Positions 1 through 64,000 of a stretch of DNA of 64,000 nucleotides are shown here, one piece after another. This DNA comes from Morinoia aosen (lineage: Eukaryota > Arthropoda > Malacostraca > Amphipoda > Talitridae), in the NCBI GenBank assembly GCA_030386875.1, contig CM059575.1, positions 40,826,859-40,890,858 of the forward strand, read 5' to 3'. The notes beneath the pieces are model-generated. The model ran no database searches. It saw only the letters and a program-made list of their open reading frames with translations, and had not been told where the DNA came from. Within the stretch, counting starts at the first letter, position 1, and the number at the start of each line of letters is the position of its first letter. The translations under genes and the position numbers were made by a program.

Positions 1-1
1 A

Positions 2-767
2 AACCTTCTGAGAAACCTTAAATTGTGGTATGACCATAATGGCCTCAAACTTAACGCAAGTAAAACGCAATGCATTATTTTTGGATCACAGAATGCGACT
101 AAAAATTTACCACCATTCAAGCTAACATTTGGAGACGATACAATTGAACCAGTAGAGACGGTAAAAAAATCTGGGTGTTTGGTTTGACAAAAATATGACT
201 TTCAATTCACACGTCGAAACAATGTGCAACAAAATAAACGGAACCTTAATGTTCTTTCATCGCATTAAGAACACACTTGACGAAAAATCTAGATTGTTAG
301 TGATTCAGTCTTTAGTTTTATCGCACCTGGACTATTGCAGTGTTGTATGGGGAAATTTACCTCAATATCGTCAGGAAGAGTTGCAAAAATGTCTAAACTT
401 CGCCGCCAAAGTGGTGTGCAAAGGAAATTTCAATAAATACGATCATGTCACCCCTCTTTTAAGAAAACTCGACTGGATCCCAATACCGAACAGATTCATG
501 ATCCAAAAAGCTCGACGAGTGTTCTCCTCTCTGTACCTCCCCCAAAGTAATGCAGAGGTGGTAAAATTTTTTCCATCTAATATCCCAAACAAAAAACCAA
601 ATCGGAGGAATGATGTTTTAGTCAGTTACCGTTCATCTAACGTGGGACAAAAAGCTCTATCAGTTTCTGGAGCTTTTTTGTGGAACAAGCTTCCCCAGCA
701 TATCAAAAACTCTAAAACTGTAAAAGAATTTAGAGTAAATGTGTCACGTCATTTTGCATCTCTATAG
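2..767 (+). pseudogene. LINE-A ORF2 C-terminal fragment (end of RT and C-terminal domain)
   Basis: About 250 codons matching the last part of ORF2 in the other family A copies. Residue blocks include a WYDHNGLKLN-like thumb segment near the start, HVETMCNKINGTLMFFHRIK, and a C-terminal region with LNFAAKVVC and GQKALSVSGAFLWNKLP. The catalytic YADD region lies upstream, outside the window. The frame changes once in an A-run near 165-172, where the copies elsewhere read through, so this copy is broken. The stop at 765-767 matches the normal ORF2 end. The product would be the carboxyl end of an endonuclease-RT polyprotein, and this copy cannot make a functional enzyme. Confidence 0.85.
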
Positions 768-1309
768 ACCTGCTGCATTTCGGTGTGAATTTCCCATTTA
801 CCAGAAATTTTAATTTTCCTGAAATTTCTGTTAGAAAATTAGAAACTATTTCATTTTACGTTTGCTAAGCCATTCGTGCATTCATCTTAACTATTTCTGT
901 CGACAATAATGAGCACCCCAGCCGTGAGTTCAATACAGCAGAATGAACGTTTTTTCCATAATTAGGAGTATTTCCTCATCTTTATTTTGTTATTTTTTCT
1001 TCTCTGTGTTAATATTTAACATCCGTATGGAAAACATACTCTGAAATACATTTTGTGTGTACACCAATATACAGGTTTATAAATGTGAAGATTGTGCAAA
1101 GTTTATAATGAATTAAATTTTGTCTAACGTTGTCTCGTTAATTCAAAATCATTCTCGAAGATGTTTTCAATCGATTTCGGCTGAGCTGCGGGGAGGGGTT
1201 AATTTGAGCATTTTCATTAAGTCTTTTAATATTTTTCCGTGCGTTCAGTGCACACCAGCACTAAACTTTAAAATCGAAAAAAACTGATAATTTCTGTTAT
1301 CAAAATTAT

Positions 1310-2790
1310 CACTTTGGACCATTGCTTAATCTACCTATATGTGCCAAATTTTGTAAATATTCTCCACTCAAATGTGATATCCGGCCACAATGTTACTCCA
1401 TTTTATCCCATGTACACATGTCTGTATAATGCTGAAGAGTTGTGTTGTTTCTTGACTGTAACCTGAGTTTTCTTAAAAATTTCTATGAAGAAACTAAAAA
1501 CCAGTTCATTTTACGTTTTCCGAAGTCTTCTTTTCCTTTTAGTTTTTTTTTCGAATAATTTCTTAGGATTACAATGAGCTCAACTGTCATTATCGGTGTA
1601 ATAGATGGTAGGTTGTTTCTATCCTCTTATTTTATATTTGTATTTTTTTCTTATATTTCATTCTCAATAAGTACATATATTAATATGTGTGTGTACGTAT
1701 ATAGGTATATATATATCTACATAAATAGATATACATGTTTCTATTTCATTTCTTTACACAAAAACCATCCGGTTAATAAATTTTATTGCACTAGCGAAAT
1801 GATTCAAAAATAGATCTCCCACTTACACCAGAGGACGTCTCTGTGAATCGGATTAATGACAAATACAATTAATGAAATTAATCGTAATTTGAGCGTATGA
1901 ATCGTGGTAAAATTATCTTTCTGTCCGTATGTTGTACAAGCAAATTTTGATGTTGAGTATATGTTTGTTTGCGCATTTCTGACAAAATTTTGTAGATATT
2001 TGTCAATCATGAGTGGTAACTGGCCTACACTGTATCTCCATTTTATCCCATGCATGTACCCATGTCCGCATGATGTTGCAGAGAATATCGAGAAGATATG
2101 ATATATGATATGATATATTGAAGATATATGTTTTTTTTGTTGTTGTTCCTCAGCGGTAACTTGAGTTTTCTTAAAATTTCCTTTAGGAAATTAAAAAACC
2201 ATTCCATTTATACGTTTTTCGAAGTCCTTTTCTATTCCTTATCTTTCCTCAGGTTATTTCTTACGATTCATCAGAGCTTGGGCTGTCATTTTAAATATTG
2301 AAAGAGTAAGATTATTTTTCATGTCTATTAGCATTTTTCTTATATTCGTTTTCAATACGTATATATATGAATATGTGTGTTGGTGTGTGCGTGAGTATGT
2401 ACGTGTGCGCACGCAAACATAAATGTTTATGTATCAGTGTAAACATGCACACGTTTCGCACACATATATGCGCACATGTACATATATCGGTTTCTATTTC
2501 TACTTTTTGCATAAAAAGCAAAACCTCAAGACACATTACATTTTACCTAAAGCTCTGCGATCAGTTAACACTGCACCAAATTTCAGAAATAAACAAATTG
2601 ATTGCGCTTGCTTTATGATTTATAAATCGATCTATCACGACCCCGAAGGGCATTTCTGTGAACAGAAGAAATTAAAAAGTATAAACAGACAAAGGAAATA
2701 AAGCACTCGTGTAAAAATTATCTCTATATTTGTATGCCGAACAAGCCATGCATTTCAATTTTGAGTGTAAGTTTGTTTACGCATTCCTAG
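1310..2790 (+). repeat. Tandem repeats in LINE-A copy 0 3' UTR, period about 650-800 bp
   Basis: Blocks around 1398-1640 recur around 2037-2330 (for example CCATTTTATCCCATG and the TTGAGTTTTCTTAAAA neighbourhood), and 1735-1985 recurs around 2491-2795. Each unit contains a TG/TA-rich microsatellite (about 1655-1740 and 2350-2490), whose length variation explains the uneven period. No coding capacity was recognised. Small open frames here are microsatellite artefacts. Confidence 0.65.
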
Positions 2791-3108
2791 ATGTGCGTGC
2801 TGTGTTGCGCGATGTTCTTTACAAATTATTTCGAGACTATCTTTTTCTCAATACTTGATTGTCATTTACGGTGTTGTTTCAATCTAGTACGGTGTAGCGT
2901 TTTTTTGTATTTTTCCTACTTCGATGATCTTATAAATAATTCGAAAAATTCTAAAGAATTCTTCGAAACTGCCAAGTTCTTAGTTGAAATTATCGAAGTA
3001 GGAAAAAGGCAAGAAGCGCTGTACCGGAATCTCTTGGAATATAAAATATCCAAGAGATAATATTTCTCATTTCTCATTCAACTACCCTTGACAGAGTTAA
3101 ACTATTAG

Positions 3109-3540
3109 CACGACCCGTATGGTTTGTCTATTAGTACGCCTCGTATATTTTTTCTATTAATATGCCTCGTATGGTCTATCTATCTGTACACCTATGATAG
3201 TATTGTCTAATATTACATCTCGTAAAGTTTGTCTATTATTATGCCTCGTACTGCATATCTATTTGTACACCTCGTATGGTTTGTCAATTAGTATTCCTCG
3301 TATGGAACTTTGTTAGACTATTAGCACACCACGTGTGGTTTGTCTATTATAGTACGCCTCGTATATTATGTCTATTAATATGCCTCGTATGGTCTATCTA
3401 TTCGTACACCTCTGATAGTTTATCTATTAGCACACCTCATATAGTTTGTCGATTATTATGCCTCGTATGGCTTATCTATTTTTACAACTCGGATGGCTTG
3501 TCAATTAATACTCCTCGTATGGATCTTTTGTTTTAGGACG
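3109..3540 (+). repeat. 26-bp minisatellite with higher-order structure
   Basis: About 16 units of roughly 26 bp built on a GCCTCGTATGG...CTATTA core. Neighbouring units differ, but the order of variants repeats: eight units at about 3112-3326 are matched in the same order by eight units at about 3327-3536. This is a higher-order repeat of about 210-215 bp present twice. It sits in the 3' UTR of LINE-A copy 0, just before the terminal hairpin. The 86-codon open frame across it is a by-product of the repeat. Confidence 0.85.
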
Positions 3541-3565
3541 TCTTATATTAAGGAACTTTTAAAAG

Positions 3566-3603
3566 CCAATATGTTGGCATATGTATCTCATGTGACAACT
3601 TGG
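3566..3603 (+). promoter_or_regulatory. LINE-A 3'-terminal stem-loop (copy 0)
   Basis: CCAA (3566-3569) can pair with TTGG (3600-3603). Inside, GTTG pairs with CAAC, and CATATG pairs with CATGTG through one G-U around a 5-nt loop. GGAAATAAA and a GTT-repeat tail follow. The same position in the other three family A copies also folds with CCAAT/ATTGG arms. By analogy with other LINEs this is probably the 3' structure recognised by the RT to start target-primed synthesis. Confidence 0.6.
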
Positions 3604-3631
3604 AAATAAACGGTTTGTTGTTGTTGTTGTT

Positions 3632-6600
3632 TTTACCGCTCTGATAACTCTTTTTTGCAGAGTAAAAATTTGGTTGGTTTTATTTTTATCAGTTCCGCGC
3701 CATGCTTCTATTCCGTTTTGCAAGTATGAAGAAATGAGCGTTCGGTAGAGCATTTGTAAAGCTGCTTCAGGCAGGAAATTTTTAACTTTATTTAGGATTC
3801 AAATGGATTTCGATAATTTAGAACTAATATGAATGATGTGCTCTTTGAAGGTCAGATGTTTCTCTATTATGATGCCAAGAAAGTTAAATGAGTTGGTTTC
3901 TTCGATTTCACCTTCGCCAATTTTAATGCGTGGGAGAGTTACATTTTTCTTGTGTGAGAATGTAATATATTTCGTTTTATCGATATTAAGGCTTATTTAA
4001 GCCACAATGAAACCTTATAAAGTTTATTATTTATACCCTCCGCAATCATAGCGGGATTTTAGTTCGGAAGGACCGCAGAATGCGTACTGTCATCGACAAA
4101 AAAAGTATGAATTTGAAGAATGATATAGATTTAATAACATCATTGATAAATATCAGAAATAGGAGAGGCCCAAGAACAGATCCTTGTGGAACTCCATGGA
4201 AAATTGTCTGTGGGTCCGATTTTGCGTCGTTAATGAGAACGGATTGCTTCCGATTTGTTAGGTATGATCTGAACCAATCATGGGCAACCCCTCGAATGCC
4301 ATAACAGTGTAGTTTCGAGAGTAATATTTTATGGTCCACACAATCGAATGCTTTTCGAATGTCAAGAAATGCAGAGAAGGCAGGCTTTCCTCCATCTATA
4401 TTAGAATAAAGGAATTGTAAATGATTTAACATAGCCTGTGTTGTTGATTTTTTAGAGCGAAAGCCGTATTGTTTATCGTAAAGAAATTATTTTTCTTCAA
4501 AATAAGAGAGCACTTTTTATACACAATTTTTTTGAATACCTTGCTAATAATTGGAAGTACGGAGATAGGTCGGTAATTGTTTATACTGGTTTTTTCATCA
4601 TTTTTGACGACAGGGGTTACTCTAGCAACTTTGAGGGAGTTCGGGAAAGTGCCTAGTAAGAGAGACTGGTAAATAAGATTGGATATCAGCGGGGCTACAA
4701 TATCAGCAATAATTTTAAGTACTTTTGTCGGAAACGTTTGTAACCCACTCGATTTATTTTTCAGATTGCTTATGCATGCAATTACATCGGAAGAGTTGGT
4801 AGGCGTAAAGTAAAAGGAGTTGTGTTCTCGAATAGGATCCATGTATTCCAGGTGATCAGTAGGTTCACTTGGAATACCATCAGCTATAGTTTTCCCCACG
4901 TTTACGAAGAAATTGTTAAAGAGATCAGCAATTTCTTTCTTCTCATGGTATGCTACATTATCTCAGGGTTGGAACACAAAAAAAAACACCCAAAAAAGCC
5001 CCAAAAAACCCACACTAAAAAAACACTAAATAGTGGGTTTTATTTTTTTGGGGTTTTATTATTGTTATTTAAATTTTACTTGTTGTAAGCTTATTGGTAA
5101 TTGGTAAATGGTAATAGTGATGGACAAACACAATCCAGATAATGTTCACATAATGTAACAATTCATATAATAATGGAATATATTCTTGGAAATAAAGTAA
5201 TCAAATAACAATATTTACTCAATTAGTGTATATATATAAATTTGAAATAGAGGTAACTGGAGCTGTGTGAATAACTTTGTTAAACAAAAACAGGTATTAC
5301 GAAAAACCCAATAAAGCCCCCAAAAAAAACAATACAACCCCCTAAAAAAATATAACCCAAAAAAACCCAGGTGTTTTTTTTAAAAACCCAGGGTTTTTTC
5401 CATCCCTGCATTATCTAGAACAACATGTTTAATTTTCTTTTTATCGGCGTTATTCGGTTTACAGCAGGAGTTAAGGAGGGGCCAAGTCTTTTTAACGCCA
5501 GCTTTAAATTGAGTAAATTTGCGCGTAAAGTAGCTCTTTTTTGATGTCCTTATCTGATTTTTCACAAAGTTTCTGAATCGGTTATATGTTTCTCGAGATA
5601 TTCGCCCTTCGCAAAGGAGGGCTAGGTACGCTTGACGTTTCTTTATATTTATCACGATGTCTTCAGTAATCCAGAGCTTTTGTTTATTTTTCGGGGTAAC
5701 TTTACGAGTTACAATTGGGCAACACTGTATGCGACCATTATAGTTTCAGTCAACTTTACTAGTGCTTCATCGATGCTCGTTGCATTATTGTGTTGAGAGA
5801 TGTGCAATGTTGGCATTGATTCTTCTAGAACGGTGCGCATTTCTTCTAAATTCGATTCGTTTACTTTACGATATGAGTAAGTTTCAGCCCGTGGCTTGGT
5901 GCAAGCAATATCGACGTTTTAAAAGATTCCAGAAAGAAAATCACTTGTGCCTGTCGTAAAGATATTGTCAAGCAGCGTAGCAGACTCAGAGGATATTCGT
6001 GTAGGCTTTGTGATGATCGGAAGGAAAGGTTGAGACTGAAAGGCTGGCTGTTAGGACATTAGAGATTGGTTCATAGCTTTCATGTTTCAATAGATTATAA
6101 TTGAAGTCACTGCATATTATTATGTCATTGTATAAGTACCTGTTGAAGTGAGAAATAATACGATTTAGCTCATTCAGGAAGGATATAGGACAGGCTGTAG
6201 GAGGCCTATTCACCATTCCAAGCACAATGCGTTTACCATCTCTAGACAGTTCTACGAAGAGTGATTCTATATGATCCTGATTCATTGATGCACTTGCTAT
6301 GACTCTCGAGTCTATGTGGTTAGATATATATGTGCTGATGCCTCCGCCTTGATGGTTTTTTCGTAGCGAATGGTAACTATGATAATTTTCAAATCGAATC
6401 ATGTCTTTGGTCGTCATCTAGCCAGCTTTCGGTGAAGCTAATCACGTCTAGGTTATATTTAAGTTCAGTAATAATATCTAATAATAATAGTACATTGTAT
6501 CTCTTTCAATTTTGGATAGAGTGACCTACAGTTCCAACACAGGATTGAGAAAGTAAGGCGAGTTATTCGTATAGTTTCGTTGAATTTTGATATATTAGTA

Positions 6601-6697
6601 TACCTACAGTCTTCAGAGTCGTTTAGGTTTGTATATATTCTGTTCAAATGATGGAGATCTGGGTCGATTTAATCGAATATATCAGCGTGTCAATCAT
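3632..6697 (-). pseudogene. LINE-B copy 1 ORF2: APE endonuclease and reverse transcriptase, broken
   Basis: The start codon complement at 6695-6697 aligns with the ATG of copy 2. The endonuclease part is visible at about 6650-5990 (CWNCRSL, GGGISTYISNHIDSR, NRPP, and a DFNYD catalytic block), the linker at 5655-5417, and the RT at about 4899-3632 (NNYRPISVLPIISKV, AFDCVDHKIL, HGVPQGSVLGPLLFLIFIND). The reading frame is broken several times, a 445-bp MITE interrupts it, and the FADD catalytic box seen in copy 2 is altered by a deletion near 4075-4090. The 3' third is missing at the LINE-A junction. In an intact element the enzyme would nick DNA and copy its own RNA at the nick. Confidence 0.85.
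4964..5408. mobile_element. hAT-type MITE
   Basis: A 445-bp insert in LINE-B ORF2. It is flanked by a perfect 8-bp duplication CATTATCT (4956-4963 and 5409-5416), and copy 2 of the LINE has no insert there. The ends are inverted: CAGGGTTGGAA at the left and the complement of CAGGGATGGAA at the right, 10 of 11 identical. An 8-bp duplication with CAGGG ends is the hAT pattern. There is no transposase ORF, so it is non-autonomous. Both subterminal parts are unusually rich in A-runs alternating with C-runs. Confidence 0.92.
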
Positions 6698-7149
6698 TTA
6701 AAATTAGTAAACAGTAAGAAGTAGGTAATATATAGTTTAAAAACGAAATACAGAGTCAAGCTTAAAGGGATATTCCTGTGTAAAAACTAGCTTATGAAGG
6801 AAGAGAGAATAGAGTAAAAAAATCTAGCGCGATTTCGGGAGTACACACAAACTCAGTCCATGAGCGCATAATATTGGAGTTCAATATCACAACATTGGTG
6901 CAAACAGATTAATGAGGGCGTTTCCACAAGTTCACATACAACAGGTAATAAGTTTTACAGATTATGACGACAATGATACAATCAGCTAATATGGTTTACG
7001 CGTAATAATATCTTTAGTGGTAAAAAAAGGAAAAATCACAGTAATATTGGTAGGTGAAAATTGCTAATTGCGTTGTTACAAAGTTCACACACAGCTGTCA
7101 TAAATGCTTACACACACATCTGTTATACATTTGTCAAGATTGTGGTTAA

Positions 7150-7226
7150 ACTGATATCTAATTGAGGTAAAACTGACATGATACCTAATTGAGGTGAAAC
7201 TGACATGATATCTAATTGAGGTGATC
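7150..7226 (-). repeat. Short tandem repeat between LINE-B ORF1 and ORF2
   Basis: Three imperfect copies of a unit built on TAATTGAGGTGAAACTGACATGATA, about 27-34 bp each. They lie just downstream of the ORF1 stop (complement at 7234-7236). Copy 2 has a similar, partly degraded run at about 44660-44740, so this is an ancestral part of the inter-ORF region. No function is visible. Confidence 0.6.
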
Positions 7227-7867
7227 ACGCAGTCTAGTCACCCATGACCTGTTTCAATGACATGTTTAGTTGTTGCACCAGGTATTGCTCGAGGTCTTCT
7301 GGCGTGTTGATCGGGCGGCGTCTTGAATCTGGGTTTCCGGGGTTAGATACGAAGATGTTTCTGTCGTGTGTTGTCGGGATTCCAATTTTTCCGGAAATTT
7401 CCTTTTGGCCATTCTCAGAATGTACATGGCGTTAGCTCGTGAAGGTATGAGGTATTCATTTATGAAGAACTTTGGTTTTTTTTCTCGGCAGGCGGTAAGA
7501 ATTTCACGTTTCTTGTTATAATGTTTCAGTTCAAATGCAATGTTTCTTCGATCTACGTTCTCAGTTACTGTTTTCCCCCATTCTGGTAGCTGACGTGATG
7601 TCAGTGTCGCAGAGGTCAATGTTGATATTGTCCTTCAGGAGGTGGCAGACTGTTTCCTTACAGATTTCGTTTGTGTGAGATTGCGGTAGTTCCCTTCCAG
7701 AAATGACGAGAGTGCATTTTTTGTCTTCTATGTCTCGGCGCTGATCATTTTTTCCAACTGGTCGAGACAGGAGGCTAAGCTATCTATTTTCTCATTCTGT
7801 TCTTCGAAAATTTCTTTGTGTTCTGCATCTTTTTCTGCTATTGTTTCTAATAGTGTTTTAAGTTGGC

Positions 7868-8375
7868 TATTAAATACCCTGCCTAGGATATTATTAGTAG
7901 TAGTATTTGATAGTAAGGTAACCAATTTATGATAGCCTATGCCCATACACAAAGCAACCCTACACTAGGCTTCACCTCAGTATAGTTTAGGCACCACACA
8001 GATAGACAGAACACAACAATAGCACTAGTGCTGACATCAATAGTAATACATAGATCAATTGCAAATGTGATACATCAATAATATTTAAGCAAACAGGCAC
8101 TCACCTCCTGGATATCTCTAAGCTATGAAAAGGCTCAATTTAATATACATGTGGCCAGTGAGAGAAGAGCGGAGATAGGTTAGAGTTATAGAATAGGGTA
8201 GAATAGAATTAGTAGTAGGTAGTTAGAAAAGCTTAGTATAGTACTAACCACACGTTGCTAATATATACACACGCAGCTCAACATTTACTGTTTAGCTGGC
8301 TGCGGTTGTTGCCGTCACGACCGTTGCCAACTTTTAGTCTCTCTAACTAGAACTTACATTACTCGCTATATTACA
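7868..8375 (-). repeat. Gypsy-1 3' LTR
   Basis: Matches 10359-10866 along its whole 508-bp length with about 26 differences by eye. In element orientation it starts TGTAATATAGCGAG at 8375 and follows a polypurine tract at about 8376-8390. The far end is less certain because it does not finish in a clean CA. I placed it where the duplicated target begins. Confidence 0.88.
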
Positions 8376-8452
8376 CCCCTCCCTCCTTAATTAGAAACCC
8401 CCCTGTAATCCTACCCTCCTTATTTGACCTAGTCGATCCTAAAGGTCCATTC

Positions 8453-10160
8453 TCACCACAGGCTTCCGAGTACGGTTAGATCTGGGTGAGATGCTAGCAC
8501 TTGGAGGCTCGTGCATCCTTGCCTCCTGGGTGGGAATCGAGTAGTCAGGTGTTTCTGGGTCAGGTTCATTAGTCGGAGGTGGTGAGTATGAATTTCGAGC
8601 AGGTTGGGAATCAACACGGTTTCCTCAGGAGGTTGTTCCATGGGTTCAGGGATGGCGTTCGAGCAGGTAATAACTTGGTCTTGGTGTCGACGAACGACAT
8701 CTCCCCCCTGCAGTTGGCACTTGTAGGTCACCGGGCGCGTTTTCTCAAAGTTAGTACCAGGGGTCCATTTTGGGGAACTCGGTGTGTATTGACGGACCAT
8801 CACAGGTGACTCCGGCGGAATGTCAACCGCGCAAGACCCTGGGTGGTATCTTTTCTGAGCGTCCTGGCGTTGAGCAACTCTGGACGCGATTGCTTCTGAC
8901 GGCCAAAGTAGATCAAGACGAGAGCGAACTTTCCTGCCTAACATCAGTTCGGCAGGCGTAACACATGTTGTCGTGTGGGGTGTTAGCCGATAGTTGAACA
9001 TGAACCTGTCTAGTGCTAGGCGCAGGGGTTCCGTTGACTTTCGTATATTCTTCTTGAACGTTTGAACCATGCGCTCTGCCAGTCCATTAGTTGAAGGATG
9101 GTATGGTGCGCTCGTAATATGCCGCATACCACATGCCTTCACAAGTTCTTGGAATTCAGCCGATGTGAAACACGTTGCGTTGTCCGAAACAATTGTTACC
9201 GGAAATCCAAACGTTGCAAAAGTGTGTTTCAGGTACGAGATCGTTTCGCTAGAAGTTGTAGTAAATGTGGGAAAAATTTCAACCCACTTAGAATGTGCGT
9301 CCCACGATCACTAGATAGTATTTTCCATCCATTGTGCCCGCGTAGTCGATATGTATACGATGCTAAGGCTGCACCGGCCATTCCCACGGATGGAGTTCAG
9401 CTTTCGTCGGTGCAGCTCGAGTGCTCAGGCACTCGCTGCATGACTTAGTCGTTTCTTCTAGGTCTTTGTATAGAAGAGGCCACCACACGTAGCTGCGGGC
9501 TAGTTCCTTCATCCTGGATGATCCTGCATGGCCAGAGTGAAGTTCATCCACAATAGCTTGTCTGAGGGCTTGGGGCACAATTATTCTTGCTCCCAAGAGT
9601 ACACAGCCATTTTGTGTGGACAATTCGTCTCTCCTCCTAGTGTACGGAGCGAGATCAGGGTCACCAATTACCGTCGAAGGCCAGCGTTCCTGGCAGTATT
9701 TGTAGACCTTTGAAAGTACTGGGTCCTTTAGGGTGCCGTCGCGAATGTGGGTGCTGGTGACCGGAGCTGACTCAAGGAAGTTTACTAAGGACGTCCATTC
9801 CGCTGGAATGGGCGTGGCTTCCTCGAGAGTTGTCAGATGTAGACGACTGAGAGCATCAGCCGTGCCCAACAGCACGCCAGACCGGTGACGCAAGGTGAAC
9901 TTGCAGGACTGCAGCAGTAGAGCCCACCTTTGAATGCGTCCGGATGCCACCGGAAGGATACTTCTACCCCGATCAAATAGTCTTAGTAAGGGTTTGTGGT
10001 CTGTGATTACTGTGAAGTCCTGTCCCCACACGTAGCAATGAAATTTTCGGAGTGCGAACACCATAGCCAGAGCGTCTTTCTCAGTCTGGGAGTAGTTAAG
10101 CTCTGTTGCTGTTAGAGTTCGGGAGGCAAAATAGGCGGGGCGCTCAATTCCATCAATAAG
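8453..10160 (-). pseudogene. Gypsy-1 pol remnant: RNase H end and integrase
   Basis: Reading from 10160 downward, the frame gives the RNase H segment (ERPAYFASRTLTATELNYSQ, VITDHKPLLRLF, TADALSRL), a linker, then the integrase zinc region (ELHSGHAGSSRMKELARSYV, CSECLSTRA) to 9363. The integrase core crosses at least one frameshift between 9362 and 9143. The 9142-8453 piece carries the end of the core (APYHPSTNGLAERMVQTFKK with the catalytic Glu) and the C-terminal region. RT and protease are absent. Such an element could move only with enzymes supplied in trans. Confidence 0.9.
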
Positions 10161-10215
10161 GTGGCAATTCTTCCTCTAAAGGGTTAAACTCTCCCACTGA
10201 ACCTATCAACGGCAT
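10156..10215 (-). pseudogene. Gypsy-1 gag N-terminal remnant
   Basis: The ATG complement at 10213-10215 opens a 20-codon stretch, MPLIGSVGEFNPLEEELPPY, which resembles the beginning of a Ty3/gypsy Gag. It hits a stop at the deletion point, where the next recognisable sequence is RNase H in another frame. It marks the left side of a deletion that removed most of gag and pol. Confidence 0.65.
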
Positions 10216-10339
10216 ATTGAATTTTAGTAAGTTTAACACCCTGTGAAAAAAAAACAAAAAAAAATTCAGAGCACAAATGATACAATCACTTGATAAATTC
10301 TGAGTTCCTTCACTAGTCTAGTCTCTCCCAGTAGTTCTA

Positions 10340-10357
10340 CCAAAATCCTCGTCGCCA
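10340..10357 (-). promoter_or_regulatory. Gypsy-1 primer-binding site
   Basis: On the minus strand, one base after the 5' LTR, the sequence reads TGGCGACGAGGATTTTGG. A TGG start right after the LTR is the expected position of a tRNA-complementary primer-binding site. I did not assign the tRNA. Confidence 0.6.
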
Positions 10358-10358
10358 G

Positions 10359-10866
10359 TATCATATATCCTGCCTAGGATATTATTACTATTAGTATTTG
10401 ATAGTAAGGTAACCAATTTATGATAGCCTATGCCCATACACATAGCAACCCTACACTAGACTTCACCTCAGTATAGTTTAGGCACTACATAGATAGACAG
10501 AACACAACAATAGTAATAGTGCTGACATCAATAGTAATACATAGATCAATCGCAATTGTGATACATCAATAACATATAAGCAAATAGGCACTCACCTCCT
10601 GGATCCCCCTAAGCTATGAAAAGGCTCAATTTAATATACATGTGGAAAGTGAGAGAAGAGCGGATATAGGTTAGAGTTATAGAATAGGGTAGAATAGAAT
10701 TAGTAGTAGGTAGTTAGAAAAGCATAGTAGAGTACTAACCACACGTTGCTAATATACACACACGCAGCTCAACATTTACTGTTTAGCTGGCTGCGGTTGT
10801 TGCCGTCATGAGCGTTGCCAATTTTTGGTCTCTCTAACTAGAACTTACATTACTCGCTATATTACA
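10359..10866 (-). repeat. Gypsy-1 5' LTR
   Basis: The second 508-bp LTR. It starts at 10866 in element orientation (TGTAATATAGCGAG) and runs to 10359, adjoining the primer-binding site. It would carry the promoter of the element, but I could not place a convincing TATA box. Confidence 0.88.
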
Positions 10867-11310
10867 ATGGCTTATTTTATTTTGCATTTTATCAATATCA
10901 CTCTTAAATTTTGTCATCACTGAGTCGAAGTATTTTATTATGACAGAAACCACTTCCTTGCTGTCTTCCGTTAGGCTAGACACATCAGGATATTGACCCA
11001 ACTTCGGTTGAATCTCACTGCTGTTGTTGCTGCTGGTGTTGGTACTGCGTCGTTTGTTAGGTGCCATCTTGAAGATTGAGGGAATTCGGTTCCTGGTGTA
11101 AACGAGGGTTGAACACTTTCACAGTTTTTGAGGAAATATTATATTCTTAGTTGGATGATTTTTATGCATGGTGTGTTTAAATCACATTTGAATCCTCATG
11201 GTGTGAGTGGGTACCCATTTAGGTTAGAAGTACATTTTTTCTAACCATAGGCACTTTGTTTCGGAGCGAGCGCAACGCACGTCCTCGCCACACGGAGTCA
11301 CTGAGGACAC

Positions 11311-11811
11311 TGCATGGAGCTAGGATATATGGAGGTGGCATAGCCCACTCCGATCGGGCTCAATTTGGCTGCAAAAGTTGGAAGACTCGGGCACTGTCAA
11401 GGCCTGACACGTCACAATTCTGAGCCAACCACAGACGCTTGGCTGAAGTTGACTCCACCCACCTTCCCTACAACCCCTCCTCTCATTTTCCGAAGCAATA
11501 TTAGTACCCCTCCACAAGTCAAAGGGTGAGGCGTGCGTGCAAGTCGCTCTAATTTGTTATAATCAAGGGCCTGTAATCTTTATAGTTTTCAACTCTTAAT
11601 CTATCTTTGCTAGTAATTTTGATATTATTAAGTGTCCTCAAGTGAGGAAACACAGTTTATTATCTTTCGGAGTCTTAGAATCCCAAATTAATGATTAACG
11701 ATTATGCGATTAACTCAACAGCTGGAAGAGCATTCAGCGAGCGTATGCGCACTCTGGCGTAGTCAGTAGGTAACTGACTTCCGTGCTGACGTCACACTTG
11801 CGAGACGGCTA
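11311..11811. other. Unassigned sequence between LINE-B and the I-clade LINE
   Basis: No coding pattern, repeat or RNA gene is recognised. It includes a pyrimidine-rich stretch near 11455-11515. It may be host sequence or the degraded 5' region of one of the neighbouring elements. Confidence 0.4.
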
Positions 11812-12609
11812 TTGGTTACCACAGACTTAGGAGAAATCTCAAAAACTGGTTCTCTTTACAGACGGCTATGCTCCCTCCATATATACTCCCTCCACGGGAC
11901 ACTGACCCCGACTTGCGACTTCCTGACCATACCTGGGGAGCAAGCAAAAACCAAAGTCTACTCCTACATCCCACGCCCAATGCTCTGCAAAATGTGCCTC
12001 ACATATGGCCATACTAAGAAACGGTGTACAAGCTCAGTTGCAACCTGCACCAGATGCAACACTACCAACCACAGCTCTGATGACTGCACAAGCGTCCAAA
12101 TCGAATGCCACCATTGCAATCAGGACAATTACAGCGGTTCATACAAATGCCCTGAATTCAAATACCAACAAGAAATAATCACCACTCACCCTAAAGACAA
12201 ACTCAGCAGAGCCCAGGCCAAGCAAAAAGTAGATTCTTCATACCCTCAGCTCTGATATACGTTCGCAGACGCTGTACGCCGTGAGATCCCTCAGCCTTCA
12301 TCTGGTCTCGCGCCCATAGCAGACCATTTGGATAACGTGGCCGGTCATCCCACCGTACCTACAGCTCCAGATAGCAACGCGCGGAGAAAACGTAAAAACT
12401 CAGATGACCTAGAACAACCCACCGAAAAGAGACAACTCTCAACTCTCCGAGGCAGTGTGCGCGGAGCCAGCTGGTGGCGGGGGCTTACTGCACACGTACA
12501 AGTGGTCTCAGACTACGACTCAGCCATGAGTGACAGCGAGATCTCCAGTGAAAACAACCCGACTGTCAGAAGTGAAACAAAGAAGATATACGAACAGTAT
12601 CAACAATAG
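11812..12609 (+). pseudogene. I-clade LINE ORF1 (gag-like, three zinc knuckles), 5' truncated
   Basis: Three CCHC-type knuckles lie in a row at about 11986-12160: CKMCLTYGHTKKRC, CTRCNTTNHSSDDC and CHHCNQDNYSGSYKC. They are preceded by YIPRPMLC, a usual lead-in for this family. One in-frame TGA at 12253-12255 interrupts it, and the same frame continues to 12609 through a hydrophilic tail. The N-terminal domain is missing. In the intact protein the knuckles would bind the element's RNA. Confidence 0.8.
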
Positions 12610-12636
12610 AACCAATCTTCACATCCTTAAACAGAC

Positions 12637-15345
12637 ATGACGCACATTTTACAGAGGAACTGTCAAAGCATACGGGCAAAGAAGGATAAACTGCTAGATC
12701 TCATACAACGCTATAACCCTACCGACATAGCGCTACAGGAGACTAAACTCTGGCACAACTTTACGTTCTCCATTCCGCATTACACTTTGATTGCAAAACA
12801 TGGTCACTTCAATTTCACCCCTCACGGAGGAGTAGGATTACTAGTCCACGAGTCCATACCTTTCCAGCAAGTTGTATTAACTTCAAGCCTCCAAGTAATC
12901 GCCGCCACCGTGCAACTATCCAGACCTGTCCCAGTGGTCTCTCTTTACTCATCGAGAAGCCATAACCTGACAATCACCGCTTTACGTGATTTGCTCACCA
13001 GCTGCCCTCGCCAATGCTCCTGATGGGAGACTTCAATGCCTAAAGCGTGGCGTGGGGATGCAGGAGCGATGCTCGAGGCCAAATAGTAGAAGAATTCATG
13101 AACGAACACAACATTTCACTTCTGAATACCGGATCCCCAACTCGAATATCCTACGGTTCTGAGTCCGCAATAGACTTAACGTTTGCCTCCCCCGTTTGAG
13201 TGCTGATTTGGTGTGGACTACGTGCGACTCTCCAGAGGACAGTGACCATTGCCCCATCATCACGAGGATAATGGGCCAACAACTGCATGAACCGAACCGA
13301 ATGATATGGAATATGAAGAAGGCAGACTGGTCGTCTTATGAGAACCACCCTCAATGGGATGAAATGCTAATACCCGAGCAGGCAACGTGCGAGGAAGCTC
13401 TCGACCTATTCTCAAACAAAATTACGGCTATTGCTTCCGATTGTATCCCCACCATAGTATTCTCCACCGCCCGCTTCCCAGAGCCGCACTGGAGTGCAAA
13501 ACTCACCCAAACACGCCTTATTCGAGAGCAATTATACCAAAAATATCGTCAACTGAAAACACCACAGAACGCTTTGCGCTGGAAGAGAGCCAGAGCGATA
13601 CATTGAAATCTTCTAAGAGATGAAAAGCGAAAGGCGTGGATTACTTTCGCCAACAAATTTTCACAGCACACACCCCTCTCTACGGTCTATGAAAATATAC
13701 GAAAAATAAAAGGAACGCTCGCAGCGAAATATAGCAATCCTCTGCGAAAATAATTCGATTTATTCGACGATCCCTGGCATAGCAAATAAGCTTGCAGAAA
13801 CCTTTAGCAATCCTAGCAGTGCTGCAAGCTACAGCACCGACTTCAGGCGTGAAATACAAAAAGCAGAACTTGCCAGACTCGACTTCCAGCCAATGAACGA
13901 TGAGGACTACACCCAACCTTTCTCACTAGCCGAACTCAAAACTGCCCTGTGTGCCACCAAAGATACCTCACCCGGTAAAGATAAAATACTCTATAAAATG
14001 CTGAAGCACCTTCCAGAAAAAAGCAAACTCGATTTATTATCCATATACAAGTTCTGGCTTCATGGATACTTTCCTCAGATCTGGCGGGAGGCAATCGTTA
14101 TACCTTTCCCAAAGCCTGACAAAACTCCGCACTCACCCCAGAACTATAGACCAATTGCACTGACCAGCTGCCTTTGCAAAACCCTCGAGCGCCAAATTAA
14201 CAATAGGCTCTACGATTACTGCAACATGCACGGCCTGCTCAACAACATCCAGTGTGGCGGTCGTCGAAATAGGTCAACAACCGACCACCTCATCCGCCTT
14301 GAAACCACAATTAGAAGAGCCTTCGCTCACGAAGAACACTTTGCAAGCGTTTTCTTCGACTTACAAAAAGCCTACGACACCACCTGGAGATACGGAATCA
14401 TCAAGGATCTCCATAATATGGGCCTATAAGGTAGGCTCCCGCTATATATGCAACAATTTCTTCGCGATCGTACTTTTAGAGTGTTACTTAACATTCACCT
14501 GTCAGACCTTTTCCCTCAAGAAGAAGGAGTTCCTCAAGGTTCTGTTCTCTCGGTCACCCTATTTATAATAATAATTAACATTATCCTCAACCACATCCCT
14601 AATGACTCCAGATACCATGTATCCCTTTTTGTGGATGACCTTCAGGTGGGATATAGGCATCGGGACCTCAACGTCATCCAACTCAAGCTACAGCACTGCA
14701 TCGATCGTATCGTCATGTGGGCCCAACTAAACGGATTTGCCGTTTCAAAAGAAAAATCAAAAGCCGTGCATTTCACCTTCCTTCCTGGCATTCACTCATC
14801 CCCAACTCTAAAAATCCACACCGAACACTTAACCTTCACTAACGAAATCAAATTTTTAGGCTTTACCTGGGATCGCAAACTCCCATGGAAGACACATGTA
14901 AATAATATCAAATTCAACTGCAAAAGAGGCATAAACATGATGAAATCCATATCGTCCCACGACTGGGGAGCTGACCAACACATCCTACTCCATATGTACA
15001 GGCTCTTCATCAAATCCAAACTTGATTATGGCAGCATCGTTTGTGGATCTGCTCCTACGTCTACACTGAAAATTTTTGACTCCATAGCTAGCGATTGCTT
15101 ACGATTAGCAACTGGAGCTTTTCGGTCGATTCCCGTTGCCAACCTGCAGGTCTTGGCGAACGAAATGCCCCTCAGCCTACGAAGGCAACATCTCTCCTTG
15201 AGACATTATTATAAAATTAAGAGCCATATTTCCAGCCTTGCATTTAATTTCGCTATGCCACCTACCGACAGAAGACTCTTCGCCGATAAAAATATGACGC
15301 CCACCTTTGCAATACGCACTTACAACCTTATCAACTCCTTGGATG
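12637..15345 (+). pseudogene. I-clade LINE ORF2, endonuclease and RT part
   Basis: Begins at ATG 12637. Endonuclease motifs: RNCQSIRAKKD, LQETKLW (catalytic Glu), MGDFNA (with stop at 13042), and SDHCPI just after a break near 13190. RT motifs from about 13893: TSPGKDKILY, NYRPIALTSCLCKTLER, FFDLQKAYDTTW, EGVPQGSVLSVTLF and the catalytic FVDD near 14630. A TAA at 14427-14429 interrupts an otherwise continuous frame, and there are frameshifts near 13010-13050 and 13605. The I-clade homology stops near 15345. The last roughly 30 codons of the open frame to 15446 belong to the inserted LINE-A. Confidence 0.85.
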
Positions 15346-16407
15346 GTCTACTGTGCGTCTGTCACCGTGAACGCACGCTCCATGTCACCGGAGCTAAATT
15401 GTTTCAGAATGTGAGGGAAGGAAAACTCCACGAAGTACGAAATTAGAACTGTGTGTCCGTGAATGTGCCGTCTACCTAACAAAATGGTAAAAGTGAACTT
15501 TCAGTGTTTCGGTGATTCAATTATGATCATTTTTACAAGCAGATCTGAGTGGCGAGATGTGAAAACTTTGTGTTGCCCTCGCAGTGCCGGTGAGGGGCAG
15601 CGCGAACAAGCTCACCCTTGCCCCCTCCATCCCCCCTCCATCTCCGCTCCATCCCTCCATCCCCAATCCCCCCTCCATCTCCGCTCCATCCCTCCAAAAC
15701 ACCTCGACTCTTAACGTGGAAGAACAAGTGCCGTTATCTCCAGAAACAAAATAGAAAGTGTGCTCTGTCAAACTCGCATCTTTGGAAAATAATGGTGACC
15801 ATTTTTTGTGAACTATTTTTTGTTACAATAGAGCATGAATGTTGAAAATTTCTAATGTACTCATTAAATTTTTGATTCAAAAAATTAGCTAACCTTATTA
15901 TCATGTTCTTTTGATGGACAATTTTGGTTAACTATTGACGTTAAATGTGAGAAGGATAAAAACTTCTTCTTCTTTGATGGAACTTTTAAATATAAAAATT
16001 AAATAAACTTGATCCAGCAACTTCGGAAATAATTTACCATGTTAAACATAGTAAGCCTGTGTTCACAGACAAAGCATAACTCCACAATGTGAAGTAAACT
16101 TGAACAATACGACGTTTCTCGAATAGTTCACCAGAGCAATCTTCTGATGGAAAAGTTGAAGTTATTTTTCTTTTTTTCTTTTCTCTTTTCTTCCCCAAGC
16201 AGGACAGCAAGCAACGCTGCTCTGCCGACCGCAAGCATCCTGCCCCCTCCTTCCGCTCACACTCTGTCCTCCTCTGGCTTACACCCCAAGCCCCCCCCCC
16301 TTGCTTTCCTACTGGCAGTCTCTTTTCATCTACCTTCAAAAGGCGAGGTCTTCTACTTAAACCCAATGAATAAAATTTAATTTTTCTTCCTCTCTATCAA
16401 CGTCACA
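15346..16407 (+). promoter_or_regulatory. LINE-A copy 1 5' UTR / presumed internal promoter region
   Basis: Homologous in patches to the 5' region of copy 2 (33827-35651). The stretch at about 16035-16145 (CCTGTGTTCAC, CATAACTCCACAA) matches the reverse complement of about 34560-34670. Copy 2 carries a TTAA-flanked MITE where copy 1 has none. LINE 5' UTRs usually hold an internal promoter, but no specific promoter element could be identified. A CT-rich tandem repeat lies at 15605-15700. Confidence 0.6.
15605..15700 (+). repeat. Pyrimidine-rich tandem repeat
   Basis: Repeats of a CCCCCTCCATCTCCGCTCCATC-type unit of about 15-30 bp; the block after 15625 recurs after about 15665. One strand is almost entirely C and T. 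It lies in the 5' UTR of LINE-A copy 1, so it may be length-variable. Confidence 0.7.
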
Positions 16408-19073
16408 ATGTATCAATATAGAACTCGTTCAACTACTTGGAAGGTTGCCCCATCTGAAAAAACAACATCCTCCAGTGCAGCTTCGTATGAAAAGCTCAGT
16501 AAAAAGCGTAATGCACCAGCCATAAAGCTGAAAGGCAGACCTAATAAATCCGCCCCTGTAACTCTATCAGTTCAAGGTCCTCAAACACTCAAACCAAAAA
16601 ATGCTTCTCGGACGTTCGTGAAGTCTGATATAAGCAAGTGTTTCTCAGCCCCTGAAGCATCACTAATGACTGCAAAATCTGAGTCATCTGACACGGGCGA
16701 AAATCTCTCAGGCGCTGCTTGTAATAATTCAGCTCCCAGTAATAATTCATCTTCTCAAGTTCTGAAACCTGCTACGGGCACACCCGAAGCGAGTTCAAGA
16801 AATTACGTACAAGCAGCACTCGACTCGCAACCCCACGCTTTGGACTGTGTCCGAGAAGACTCATCGTCCACAAAGCCGAGAATCTTTAGTAAAGAAGATA
16901 CCGCGTCACTGGCGACATCTGCCACAGCACTGCGAGCTCCTTCGTCTCGCCGAAACGATTGCGTAATGGCGAAGTCGCCCCTGCCCTGCGTCAATGAGAA
17001 AGCTCAAAATCGTTCACCGCCGACGGAAACACCAACGTCATCGTTAGAACGCGATAAAATTTTGGATGTGTGCAACCAGTCAGAAAGTAAAAGGGGTAAT
17101 TTTAATTATAATTTTAATGATAAATTGTGTGTAGACCTTTCAGGTGGCGAAGTTATGTTTGAAAATGCATACGAAGCAGCTAATACTGGCAGTAAAATAC
17201 CTCAGAGCGTAAACTGCGAAGATAACGTAAGATTTTCAGTGGAGAACAATACAAACGGACCTGTTACCGCTTTTGAAGGGTACTTACATCCTCTCCAGAT
17301 GACCAGTTCCCAAACTATTCACGAAATAAATAACACGTTGTCTCTTACAGCTGCATTTCTCAATAAAGCTTTGAGACAAAATCGTCCCCCAAGCCCAGCG
17401 TCGATTTTTTCCACTGTATCAAATATTCAAATGTTTACAGAACAGCTTTTTGCTTTAAATTATCGTATCAGCGCTCATGATTTTACGCCGGTGGTAGCTG
17501 CGAGTAACCATCCTTATGCGAAATCCCCTTTAGACACTTTTCTCGTTGGAGACAATAGTCTCACAAAAATCAACAGAGATGACATTGATAGTGCATGCAG
17601 GATTCAGACCATAACTTCGGAACGTCTAAATGATCTCTATGGTGAGATTCAACGCGCACCTCCATTCAGGAACTATATAATTAGTTTCAAAGGTTTGAGC
17701 CTCTCGTCCCAAAATCTCACGAAGTTAAAAAATCTGATCATGACAAAAAATTTTCTTTCTCGTATTTATGTGGTGAGTGCCTGCAGTGGGCAGCCATTGT
17801 ACATGGCATCGAGCTTGTGCAAAAAATTGGTCTTAAACTGATTCCGGTGCGAGCAAACGTAAAAACCGTTACTGTTAATGAAGCTTACAACAACGTCCGC
17901 ACTTGGCCTGTTACGCGAGAAGACACGCATCATTTTCTTCAACAAATTGCTCTAAGATCACCTTTGAGACTAACTTCACATTTTATCTCCTGTGTCAGAA
18001 ACTCCCATGACCTGAATGAAGAAATTGAATACTCTAATGATTATGCAAAACAGCAAAATGAGTTGAATGATTGTTCTAAGTTGACCGCCTTTCCACGTGA
18101 AACCTCCAGGAGCATAAACCGATGTTTGCCTTCATATAAGAAACCCTCTCCTTCCCTCTCCTCCCGATGTTTGCCCTCATATAACACGCCCTCTCCTGCA
18201 TCTGCCACAAACAATTGCGGAGTGCCTACAAAAAATAGGTTTTCATTGCTATCCAATGCTGATGCAGAGGATGAAAAGCCCCTCTTAGACACTAGTATAA
18301 ATCAACATCCAATCACATACTCGGAAGCAGTGAAATCCACAGGAAGAGAGAAATCGCTGCAAAATTGCAGTCGACAATCGATGGAAAATCCACTACCTAA
18401 CTGTGTTCACAATCATCGCCAGAAAAATGGAATTGACACGAGCATTTCTCAGTTCTATGCAAATCCCCATACAAGAAATCACCACAGCCCGCCCTTTCAG
18501 AGCCAGAAAAACGTAAATTCCCCGCACCTCTCAGAACCTCTTAATGATGTAAAAAGTACGAAAAAAAACGTCTCCAGCCCCATTTGTGAACGCATGAATT
18601 CCACAATGGATGAATTGAAACGATCATGGAACATAAAACTGATTCCCACCAAAGCCGATGGACACTGCCTCCTCCATGCAGTAGCTCATCTACTTACAAA
18701 ACAACCGGCATCAAATTGGAATTACAATTCCCTAAAGGCTGCAATCAAAACAGAGAGTAAAGCAAACAACAGCACATACGCTAATTTTTTTTACAAGAAC
18801 AGTGGAGACATGCAAAACCTCATAGATAATTACATTGACGACAAACATTTTGATCAAGCTGCTGTAGACCTTATACCACTAATCATTTCAAATGTGACAG
18901 GCCAAAAACTTCTCGTCCTGGATGAACAGGATCATTGTGTTTTGAAAATATCATTCAACCCCTTTTCAGAGTTATCAAATAATAACCCTCCACTACTGCT
19001 CCATCGTAAAAGCGATCACTACAGTGCTCTTGTCACACAAGGCAAAAATCAGACCGGGATCACCTCATCTTGA
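16408..19073 (+). pseudogene. LINE-A copy 1 ORF1 with C-terminal OTU-type cysteine protease domain, one frameshift
   Basis: The ATG at 16408 aligns with the ATG of copy 2. The first roughly 250 residues are Ser/Thr/Pro-rich and low complexity. A conserved central region follows, and the last roughly 150 residues form an OTU-like domain: catalytic Asp and Cys in KADGHCLLHAVAHLL (Asp codon 18657-18659, Cys codon 18666-18668) and the His in SDHYSAL near 19016. A one-base loss in an A-run near 17820-17826 breaks the frame relative to copy 2, giving open parts 16408-17841 and 17817-19073. OTU proteins are deubiquitinases or viral polyprotein proteases; the role here is inferred. No zinc knuckle or RRM was seen. 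Confidence 0.85.
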
Positions 19074-19076
19074 CAG
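19071..19076 (+). promoter_or_regulatory. Candidate readthrough stop (UGA C) between ORF1 and ORF2
   Basis: ORF1 ends in TGA followed by CAG. The next stretch is open in the same frame and leads directly into the endonuclease of ORF2, with no other stop for about 1 kb. UGA followed by C is the leakiest stop context known. The same arrangement, TGA then CAA, occurs in copy 2. In copy 1 an ATG at 19236 could serve as an alternative start, whereas copy 2 lacks it. Confidence 0.5.
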
Positions 19077-22041
19077 AGTGCCGCTGCCCAGCCAAATAGT
19101 AGACTTTCTTACATAGCAGAAGCTGGGCCAAACACCCTGGGCAACTTAGACAAAATCGATAAATCCCCTGAACGATCCCATCGAAATAGTAACTTGGCTA
19201 CCTTCAAAAAGAGTGCTAATATAGGTAAAATCAAAATGCTCGAGCATGTAAATGCTCGAAGCCTGAATGGTAAATTGGATGAAATCAGAGTAATGTTGGT
19301 CACTGAAGAAATTAACATTTTGTGTGTCTCAGAAACCTGGTTTGATTCACGAACCCAAAGTTCATTTTTTAACATTCCTGATTACGTGTTGTACCGCTAC
19401 GATGGCGCTAAAACCAGCCGACGTAGTGGATCTTGTGTTTTTGTGAAAGAAATGTACTCAACATCTTCACTATTAGCGAATAAAGTTTGCGAAGGCATTG
19501 AAATGGTTTGGTTAGAAGCGCAAATAAATAAACACAAATCAATCATCATTGGCAGCCTTTACCGGCACCCATCGTCTCCCCTAAATCTAACACTAGATTT
19601 CATTGAGTACTTCAAAAAAATCCTTCGGGCAAAAAAATCATTCTTTGCTTTCGGAGATTTTAATGTTGACCTAACGGACAAAAACAATCAGCTAAGCAAA
19701 CTATTGTATAAACTAAGCCTATCACAAATGGTCAAAGAACCGACTCGCATCACTAAAGTCTCTGCAACTCTCCTCGATCTAGCCATCACAAATAATCCCA
19801 CTGCAATACTTAGTACAGTAATATCACCTTTTATTTCCGATCACCACTCTATAGAATGTGAAATAAATATTGCAAAGGAAAGACAAAAATACCGCTTAAT
19901 GACCTATCGCTCGAAAAGGCACTATTCAGCAGAACTATTTCAAGAAAAACTTCTCGATAGGTCCACCGAATTCCAGAAAATGAAGCAATCTGACGATGAT
20001 GACATTCATGTGTCAATCTTCAACGAGAACTTCACAGCAGCTCTCGACGAATGTGCACCTTCGTTACCAAAAAAACCAAGCCAAAACGGACTGTTTGGAT
20101 TACTGACGAAGTGAAAGAGATGAGCAGAATAAAGAAAGCTAACTTGCGAGAGTACTAAAAAAATAGATCAAACAGTACCTTATACAAGAGATATAAAGAA
20201 CATGAGAAAATTCTTCGAAAGAAAATCACTGAAGCGAAACAAACTCACTTCCACCAGGCACTGATAATGGCTAAAAATAACCCGAAACGAACTTGGGAAA
20301 TCATTAGTGAGGTAGCCCCATATAAAAATCTAGATCGCAAAAGTAATTTTGAAAATCCCTTTGCAACAGCCACAGATTTCAACACATTCTTTTCAAAAGT
20401 AGGGGCTCAAGTTTTCAGTGAGGTGTGTACCAATCCAGATGAAACGACAATTTAAAATTCATGCCCCACTGCACCCTCGAGGACTGATGTCAAGTGGAGA
20501 CCACGCCCTGTCGGTTTACCGGAGTTACAAAATATCTTATACTCACTAAAAAACACAAAGGTAATTGGACATGATGGTATCAGTCTTCAATATATCAAAG
20601 ACAGTTTCTCTGTTACAGCACCATGGATTCGTCTGATAATTAATACATCAATAGTAACCAACATGTTTCCAAACCAATGGAAACACTCCATTATTAGACC
20701 GTTGCATAAAAGTGGTGACCTAAATACAGCATCAAACTACAGGCCCATCAGTCTTTTGCCTGTCATGTCAAAACTATTAGAGAAAGTGGTGACAAATCAA
20801 CTGTCGTTTCACCTGGACGAGTCAAATCTACTCCACCAAAATCAATATGCCTATAGAAGAAATGCTAGCACTCAAGACGCTCTGCTCAATATCTCTGAAA
20901 AAATATACAGTGACATCGATCAAAAGAATGTAACACTCTTGCTGCTACTCGATCTCTCTAAGACTTCGATAGCGTCGAACATGATAGACTTCTACGTAAA
21001 ATACTGAACCTGGAAATAGACACGCAATGGTTTGAAAGTTACTTGTCAAATCGATCTCATGCAGTCCGCATAGAAAACAAATTGTCCCCATTCATTCAAA
21101 ACAATTTTGGTGTTCCCCAAGGATCCATTCTTGGTCCGCTACTGTTTTCTGTTTTCATTAATGATTTCCCTCCAATGCCTTCTAACACACGGATCCCAAT
21201 GTATGCAGATGATTTTCAAATTGCAATAACAAGTTCTGTATCGGAAATACCACAGACGCAAATTATAGCCGAAACTTTACTGACTAGCCTGAAATCATGG
21301 TACGACCGAAATGGTCTTAAATTAAATGTTAATAAAACACAATGCATTATTTTTGGATCCAAAGATACAATTAAAAAAACTTCAGATCTTACTCTTGCAG
21401 TTGGAAATGATAAAATAAGTGCATCAGAAAAAGTTAAAAATCTAGGAATCTGGTTCGATAGAAATATGTCCTTCAAATCTCACGTTGAGACTACTTGCAA
21501 CAAAATCTACGGAACTTTGATGTTTTTTCATCGTATAAAAAGTATGCTAGACGAAAAATCCAGATTATTAGCAATTCAATCCCTTGTGTTATCGCGCATT
21601 GACTACTGCAGCCTAGTATGGGAAGACTTACCAAAATACCTTCAAAGGGACTTACAAAAGTGCATGAATTTTGCAGCGAAGGTGGTATGCAACGGTAATT
21701 TCAAAAGAAGTGATCACGTAACCCCTCTCCTCAATAAACTCGGCTGTATTCCTATCCAAGAAAGGCTCCTCACGCAGAAGGCCCAATACGTATTCTCCTC
21801 GTTATATCTTCCTCAGAGCAATGCTGAGATAGTGTGTTTCCATCCACCCACTGTAACCCATCAAAAACCGAATAGAAACAATAATGTCTTAGTCAACTGT
21901 CGTTCATCTCACTTAGGGCAGAAGGCTCTGTCCATATCAGGCGCCTCACTGTGGAACAAACTTCTCCTGAGTATTAAAGTCCCTCAAAGACCGAGAGAAT
22001 TTAAAGCCAAAATAACTCGTCATCTTGTGTCCCAAGAATAA
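19074..22041 (+). pseudogene. LINE-A copy 1 ORF2: APE endonuclease and reverse transcriptase, disabled
   Basis: Endonuclease motifs in order: VNARSLNGKLDE, SETWFDSR (Glu), GSLYRHPSSP, FGDFNVDLTD, SDHHSIECE. RT motifs: NYRPISLLPVMSKLLEK, FGVPQGSILGPLLFSVFIND and the catalytic YADD near 21205, then the thumb and a C-terminal region ending at 22041. The frame is lost near 20059 and 20962, with stops at 20157 and 20453, whereas copy 2 is open at all these points. The intact protein would nick target DNA and prime cDNA synthesis there. The motif set places it in the CR1-like group of LINEs. Confidence 0.88.
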
Positions 22042-23734
22042 TTCTTAGTTACAGAACACACAAAATAAGTACTGTCGAATCTCATTTGCCTGGTATCTCC
22101 ATTGCTCAAAAATCTCCCTCGCTTATTGTTTTATAATACAAGATATCACACAACAGTTTTAAAGTATGCGTAGGTATTGTGATTTGATCGCCTATACGCT
22201 GCCATTTGCAAACATGCTTACTTGAATATGTGTGTACGTATATAGGTGTATGTGGGCATATGGGTGTGCATATGTGCACGTACACCTGTGTGCACTAGAG
22301 TAGATAAACCAGTCGAAGGTTGCATTTTATGTCATTCCTCTCTATTTCTGTGCAAGCATCAAACTAGACCGTCATGGTACCTATGTGTGGGTGTGTGTTT
22401 ATCAATTGCAGACATTCTGCACCATATTACAAAGATAATGTGATTTTGTTTCTAATATGAAATTGTAAAGCATCCATGTAAAAAAAATGCAATAAATTCG
22501 TTGTGTGAACATCCATTTATACTGCAGTATTACGCTTATAGTTAAATGCTTATAATAATGTGATACCTATGCTTTTTTATCAATTGCCGACAATTTGCGC
22601 CATATTTCAAAGATAATGTGATTTTTTTTTCTAATATGAAACCTTAATAGGACATTAATGTTTTCTTTCTTATTCACGTCCCACAATCGTTTTCATGTTT
22701 CAGACTTAGGTAGACTGTTTTGTGCCACTATTTTTAGTACGAAATTTTATAAAATTCATGCCATAATAAAAGATATATTCTCCGTTTCCCTCGATTGGAA
22801 TTTCTGGTTTATACTGACTGGTTTACGCTGATATTCGCGCACATGCTTACTTGTATATATGTGTACGTGTGCACGCTATGCGTATGACACTAAATAGAAT
22901 GCGTATGTATTGCCTCGATGCATAGAAATGCATTTGTGTATCCTTACGAGTTTGGTGTAAGTATGTGCGTGCATGTGTATGTGTATATATTTGCGTGTAT
23001 ATGTGCACACATGTTTGTACTAGACTGACAACTAGCATTTTACTAGAGATAATGGTCTTTTTTCTGTTCACTCTCAACTTGTAACATTACCTAACTCGTC
23101 ATCTCTTTATTATTGTAAAGCATTCATGTAAAACTATACACTTGGTGTGCGATGATCCACTCTTTGTTTAAATAAAATGCTTATTAACTAATGACCGCTA
23201 TGTTAAAATTGTTGGATTAGAAATACAAAACTTATAACCTTCTTGGTCCTCATATGTATGTGTGTATAAGTACATGTATGTGTATGTATGAATATATACA
23301 TGTATATATATACGGATGTATATTTATATATATATTTTTTTCATGCTTCCTTAAAATGACACTTTTGACCATTGGCCGAAACAAACGATTCATGTATTAT
23401 TTCCTGGCGTCAAAAATTGCGAAGTTTTGTGTCATGTACATGTAAACTGTCAAAAGTGTTTTCACCTCACAATGAAAATGCATCGTCCATGAAATTGTGT
23501 TGTCTCTTATAATTATCATTACATGTATTATCAAATGTAAATTGAGCAAGATTAGGAGTACATTGCCCTCAATCATTTCTTTTCGACTAGTGACACGAGT
23601 TTTACAATACTCGTGTGTGTGTATCATCTAAGTGTATTAATTTTAAGAGATTTTAAAAACCAATGATGGTACTTTTGTACCATCTATATTGGAAATATAC
23701 TGTTTTTCTTTTTTTTTCTTTCTTTTTGGGTATG
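22042..23734 (+). other. LINE-A copy 1 3' UTR
   Basis: No coding region. It contains AT-rich sequence and several TG/TA microsatellite patches (about 22205-22310, 22850-23020, 23240-23340). Homologous blocks occur in reverse at 26337-28313 and forward at 39441-39960 and 46440-47790, which fixes it as part of the element rather than host DNA. The end is the stem-loop at 23660-23692 followed by a T-rich tail. Confidence 0.8.
23660..23692 (+). promoter_or_regulatory. LINE-A 3'-terminal stem-loop (copy 1)
   Basis: Outer arms are CCAAT (23660-23664) and ATTGG (23688-23692). The inner perfect 8-bp stem is GATGGTAC (23665-23672) with GTACCATC (23677-23684) and a TTTT loop. GAAATA and a T-rich tail follow. 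The structure sits a few tens of bases from the element end. Confidence 0.75.
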
Positions 23735-24742
23735 GAGTGCCACTTGGTAAAACCCTCCCTTTCCTGTCGGCTCTTGAACTTGACCACACCAACCTGGAAG
23801 ACCTGCACAGCAGACCTGGCCGCGATAAAAAAGAACGAGACCCACCCAACTCTGTACGTTCAGGAACATAGGCGTTTGAAGCACGAGGTACTCGGTGGTT
23901 TTACGCCAATTTACACTGATGGCTCCAAGTGCAGTGATGGAGTGGGAGCCGCTGCGGTGTGTAGCGGCACCCATAAACAAATTTCGCTCCCGCACATATC
24001 ATCGTTATTTACTGCAGAACTCTGCGCAATAGACCTGACATTTCAAGTAATAGGCGAACACTCTTACCTCCGCTTCGTTATATTCTCAGACTCTTTGAGC
24101 GCATTGACTATTCTACAAAACAAACTCACTCCCCATCCAGTAGCACGAATGCTCCAACACCAACTAAACGATTTATCAAATAATAAAACCATACGCTTCT
24201 GTTTGATACCGAGCCACGTGGGCATAAATGACAATGGAGCAGCCGACGGGCTCGCAAAGGACGCAGCCGCGCGCCCTGCCAGCCAAGTGGGAGTTTTTAT
24301 AAAGACTGGTTTCCCGATCTGGAGAGCAAGATCTATGGTAAATGGAAGACGGACTGGCTCCGCACGACGTGCTTTCGACGTGGAATTAAGCCTGAACCGG
24401 GTCCGAGGAAAGAGAAAAACAAAACGAGAAAAACGGAAGTCGTATTAAATCGCCTCAGAGCAGGACACACCCATCTCACACATGGCTACCTCATGATTAA
24501 CGAACGAAGTGCAGGAGCCCCCCCCCCCCCCCCCGGGGCTGCCCTCTTTGCCTGCGTGCTCGCCTCACAGTGTACCACATCATCATGGACAGCCCAGCAC
24601 TCCAAGCTGCAAGACGCCAACACTTCGCTGTGTTTGCGGATAATTCCCTGCCGCCCTCGTGGGAGACGTTCTGGGTGACAACGCACCGATCGGCTAACTC
24701 GTGGCTTTTCTTCGCGCAGTAAATGCGTTCGACCTTATATAA
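23735..24742 (+). pseudogene. I-clade LINE ORF2, RNase H and C-terminal part
   Basis: Continues the ORF2 interrupted at about 15345. It reads through a connection segment (NETHPTLYVQEHRRLKH), then RNase H with the catalytic acidic residues in IYTDGSKCSDGVGAAAV, LFTAELCAI, FSDSLSALT and the IPSHVGINDNGAADGLAK box, then a region with GHTHLTHGYL and a damaged C/H motif. A 17-base C-run at 24518-24534 disturbs the frame, which is lost near 24290-24450. The C-terminal residues LVAFLRAVNAFDLI end at the stop 24740-24742, preceded by an in-frame TAA near 24690. RNase H would remove the RNA strand after reverse transcription. Confidence 0.85.
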
Positions 24743-26224
24743 CTACATGTGAGATCGAGAGACTTTTGAGATAATATTGCGAATAATGTGTAGTGCCTGT
24801 CAACTTATCGTTACTTCTAGAACCTTTCTGACACAGTGGTGATTAAAACGAAAGTTGTCAGGTTATCGTAGTCAAGTCTCGCTGTTGATAGCACTTCCTC
24901 GCCAACTACCTCAGATGTACTTTTGCTCGAAGTGTTTGTTTCCCGAACTCTCTTAGCTGAGACGTGGGTATGCAGAGCGGTATGCTCGCCGAAACCCAAT
25001 TTTCAGTTTTCTGCACGTCGGCGCTTCCATATTATTGTTCCTCGAAAAGTGAAATCTCTTGTCAGGGACACAACTTCAGGAGATAAAATGGTCGAGCGTA
25101 CCGTGCTGCCACTCTTTTATTTGAGGGGGTTCCAGCATGGGTAAGACGCTCGGCCAAAGTGTGGGAGGGTAGCTGGAGCACCCGCTTCTGGGTCCTGGCT
25201 GTTCTCGCACTCGCTACCCTACGTATTCTCTTTATTTTCAACTCGTGGCGCAAAACGGTGTAAATTTTAAACGCGACCAGCAGAACAGATCCCACATATC
25301 AAGTACGCAGTTATTATGTGCTTTATAAGCAATTATAATTGTATATAATAAGCTACTGATAATTTTTGCTTAACACCGAAATGAAGATTATGTAATACTG
25401 TCTATGAAGTTATGTGAAAATCTGAATTCAATCCATGTGACCTTAGGGGCGATATAGTCCGGGTTACTAAAGCACTAGTAAGCCTGCGCTGCTACCACTG
25501 CTGCTGATACTCAAAAAAATTTTCAAACATCCATCAGTACACGTCACTCACGCTGCGTTGTAACTTTGCTGGTTGGTTTTTATCAAACCGTGTGCACCGT
25601 TATCGAAGACCATCTCCACTACTTTCCCAATGCTTATTGGGGGTTCCGAAGTTGCATTTTGCTGACCATGGTGGAAAATTTTCCATGAAATTCTTTTTCT
25701 TCTTCTTTCCTTTCTGATTCGGAAATTTTTTGCGTAACTCAGATGTTCTACATTGAAAAATATTTCTTTCAAACACCTTTTAGTCGTCTTTGATTTTAAA
25801 AATGTTTATTTTTATATTCGATAGTAAAAATATTAATAAATTCTATCTTACGGTTAATAAGCATCATTTCACATCTTTTGGTGAAAGAGCTCTTATCAAA
25901 ATGTAGAACTACTGTATATTATTCAGGGGCTTTATTTCAAAACTAATTTTCACTGTCCGTCAAAAATGACAGATTCTATATTTTCTTTAAATACTTATAA
26001 GTTAATAATAAATAAATTAATGATTAAAAAGTGAGCGGATGCCAGATTTTTATTTAATTTAAATGGTCTCAATGATCTTTTTAAAAAGAAATGAATTATT
26101 AAGAATACTCTGGACAGTAAATATGTAAATATATATATTATATATATTGTGGAGAACCCAGACAAAGAGGGTCAATACGAACGAAGACAATATCAAGAAA
26201 TTTTATTCTCCAGCAAGTTAAAGA
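24743..26224. other. No gene recognised
   Basis: About 1.5 kb with no convincing coding frame, RNA gene or repeat. It becomes strongly AT-rich after 25780. The start is presumably the short 3' UTR of the I-clade LINE. The remainder may be host sequence. Confidence 0.5.
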
Positions 26225-26290
26225 TAGTTTAAAGATATTAAAAAGCCTTCAACGGAACATAGACGACCAACTCTAGGAAAGATTCTACAA

Positions 26291-26291
26291 A

Positions 26292-26331
<40 letters not shown>

Positions 26332-26336
26332 AAAAA
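26291..26336 (-). repeat. (AAAG)n microsatellite, 3' tail of LINE-A copy 2
   Basis: About eleven AAAG units on the plus strand, which read CTTT in the LINE orientation. Copies 1 and 3 end in T-rich CTTT-like tails and copy 0 in GTT repeats, so short tandem repeats rather than poly(A) terminate this family. An expanded microsatellite has formed here. Confidence 0.9.
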
Positions 26337-26344
26337 CTTTATTT

Positions 26345-26377
26345 CCAATAGAGATTGTACAATATTACAATCATTGG
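26345..26377 (-). promoter_or_regulatory. LINE-A 3'-terminal stem-loop (copy 2)
   Basis: In element orientation the outer arms are CCAAT (26377-26373) and ATTGG (26349-26345). The inner stem is GATTGTA paired with TACAATC around a 6-nt loop. Compared with copies 1 and 3 (GATGGTA/TACCATC), the G-C pair has become T-A on both sides, so pairing is kept. GAAATAAAG follows. Confidence 0.75.
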
Positions 26378-26800
26378 TTTTTAAATATCTTAAAATTAAT
26401 ACACTTAGATGATACACACACACGAGTATTGAAAAACTCGTGTCACTAGTCGAAAATAAATGATTGAGGGCAATGTACTCCTAATCTTGCTTAATCTACA
26501 TTTGACAATGCATGTAATGATAATTATAAGAGATAACGCAAATTCATGGACGATGCATTTTCATTGTGGGGTGAAAACACTTTTGACAGTTTACATGTAC
26601 ATGACATAAAACTTCGCAATTATTGATGCCAGGAAATAATATATGAATCGCTTGTTTCGGCAAATGTTCAAAAGTGTCATTTTAAGGAAGCATGAATAAA
26701 AAATATAAATACAAATCCATATGCATATATATACGTACATATATATATACATACACACACACACACATACAGATATATATATATATATGTACGCATAAGC

Positions 26801-27386
26801 ATGAGGACCAAGAACATTATAAGTTTTGTATTTCTAATTCAACAATTTTAACATAATGGTCGTTAGTTAATAAGCATTTTATTTAAATATAAATGGATGA
26901 TCGTACAACAAATGTATAGTTTGTACATGAATGCTTTACAATAATAAAGAGATGACGAGTTAGGTAATGTTACAAGTTGAGAGTGAACAGAAAATGACCA
27001 TTATCTCTAGTAAAATGCTAGTTGTCAGTTTAGTACATGTCACATATGTGCACACATACATGTAAATATACACACATATATGTACACATAAGCATGAGGA
27101 CCAAGAAGATTATAAGTTTTGTATTTCTGATTCAACAATTTTAACATACCGGTCATTAGTTAATAAGCATTTTATTTAAATATAAATGGATGATCGCAGA
27201 ACAAATGTATAGTTTGTACATGAATGCTTTACAATAATAAAGAGATGACGAGTTAGGTAATGTTACAAGTTGAGAGTGCACAGAAAAAAGACCATTTTCT
27301 CTAGTAAAATGCTAGTTGTCAGTTTAGTACACACATATGTGCACGTATACATGTAGATATATACACATACGCATGCACAAACATAC
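26801..27386 (-). repeat. 293-bp tandem duplication in LINE-A copy 2 3' UTR
   Basis: The block starting ATGAGGACCAAGAA at 26801 recurs from 27094 with few differences, including the ATGGATGATCG and CTTTACAATAATAAAG segments. Copies 1 and 3 have this block once (about 23020-23260 and 47150-47390), so the duplication is specific to copy 2 or its sublineage. Confidence 0.85.
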
Positions 27387-28313
27387 CCACGCACATACTT
27401 ACACCAAACTCGTAAGCATACACAAATGCATTTCTATGCATTGAGGCAATACATACGCATTCTACAGAGTGTCATACGCGTAGCGTGCACACGTACACAT
27501 ATATACAAGTAAACATGTGCGCAAATACCAGCATAAACTAGCCATTATAAACCAGAATTCCAATCGAGGGAAACAGAGGAAATATTTTTTATTATAGCAT
27601 GAATTTTATCAAATTTCATACTAAAAATAGTGGCACAAGACAGTCTACTTAAGTCAGAAACATGAAAACGATTGTGGGACGTGAATAAGAAAGAAAACAT
27701 TAATGTCCTATAAAGGTTTCATATTAGAAAACAAATCACATTATCTTTGAAATATGGCGCAAATTGTCGGCAATTCATAAACAAACATAGGTATCACATT
27801 ATTATAAGCAGAATAAGCATATTAGTGCAGTATAAATGGATGATTACACAACGAATTTATTTATTTTTTTTTTACATGGATGCTTTACAATTTCATATTA
27901 GAAAAAAAACACATTATCTTTGTAATATGGTGCAGAATGTCTGCAATTGATAAACACACACACACATATAGGTACCATGACGGTCTAGTTTGATGCTTGC
28001 ACAGAAACGGAGAGGAATGACATAAAATGCAACCTTCGACTGGTTTTTCTACTCTAGTGCACACAGGTGTACGTGCACATATACACACCCATATGTGCAC
28101 ATACACCTATATACGTACACACATATACAAGTAAGCATGTTTGCAAATGACAACGTATAGGCGGTCAAATCATAATACCTACGCATACTTCCAAACGGTT
28201 GTGTGATGTCTTGAATTATATAACAATGAGCGAGGGAGATTGTTCAGCAATGGAGATACCAGGCAAATGAGATTCGTCAGTACTCATTCAGTATGTTCTG
28301 TAACTAAAAATTA

Positions 28314-31279
28314 TTATTGAGACACAAGATGACGAGTTATTTTGGCTTTAAATTCTCTCGGTCTTTGAGGGACTTTAATATTCAGGGGAAGTTTGTTCCA
28401 CAGTAAGGCGCCTGATAGGACAGAGCCTTCTGCCCTAAGTGAGATGAACGATAGTTGACTAAGACATTATTGTTTCTGTTCGGTTTTTGATTGGTTACAG
28501 TGGGTGGATGGAAACGCACTATCTCCGCATTGCTCTGAGGAAGATATAACGAGGAGAATACGTATTGGGCCTTCTGCAAGAGGAGCCTTTCTTGGATAGG
28601 AATCCAGCCGAGTTTATTGAGGAGAGGGGTTACGTGATCATTTCTTTTGAAATTACCGTTGCATACCACCTTGGCTGCAAAATTCATGCATTTTTGTAAG
28701 TCCCTTTGAAGGTATTGAGGTAAGTCTCCCCATACTAGGCTGCAGTAGTCAATGCGCGATAACACAAGGGATTGAATAGCTAATAATCTGGATTTTTCGT
28801 CTAGCATACTTTTTATACGATGAAAAAACATTAAAGTTCCGTAGATTTTGTTGCAAGTAGTCTCAACGTGAGATTTGAAGGACATATTGCTATCGAACCA
28901 GATACCTAGATTTTTAACTTTTTCTGATGCATTAATTTTATCATTTCCAACTGCAAGAGTAAGATCTGAAGTTTTTTTAATTGCATATATGGATCCAAAA
29001 ATAATGCATTGTGTTTTATTAGCATTTAATTTGAGACCATTTCGGTCGTACCATGATTTCAGGCTAGTCAGTAAAGTTTCGGCTTTAATTTGCGTCTGTG
29101 GTATTTCCGATACTGAACTTGTTATTGCAATTTGAACATCATCTGCATACATTGAGATCCGTGTGTTAGAAGGCATTGGAGGGAAATTATTAATGAAAAT
29201 AGAAAAGAGTAGCGGACCAAGAATGGATCCTTGGGGAACACCAAAATTGTTTTGAATGAATGGGGACAATTTGTTTTCTATGCGGACTGCATGAGATCGA
29301 TTTGACAAGTAGCTTTCAAACCATTGCGTGTCTATTCCCAAGTTCAGTATTTTACGTAGAAGTCTTTCATGTTCGACGCTATCGAACGCCTTAGAGAGAT
29401 CAAGTAGCAGCAAGAGTGTTACATTCTTTTGATCGATGTCACTGTATATTTTTTCAGATATATTGAGCAGAGCGTCTTGGGTGCTAGTATTTCTTCTATA
29501 GGCATATTGATTTTGGTGGAGTAGATTTGACTCGTCCAGGTGAAATGACAGTTGATTTGTCACCACTTTCTCCAATAGTTTGGACATGACAGGCAAAAGA
29601 CTGATGGGCCTGTAGTTTGATGCTGTATTTAGGTCACCACTTTTGTGCAACGGTCTAATAATGGAGTGTTTCCATTGGTTTGGAAACGTGTTGGTTACTA
29701 TTGATGTATTAATTATCAGACGAATCCATGTTGCTGTAACAGGGAAACTGTCTTTGATATATTGAAGACTGATACCATCATGTCCAACCGCCTTTGTGTT
29801 TTTTAGTGAGTATAAGATGTTTTGTAACTCCGGTAAATCGACAGGGCGTGGTCTCCACTTGACATCAGTCCTCGAGGGTGCAGTGGGGCATGAATTTTCA
29901 ATTGTCGTTTCATCTGGATTGGTACACACCTCACTGAAAACTTGAGCCCCTACTTTTGAAAAGAATGTGTTGAAATCCGTGGCTGTTGCCAAGGGATTTT
30001 CAAAATTACTTATGCGATCTAAATTTTTATATGGGGCTACCTCACTAATGATTTCCCAAGTTCGCTTCGGGTTATTTTTAGCCGTTATCAGTGCCTGGTG
30101 GAAGTGAGTTTGTTTCGCTTCAGTGATTTTCTTTCGAAGAATTTTTTCATGTTCTTTATATCTCTTGTATAAGGTACTGTTTGATCTATTGTTTTTGTAC
30201 TCTCGCAAGTTAGCTTTCTTTATTCTGCTCATCTCTTTAACTTCGTCAGTAATCCAAACAGTCCGTTTCGGCTTGGTTTTTTTGGTGACGTGAGGTGCAC
30301 ATTCGTCGAGAGCTGCTGTGAAGTTCTCGTTCAAGATTGACACTTGCATGTCAACATCGTCAGATTGCATCATTTTCTGGAATTCGTTCGACCTATCGAG
30401 TAGTTTTTCTTGAAATAGTTCTGCTGAATAGTGCCTTTTCGAGCGATAGGTCATTAAGCGGTATTTTTGTCTTTCCTTCGCAATATTAATTTCACATTCT
30501 ATAGAGTGGTGATCGGAAATAGAAGGGGATATTACTGTACTAAGTATTGCGGTGGGATTATTTGTGATTGCTAGATCGAGGAGAGTTGCAGAGACTTTAG
30601 TGATGCGAGTCGGTTCTTTGACCATTTGTGATAGGCTTAGTTTATACAATAGTTTGCTTAGCTGATTGTTTTTGTCCGTTAGGTCAACATTGAAATCTCC
30701 GAAAGCAAAGAATGATTTTTTTGCCTGAAGGATTTCTTTGAAGGTCTCCTCAATGAAATCTAGTGTTAGATTTAGGGGAGACGATGGGTGCCGGTAAAGG
30801 CTGCCAATGATTATTGATTTGTGTTTATTTATTTGCACTTCTAACCAAACCATTTCAATGCCTTCGCAAACTTTATTCGCTAGTAGTGAAGATGTTGAGT
30901 ACATTTCTTTCACAAAAATACAAGATCCACTACCTCGGCTGGTTTTAGCGCCATCGTAGCGGTACAACACGTAATCAGGAATGTTCAAAAATGAACTTTG
31001 GGTTCGTGAATCAAACCATGTCTCTGAGACACACAAAATGTCAATTTTTTCAGTGACCAGCATTACTCTGATTTCATCCAATTTACCATTCAGGCTTCGA
31101 GCATTTACATGCTTGATTTTGATTTTACCTATATTAGCACTCTTTTTAAAGGTAGCGAAGTTACTATCTCGATGTGATCGTTCAGGGGATTTATCGATTT
31201 TGTCTAAGTTGCCCAGGGTGTTTGGCCCAGCATCTGCTATGTAAGAAAGTCTACTATTTGGTTGGGCAGCGGCACTTTG
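28314..31279 (-). CDS. LINE-A copy 2 ORF2: APE endonuclease and reverse transcriptase (near-intact)
   Basis: Open from the codon after the ORF1 UGA (31279) to 28382. Order: a conserved linker of about 60 residues (QSAAAQPNSRLSYIADAG at its start), endonuclease (NARSLNGK, SETWFDSR, GSLYRHPSSP, FGDFNVDLTD, SDHHSIECE), a middle region (TVWITDEVKEMSRIKKANLR), RT (NYRPISLLPVMSKLLEK, LDLSKAFDSVEHERLL, FGVPQGSILGPLLFSIFIN, catalytic YADD) and the C-terminal domain. One frameshift near 28437 alters the last roughly 40 residues; the normal end would be the stop at 28314-28316. In this copy no in-frame ATG lies between the ORF1 stop and the endonuclease, so independent initiation is not obvious. CR1-like group. 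Confidence 0.9.
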
Positions 31280-31282
31280 TCA
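31277..31282 (-). promoter_or_regulatory. Candidate readthrough stop (UGA C) in LINE-A copy 2
   Basis: On the minus strand ORF1 ends TCA TCT TGA and continues CAA AGT GCC in the same frame into ORF2. Stop type, following C and frame relation are all the same in copy 1. In the roughly 185-base linker after the stop I counted seven substitutions between copies, four of them synonymous, which is what translated sequence would show, though the number is small. Confidence 0.55.
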
Positions 31283-33826
31283 AGATGAGGTAACCCCGGT
31301 CTGATTTTTGCCTTGTGTGACAAGAGCACTGTAGTGATCGTTTTTACGATGGAGCAGTAGTGGGGGGTTATTATTTGATAACTCTGAAATGGGAACGACT
31401 GATATTTTAAAAACACAATGATCCTGTTCATCCAGGACGAGAAGTTTTTGGCCTGTCACATTTGAAATGATTAGTGGTATAAGGTCTACAGCAGCTTGGT
31501 CAAAATGTTTTTCATCAATGTAATTATCTATGAGGTTTTGCATGTCTCCACTGTTCTTGGCGACAAACTTAGCGTATGTGCTGTTGTTTGCTTTACTCTC
31601 TGTTTTGATTGCAGCCTTTAGGGAATTGTAATTCCATTTTGATGCTGGTTGTTTTGTAAGTAGATGAGCTACTGCGTGGAGGAGGCAGTGTCCATCGGCT
31701 TTGGTGGGAATCAGTTTTATGTTCCATGATCGTTTCAATTCATCCATTGTGGAATTCATGCGTTCATAAATGGGGCTGGAGACGTTTTTTTTCGCACTTT
31801 TTACATCATTAAGAGGTTCTGAGAGGTGCGGGGAATTTACGTTTTTCTGGTTCTGAATTCCCGCTCTGTGGTGATTTCTTGTATGGGGATTTGTAGAGAA
31901 CTGAGAAATGCTCGTGTCAATTATATTTTTCTGGTGATGATTGTGCATACCGTTGGGTAGTGAATTTTCCATCGATTGTCGACTGCAATTTTGCAGCGAT
32001 TTCTCTCTTCCTGTTGATTTCACTGCTTCCGAGTATGTGATTGGCTGTTGATTTATACTCGTGTCTAAGAGGGGCTGTTCATCCTCTTCATCAGCATTGG
32101 ATAGCAATGAAAACCTATTTTTTGTAGGCACTCCGCAATTGTTTGTGGCGGATGATGGAGAGGGCTTGTTATATGAGGGCAAACATCGGGAGGAGAGGGG
32201 AGGAGAGGGTTTGTTATACGAAGGCAAACATCGGTTTATGCTGCTGGAGGTTTCACGTGGATAGGCGGTCAACTTAGAACAATCATTCAACTCATTTTGC
32301 TGTTTTGCATAATCATTAGAGTATTCAATTTCTTCATTCAGATCATGGGAGTTTCTGATACAGGAGATAAAATGTGAAGTTAGTCTCAAAGGTGATTTTA
32401 GAGCAATTTGTTGAAGAAAATGATGCGTGTCTTCTGGCGTAACGGGCCAAGTGCGGACATTGTTGTAAGCTTCATTGACAGGACCGGTTTTTACATTTGC
32501 TCGCAGCGGAATCAGTTTAAGACCAATTTTTCTGCACAGGCTCGATGACATGTACAATTGCTGCCCACTGCAGGAACTCACTACATAAATATGAGAAAAA
32601 AGATTCTTTGTCATGATCAGATTTTTTAACTTTGTGAGATTTTGGGACGAGAGGCTCAAACCTTTGAAACTAATTATATAGTTCCTGAAAGGAGGTGCGC
32701 GTTCAATCTCATCATAGAGATCATTCAGACGTTCCGAAGTTATGGTCTGAATCCTGCATGCGCTATCAATGTCATCTCTGTTGATTTTTGTGAGACTATT
32801 GTCTCCAACGAAAAAAGTGTCTAGAGGGGATTGCGCATAATGATGGTTACTCGCAGCTACCACCGGCGTAAAATCATGAGCGCTGATACAATAATTTAAA
32901 GCAAAAAGCTGTTCTTTAATCATTTGAATATTTGATACAGTGGAAAAAATCGACGCTGGGCTTGGGGGACAATTTTGTCTCAGAGCTTTATTGAGAAATG
33001 CAGCTGTAAGAGACAGCATGTTATTTATTTCGTGAATAGTTTGGGAACTGGTCATTTGGAGAGGATGTAAGTACCCATCAAAAGCGATAGCAGGTCTGTT
33101 TGTGTTGTTCTCCACTGAAAATCTTAAGTTATCCTCGCAGTTTACGCTCTGAGGTACTTTACTGCCAGTGTCAGCTGCCGCGCATGCATTTTCAAACCTA
33201 ACTCCACCGCCTGAAAGGACTACACACAATTGATCATTAAAATTATAATTAAAATTACCCGTTTTACTCTCTGACTGGTTCCTCACAACGAAAATTTTAT
33301 CGCGTTCCAACGTTGACGTTGACGTTGGTGTCGTCGTCGTTGGTGAACAATTTTGAGCTTTCTCAGTGACGCAGGACAGGGGAGATGCCGCCATGACGCA
33401 ATCGTTGGGACGAGACGAAGAAGCTAGCGGTGGTGCTGTGGCAGCTGGCGCCAGTGATGAGGTACAAGCAGCGCTTGGCAGATTTTCGTCAAAGACGGGC
33501 GACTCTGCTGCTCGATTCTTTGTCGGGCACCTCTCCGTCAATTCTCTCTCGGTCGGCACTGGTGATGTTTTGAGAGTTGCGGTGCTTTCGTCGACGTCAT
33601 ACCGTTTCTCTGTCGGAGTTTTTGTAGTCATTGTGAGCGGCTTAGGCTTTTGAACGAGCGATTTTACACGCGAGAATTTTGGTGGTTTTTGCTTTCGATT
33701 TCTGAACGGTTCAGATATATTCCGCTTTTTGGGGTTTGAGTTTTCATGCGGCGCTGTTTTGAGGGATGTTATTTCCCCAGATAAAGCTGCTTTCCGAGTA
33801 GCTGAGCGAGTTTCGTAATGAGACAT
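31280..33826 (-). CDS. LINE-A copy 2 ORF1 with OTU-type cysteine protease domain
   Basis: An open frame of 848 codons from the ATG complement at 33824-33826. Residues 1-250 are Ser/Thr/Pro-rich. A conserved central region holds SQTIHEINNMLSLTAAFLNK and RTWPVTPEDTHHFLQQIAL. A polar, Ser-rich part follows, then the OTU domain at about 700-845. Asp711 and Cys714 lie in ADGHCLLHAVAHLL and His831 in NDHYSAL; the Cys-His spacing of 117 fits OTU proteases. The domain ends about 15 residues before the UGA. OTU domains occur in deubiquitinases and in the polyproteins of some RNA viruses, and have been noted in a few retroelements. Possible roles are processing an ORF1-ORF2 fusion or removing ubiquitin. 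No classical RNA-binding motif was seen. Confidence 0.85.
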   Translation of the reverse strand: MSHYETRSATRKAALSGEITSLKTAPHENSNPKKRNISEPFRNRKQKPPKFSRVKSLVQKPKPLTMTTKTPTEKRYDVDESTATLKTSPVPTERELTERCPTKNRAAESPVFDENLPSAACTSSLAPAATAPPLASSSRPNDCVMAASPLSCVTEKAQNCSPTTTTPTSTSTLERDKIFVVRNQSESKTGNFNYNFNDQLCVVLSGGGVRFENACAAADTGSKVPQSVNCEDNLRFSVENNTNRPAIAFDGYLHPLQMTSSQTIHEINNMLSLTAAFLNKALRQNCPPSPASIFSTVSNIQMIKEQLFALNYCISAHDFTPVVAASNHHYAQSPLDTFFVGDNSLTKINRDDIDSACRIQTITSERLNDLYDEIERAPPFRNYIISFKGLSLSSQNLTKLKNLIMTKNLFSHIYVVSSCSGQQLYMSSSLCRKIGLKLIPLRANVKTGPVNEAYNNVRTWPVTPEDTHHFLQQIALKSPLRLTSHFISCIRNSHDLNEEIEYSNDYAKQQNELNDCSKLTAYPRETSSSINRCLPSYNKPSPPLSSRCLPSYNKPSPSSATNNCGVPTKNRFSLLSNADEEDEQPLLDTSINQQPITYSEAVKSTGREKSLQNCSRQSMENSLPNGMHNHHQKNIIDTSISQFSTNPHTRNHHRAGIQNQKNVNSPHLSEPLNDVKSAKKNVSSPIYERMNSTMDELKRSWNIKLIPTKADGHCLLHAVAHLLTKQPASKWNYNSLKAAIKTESKANNSTYAKFVAKNSGDMQNLIDNYIDEKHFDQAAVDLIPLIISNVTGQKLLVLDEQDHCVFKISVVPISELSNNNPPLLLHRKNDHYSALVTQGKNQTGVTSS

Positions 33827-35651
33827 TGTGAAGTTGTATTGGATGAGTGAATAAAGGTGAAGATAATTCAAAATTTTGTTCACTGTGTAGCTGTTACGGA
33901 GTGAGTAACGATCGTCTTGGGTAGAAGGGTAATAGTTTACACATGAGTGAGGGCTAGCTTCTCATTTAGAATTTGAAACACTAAAAAATATTGCCATAAA
34001 AACATCACCTAAAAAACGTCACCAAAAAAATAAGAAAATAGAGTTGCCCTTAAATGCTGGAGAAAGGAGGCGAGGAACTGGGAGAGCGTTGGTCGGCCGT
34101 GAAATAATGACGACAATGACGTACGTTCAGACTTATGCAGGTTGACACATTTTACTCATTCAGTTTCTCAACGTTTCATAATAGTAATCCCTCTTTCACT
34201 TTTTATGTCATTGTTCACCAAAGTTAACTGGTGGGCCACAATTTCACCAAAAGAAAGTTAATTTTATTTATTCAGCGGAGGTTGAAAATTGGGTGATTAA
34301 CTTTTGACAAGAAAGATAGCCATCATTGAAATATTTGCGAATGAGAGATTGCATTGCTTGTTCGCATTTGAAAACGAAAAAGACCGCCTTTTAATGCCAG
34401 ACGAAGAAAAGCCGCCCGTAAGACAGAGGGGGAGGGGTAGAGGAAAAGAGAAGGTTTAGTAGACAGAGACGGGGGGGGCGTTGAGCAGGATGCGTGCGGT
34501 GATCCAGCTTGGCGTTTCTCGCTCGTCTGCTTGTGAAGAAATCAATACAATTTTTTTCCGTGTAAAGATTGCTATGGTGAGCTATCCAAAAGACGTCATA
34601 TTGCCGAAAATTCGCCTTACGTTGTGGAATTATGTTCTAGCAGTGAACACAGATTTAACACGTTGACTGCGACACGACCCACCGGTGGGTCGTGCTTAGG
34701 TTTTTCCTGCTGCGAAACGACCCATCGATGGGTCGTTTTGAAAAATTCTAACAACCTTTCTAAATTAGTGGTATTTAACAGGCCCAGTTAATGTTTGATA
34801 TTTACAAATTTGCTTATCACTTTTGACTTTAAATTCAAGTTGAATATTGAACTTCGGTTTAACCCATCGCAACTAACGTGTTAAGTTAGCCACTATTACA
34901 GCGTGGCAATTCTTACAAGGAAAGGGTAGGCTGGGGGGAGGAAGGGGTGCGGGCGCAGACTTGGCGTGGCTGAGCCCTCATAGAGCTCTATTGTTTCAGG
35001 GTTTCACATTTTATTCACTCATTTTGCAACCTTCAACCTTTACAGAAAATATTTTCTCTAACTCACTATTTACGTCACTGTTTCACCAAAAGTTCTCAAT
35101 AAAAGGACAGAGTTACTTACTGGTAAAGTAATTTGAACACAATTTTGAGGATTAAGGGTCAAAATTGAGCGTCATAGACACTCAACATAGTTTTTTTTGT
35201 TGCAATAACTGATAAAATAACAAAAAAAAATTTATCACTGTGTTTTATGTTTGTCTTCACAAAATTCAAATTTGCTAGAGCATCGGACCTTTTTTGTTTT
35301 CATGCTGGTATTCGTGGTACGTTTGTTCTATATGCGGAAGAGGGAGGAGCAGGTGTTGCGGTTGACCAGGGAGGGAGCCTACACCGAGGGTCGAGGGTCG
35401 CTACACAGACTTCGAGTGGAGACAAAGTTTACAGAAAGCACCAGTCTGTTTTTGCACGATTAAATTGGTCACAAATGATTGTACTTGATTACTGTTTCTC
35501 ACTTTTGCGATTCAATGAGGTAGAAAGCACATTCACAGATACTCAGTTCGAGTTTGGGGTTTTGGGAAAGTTTCGTTCCCTTACATTTTGAAATGTTTGA
35601 CGCCACGTTTACGCGGAGCATCAGTTCACCTCCGCACTCCGCACCGCACGC
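33827..35651 (-). promoter_or_regulatory. LINE-A copy 2 5' UTR / presumed internal promoter region
   Basis: Longer than in copy 1, partly because of an inserted MITE (34655-34884). Motif blocks recur inside it: sequence near 34140-34260 (ACATTTTACTCATTCA, TTCACCAAA) resembles that near 35005-35110 (ACATTTTATTCACTCA, TTCACCAAAAG). This suggests duplicated 5' monomers as in some mammalian L1s. Open frames here (35247-35591) are not supported by copy 1. Confidence 0.5.
34655..34884. mobile_element. piggyBac-like MITE (TTAA-flanked)
   Basis: A 222-bp element between two TTAA sites (34655-34658 and 34881-34884). The ends are inverted: CACGTTGACTGCGA on the left and the complement of CACGTTAGTTGCGA on the right. 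TTAA target sites are characteristic of piggyBac transposons. LINE-A copy 1 lacks the insert at the matching place (about 16045). Inside are two perfect palindromes, 34673-34694 and 34715-34738. There is no ORF. Confidence 0.8.
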
Positions 35652-36134
35652 ACAAAGACTAACAATTTAACGCTCAATGCGAATAGGGATTACAGTCGAT
35701 TTTTTAAAGGTTAAAATCTAAAACAGTTGCGATTGGCGTCCTTTGCACGGCTTAAAGGGCCGTTTACACTAGGGGACATTTCGGCTGTGAGGCGCGACAC
35801 GTGTATACGAGGCTCACCACTGAATTTCATATTTGAGTGTGTTTACACGAAGTTTCCTATTCGCCACGGTAGTTACGAGGCTCTTGAGTGTCGCGGATTA
35901 CGAATTCGATCAGAGCGAACAGGAAACTTCGTATAAACACACACAAAGATGAGCCTAAAGTGGAGAGCCTCGTATACACGTGTCGCGCCTCACGGCATGC
36001 AGAAATGTCCCCTAGTGTAAACGGCCCTTTAAGCCGTGCAAAGGACGCCAATCGCAACTGTTTTAGATATTAACCTTTAAAAAATCGAATGTAATCCCTA
36101 TTCGCATTGAGCGTTAAATTGTTAATCTTTTTGT
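35652..36134. repeat. 480-bp palindrome (main body of the foldback element)
   Basis: The left arm (35658-35860) and right arm (35909-36130) are reverse complements with few mismatches. Long shared blocks include GGGCCGTTTACACTAGGGG, AGGCGCGACACGTGTATACG and the GATTGGCGTCCTTTGCACGG region. The non-pairing centre is about 35862-35908. The transcript or single strand would fold into a very long hairpin. Confidence 0.92.
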
Positions 36135-36371
36135 AGAATCTTTCATAGAGTTGGTCTTCTATGTTCCGTTGAAGGCTTTTTAATATCTTTAGCAATGGTT
36201 AGCAATGCTAACCTGAGCTCAAAGTTGTGCCTCAGTGTGATGGACACTTCAGGAGTCAAGAATGAAAGACGTATATAAAGATAAAGTAAAGAAATGCTCA
36301 TGTAGAGCAGAAGCAAATAAGAATTAAGGGTTAGATTGTTAAGTTTAAAGAATTACCTAGAGACCTAGATA

Positions 36372-36670
36372 ACTTCTCCGTGGTACAGTGGTTAAGGGAT
36401 CAGCCTTGTATGTTGGAGACGAGGGTTCGTATCCCGGCGCTGGCGCGGAGATTTTCCCCGTTGGGTATAAGGGAAAGCTCAAGCACAATACCCCACTCAA
36501 CCCAGGTGTCGGAAATGGGTACCGGCTTTACGGGGGAACCGTCATGGTGTCCTATATATAGGGTTAGTCATAAGACATTTGAAAAACCAATGCTTAAGAT
36601 CATATGTATCAGGCTTGATTGGAAATAAAGCTTCACAAAGATGCCGATGTTTGTTTTTGTTTTTTTGCTT
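36372..36670 (+). mobile_element. tRNA-derived SINE with LINE-A-like 3' end
   Basis: The first 75 bases resemble a tRNA: acceptor-like arms CTCCGTG (36376-36382) and CGCGGAG (36444-36450), box A TGGTACAGTGG (36381-36391) and box B GGTTCGTATCC (36424-36434), i.e. an internal RNA polymerase III promoter. A body of about 130 bp follows, then AAAACCAAT...ATTGGAAATAAAG (36583-36629) and a T-rich TTTTTG-type tail. The CCAAT/ATTGG arms followed by GAAATAAA match the 3' end of LINE family A, so this SINE probably uses that LINE's enzyme. It has no coding capacity; short open frames across it are chance. Confidence 0.82.
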
Positions 36671-37384
36671 AACTTACAAGCTGTCCGCTGGCAGGCCCCA
36701 GGTAATGATATCAAAGAAGGTATTTAAGTAGTTAATTTGAGCCAAGGAGGCTCTTAATCAATAAAGAATTCAAATCACACGCACACTCACATTCACTCAA
36801 TTATAGCAAGAAATAGGTTAATTACGCAGAGTAATATAGGTAGAGAAAGTGGTAGAAATTAAGTCGGCCAGTAACCGCCGAAGCAATAAGCAAGGAGAAG
36901 GATTAAGTATTTAACATTGAAATGGAAGTGGGCGAGGAAAGCACGTAGGATAGTTAGACACCGCAGGTCCAGCGCAGCAGGATCGACATCGACGGCCAGG
37001 CAAGTCAACCAGAGACGCCCACTGGACACATTCACTCGCTGGTAGAGCTCGCTCCTAGCTCACTAAGTGCGGCGATTACAGCACCGAGGACGCCAATATA
37101 AAATTGTATCTAAATAGTAAGGCACACATCAACGTATGCTAAGGTATAAAGGTTCAAAATATTTCTATCTAAAAACTGCAAAGGCAACTCGCAGCTCACC
37201 TGCCCGAAGCCACGCTGAACTGCAACAAAAGGTCAAACCTCAATGCGTCTATCAGGGCAATGGGGAGTGTTAGAATTCTTCATAATATGTACTCTAAATT
37301 TACATAATATGTACTCTAAAGTTCATAAAGTGTATTCTAAAGCCCAGCGTTCTCAGCTACTCTGGACGTAAGACTACAGCAGGT
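36671..37384. other. No gene recognised; short tandem repeat at 37280-37340
   Basis: About 700 bp without a coding pattern. Three imperfect copies of an 18-24 bp unit built on CATAATATGTACTCTAAA lie at 37280-37340. The stretch may be part of a degraded element, but nothing identifies it. Confidence 0.4.
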
Positions 37385-38225
37385 AGAACATACGTACTGT
37401 AATTCACAACGCGAACAACTTTAACTGGTAAACCAGACAGGAGCCCATAGCTGGGTCAGCTTATCCTTAAAGCGGAAAAGGGAACCGATTGTAAAACTAT
37501 TAACCAGAATAGAATGAACTTTTAAGTTGTGGGAAAAATTTATTGATTAGGAGTTGAAACTCCTGATTCAACTCTATGTCCAAAGTAAGGAATCTTAAGA
37601 AAAAACTTCTGTTGATTACATGATAGGGTGCTGGACTGTGATCATAAAATTTTGACAAAAATTCACCAATTTGTTTATACGATAGTGAATAAACGAAAAC
37701 CATTATTAAGAAAAAACTGTCGTAAAAAATCGAATTCTTGAAATAAATATTGGAAGTTAGTACAAACTCTAAACGCTCTATGGATGAGGATTCGATTGCC
37801 GCAGAGCTTAAAAGGGTTCGCACAAAAACTAAAATAATTAGTGCCCGAACCCGAAAAAGTGTCTTGCCTATAAACACAGCATTGAAAAGGATTATCAACT
37901 CACAAGGGGTTAACCCGTGCTCAATCCATCTATCTGCTGGTAGTATTTGTTGTTGAAAATGAAAAAAGAATTGCAAACGGCTAGTACTTATAATTTCTGC
38001 ATAATGTTACAAGAAAACCCCATGAAAACCGAACAACCAGAGGATAATTTAGCTGCTCACATTTCAACGGTCTCAACCAACGAAACAGTTAACAAATTTT
38101 TGACGTCGAACGAAACCATGAAAAGGTCATTTGCACTATTAAAAACTGATAAACATTCAATAAACGACCTAGAGTTGTCAGAGGTAAAACAGTCAGTAGT
38201 AAGAGATTTCAAGATTTGAACATAA
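37385..38225 (-). pseudogene. Penelope-like element RT fragment (minus), locus 1
   Basis: Read on the minus strand from 38225, the frame gives LTTDCFTSDNSRSFIECL, then FMVSFDVKNLLT (the palm block typical of Penelope-like RTs), then near 37960 a degraded YQQIDG...G block, and from about 37740 a C-terminal part ending in a cysteine-rich region near 37390. That last part is clearly homologous to the plus-strand copy at 38770-39110. Multiple stops and frameshifts are present. Penelope-like enzymes combine this RT with a GIY-YIG nuclease, most of which is missing here. Confidence 0.75.
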
Positions 38226-39110
38226 TATTAGGCTGGGTAAAACTCGAGGTGTTAAAGACAGAAAAATTGGCCTGAATTAAAATCTGGTGGAGAACTCTGG
38301 TTTATTGATTTTTAGGAAAACCACACCAAGGGTAAAGGTGGGGTCCTGGTTAATAAAATTAGGTACGTTGAGAACATGAATATTATTTTGTGCGGGGATC
38401 GAAAATTAAAAAAAATACTGAGCCAATATACAAATTTTCAATGCGTATCGAGGATAAAATGATTTTTTTATAACACTTGAAGAACGATGCTTCTATGTGT
38501 AAAGGTGATTACAGCAAACACCGTGCGACCGGCAAGGGACCCTATACTTTGTATGGTCTTCCTAACATCTATAAACCAGATTTCTTTGCCAAATTCCAGT
38601 TTAGGTCAATTTCTGCTGCCTTTAACCCTCCGAGTAACAACCTGGCCAAATATTTTGTTCCATACTTGAAACTCCTGACTACTAATTGTTTTACTGTTGA
38701 CAAGTCTAGGTAATTTTTAGAATGTTTATCAGGTTTTAAAAATGCAGTTGACCTGTTCATGGCTTCGTTTTTTTCTTAAGAATAGTTTTCCATTTTTTAC
38801 TTTTGATAACAAATAGGTAAATTTTTGTCAAAGATTTATGATCACAAGCCAGCATTTCATGTAATCAACAGAAGTTTTTTCTCAAGCTTCCTAACTTCGG
38901 ACACCAGTCGGTTAAATTGAATCAGGAGGTTCAACTCCAAATCAATAATTTTTTCCCAGAACTTGAAGTTCACTCTTTTATTGTCAACCATTTTAGATTC
39001 GGTTCCCTTTTCCACTTAAAGATAAACTGCCCTTTACTGTGCGCTTGTCTCTGGTTTAGTTGTTTACGTTGTGAATTACGGTACGTAGGCTCTATTATTA
39101 TATTATTATT
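38226..39110 (+). pseudogene. Penelope-like element RT fragment (plus), locus 1
   Basis: Starts with a damaged KPDKG-type block (GKGGVLVNKIRYVENMNIIL near 38330-38390), continues with YGLPNIYKPDFFAKFQFR and NNLAKYFVPYLKLLTTNCF at about 38550-38700, then after a deletion near 38775 the C-terminal part with SCLRCELRYVGS, the beginning of a GIY-YIG nuclease, up to about 39090. It joins LINE-A copy 3 at about 39110. Several frame breaks are present. Its 5' end abuts the 5' end of the minus-strand fragment. Confidence 0.8.
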
Positions 39111-39440
39111 CGCCATTCAATCCCTGGTGTTATCGCGCATTGGCTACTGCAGCCTAGTATGGAGAAACTTACCTCAATACCTTCAAAGGGATTTACAAAA
39201 GTGCACCAACTTCACAGCCAAGGTAGTGTGCAACGGTAATTTCAAAAAAAGTGATCACGTAACCCCTCTCCTTTATAAACTCGGCTGGATTCCTATCCAA
39301 GAAAGGCTCCATCCACCCACTGTAACCAACCAAAAGCCGAACAGAAACATTAATGTCTTAACTATCGTTCATCTCACATAGGGCAGAAGGCTCTGTCAAT
39401 ATCAGGCGCCTTACTGTGGAATAAACTTCTCTTGAGTATT
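39111..39440 (+). pseudogene. LINE-A copy 3 ORF2 C-terminal fragment
   Basis: Encodes AIQSLVLSRIGYCSLVWRNL and NFTAKVVCNGNFKKSDHVTP as in the other copies. An internal deletion of about 75 bases then removes the segment between the ERL and HPPTVTNQ blocks, and the frame is lost near 39360-39375. It is non-functional, and its catalytic domains were never copied. Confidence 0.88.
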
Positions 39441-40174
39441 AAAATCCCTCAAAGACCGAGAGAATTTAAAGCCAAAATTACTCGTCATCTTACGTCTCAA
39501 CAATAATTCTTAGTTACAGAACATACTAAATAAGTATTGACGAATCTCATTTGCCTGGTATCTCCATTGCTGAATAATCTCCCTTGCTCATTGTTTTATG
39601 ATTCAGGACATTACACAACAGTTTTAAAGTATGCGTAGGTATTATGATTTGGTCGTCTATACGCTAGGATTTGCTAACATGCTTACTTGTATATGTGTGT
39701 GCGCATATGGGTGTGCATTTGTGCACATAAATCTGTGTGCACTGGACTGACAAATAGCATATAAACTATACATACCGCCTTTTTTCACTTCCAACTTCCT
39801 TATTTCCAACTTCCAACTTCCATAGACATTCTGCACCATATTTCAAAGATAATGTGATTTTTTCCTAATATGATAATGAAGCCCTTATACGGCATTCATG
39901 TTTTCTTTCTTATTAAGTTCAAAAATGCTCTTGTTAAGCTAGTTTAGTGCAAATTATCATACCATTTCCTACGCTCTAGAGCAGTGGTTCCCAACCTTTT
40001 TCAGCTTGTTACCCAATTTAGCATGCCACATTAAGCATGTTACCCCTTTCACAAAATGTTGCCAACATCAATATATATATATATGGCTAAACCAAAACAC
40101 TAGAGATAATTTCTTTTATTTATTGTATTAGTACATTTTGCATCTCTAATGACTCCCCAAAGATGTCAAGAGCA

Positions 40175-40810
40175 TCAGTGAGATGGTTGGAGTTGCATAT
40201 TTGAAGCTAGTAGAGGAATTCTTGGCTTCGTGGTTGAAAGTGCCAGCCTGGCATCGTTTGCAACATTCAAGCGAGTCCTCCTTTTTGTTTTCATCCCCAG
40301 CACAGTTGAGAACCCCTTCTCGCACAGATACGTTGTTGAGAATGATACCAACAACTGCAAGGCTCTCTTGGACAGAGTTGGCGAGTCGGCTAGTCGTGAA
40401 ATCTAAAAGGAATCTGCCTTTTTGTTTTGGAATTTGATTTTCAAGGCTTCATTGGCTCGCATTGTGATCCACTCCTCCTTTGCAGGGAAATCATCATCAT
40501 GATTGGCCTCATCAGGTACAGAGAAGAGATGAATGAGCCACTGAAGACTGGCTGTTTCTCGGTCACTCTCTGGAAAGTAGTGATGCATGCTTGTTTAAAG
40601 CCCCTTCAAATGGTCGCTCATCTCTTTGTTGATGGTCTGTAGAAGAGATCTAGTATCATGACTATTCTCCTCAACAAACTGGTCTAGGGTGGGGAACTGG
40701 GTGATCACTCCTTTATCCAAGCGCCGAATCCAGAGTCTCAGTTTCGCCAGAAATGCAGCCACAGTGTGACGGGCATCAATGACAGTCGTGTTTCGGCCCT
40801 GGAGTTTAAA
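40175..40810 (-). pseudogene. hAT transposase, C-terminal half
   Basis: Three open pieces on the minus strand in order: LFKLQGRNTTVIDARHTVAA (from 40810), YFPESDRETASLQWLIHLFS (about 40575-40510), and the dimerisation region with STTYLCEKGFSTVLGMKTK and LRLALS-like NDARLALSTTKP (40345-40215). YLCEKGFS followed by KTK is the C-terminal signature of ZBED5/FAM200-type hAT transposases. The pieces are in different frames, so it is a pseudogene. It continues the fragment at 45849-46090 across the inserted LINE. Confidence 0.88.
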
Positions 40811-41199
40811 CAATTTATTTATTTACCACAGGTGATACAGAGGTAGAATGATTCTTAAGTCTAGTACAATGGTTAAATTTGAGTATACCTACCTGTGGGC
40901 CCGAACAAGTTCAGCGACTTCTAGGGCATCCTATCATCACGTTATTCTAAGGTGTACAATAATGTTTAACCTAGTTTACTTAACCTAGTTTCGCATTAGA
41001 CTGATCATTGAGATAATTTACTCGATATTTTATGCTGTATTTTACAATATAGGTCAAATCGGCTATATTTAACAGTATGTTCGATAAAACGATTCAAGAG
41101 CAGACTGAAGATCGGTTATGTTACCCAAAGCAAGTTACATTATGACATTATCATTAGTTACATGTAGGAGGCAAGATTTGACATGGTGATCTTACACGA

Positions 41200-44100
41200 C
41201 TAGTATTCTGATAGGAAGTGAGACTCAAGATTTCTTTTGAATAATTTGTACGAATTACATTTACGGGTCTCCGCAGGTATAGAGTTCCAAGTTTTGGTTC
41301 CAACGAAGAGGATACTGTGTTGCGACCGGGCCTTCGAATAATAAGGAAGCATGAATTTACTTCTGTTTCGGGTTAAATGGTCGTGATGACCAGTTTGCGC
41401 AGTCAATAACTGTCTTAGGCTATTGTCGCCATCATTTCTTAATGTTTTGTAAATGAAATTACAGAAAGAGATTTTGTAGAGATCCGAAAGTTTAAGTATT
41501 TGTAAATTTTTGAAAGAATCATTTGTGTGAGCATTATATTCTAGGTTCTTTACCGCTCTGACAGCTCTTTTCTGCAGAGTAAAAATTTTGTTAGTTTTAT
41601 TTTTATCAGTTCCGTGCCATGCTTCTATTCCGTATTGCAAGTATGGAGAAATAAGCGTTCGGTAGAGCATTTGTAAAGCTGTTTCAGGCAGAAAATTTTC
41701 AACTTTATTTAGGATTCCGATGGATTTTGATAATTTAGAACTAATATGAGTGATGTGCTCTTTGAAGGTCAGATGTTTATCTATTATGATGCCCAGAAAC
41801 TTACATGAGTTGGTTTCTTCGATTTCACCTTCGCCAATTTTAATGTATGGGAGAGATACATCTTTCTTGTATGAGAATGTAATATAATTTGTTTTATCAA
41901 TATTAAGGCTTATTTTTATTAGCTTTGAGCCACGATGAAACCTTATGAAGTTCATTATTTATACTCTCCACAATCATAGCTAGATTTTGGTTCGGAAGGA
42001 CCGCAGAAAGCGTACTGTCATCGGCAAAAAGTATGAATTTGAAGAATGATGAAGATTTTACAATATCATTGATAAAAATCAGAAACAGGAGAGGCCCAAG
42101 AACAGATCCTTGTGGAACTCCATGGCTAATTGTCTGTGGGTCTGATTTTGCGTCGTCAATGACAACGTATTGCTTCCGATTTGTTAGGTAGGATCTGAAC
42201 CAATCATGGGAAATCCCTCGAATGCCATAACAGTGTAGTTTCGAGAGTAGTATTTTAAGGACGACACAATCGAATGCTTTTCGAAAGTCAAGAAATACAG
42301 AGAAGACAGGCTTTCCTTCATCTATATTTGAATAGAGGAATTGTAAATGATTTAATATAGCCTGTGTTGTTGATTTTTAAGAGTGAAAGCCGTATTGTTT
42401 ATCGTAAAGAAATGATTTCTGTTCAAAATAAAAGTACACTTTTTTATACACAACCTTTTCGAATACTTTGCTAATAATTGGTAGTACGGAGATAGGTCGA
42501 TAATTGTTTACACAGGTTTTTTCACCACTTTTAAAGATAGGGGTTACTCTAGCAACTTTGAGGGAGTTCGGGAAAGTGCCTAGTGAGAGAGACTGGTTAA
42601 TAATATTTGATATCAGCGGGGCTACAATGTCAGCAATAACTTTAAGTACTTTAGTCGGAAACTTTTGTAACCCACTCGATTTATTTTTCATGTTGTTTAT
42701 GCACGTAATTACATCGGAGGAGTTTGTAGGCGTAAAGAAAAAGGAGTTGGGTTCTCGAATATGATCCATAAATTCCAGGTGGTCAGTAGGCTCACTTGGA
42801 ATACCATCAGCTATAGTTTTCCCTACGTTTACGAAGAAGTTGTTAAAGAGATTAGCAATTTCTTTCTTCTCATGGTATTTCACATTATCTTGAATGACAT
42901 ATTCAATTTTCTTTTTATCGGCATTATTCGGTTTACAGCAAGAGTAAAGGAGATGCCAAGTCCTTTTAACGTCAGTTTTGAATTGAGTAAACTTGAGCGT
43001 AAAGTATTTCTTTTTTGCTGTTCTTATCTGGTTTGTTACATAGTTTCTGAATCGGTTATATGTTTCTCTAGATATTCGCCCTTCGCAAAGGAGGGCTAGG
43101 TACGCTTGACGTTTCTTTATATTTATTACGATGTCTCTAGTAATCCAGGGCTTTTGTTTATTTTTCGGGGTAACTGTACGAGTTACAATTGGGCATCACT
43201 GATTGTATGCGGTCATTATAGTTTCAGTCAACTTTACTACTGCTTCATCAATGCTCTTAGCATTATTATTTTGTTGAGAGATGTGCAATGTAGGTATTGA
43301 TTCTTTTAGAACGGTGCGCATTTCTTCAAGATTTGATTCGTTTATTTTACGATATGAGTAAGTTTCAGCCTGTGCCTTGGTGCAAGCAATATAGACATTT
43401 TTCTTAATAAGAAAAACTGGGAAGTGATCTGATAAGTCAGAAGTAATTATTCCAGCAAGAAAATCACTTGGGTCTGTCATAAAGATATTGTCAAGCAGCG
43501 TAGCACACTCTGAGGTTATTCGTGTAGGCTTAGTAATGATCAGAAGGAAGGATTGAGACTGAAAGGTTGTTAGGAAATTAGAGATTGGTTCATAGCCTTC
43601 ATGTTTCAGTAGATCATAATTGCAGTCACCGCATATAATTATGTCATTGTATAAAGGCCTGTTTAACTGAGAAATAATACGATTCAGCTCATTCAGGAAG
43701 GATATAGGGCAGGCTGTAGGAGGCCTATACACCGTTCCAAGCACAATGCGTTTACCTTCTCTAGACAGTTCCACGAAGAGTGATTCTATATGATCCTGAT
43801 TCATTGTTGCACTTGCTATGGTTCTCGAGTCTATGTGGTTAGATATATATGTGCTGATGCCTCCGCCCCGCTGGTTTTTTCTTAGCGAATGGTAACTATG
43901 ATAATTTTCAAATCGAATCATGTCTTTAGCCGAGTCATCTAGCCAGCTTTCGGTGAAGCTAATCACGTCTAGGTTATATTTAAGTTCAGTAATAGTACAT
44001 TGTATCTCTTCCAATTTTGGATAGAGTGACTTACAGTTCCAACACAGGAGGGCGAAATCTCGGTCAGTTATTCGTATAGTTTCGTTGAATTTTGATATAT

Positions 44101-44203
44101 TAGTATACCTACACTCTTGAGAGTCGTTTAGGTTTGGATATATTCTGTTCAAATGATTGGGATCTGGGTCGATTTCCTCGAATATCTCAGGGTGATCAGT
44201 CAT
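41200..44203 (-). pseudogene. LINE-B copy 2 ORF2: APE endonuclease and reverse transcriptase
   Basis: Starts at the ATG complement 44201-44203. Endonuclease: CWNCKSLYPK, FTESWLDD (Glu), GTVYRPPTACP, ICGDCNYDLL, SDHFPVFLI, to about 43196. After a frameshift there and another near 42883 the RT continues: NNYRPISVLPIISKVFEK, FLDFRKAFDCV, HGVPQGSVLGPLLFLIFIND, catalytic FADDSTL near 42010, then the thumb and C-terminal domain (LGIIIDKHLTFKEHI, LQKRAVRAVKNL) to the stop at 41200. One stop near 42377 and a break near 41955 are also present. All key motifs survive, so decay is moderate. Confidence 0.9.
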
Positions 44204-44756
44204 TTAAAATTAGTAAACAGTAAGAAGTAGGTACTATAGAGCTTAAAAACGAAATACAGAGTCAAGCTTTAAGGGATATTTCTGTCTAAAAAACTAGCTT
44301 ATGAAGTACGAGAGAATAGAGTGTAAAAAAATCTAGTGCGATTACGTGAGTACACATAAACTCAGTCCATGAGCGAATAATATTGGAGTTCAATATCACA
44401 ACATTGGTGTAAACAGATTGCCGCATGAAGGCGTTTTTACAAGTTCACAAACAACAGGTAATTAGTTTTTAAAGATTATAACGACAATGATATAATCAGC
44501 TAATATGGTTTACGCGTAATAATAACTTTAGTGGTAAAAAAGCAAAATTCACAGTAACATTGGGAGGTGAAAAATTGCTGATTGCGTTGTTTCAAAAGTT
44601 CACACACAGCTGTCATAAATGTTTACAAACACATCTGTTATACATTTGTATAAATTCAGGTTAGACTAACATCAAGTTGAGGTTAAACTGACATGATACC
44701 TAATTGAGGTTAAACTAACACGAAACTGACATATCTAATTTAGAGGATCACCTAGT

Positions 44757-45578
44757 CTAGTCACCCATGACCTGCTTCGATGTCATATTAAGTTGTTGCT
44801 TTAGGTATTGCTCGAGGTCATCTGGCGTGTTGATCTCGCGGTGTCTTGAATCTTGGTTTCCGGGGTTAAATATGAAGATGTTTCCATCCTGTGTTCTTGG
44901 GATTCCAATTTTATCCGGGAATTTCCTTTTGGCCATCCTCAGAATGTACATGACGTTAGCTCGTGAAGGTATGAGGTATTCATTTATGAAGAAGAACTGT
45001 GGTTTCTTTTCTCGGCAGGCGTTGAGAATTTCACGTTTTTTGTTATAATGTTTTAGTTCAAATGTAATGTTTCTTTGATCTACGTTCCCAGTTACTGGTT
45101 TTTCCCCATTCTTGTAGCTGACGTGATGTCAGTGTCGGAGAGGTCAATGTTGATCTTGTCCTTCAGGAGCTGGCAGACTGTATCCTTACAGATTTCGTCT
45201 GCGTGAGATTGCGGTATTTCCCTTTTAGAAATGACGAGAGTACATTTTTTGTCTTCAATGTCTCGGCGCTGATCATTTTTTTCTAACTGGTCGAGGCGGG
45301 AGGTTAAGCTATCTATTTTCTTATTCTGTTCTTCGAGAGTTTTTTTGTATTCCGCTTCTTTTGTTTCAAATAGCGTTTTAAGGTAACTTATTTCATTTTG
45401 CATTTGAACAATATCACTATTAAATTTTGTCATCACTGAATCGAAGTATTTTATAAGGACAGAAACCACTTCTTTACCGTCTTTCGTTAGGCTAGACACA
45501 TCAGGGTATTGACCAAACTTCGGTTGAAACTCGATGCTGTTGTTGCTGCTGTTGGTACTGCGTCGTTTGTTAGCCATC
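44757..45578 (-). pseudogene. LINE-B copy 2 ORF1 (coiled-coil RNA-binding protein)
   Basis: ATG complement at 45576-45578. A basic, Ser/Asn-rich head is followed by GQYPDVSSLTKDGKEVVSVL, a coiled coil of about 60 residues (IVQMQNEISYLKTLFETKEA through SLTSRLDQLEKNDQ), then an RRM-like stretch (CTLVISKREIPQ, DITSATRMG). After a frameshift near 45092 the C-terminal domain follows (FFINEYLIPSRANVMYILRM) to the stop 44757-44759. The L1-ORF1p-like plan suggests a trimeric RNA chaperone. The same protein is split in copy 1. Confidence 0.82.
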
Positions 45579-45848
45579 TTGAAGATTGAGGGAGTTCGGT
45601 CGTTGCGTAAACGAGGGTTGAATACTCTCACACTTGTGAGGGAATATTATACTCTTAGTTTGATTATTTTTATATATGGGGTATTTAAATCACATTTGAA
45701 TACTCATGGCGAGAGTGGGTACCCATTTAGGTTAGAGGTACATTCTTTCTAACAAGAGGCACTTTGTTTTGGAGCGAGCGCCACACCCGTCCTCACCACA
45801 CGGAGTCACTGAGGACACTGTCAGTCTGTCACTGAGTCACTGAGGACA

Positions 45849-46090
45849 CAGTTGCAGATTACCACTGCTCAGCTCCGCAAATATGTCAGCAAAGTAACAA
45901 AGCCGAGCAAGCCACTCCTTATCAGTGAACTTGGTAGCAAAAGGAGATCCTTTTTGTTCAAGAAATTCCTGAATAGCCTTTCAGAGCTCAATGACACGAT
46001 GTACAACCTTGCTTCGTGACAACCAGCGAACATCAATGTGGTACAGCACAGAGATGGTAAAGCACTCCGCTAAAGTAAGGTGTGGTACCA
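45849..46090 (-). pseudogene. hAT transposase, middle part
   Basis: Read on the minus strand from 46090: TISVLYHIDVRWLSRSKVVH, an in-frame TGA, then FLEQKGSPFATKFTDKEWLA and LCYFADIFAELSSGNLQL. VRWLSRGKVL followed by an LxYLADIF-like block is typical of the same hAT group as the C-terminal half at 40175-40810. The N-terminal zinc finger (BED) and first catalytic part are missing. Confidence 0.85.
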
Positions 46091-46599
46091 CACACTTAGC
46101 TATATATTTTTTCTTTTCTAATACTGTATATTAGTTTTTGGTATTTATTGTTATTTGGTTTAGCTTTGTTACTTACTTATAAGTTACATTTACTTTACAA
46201 CTTAAAATACTAAGACTAGGTTAACATTAATCCAAATACCAATGCTTACTTGATTTTCAGAATTCTTATCATTTTTCTATCACCCCTCCATTACCCCCGA
46301 AAAATTGCTAAATTACCCCCTAGGGGATAATTTACCTCCAGGTTGGGAACCAATGCTCGAGAGTATATTAAAACAACCGCACCTAGTCCTCGCGTATTTC
46401 TGAAACTATTCTGCACTTGGGAACCGTTGTAGAACAATCGTTTTCATGTTTTTGACTCAGGTAGACTGTTTTGTACCACAGTTTTTAGTACGGAAATTTT
46501 ATAAAATTCTAGCCGTGATAAAATATATTTTATCCGAGTCCCTCGATTGGAATGCTAGTTTATACTGACTAGTTCACGCTGATATTTGCGCACATGCTT

Positions 46600-46735
46600 A
46601 CTTGTGTATATGTGTACGTGTGTACGCTATGTGTGCGTACACACGTACACATACACGTACACGTATATGTGTACGTGTGTATGTGTACACACGTACACAT
46701 ATACGTGTACGTGTGTACGCTATGTGTGCGTAGAT
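46600..46735. repeat. Alternating purine-pyrimidine tract (ACGTGTAC/GTGTACACAC)
   Basis: About 135 bp of nearly strict purine-pyrimidine alternation mixing GT, AC and TA/CG steps, with self-complementary segments such as GTGTACACAC and a longer repeat of GTACGTGTGTACGCTATGTG at both ends (about 46612 and 46706). It lies in the 3' UTR of LINE-A copy 3. The pattern is prone to Z-DNA or cruciform formation. Open frames across it are artefacts. Confidence 0.85.
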
Positions 46736-47718
46736 GGGTGTATGTGTCACTACGTAATACTTCATTTCACTTCATTATTGTAAAGCGTTTCTAAAAAGAT
46801 ATATTTAAATTTGTTGTGCGATCACCCACATATTATAAATAAGACACTTATCAACCAATAATCTTTTCGTTATAAAATTCAATTCAACATCGCTTCAATA
46901 TTCTATCAGAAATATTGTAAGGAGCAACACATACTAAAAAAGTTGTCACGAACTTTCTTTGTTTATTATCCTATATATATCAGTATATTACACAGCATTT
47001 TTGTAGAACGCATATGTATTGTGATTGCCTAGATGCATAGATATGTATGTATGTGTGCGTGTTGGGTGTATTTATGTGCGTAGGTATGTATATGCATGCA
47101 TATGTGCATATATTTACACGTACATATGCACATATGTGTGTGTATAAGGCTGACAACTGGCATTTTAACGAAAGATACTGGTCCTTTTTTTCTGTTCACT
47201 CTCAACTTTTAACAATACCTAACTCGTCATCTCTTTATTATTGTAAAGAACCCATGTAAAGCAACTATAAATTTGTTGTGTGATAATCCATTTATACTTA
47301 AATAAAATGCTTATCAACTAATGACCGTAATGTTAAAATTTTTGATTTGAAATACAAAGCTTGTAATTTTCGTGGTCCTCATGCTTATATTTATATATTT
47401 TTCATGCTTCCTTGAAAAGACATTTTTAAACATCTGCCGAAACAAGCAATTCTAATATTACTTCCTGGCGTCAAGAATTTCAAAGTTTTATGTCATGTAC
47501 ATGTAAACTGTCAAAAATGTTTTCACCCCACAATGAAAATGCATCGTCCATGAAATTGTGTTGTCTCTTATAATTATAATTACATGTATCGTCAAATGTA
47601 GATTAAGCAACATTAGGAGTACATTACCTTCAATCATTTCTTTTCGACTAGTGACATGGTTATTACAATACTCATGTGTGTATCATCTAAGTGTATTAAC
47701 TTTAAGGTATTTTAAAAA

Positions 47719-47751
47719 CCAATGATGGTACTTTTTTACCATCTCTATTGG
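47719..47751 (+). promoter_or_regulatory. LINE-A 3'-terminal stem-loop (copy 3)
   Basis: Outer arms are CCAAT (47719-47723) and ATTGG (47747-47751). The inner 7-bp stem is GATGGTA (47724-47730) with TACCATC (47737-47743) around a 6-nt loop. GAAATAAACTG and a T-rich tail follow, as in copy 1. Confidence 0.75.
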
Positions 47752-47879
47752 AAATAAACTGTTTTTTTTTCTTTTTATTTCTTTTCTTTCTACCTGTCGT
47801 ACACTTATGTCCAAAGTTGCCGAGCAAGCTGGGCGCAGTTGTAGATTCGGAAATCCTCTTGATTCCCCTTCACTGTCCT

Positions 47880-48045
47880 CTGCTCGATCCCATGCGGAAA
47901 AGTGTAACGCGAACCAATTTAAAATCCTTTCAGGTGCTCACACATGACTGATTTACGTATCCTTGAGTCTCTCTACATCCTTAAACTTAGACCTGCTCTA
48001 AATGACACTCAAAATGCTTTTCCTCTTCTCGTAGCGAACATGTAA
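47880..48045 (+). pseudogene. Penelope-like element C-terminal fragment (GIY-YIG end)
   Basis: Two adjacent frames read SVTRTNLKSFQVLTHD and then TDLRILESLYILKLRPALND, ending NAFPLLVANM and a stop at 48043-48045. A FxVL...I(L)ESLxIxxxxPxLN pattern is the usual end of the GIY-YIG nuclease in Penelope-like elements. One frameshift separates the frames near 47945. The rest of the element is not recognisable upstream, where LINE-A copy 3 ends. Confidence 0.6.
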
Positions 48046-49860
48046 TCATTGGGTTTCATTTTTACTGTTTTTTTTTGCTAGTCTTTAGTTTTATATCTAC
48101 GACTATTTTTCATCTATCTTGTATTCTTTTGTGTGCTGTGGTTTTAATTTACTCGAATTTGTTTTGTTGTGTCGCTGTTGTGTTTTGTTGTGTCTTCTTA
48201 CAGAAAAGGAACTGTGTGTTTGAAAAGGTAAATTTAAGTCATTTAGATTTTAATAATTCTATTAATCAAATGACTATACGTACAGCGACTTTTGCTTTGC
48301 TTTTCGTTCTATATACGTAGATATATGTAAATATATAAAATAAACAATTATTTAATTGGGATTGTTGATTATTGAACATTTTGATTTTAAACAGACCAAA
48401 ATTCAGTATGATATCAATAGAAAAAATACTAATATTCATTTATTGGGAATTCATTATGCTATTGCCAAGTACATTAAAATAAAGTATATATATTTTATTG
48501 AGGCAAGTATTAACTTTATAAACCTATGACCTGCAATGTTCTAAATATTTTATACAACCAATCCATAAAGGTTTACCCAGATTTGCAAGTCATTCACAAA
48601 GGCTTAATGAGTATTACATGGGTTTCCTTCTCAAAATATTCTGATATGTTATTTGCAACTTCATTTTCAAAAGTTAAAACTCCACTCTGAGCCCCAACTA
48701 TTTTTCTCTTGATCGCCAGGAGCACAACTTTGAACACCAGAGGAAATTCCGAAAAACAAGTTCTGTCAGCAGCTGACATCCAGCTGGTGTACCGAGGTGC
48801 GGCGAACCTCCATTGCGTATCTAATGAATCTAGTCTAGGAAAAAATTCAGATTCTCGTGTTGCTCCGAAATAAGTTTACACTCCGTATGAGTGTGAATAA
48901 GTCCTCGATATTACTATGTGTAGCATAAAATTACCTTTTGATCATAAATATTTGAATGGATGCAAACTAGCATTAACCCAGAATTCTGAAAGAACTTTAA
49001 TTAATGAGTAGTATAATGCGAAATTTATAATTCACTTGTATCTTTTACGCCGGTCAAAAATCTGAACCATACTCTGCCTCATGATGCAGAATACTTATCC
49101 CAGCTTGTCTTTAGATTGAAACGACTGCGGAAATTTCATGTATTCCTTGCTGACATGAAAAACGATTGTCTTGCACATCGCATCCAATAGATACGTATTT
49201 AACACAAAAACGCTCTAATTAACAAGTGATTACGTCAATTCTTAACTCAACTGGGGTTGGATTAATTTTTTAATTCGACTTAGATTAATCTGAACTTGAC
49301 TTGGGTTAAATTGAACTTGACTTGGAATAATTTGAAGTGAAAAAGGTAGCGCTAACATTAGCGCGCACGGAGCATCCTACTTCAGGGTTTTCAAAGTCTC
49401 TTTAAATCCTTATAACCCCAAAACTAAGGCATTTTATGATCCGTGAAAACCGATTAATTTTGAGTTTTTCAACCTATGGTTTGAATTTGTCCTGACAAAA
49501 AAGTCCCTTATATATCTATATAATAAAACGTCATGCGTCTTCATCAATTTATAAATAAACATATGTTTCTGAACGTAATTTCTCTTACGTTATTACAATG
49601 GGAATATGCTTGATTGCATATAAATATAATACTATTCTTGCATATTGCATATATATTTATATGCATATTGCATATAAATATAATATAATAAATAATATAA
49701 ATACTATTCAAACAATATGAAAAACTTTCATATGCTCGCGTTTCTTTATAAGTGAAAAGTATTACGCGGAAATTGAATCTATTGTTAAGAAATATAGTTA
49801 AAAATTTATAAGCGAAGAAAGTGCTTACAAAAATAGTCATTTTTATTTAAAAAAAAGTAA
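48046..49860. other. No gene recognised; AT-rich
   Basis: About 1.8 kb of AT-rich sequence with no supported coding frame. An isolated 61-codon frame at 48594-48779 (minus) has no recognised motif. A small repeat of GCATATTGCATATA units lies at 49610-49690. The beginning is probably the 3' UTR of the Penelope-like fragment. Confidence 0.45.
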
Positions 49861-49867
49861 AAAAAAT

Positions 49868-50275
49868 CAAAAACGTTTCGGTAGACTACCTCCATCATCT
49901 GTTCTGTAAAATACAAAGTATAATCGATCTAACGCAAGCATGAAAACGCTATCGATACTAAATTCCAGAATATACAAAAAAAAACATAACTATGCATTAA
50001 CTATCTGAAGGGGATACGAGCTAAGCATGTTGTTTAATTTTTTTTTCTTAAAATATGCAAAGATTCTAACATCCTAAAGTCAAAATCACGGAAAGAACTG
50101 TCAATTATTTTAAAATCACCATTACAAATAATTGCTCTACACTTCCCGACACGGCTGCGTATTGCTGAATGAGGAGGATTAGCCAATAAGTTACCAGTAC
50201 GAACACTTCTTATGCGGTGCTCTGCCACTCTTGCGTCATTCCGAAGTACGCCGATGCGCACTGCGCACAACTATA
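49868..50275 (-). pseudogene. Penelope-like element GIY-YIG endonuclease fragment (minus), locus 2
   Basis: Read on the minus strand, a first frame gives CASAYFGMTQ (the YIG-type block). After a frameshift, RVAEHRIRSVRTGNLLANPP, HSAIRSRVGKC and DSSFRDFDFRMLESLHILRK follow to the stop near 50034. This order matches the GIY-YIG nuclease of Penelope-like elements. A GATGATGGAGG...CCGAAACG box follows at 49902-49870 on the same strand. Only the C-terminal end of the element is represented. Confidence 0.75.
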
Positions 50276-50282
50276 TCTATAC

Positions 50283-50870
50283 AAAACAGAAGAGCGCATG
50301 AGGCCGGGAATTGAGTCCTTGTACCGGAACAATGAACCAATATTTGCTTTGCTAATCAGTATGACACGTAAATTTACTCTTGGAAAATGCTTACTAAATA
50401 AAGACTTAATTCAAGCACTAGTTTTTCAGATGAAGAACCGAAATCATCCCTTACTGATAATAAGGAATTGGTGGTTGGTGTGTAAACCCGACAAGGGTAG
50501 GGGTTGTACTGGTAGATAAAAAGCAATACCATGATGGCATCATTAATTTAATATCTGACTCTTCAAAATTTCGTGAAGTTCTTGATCCCATCAATAAATG
50601 CATACTAAGGGTTGAGGATCGCATGAATAAATTTTTACGTAAGCTGAAAGAAACTTCATAATTACCTGCCAAAACTTATGCTAAACTTTATGTCTCTGGA
50701 TCTAGACCGGGTGATTTGTATGGCCTACCTAAAATTCACAAGCCTGACTTTGGCTCTATGTTTCAATTTCGACTAATCTTTTCAGCAATCAATACTCCTA
50801 ATTTCAAATTTGCTAAATTTTTAGTCCCTGCCTTAAGGGGATCATCTCAAGATTTTGACTATTTTCATCC
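50283..50870 (+). pseudogene. Penelope-like element RT fragment (plus), locus 2
   Basis: Begins ERMRPGIESLYRNNEPIFAL, then LVVCKPDKGRG-like sequence (50470-50500, crossing a frameshift), VLVDKKQYHDGIINLISD, a stop near 50660, LYVSGSRPGDLYGLPKIHKP and a FKFAKFLVPALR block near 50810-50840. KPDKGxGxVLVDKxxY and YGLPKIHKP are the fingers and palm blocks of Penelope-like RTs. The YxDD region and nuclease are absent. Its start is nearly adjacent to the start of the minus fragment, giving a head-to-head pair as at locus 1. Confidence 0.82.
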
Positions 50871-50924
50871 GATTCGTTTGAAATTTGGCCGGTATATGTA
50901 TTTCTTGAGAGTAAACTTTTTTAC

Positions 50925-51770
50925 TAATGTAACTTTTTCGATTTAGGTCTTATTTTTTTACGAAAAATTAGTTTTTTGGTACATTTTTATGGATATTTCA
51001 AAAGAGGACTCATTGAGTTTTGATGCTAGAACAAAACCAAACACAGTTTTAGAATCCTTGGAGCATTTCTAACAGAAGTACGGTTCTAAATTTTAACATA
51101 AGTAATTTTTTTATATATGAGTGTATGGGATATTTTATCACTAAATCAAATATACACAAATTTTAGGTTTTGACACTGAAAAAAATTGGGTAAAATTTGG
51201 AAGTTTGTAACCGCGCTTTAGTTAGAAATGTTACAAGGATTCTAAAACTGTCTTTGTTTTTTTACTAGCACAGCACAAAAACTCACCCACGAGTCCTCTT
51301 TTGAATGTTTAAAGTCAGAGGTTTTGGGTATAAGCCATAAACAATTTTTTTTGCTGAAATGTAATATAATGGACAATTTATGTAATTGAATGCTGTTTTC
51401 ATTTTTATTTCAATAATTTTCATGCATAACTTTATATTCACACTGTGAATTGTAATTAACAAATAATAAAATAAATAATTTTTTTTTATGAAAATTATTA
51501 AATTTTATATTTTTAGTCTGATTCTCATGAAATTTAACTATCATATGTAGCTTTTGAAAGGAAACACAATTATTTCTATTCATTTTTTCGATTCAGGCCT
51601 TAGTTTTTTGACAAAATTGGACATATTGGTTTTTTAGTTCATTTTTATTGATATTTCAAATGAATAGAACTCATTGAGTTTTTATGCTAGCACAAAACCA
51701 AAGACAGTCTTAGAATTCTTGAAGCATTGTAAACAAAGTTACGGTTTTAAATTTTCCATTTCCCGTTTTA
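50925..51770. repeat. Three copies of a ~170-bp module, two direct and one inverted
   Basis: The block 50925-51095 (TTTTTCGATTTAGGTC, GACTCATTGAGTTTTGATGC, AACCAAACACAGTTTTAGAA) recurs in the same direction at about 51583-51760. It recurs as reverse complement at about 51180-51340 (TTCTAAAACTGTCTTTG, ACTCA, GAGTCCTCTTTTGAA). The arms could fold into a large hairpin. No ORF is present. It may be a degraded foldback-type element. Confidence 0.75.
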
Positions 51771-51779
51771 TTTTGTTTT

Positions 51780-51965
51780 TATATGGGGTCGTATGCGCCA
51801 TGCGCCATCCATGCCCCTCTTACCCCGTTTGCCTCAGAGGTCTTATAAGCGTTGAGCTCTTTAGGGCACGCGCATTTGGTCCGCATCCCCACCTGTACTA
51901 CATCGTCACCAATAAACGTCGCCTTTAACCAGCGTGATCTCTAACCTCTGTCTGCCTGCATATTT
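51780..51965 (+). repeat. Possible LTR end and primer-binding site of another retrotransposon
   Basis: A GC-richer stretch with a TATAAG motif (51844), AATAAA (51911) and a following TTTGGTGGCACAGTTGG, which resembles the TGG-type primer-binding start seen after LTRs. No second copy of this sequence occurs in the window, so the call rests only on this pattern. Gypsy-2 is inserted about 80 bp downstream. Confidence 0.3.
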
Positions 51966-52764
51966 GGTGGCACAGTTGGTGGTGAATTTACGACTCCGTG
52001 TGTAACAGAAAATAAGGAGGTTTTAAGGAAGTGAAGAAGATATAGTTGTGGTGGTATGAACACACACCACCACACAAGCTTAGAAGCGCCACCTCATAGC
52101 CTCAAAGCGCCAGTACTAAACGACCAATAATCAGAGCTAAAGTCTGGCGCTGGGGTGCCGGACCGAACTTTATAAGCAGCCTGCTTCAAACAGTCAGGCA
52201 ACGTCGATAGAAACCTCCGTAAGGATAGCACAAGCCTAGACGGCGAAAAGTGGGCACCCCAGTCTTGGCCAATCGGAGACCTGGACGGGTAGAGTCAGCC
52301 TCCAGCGAGGCCTATATAGACAGCCGCGCAGCCAACGGAGCCTGATGGATAATTACTGTCTGGGTTACGACTCTCTTAGTGAGTATTCATCTTGGCGAGC
52401 TCTTTAACTTGCGAGCGCGATTATTTTTCTCCTGTTTCTTTGATTTTCTTTACTAATCGGTTTTCTTGCAGGATTGGGTGTTTTTTCTGAGTGAGTGGGA
52501 ATCCTGTGATCCGACGATCCCTCTAGCCGACTAGGGTAACCGAGTCCGGTGGGGGGGAGAGTGGGGGCACGGGTCCTCGTAAATTATTTTTTACACTTTC
52601 TCTGTTTCCGACCACACACCACTCACAGATAGGTTCACTTCTGTTCCAGTTTTTCAACCAATCACCCTTCCAAAAGCAATCCACCACCAGATAGGCGCAT
52701 CAGGTTCCATATACAGACTAAACCACGACTTCTGTAGACATATACAGACCATTTTGTTAGCAGG

Positions 52765-54313
52765 ATGCCTCAGTTTGGTAAACTGATGCTCCGCTTCTTG
52801 AACCCAAGGGAACCTCCGGACAAAGCCAAAGTTTTCCAAACTATTCAGAAGACTCTGAAACTTCCTCTGACTGGCCTAAGGGAGGTTGGCAACGGATTCA
52901 ATGCCTTCACGGAATTCGAAGCAGATGTGGAGAAGCTGCTGGACGATCGAGCAACCGCTACCCTGAGAGACATTGGACTGGAAGCGAGGATTCCACCGAA
53001 GATTAGAGCCCAACGCTCTGTCATTTGTCGCCAAATAGATAACTGGGTCGGTGGACATACGGCTGATGAAATCAAAGAGGAAATCAACAGGAAGAATGCC
53101 CAACTAACAGTGAAAGAAGTCATAAAATTCCGGAACCTAACCCATGTATTCAAAATTGAATTCAGCACCATCACCATGGCTAATCACGCGCTCCAGAACG
53201 GATTTCTCTGCTACAACGTGAAAATATCATCATCTCAAATTCAAAAAGAAAAATTCATCGATCTACTGATGTGCTTCAAGTGCTATCAAATCGAAAAACA
53301 TGCGACGAAAGATTGCCCCACACCAAACACCGTGGTGTGTTCGGAGTGCTCGGGAGACCATGACTACCGAGAGTGCACATCGGAAAACAAAAAATGTCTC
53401 AATTGCGGCGGATCTCACAGGACCATGGCAATGAGTTGCCCTATTAGAAAAAGTCCAATGAACGAAAAAATGAAGCAAATTGAAGAGAAGGAAAAAGAAA
53501 AACAGCAAGAAACATATGCTAAAGTAATTCAGAAAACCATTCAACAAGAGGAAAGACAGGAACACAGGACTAGGCTCACAGCAGAACTGATGGCGGACAG
53601 CGGAATGACTGCACTGGTGATGATTTTGGATGCCCATATGGCAAATATAATAACTCCAGGAACCTACAACGATCATCTGAACCGGACTCTCAAAAGGAAC
53701 AACTTCAGAACACTTCAGTTTGACGATAACCCTAAATCGAGTCAGCTGTTTGAAGGAGACCTGCTGACGAGAGTGGTGAAGGTTATGAAGAAACTTCAGA
53801 CTCAATCGGACTCGGAAGCCAGTTCTACGGAGGCGGAGGAGGGAGAAGAGATGGAAACGGAACAGCCACAGAAGCAGGGAGCAGTATCAAAAATTTCAAC
53901 TGAGCGGATTCAGCAGTTACAACCACATGCCCAAATTGCCAAGCAACAACAGCAACTGCAACAACAACAAGCCTCAGCAAGATCGTACTCGGAACCGGCG
54001 CCACAAAGATCTTCAGTGGATCACGTCCTAATTAGACCAGCATGATGTCTTCATGCTTGATGGCTTTCGAAGAGATGTAGAAGCTGGAGAATTTAAGAAA
54101 TTGGTAGGCGAAGGTAAACTGAAATACAAACTTAAAGATGAATGTACTCAACCTCTGGAAATTATCGAGCTGCTAATCGACAACTGCAAATTAATGGAAA
54201 AGAAAACCAGGATTGTTTGGGTCGGGGAACAAGAATTCCGGAAAATACGAACAGGGCACCAGAAAACGCCAGAAAGAGTAGACCCCAAAAAAGTTCGCAC
54301 AGAGGGAGAATGA
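52765..54313 (+). pseudogene. Jockey ORF1 (gag-like, zinc knuckles), one frameshift
   Basis: From the ATG at 52765, 426 codons are open to 54045: a conserved N-terminal domain, three knuckles at about residues 169-217 (CFKCYQIEKHATKDC, CSECSGDHDYREC, CLNCGGSHRTMAMSC), a Lys/Glu-rich helical stretch, and a Gln-rich end. A second open frame, 54053-54313 (MLDGFRRDVEAGEFKKLVGE), continues with no gap, so it is probably the proper C-terminus displaced by a one-base indel near 54045. It ends at TGA 54311-54313, overlapping the ORF2 start. The protein would bind element RNA and form the particle. Confidence 0.82.
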
Positions 54314-57090
54314 ACAACAACAGTCTCAAGGTTCTTCAACATAACGTCCGAAGCTGGAAAGCAAACAAAACGTCACTTACGAACATATACCTCAAAGAAG
54401 ATCCAGACATAATATTGCTGAACAGCCATGGAATGAAGTCAGGAGAAGATATAAAGATCTACAACTACAATGTTTACAAAACTAATAAGTCAAACGAAGG
54501 CCATTCCGGCGCAGCAATTGCTATAAAGCGGGACCTAATCTACAGAATATGTGAAGACTATCTCAGCGACCTTCTCAGCGTACATGTCCAAACGAGGCTC
54601 GGAGAAGTAACGGTAGCAACGGCCTACATACCACCAAGAATCGGCTATTTGCATTATCCTGACTATTTCAAACTATTCAATAAGAAGACTCCGGTTTATT
54701 TCATTGGGGACATCAACGCTCGACATGTCAGATTTGGATCCGGCAACAACAACACAACAGGAGAACAAGTCACCATGTTGATAGACAGAAAGCATGCCAT
54801 ATGGGAGGGTCCACATTTTCCAACCTTCATCACTCACAGATCAAAAACTTCACCAGATATGATTATCACGAACCGCTACGCTTACCATAACACACACGCA
54901 GAAGTAGGCCCAAACACCCCTAGTGACCATTACCCTATTTTATTTACAATAACTACCCATCCAATTCAGATTCAAATTAAGCCTCGTCTGACCTACCGCA
55001 AGGCAAACTGGAGCGGATACAAGGAAGATCTTCTACAGCATCCTCTTGTCAACGCAGAAAATATAACTACGCAGCAACTGGAAGAAAAACTGACTAACTG
55101 GACTAATCAAATTCAAGAAGCAAGCTCACGCCACGTTCCAACGACGCGCCACCGGACACTGATTACAGGCAAAACAACAGAAAACATAAAGAGGGCTAAT
55201 ATAATACATGACGAAATTTATAAAGAAATCCTTCGCTTCGGTCCCACGCCAGACAGAATGCACGCTATCTCTCAACTAAGATTTTTCATCTCCGAGGAAT
55301 ATATGTCCCAGAGAACTGAGGCCTGGAACTCGCTGGTTGAGAAGCTCGACACGGAAAGGAATGATGGCGACTTTTGGAGCACGGTGAAGAGATTGAGGGG
55401 CGTGCAGTCGAAGAAAGAACAGAGATATTTGAAGAACGAAAGCGGCGACGAAGTCTACGACGATGGAGAAAAGGAAGCTCTTTTCAGAAGGTACTGGGAG
55501 CAAATCTTCAGTAGACACCACGAAGAGGATGAAGAATTTGATAAAGCCCATTTCCGAAAAGTCTCCCGTCACATCAAAGATACCCAAAAGAAGCTGATTC
55601 ACTACGAACACTGCGATCTGAAACGACTTACCTGACAGACATCATTAGTAACCACAAACATTTTACAACACTACATCAAGTTAACAAAGCAAAAATCTCC
55701 TGGGCTAGATGGAATAACAAAATACCACCTCCAGAACTTACCATTCAACATGCTACAGAATCTTGCCACCTTAATGAACTCAGCACTTGCATTGGGGTTC
55801 TTTCCGTGCCAATGGAAACATTCTATAATGATATTTATACCAAAACCGAACAAATCCCCGATGTCACATCTTAATTACCGACCGATCTCACTCTTAAGCG
55901 TTCCAGGGAAGCTCTTTGAAAAGGTAATCAACACTAGATTCACACAATTTCTTACACAACATAAGCTACACCATCCATTTCAGTTTGGTTTTAGGAAGGG
56001 CAGAGGAACTAACACTGCACTTGGACTCTTCTGTGAGATACTTGCTGCCAACGCCTCAAATAATTTCAGAACAAACGTAGTACTCAGGGACATTAGCAGA
56101 GCATTTGATCGGGTCTGGCACGATGGACTGCGCGACAAACTGCTCAGCTGTCAGCTTCCAGACTTCCTAACCAGAACACTTAACAGCTACTTAACAGGAA
56201 GGACAACACAAATTAGGATTAACGATTACCTCGGTCCAGTGTTCCCAGTCGATAGCGGTGTTCCGCAGGGCGGAGCTTTGTCCCCCTCACTGTTCATCTT
56301 TTATACACACGATATTCCGCAACCAATAAGCTATTTCAATTTCAACATTCTATATGCAGACGATATAACCCAGATAATCTCTCAAAATGGATCAGAGAAG
56401 TTTCTTGCAAGGAAAACAGCTCAAGAAATAAAACAAATTAACGACTATGAGCACAAATGGAGAATAAAAACAAATTCAGACAAGTTTCAAATCATCCCTG
56501 TTTTAAAAACTAAAAACGAAACAATTACTATAGGAGACAAAGACTACAACTATGATTCCTCCGGTAAAGTGCTAGGGCTTAGCTTTACAAAAACTGGTTA
56601 CAGCAGTCACGTCCGGAACAGAGCATCCAAAGCAAAAGGCGTTCTTTCTACTCTTTACCGATTCCACAACTTAAGCCTCAAAAACAAAAGGAAACTTTAC
56701 TTAGCTTACGTCCGGTCCATCATTACTTATCCTCCAATTCCATTACATATGTTACCTAAATCAGGAATAAAAACATTGCAAACTATCCAAAACAGAGCAG
56801 TGCGTTTTGTTCTTGGAATCACCCTTTTTGATCATGTCCACACCCACACAACTCACGATCTGGCCAATATTGACTCCTTGAACGTACACCTTCATAAACT
56901 TGCCAAAAGAGTATGGAGAAATCTAGATCTTATAATCGATGAATCAACAAAAAAAAACTCGCCATTGGAAACAAAACAAATAAATTTCTTCCACCCAGCA
57001 GAAATAGAGCTAGAGGACCAGAACCTCAACCTATGTACTGAAATTAAAAGTAATTACAAATCAACTCCCTGCTCGCAACGGATCGTATGA
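54310..57090 (+). pseudogene. Jockey ORF2: endonuclease and reverse transcriptase, one in-frame stop
   Basis: ATG 54310-54312. One frame runs to 57090, interrupted only by TGA at 55633-55635. Endonuclease: LQHNVRSWKANK, then LLNSHGMKSG at the position where this superfamily normally has a catalytic Glu (not seen here), YIPPRIG, FIGDINARHVRFG, SDHYPILF. RT from about 55690: SPGLDGITKYH, NYRPISLLSVPGKLFEK, LRDISRAFDRVWHDGL, SGVPQGGALSPSLFIFYTHD, catalytic YADD near 56356, then thumb and C-terminal domain. Jockey clade by motif order and lack of RNase H. Confidence 0.9.
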
Positions 57091-57973
57091 TCACGGGGAA
57101 CAGGGGGATCGTTTGGGAAACGACAACTCAGAACACCGGATACTCGCCCTGACGCTGACCGCAACGCGCCCTTGTCGTGGGGGGTGCGGTGGAAGGCGTG
57201 AGGGACATGGAATAAAACATGTATAAAATCAACCTCCATAACAAAAACAGCGTTTTCTGGACCTCACAAATTTTGAACTGCAAATAATAAAGGCTTGGCA
57301 GCTAATTAACTATCCTCTAACTGCATAAACCGACCACTCGCTCAGAACGATGCCCATTCTTGCCGGTAGAGCCGGTTCTATTCCTCTTTTTTCTCGTACA
57401 CCTCTTCTTCTTCTCTATATTTCCATTTCATCTGTGTTATCTCCGACTTAACTCTTTACTCCTATTCTTACTCTCGAATCATCAAAGGAGCCTCAGTACA
57501 CTCTCAGCGTCCCTGATATTCACACTAAGTCTCGACGCTCCGCCAGCACCTCACCCGTCGCCTTCACCGCCTCCTCGACAGCCAGCCGCCACGTCTTGTT
57601 GCTTGCTAGACGCACCAGTTCCCTGCTACCGCCTCTGGTACTCCTTGGTCGGAGACCCTCGGCCAGCCGCAGCCTCACCGGTCTGCTCTCGTCCCTCAAC
57701 CACGCAGCGTCTCCCCGACAACCGTCGGTCCGCCAAGACGTCATCTGTCACTGTATTACTCGACTGTAATATTCCCTTGTGCCATTATTGGCGGCGATCT
57801 TCATAATAATACGGCGTTTATTCCAGTTGTGTTTTCCTCACCTTGCCGGTTCGTTTGCACCTCAGGCACTCACTTCGGGCAAAGATATTTCACAAGTCTA
57901 TCGATATTCACAAGTCAATAGATATTCACAAGTCTGCCCGGAGTGTAAAGCAGCCTGAGGGAGAACACCACAC

Positions 57974-57991
57974 TGGTGACCCCAGAGTGAC
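57974..57991 (+). promoter_or_regulatory. Gypsy-2 primer-binding site
   Basis: TGGTGACCCCAGAGTGAC begins one base after the 5' LTR, the usual place for the tRNA primer. The one-base spacer is the same as in gypsy-1. I did not assign the tRNA. Confidence 0.7.
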
Positions 57992-58005
57992 CGGCAGGTG
58001 GAAGC

Positions 58006-58825
58006 ATGGCTGCTAGAGATGTCCGGTTACCCGCCTTCAGTGGTGACATCAAGGGATGGCTCCTTCACTGCGATGTTTTTCTCGCATAAATCCCGAACCT
58101 GGACGACGCTTCGAAGTTCGGGGCGCTCCTAGGAGGATTACCCACGCACATTGTATCCGGAGTACAAGAGATACTATTGAACCCCCCGGCAAACGGTAAA
58201 TACGACGCATTAAAGGCGGCGTTGACGCAACGTTTCGTGCGTCACGACGAAGAAACAAACTACAACGCCATCGTTAAAATAACGCTGGGAGACAATACGC
58301 CTTCCGAGTTGCTCCTGGAAATGACGCGTCTCAACAACTGTAGACAAGCTCCGCTACCCCCGTCAGTCATCCGCTCGATGCACCTTTCAAAATTGCCAGT
58401 GGAAGCACAGCCACTGATTGAAGCTTTAGGAAGAGGAAAAACGGACAAGGAGTACAGGGAGATTGCCGATCAAGTCACAGCAAGGCAATCCGCGTGTCGG
58501 TCCTCAACTGCCGAGCCCCCTCACCGTTAACGCTGTCAAGCCATCACCGTCTCCGACAGTGTCAAGAGCCGAATTCGACGCAGCTATGAAGGAGATAGCA
58601 GAACTCAAAGAAATGTTAGGAAGGGCGTTACGCCCGCAAGAAAATGTCCACCAAGGAGACAATTGGCGGAATCAAGCCCCGGCGCCCAGAAACGTCCAAA
58701 ACGCTAACAAAGGAAGCAGGCTCGAACAAGTTTACTGCTACTACCACCGAACCTTCGGCGATCGTGCAAGAAAGTGCACGCAACCGTGCAGCCTTGCGGG
58801 AAACGACGGCCGCGGAGGATGGTAG
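58006..58825 (+). pseudogene. Gypsy-2 gag, disrupted
   Basis: ATG 58006. The N-terminal frame reads MAARDVRLPAFSGDIKGW, is stopped by TAA at 58087-58089, then continues in the same frame with KYDALKAALTQRFVRHDEET and LPVEAQPLIEALGRGKTDKE to about 58490. The LPxF...W start and ILNPP...YDALKxAL pattern are typical of gag in a widespread arthropod gypsy group. A frameshift near 58495 moves to the frame ending at 58825, which holds a helical stretch (FDAAMKEIAELKEMLGRAL) and a [14 protein letters not shown] region like the zinc-binding end of this gag type. It overlaps pol by about 20 bases. Confidence 0.8.
58798..58804 (+). promoter_or_regulatory. Candidate -1 frameshift site GGGAAAC at the gag-pol overlap
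   Basis: The heptamer reads G GGA AAC in the gag frame, which is the X XXY YYZ phase needed for simultaneous slippage. A -1 slip enters exactly the pol frame at 58804. It lies about 20 bases before the gag stop (58823-58825). GGGAAAC is a known working slippery sequence in some retroviruses. A downstream pseudoknot or stem was not worked out. Confidence 0.6.
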
Positions 58826-61800
58826 GCGCCCCATCTTTCGCGCAGGCAAGAGCAGGCGAGCTGTTGTACGTTAAAGACGCGAACAACGTCCGATATCTGG
58901 TCGATACTGGCTCGGCGGTCAGTTTAATCCCTCCCGACGGAAAAAGTTCGACCAGACCTCCGTCCTGCGATTTGCTAGCAGCCAACAATACTCCAATAGC
59001 TTCATACGGAACGGCAGGAAGGAACATCCAGCTCGCCCCTCAATTGTTCGTAAGATGGGATTTTGTGGTGGCCGATGTCGGTCAACCCATCATAGGAATT
59101 GATTTCCTACACGCGAACAAAATCAACGTCGACGCAGCAAATGCAAGATTGTACATCCAAACTACACGAACAGAAATTCCTTGTGAGCGAGCAAACTTGA
59201 GCAGCGCAAAAATTCACAGGATCGATCATCAAGCATCGCCGGAGTTCAACGACCTTTGTAAGGAGTTCCCCGAGATAATGGCTTCACACGAACGCACTCC
59301 GCAACCAGGAAGAAAAGATGTAGAGCATCACATCGAAACGGTCGGCCCCCCGGTGTACGCGAGACCGCGGAGACTCCCTCCAGAAAAACTCGAAGCAGCA
59401 CGGGACGAGTTCAAAAAGATGTTAGATCAAGGCATCATCAGACCATCAAAAAGCGCCTGGGCGTCTCCTATGCATATGGTCCCTAAGTCGTCCGAACCCG
59501 GGGCTTGGAGAATCTGCGGGGACTACAGGCGACTAAACGCAGTTACGAAGCCCGATCGTTACCCCATTCCACACTGCCAAGACTTCCACTACAAGCTGCA
59601 CAAGAAGACAATTTTCTCAAAAATCGACCTCGTAAAGGCCTATCACCAGATACCGGTGAAAGCTGAAGACATCCAGAAAACGGCCATCACAACACCGTTC
59701 GGCTTGTACGAGTACACTGTAATGTCTTTCGGACTCCGGAATGCTGCTCAAACGTTCCAGCGCTACATCGATGCGATCACCAGAGACATGGATTTTGTCA
59801 CGGCGTATATAGATGACGTGCTGATAGCATCTTCGTCCGCCAAGGAGCATAAAGATCACTTAAGGCAACTGTTCCGTCGTCTGCGAGAAGAGGGACTACA
59901 AGTGCACCCAGCAAAATGCATTTTTGGAGTGCCCGAACTAGACTTCCTCGGGCATAGAGTGTCTGCTCGGGGGATCTCGCCGCTTCCACAGAAAATAGTA
60001 GCCATCTGCAACTTCCCACGACCATCGACGATAAAAAAACTAAGACAGTTTCTGGGAATCGTCAATTACTATCATCGATTTCTCCCAGCTGCGGCAGAAA
60101 AAATGCAATCTCTCACCGAACTAACGAAAGGCTACTCACAGAACTTAAAGAAAATCATCAATTGGACCCCGGAACAAGACGCAGCTTTTGTGAGATTAAA
60201 GAACGAGATTTCCCAGCTCACCATGTTAGCGCACCCGGCTCCAGAAGGCAAGACAATCCTAGTTACGGACGCCTCTGCCACCGCGGTGGGGGCCGTATTG
60301 CAACAGGAAATCGAAGGAGAGCAACTACCAGTAGCCTTCTTTTCAAAGAAGTTGGACGACACGCAACGCAAATACAGCACCTACGACCGGGAGTTAATGG
60401 CCATCTTCTTAGCAGTCCAACACTTTGAACATTTCTTGGAGGGCCGGAGTTTTGAGATCAAAACGGATCACCGACCACTCTGCTTCGCTCTTCACAAATC
60501 TACGGAGGGCAGCAATCCACGCGTGGCCAGGCAACTGTCATATCTCTCGCAGTTCGACTGTGAGATCAACCACATCAGTGGCACCACCAACACTGTAGCA
60601 GACGCGCTATCGCGTATGGTGTCAGCAATCCTGCCAAAAGAACCTTCAATCGACTACGAGGAAATAATGAAGGAACAGAATGAAGATCCAGAATTAGAAG
60701 AGCTCCTGAATCCAGCGTCGATGAGTGCTCTGAAGATACGACCTATCAATACACACGGCGGCAAAATACCCCTGTGGTGCGACGTGTCCACCGGCCAGGA
60801 GAGGCCGTACATCCCCAAGAGTTGCCGAAAAACAATATTCACGCATTTTCACGGAGCCAGTCACCCCGGAATTCAAGCTACGCGAGATCTCCTGAGACAA
60901 CGAGTAATCTGGCCCGGCCTCAACAAAGATGTCGGCAAGTGGACACGAGAATGTATTCCGTGCCAATCGAGCAAGATTACGAAGCACGTCAAGAGCCCAC
61001 TTGGAAAAATGCCAGTTCCAAATGAACGATTCCAAACCATACACGTGGACATCGTCGGACCGCTGCCCGTATCGCAGAATTACCGGTACCTTCTTACGTG
61101 CATCGATCGTTTCCCAAGATGGTGCACGGCTATACCAATGATGGATTGTACGGCAGAAACGTCTGCCCGCGCCTTTCTCCAGGGTTGGGTGTCTTCGTTT
61201 GGAGTTCCGACGACGATCATCACGGACCAAGGAGTACAGTTCGAATCAACTCTGTGGAGGAACCTCCTAGCAGCTTTGGGCACAAAGCGACACCGGACTA
61301 CAGCCTACTACCCACAAAGCAATGGCTTGGTGGAAAGACTACATCGACGATTGAAAGAAGCCCTGAAAGCTACTGTGACCGACGCGAACTGGGTGGACGC
61401 TTTGCCCCTCATACTTCTTAACATCAGAGCCACACCACACTCAGACGCCAACGTTTCGCCGGCAGAAATGGTGTACGGGCAGACGTTACGCCTCACCGGA
61501 GAACTACCTGCAATGAAGAACGAATCTCTCCCAGCGGGAGAATTCCTGCAAAGGCTACAAGAAGCAACGACACGATTACAGCCAGTACTCCTAAGGCAGC
61601 AGGGGCCTACAGACATCAATGTCCCAAACGCCCTGCTAACGGCAACCAACGTTTTCGTTAAACATGGAGGGGTCAGAAAATCATTGCAGGCCCTTTTCGC
61701 GTTCTAGAAAGGACCCCGAAGTACTTCACCTTAGACATACGAGGGAAACCTACCAATATAACGATTGACAGGGTGAAAGCAGCGCACCTACCCGACAGCA

Positions 61801-61958
61801 GCGAAACAGAAACGGAGCACGTGGAACCAACAAGGGCAAAAGTACACGATGTCTACGAAGGAATTCCCTTCCCCCAGGCAGTGGTGGCTCCTGAACAAGG
61901 AATCGTAACTAAATACGGAAGAAGAATCAAACCTCCACTGAGATACTCGGAAACTTAA
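58804..61958 (+). pseudogene. Gypsy-2 pol: protease, RT, RNase H, integrase (one frameshift near the end)
   Basis: Domains in order: aspartic protease ([14 protein letters not shown] near 58900, [10 protein letters not shown]); RT ([35 protein letters not shown], catalytic YIDD near 59806); RNase H ([41 protein letters not shown]); integrase with HHCC zinc region (HFHGASHPG to CIPCQSS, 60841-60970) and the D, D, E residues in HVDIVGPL (61048), ITDQGVQF (61225) and NGLVERLH (61330). The frame runs open to 61707. A one-base shift near 61690 separates the last part, [15 protein letters not shown] to the stop at 61956-61958. It should be made as Gag-Pol by -1 frameshifting. Close to intact. Confidence 0.93.
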
Positions 61959-61961
61959 AAA

Positions 61962-61976
61962 ACAACGGGGGGCACC
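61962..61976 (+). promoter_or_regulatory. Gypsy-2 polypurine tract
   Basis: ACAACGGGGGGCACC lies directly before the 3' LTR (TGTGG at 61977). A G-run at this place would prime plus-strand DNA synthesis. Confidence 0.65.
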
Positions 61977-62752
61977 TGTGGTGGTATGAACACACACCAC
62001 CACACAAGCTTAGAAGCGCCACCTCATAGCCTCAAAGCGCCAGTACTAAACGACCAATAATCAGAGCTAAAGTCTGGCGCTGGGGTGCCGGACCGAACTT
62101 TATAAGCAGCCTGCTTCAAACAGTCAGGCAACGTCGATAGAAACCTCCGTAAGGATAGCACAAGCCTAGACGGCGAAAAGTGGGCACCCCAGTCTTGGCC
62201 AATCGGAGACCTGGACGGGTAGAGTCAGCCTCCAGCGAGGCCTATATAAACAGCCGCGCAGCCAACGGAGCCTCAGTACACTCTCAGCGTCCCTGATATT
62301 CACACTAAGTCTCGACGCTCCGCCAGCACCTCACCCGTCGCCTTCACCGCCTCCTCGACAGCCAGCCGCCACGTCTTGTTGCTTGCTAGACGCACCAGTT
62401 CCCTGCTACCGCCTCTGGTACTCCTTGGTCGGAGACCCTCGGCCAGCCGCAGCCTCACCGGTCTGCTCTCGTCCCTCAACCACGCAGCGTCTCCCCGACA
62501 ACCGTCGGTCCGCCAAGACGTCATCTGTCACTGTATTACTCGACTGTAATATTCCCTTGTGCCATTATTGGCGGCGATCTTCATAATAATACGGCGTTTA
62601 TTCCAGTTGTGTTTTCCTCACCTTGCCGGTTCGTTTGCACCTCAGGCACTCACTTCGGGCAAAGATATTTCACAAGTCTATCGATATTCACAAGTCAATA
62701 GATATTCACAAGTCTGCCCGGAGTGTAAAGCAGCCTGAGGGAGAACACCACA
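61977..62752 (+). repeat. Gypsy-2 3' LTR
   Basis: 776 bp, TGTGGTG...CACCACA. It contains CTATATAAACAG (62243-62254) as probable TATA box, and a short repeat of ATATTCACAAGTC near 62690-62715. Essentially identical to the combined 5' LTR parts. TAGT follows at 62753-62756. Confidence 0.95.
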
Positions 62753-64000
62753 TAGTATTCGACGAGAAACCTACAGAAGTTTGAGAAGAAGATCCAGTGA
62801 TTTCAGCAAATCAACACGGCGGAGGAGATTACTGATATCTAAAGAGAAATTAAGAGAACTACCGTGAAGATCGTCTGGTGACAAGAATCATAACTACTAA
62901 GAAGAGGCTCTGAAGAGACAGTCAGAGCTACACGAAACCGAGAATAAGGACAGCGTCTACAGAGAGCTTCAGAGATCTACGAAAAGAGTGACCACAGACC
63001 TAAAACTACATCTACGAGGTGGTTCAGCTACGTTATTTTCGTGCTACGGACGAAGCAGTAACGGTGCATCGCTTCCAACGACTGCAGAGACCGCGACATC
63101 GTTCGACAACAACGACAACTAAAACTACAATTTAAGATAAATAACGCAGCAACAATTAATTGTCATAATTGTTACAGTCCCGTTGCAGCCTAGATATTCA
63201 TTGCGCGTGAGGCAGACAGCATGCAGCAGCAGTGGTAGTGTTTTTTTCTCCAGTCAGTTATTTTTTGCATTAGACTGCGTGCAGGCGTCAAGGTCAAACA
63301 TAGGCTGTATTTGCAGAGTGCAAGCAGTGTGTTCAATAACCCCTAGGCATGAGTTTTTTTTCAAGAGTTTAAGAGAGTTTTTTTTAAGTGATTGGCGCTA
63401 TTTTCTTGGAGTGTTGTTATAAGTGAATTAACTAAATTTGTATTGATTTACTAACTGTTGTATAAATTTGCGCTTGAACAATCTTTAAGCTCAGTTGAGC
63501 AGTGATGTTATTTGTGTAATACGTAGACACCAAACTCGTAACGTAACTATGCCTGAAATTTCAGTAGCGAGTGATTTTCGAAATAGTAGAATGCCTACCA
63601 CAGTTATTTTTCTGGCGATGATATATTGGCGAAAGAGACTTAAGTATCCTTAACTGCCTTATGTAGCCTGTGCGAGGCGGTCAGTTGTAACCCATGCTCT
63701 TTAAAAATCCCTGCTTGTTAGCGGGCAGAAAGGACATTTTTGGGGTGACTATATTTTGGACATTTATTGTGTCATTTTTAAAAATCATATTCAAGTTTTT
63801 TTGCTGGTTGCGTCTGATAGGATGTTTGCTGGTGGGAAGTGCGTTCCAATTTGCCCAAAGGTAATGCTGAAGACCTTTGTAAAACTCAACGTTCAAGCAG
63901 TTAGAAAATAAGAGGAAAATTGTTTGCAAGAGAATCATTGCAGTATGATTTCGAGGAAGTACTACTGATCAAAGGATCAATTATTGAAAGAACAATTCGC
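62753..64000. other. No gene recognised
   Basis: The flank downstream of gypsy-2. About 62760-63130 is rich in AGA/GAA and ACGA motifs, resembling an untranslated leader of another retroelement, which would fit the possible LTR at 51780-51965 that gypsy-2 would then have split. The rest is AT-rich with no supported ORF. Confidence 0.35.

Follow-up and report, generated by a model that had tools for sequence, protein, structure and literature searches.

How a LINE makes only a little ORF2 protein from an RNA that carries two ORFs is a long-standing question, and it is raised by a 64,000-nucleotide stretch of contig CM059575.1 of the amphipod Morinoia aosen (this whole stretch is the window of what follows). 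Two copies of a LINE, family A, lie in the window, and in both of them the frame of ORF1 passes a TGA followed by C and enters the endonuclease of ORF2. The original prediction took this junction for a possible case of programmed readthrough, a reading for which the comparative evidence assembled here argues.

Two copies of a LINE and the stop within them

The element is an APE-type non-LTR retrotransposon (LINE), with an APE-like endonuclease and then a reverse transcriptase in one frame; ORF2 of copy 2 matched Exo_endo_phos at E 6.5e-7 and RVT_1 at E 3e-38. Copy 2 (33826 to 28382, minus strand) and copy 1 (16408 to 22041, plus strand) are 94.6% identical over 5.5 kb, with unlike 5' ends: the similarity begins within ORF1, the N-terminal part of which in copy 1 is unlike that of copy 2. 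Relative to copy 2, copy 1 has 1-base deletions in ORF1 and ORF2, and a 1-base difference near 28418 shifts the 3' end of ORF2 in copy 2 against that in copy 1 (Table 1). The protein search matched no relatives of ORF1 and PDB gave no match to it, the PDB search with the endonuclease part returned one weak and unrelated match, and no relatives were found in viral and prokaryotic contig collections, which may omit records close to the window's genome.

Table 1. Features of the two family A copies and of related fragments, in window coordinates
Feature	Position	Strand	Domain family
Copy 2 ORF1, 848 codons, open from ATG to TGA, OTU-like domain at its end	31283..33826	-	
Copy 2 predicted OTU-like cysteine protease domain (DGHCLLHAV ... 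HRKNDHYSAL)	31283..31720	-	PF02338
Copy 2 A8 run, ORF1 in frame with OTU	31785..31792	-	
Copy 2 TGA between OTU and endonuclease, then C (31279)	31280..31282	-	
Copy 2 linker, 58 codons, open, without in-frame ATG	31106..31279	-	
Copy 2 ORF2 frame: linker, APE-type endonuclease, reverse transcriptase	28382..31279	-	Exo_endo_phos, RVT_1
Copy 1 ORF1, broken by one 1-base deletion	16408..19070	+	
Copy 1 A8 run	18561..18568	+	
Copy 1 TGA, then C	19071..19073	+	
Copy 1 linker, 59 codons, 3-base insertion creating ATG	19074..19250	+	
Copy 1 endonuclease-RT region, broken by 1-base deletions	19251..22041	+	
Family B element, 3' end; upstream part (L028) with TGA-CTA at the same place	1..707	+	
Related element, 3' fragment, 89-91% identical to copy 2	39105..39729	+	

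In copy 2, ORF1 runs from the ATG at 33826 to the TGA at 31282-31280, with the junction TCT-TGA-CAA, and the frame then stays open to 28385, so that 965 further codons, with the endonuclease and the reverse transcriptase, follow the TGA in the frame of ORF1. The junction of copy 1 is TCT-TGA-CAG, and the same frame enters the endonuclease there. What had been claimed of the pair, namely an ORF1 ending in TGA, a C as the next base and a frame shared with the endonuclease, was confirmed in both; the linker, put at about 60 residues, measured 58 codons in copy 2 and 59 in copy 1, and the tally of seven linker substitutions, four of them synonymous, proved exact for codons 31279-31118. It also held that copy 2 is without an in-frame ATG before the endonuclease, its first being codon 73 after the TGA (31063-31061), beyond the NARS motif, which is at codon 59. 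In copy 1 a 3-base insertion (19237-19239) creates a single in-frame linker ATG, immediately ahead of the endonuclease; the 58 other rows of the 59-row family A alignment lack this insertion. The further LINEs at 41-45 kb and 52.7-57.1 kb of the window offer a contrast: in both, the ORF1 frame meets several stops between the ORF1-like part and the endonuclease.

The junction across the genome

Genome-wide searches were made in the source assembly (1.99 Gb, 29 contigs), which contains 115 matches to the cuticle family Chitin_bind_4, in keeping with an arthropod. Two patterns were compared, one leaving the stop and the base after it free and the other fixing these four bases as TGAC, and they placed TGAC at 635/644 anchored junctions of family A; among the nine other places, one was viewed and read TGAA (L030), and the other eight were not viewed. 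The family A alignment of 59 rows, which represent 51 distinct places (L001 repeats copy 2, and L002-L008 repeat L009-L015), had TGA in 59/59 and the following C in 58/59. The linker was open to the NARS motif in 48/50 distinct copies (L038 and L043 are frameshifted), with an in-frame ATG in one of the 48, copy 1. Anchored patterns favour young, unmutated copies with intact flanks, and a stop-less family with other flanks would escape them, so the family A counts mainly reflect what the source elements carried.

The window fragment at 1-707 belongs to a diverged family, B, and the upstream part of a family B element (L028) reads ...HYSALLKMRDENRVAPSPIL-stop-LNNSDQ...NIKILHINARS, with TGA-CTA in the shared frame. 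An OTU motif pattern was matched at 2006 places genome-wide, and 20 of those listed were fetched, chosen for codon variants. The OTU frame was traceable by eye to the junction in ten of them, with TGA in 10/10 and then C in 9/10 (T in L077); among these ten, L066 and L067 meet a stop sooner and L063 is interrupted within the linker, while the remaining ten are frameshifted or broken upstream of the junction. A third family, D, was recognised among the OTU-motif places. Anchored searches gave TGAC at 98/100 among the matches listed for family B (of 731; exceptions GGAC and TAAC) and at 98/100 among those listed for family D (of 103; exceptions TCAC and TGAA), a sense codon thus standing at the stop position in one of 100 listed places in each family. 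The original prediction had called for the TGA, the following C and the shared frame to be followed through the genomic copies, and they are kept in families A, B and D; a sense codon, another frame relation or a conserved ATG for ORF2, which it named as grounds for abandoning the idea, were none of them found as a family trait.

The linker has 58 codons in A and in D and 55 in B, so that the length changes preserved the frame. The two other frames of the linker have 2-4 and 6-14 stops in nine copies, and of the shuffled linkers 2.4% (A), 2.3% (D) and 1.3% (B) stayed open in frame, which is to say that open linkers exceed chance. The absence of an in-frame ATG is by itself not unusual, being found in 43-54% of shuffled linkers. 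Five copies, two each from A and D and one from B, were read for start codons: their first in-frame ATG comes at codon 73 in A and D and at codon 64 in B, behind the NARS motif (codon 59 and 56, respectively), and their linkers contain 1-4 out-of-frame AUGs. The H, N, A and S of this motif are invariant in 7 sequences, and its Asn, judging by the LINE-1 endonuclease, is one that we take to be catalytic. An in-frame linker ATG was present in three of the nine copies (copy 1, L069 and L074), which counts against readthrough; L069 and L074 are decayed and have a linker stop as well. No start codon overlapping or near the stop in the ORF2 frame was found in the five copies, copy 1 being excepted on account of its 3-base insertion, and no NPGP of a 2A (StopGo) motif was found in six frames of both window copies, L028 and L059.

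The TGA, the next C and the frame were kept despite a linker dS above 1, namely 1.05 (A-D) and 1.38 (A-B), with 0.93 and 2.5 in the endonuclease part; linker identity has fallen to 23/58 residues (A-D) and 15/53 (A-B). Linker dN/dS was 0.41 (A-D), 0.57 (A-B) and 0.34-0.38 (A against the A' copies L068 and L069), and the constraint between A and D reached a rough Fisher p of 0.015. The close family B pair L074-L059 gave a linker dN/dS of 1.37, which speaks against readthrough, L074 being decayed. Selection within family A was gauged by comparing variants present in at least 3 of 50 copies (shared) with singletons. N/S in the endonuclease was 0.16 for shared variants against 0.67 for singletons (p 1.5e-5), and in the ORF1 tail 0.52 against 0.68 (p 0.34); the linker values of 0.24 against 0.65 (6N:7S and 21N:9S) did not differ significantly (p 0.18), which again does not favour readthrough. 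The endonuclease is therefore shown to be under purifying selection, and so is the linker, but between families.

A search with the related protein P0001 showed that elements of this kind have moved of late. The ORF2 frame was open in all 46 best-scoring of 45,226 candidates, 44 of the frames having 987 codons and the other two 982 and 1000. Seven of the 46 places were read and all are family B (L059 and L080-L085), and the remainder score nearly alike. In L059, ORF1 is open for 797 codons before the TGA, and a 987-codon frame starting at the TGA would agree with the TGA position and with the frame length that the search gave; the six others all read TGACTA, with pairwise differences of 0-4 in 601 bases. 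The amplification of TGA-bearing elements is therefore recent, and it follows that their ORF2 protein was made by some route or supplied in trans.

The OTU-like domain and the run of A ahead of it

The domain that adjoins the TGA is a predicted OTU-like cysteine protease. Ten of ten family members matched PF02338 at E up to 0.1, the best at 1.6e-8, so that the original assignment of an OTU domain stands for the family, while the window protein by itself falls short of it, copy 2 alone giving E 6.4e-4, below the curated Pfam cut-off. The DGHC and HYS motifs, with the conserved and presumably catalytic Cys and His, are invariant in 10 sequences, and the OTU profile gave three weak matches in PDB, one of them an OTU protein (E 0.91). 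OTU domains are known in DNA transposons, Ginger1 (PMC2836005) and Helentrons (PMC4067079), and according to the accessible portions of these papers both resemble the present LINE in having an OTU-like cysteine protease in a mobile element, Helentrons with a CR1-like endonuclease as well; they differ from it in being DNA transposons with the OTU domain elsewhere, and recoding is unmentioned in those portions.

Among 115 related proteins the OTU profile was clear in three (P0002, P0038 and P0103), two of them with EN-RT, which counts against readthrough. In P0002 and P0038 a homologous OTU domain stands directly ahead of the endonuclease and reverse transcriptase, as in the families here, but the three form a single ORF, so that the stop of our families sits where those two relatives have none; P0002 also has a 2A-like NPGP motif ahead of OTU. 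The predicted start Met, which in these relatives is a gene caller's choice, lies inside the endonuclease in P0009 (the closest full-length relative), P0011, P0012 and P0013. Such starts would arise if these four were also without an upstream start, and as such they are weak evidence. In P0001, P0010 and P0034 the predicted Met lies 18, 28 and 54 residues before the endonuclease motif, which tells against readthrough but is evidence of the same weak kind.

A run of A precedes the OTU domain, and its length varies within family A. It was A8 in 11/36 pattern-readable copies, both window copies included, and A7 in 25/36; nine of the 11 A8 copies continue through OTU to the TGA, and L012 and L013 stop sooner. 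Among the matches listed (100 of 503, genome-wide, read by eye) there were 44 A7, 53 A8, 2 A6 and 1 A9, and both A7 and A8 were seen by eye inside several subfamilies. Assembly noise is an unlikely source of the two lengths, given that an A7 run in the endonuclease is A7 in 31/32 copies and that the run in family B is A7 at 89/100 among the matches listed (of 471, by eye). In 25/25 A7 copies the ORF1 frame ends 12 codons later at GC-ATG-A, the ATG of which, unless another indel comes after it, shares the OTU frame, so that an AUGA stop-start site parts ORF1 from OTU; in four of them (L010, L011, L017 and L026) an ORF1 of 675-677 codons reaches the run without a stop. Both copies of D that were read have 220 open codons upstream in the OTU frame, and in B L059 is fused, from which A8 looks ancestral.

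The A7 copies have the TGA at the junction of the OTU frame with the endonuclease too, which fits OTU-EN-RT as a unit made by readthrough, and from these copies the readthrough product would be OTU-EN-RT. The ORF1-OTU-EN-RT polyprotein that had been proposed is consequently in keeping with the A8 form of A, with B (one copy read) and with D (two copies), and does not apply to about half of family A, the A7 copies. A bolder thought, which we offer tentatively and consider on the whole doubtful, is that the element has come by convergence to a gag/pro/pol layout like that of retroviruses, made up of ORF1, an OTU protease and EN-RT, and that it recodes at two points. One would be the A7/A8 run, with OTU fused to ORF1 in A8 and lying in the -1 frame behind AUGA in A7, forms between which slippage could switch; the other would be a leaky UGA-C, and OTU would cut the readthrough polyprotein or deubiquitinate it.

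The proposed readthrough, its alternatives and known systems

We regard it as probable that the TGA is a programmed leaky stop, readthrough being the best explanation of the junction, ahead of non-AUG reinitiation. Most ribosomes would terminate at the TGA and release ORF1-OTU (OTU alone in A7 copies), and a small fraction would decode UGA-C as an amino acid and stay in frame across the linker (about 55-58 residues), to give a fusion with endonuclease-RT. The ratio of enzyme to ORF1/OTU protein would thereby be low and set by readthrough, as in gammaretroviral gag-pol. We infer the readthrough event, its efficiency, the ratio of the products and any role of OTU in cutting the fusion.

The stop context suits such a mechanism to differing degrees. 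In the text available of PMC3542737, UGA-C contexts allow 0.3-5% readthrough, the type II viral readthrough signal being UGA-CUA or UGA-CGG, in most cases accompanied by a 3' structure; UGA-CUA alone gives 1.5% according to the part seen of PMC4132726. Family B has UGA-CUA, the type II sequence, and A and D have UGA-CAR, which is neither CARYYA nor CUA/CGG and makes their leakiness less certain. The original prediction had also suggested that a downstream RNA structure be sought, and folds of A, B and D gave no conserved one, a result that counts against readthrough. The type II stem-loop is extended and starts about 8 nt after the stop. Folding z was near 0 and nowhere below -1 in A and B, and was -2.0 to -2.4 in D, in 90-nt windows only; D has a possible 10-bp helix starting 9 nt past the TGA, A has weak competing helices and B has none. 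RNAalifold gave 11 pairs, one of them changed on both sides, and a covariation term of 0.06, so that the structural signal is suggestive at most.

Mammalian LINE-1 is able to start ORF2 without a fixed AUG, and a fresh start of ORF2 in the present element, by reinitiation at a non-AUG codon of the linker after the TGA or by internal entry, would likewise need no in-frame AUG; the predicted Mets of P0001, P0010 and P0034 ahead of the endonuclease motif are in its favour. Such routes are known LINE strategies, proposed for LINE-1, and an overlapping stop-start site is reported for SART1 in the part of PMC5972666 at hand. We nevertheless hold a fresh start to be unlikely, in that independent initiation needs no ORF1 frame, yet A, B and D all preserve that frame across linkers of 55-58 codons; between A and D the linker is under constraint, 1-4 out-of-frame AUGs occur in it in each of the five copies checked, and a fresh start does not predict UGA-C or UGA-CUA. 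Removal or bypass of the TGA at the RNA level, whether by splicing, by editing or through a separate ORF2 transcript, is very improbable: new copies are made from RNA, so a stop-less template would leave stop-less copies, and the TGA is in nearly all listed copies.

It could also be that the elements are dead and that the TGA is a meaningless nonsense mutation of one master, inherited by many copies. Both window copies are otherwise damaged, copy number alone is no proof of function, and a stop-less source could have helped in trans; against this stand the young family B copies described above, the 46 best-scoring open ORF2 frames, the same TGA-C in three diverged families and the purifying selection seen in the endonuclease, and the stop-less variants listed are isolated sense codons only. 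This reading, to which we give hardly any weight, was set aside on the recent amplification and open ORF2 frames in B. Least credible of all is that UGA serves as a sense codon, by genome-wide reassignment or selenocysteine insertion, for which nothing speaks beyond the in-frame TGA itself. Copy 2 has one TGA against 15 TGG in its 1814 codons, so that UGA is not a general sense codon, and family B has one against six in the 972 codons read; no Rfam family was matched in the window at gathering thresholds, the only ones applied.

If readthrough is the answer, its nearest likenesses are viral. Type II viral readthrough (alphavirus, tobravirus and coltivirus, with UGA-CGG or UGA-CUA) shares with the LINE a UGA followed by C, family B having UGA-CUA itself, and in alphaviruses the downstream frame likewise encodes a replication enzyme; it differs in that no conserved extended stem-loop was found in the LINE and in that A and D have UGA-CAR. 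With gammaretroviral gag-pol the LINE has in common the shared frame, the single stop between the first ORF and the RT protein and the low enzyme ratio expected, but the signal there is UAG-G with a pseudoknot and here UGA-C, the protease-like domain of the LINE lies upstream of the stop, and no LTR or capsid gene was recognised in it.

The strategies named for LINE ORF2 in the sections seen of two reviews are reinitiation, 2A and frameshifting (PMC5972666, PMC5009743). Stop readthrough is unnamed in those sections, and among the titles and abstract openings listed from open-licence literature there was no report of it in LINEs. SART1 and LINE-1 (termination-reinitiation) and L1Tc and sea urchin elements (2A-like) resemble the present element in having ORF1 and an EN-RT ORF on one RNA, and the AUGA stop-start between ORF1 and OTU in the A7 copies of family A is a further likeness. 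Where it differs from these elements is at its OTU/EN junction, which has neither an in-frame start, in the intact linkers read, nor NPGP, and has a stop in a shared frame. Readthrough, if true, would add to these strategies a retrovirus-like solution, a LINE with virus-like stop recoding, and the element, abundant and recently active, offers natural junction variants in UGA-CUA and UGA-CAR.

ORF1 of family A

The run of A residues that lies upstream of the OTU-like cysteine protease domain (OTU) in family A is an A8 in both window copies, and over the copies genome-wide it is either A8 or A7, in proportions of about 50:50. In the A7 form, ORF1 terminates at an AUGA stop-start site and OTU falls in the -1 frame. 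Judged by eye, a conserved block in central ORF1 looks like an SGNH-type esterase, a domain known in CR1 ORF1; no Pfam match was found for this block.

Features in the window
Feature	Position	Strand
A8 run before OTU, copy 2	31785-31792	-
A8 run before OTU, copy 1	18561-18568	+
Block conserved in the middle of ORF1, GDN(S/I)L ... NYI(I/L)SF(K/D)GL	32300-32815	-
Gypsy-like Pol (RT, RNase H, integrase)	58774-61707	+
Different LINE, ORF1 then endonuclease and RT	52765-57090	+
Another LINE	41200-45631	-

Divergence among family A copies

At the DNA level, copy 1 (16408-16898) and copy 2 (33465-33826) fail to align in their 5' region and at the N-terminal end of ORF1, perhaps reflecting 5' module exchange between subfamilies; outside this part the two copies are 94.6% identical. 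Three genomic copies (L033, L054 and L058) share a linker block swapped for one of equal length, SPERSHRDSN to SPEDSRDSSN, with the reading frame kept.

Other retrotransposons

The Gypsy-like Pol is open over 977 codons, with a weak protease match. The plus-strand LINE has an ORF1 of 426 codons with a CCHC-like region (by eye), which ends at an ATGATG site, the endonuclease and RT lying downstream. In the minus-strand LINE, EN-RT is ~27% identical to family A and ORF1 is, by eye, coiled-coil-like in appearance.
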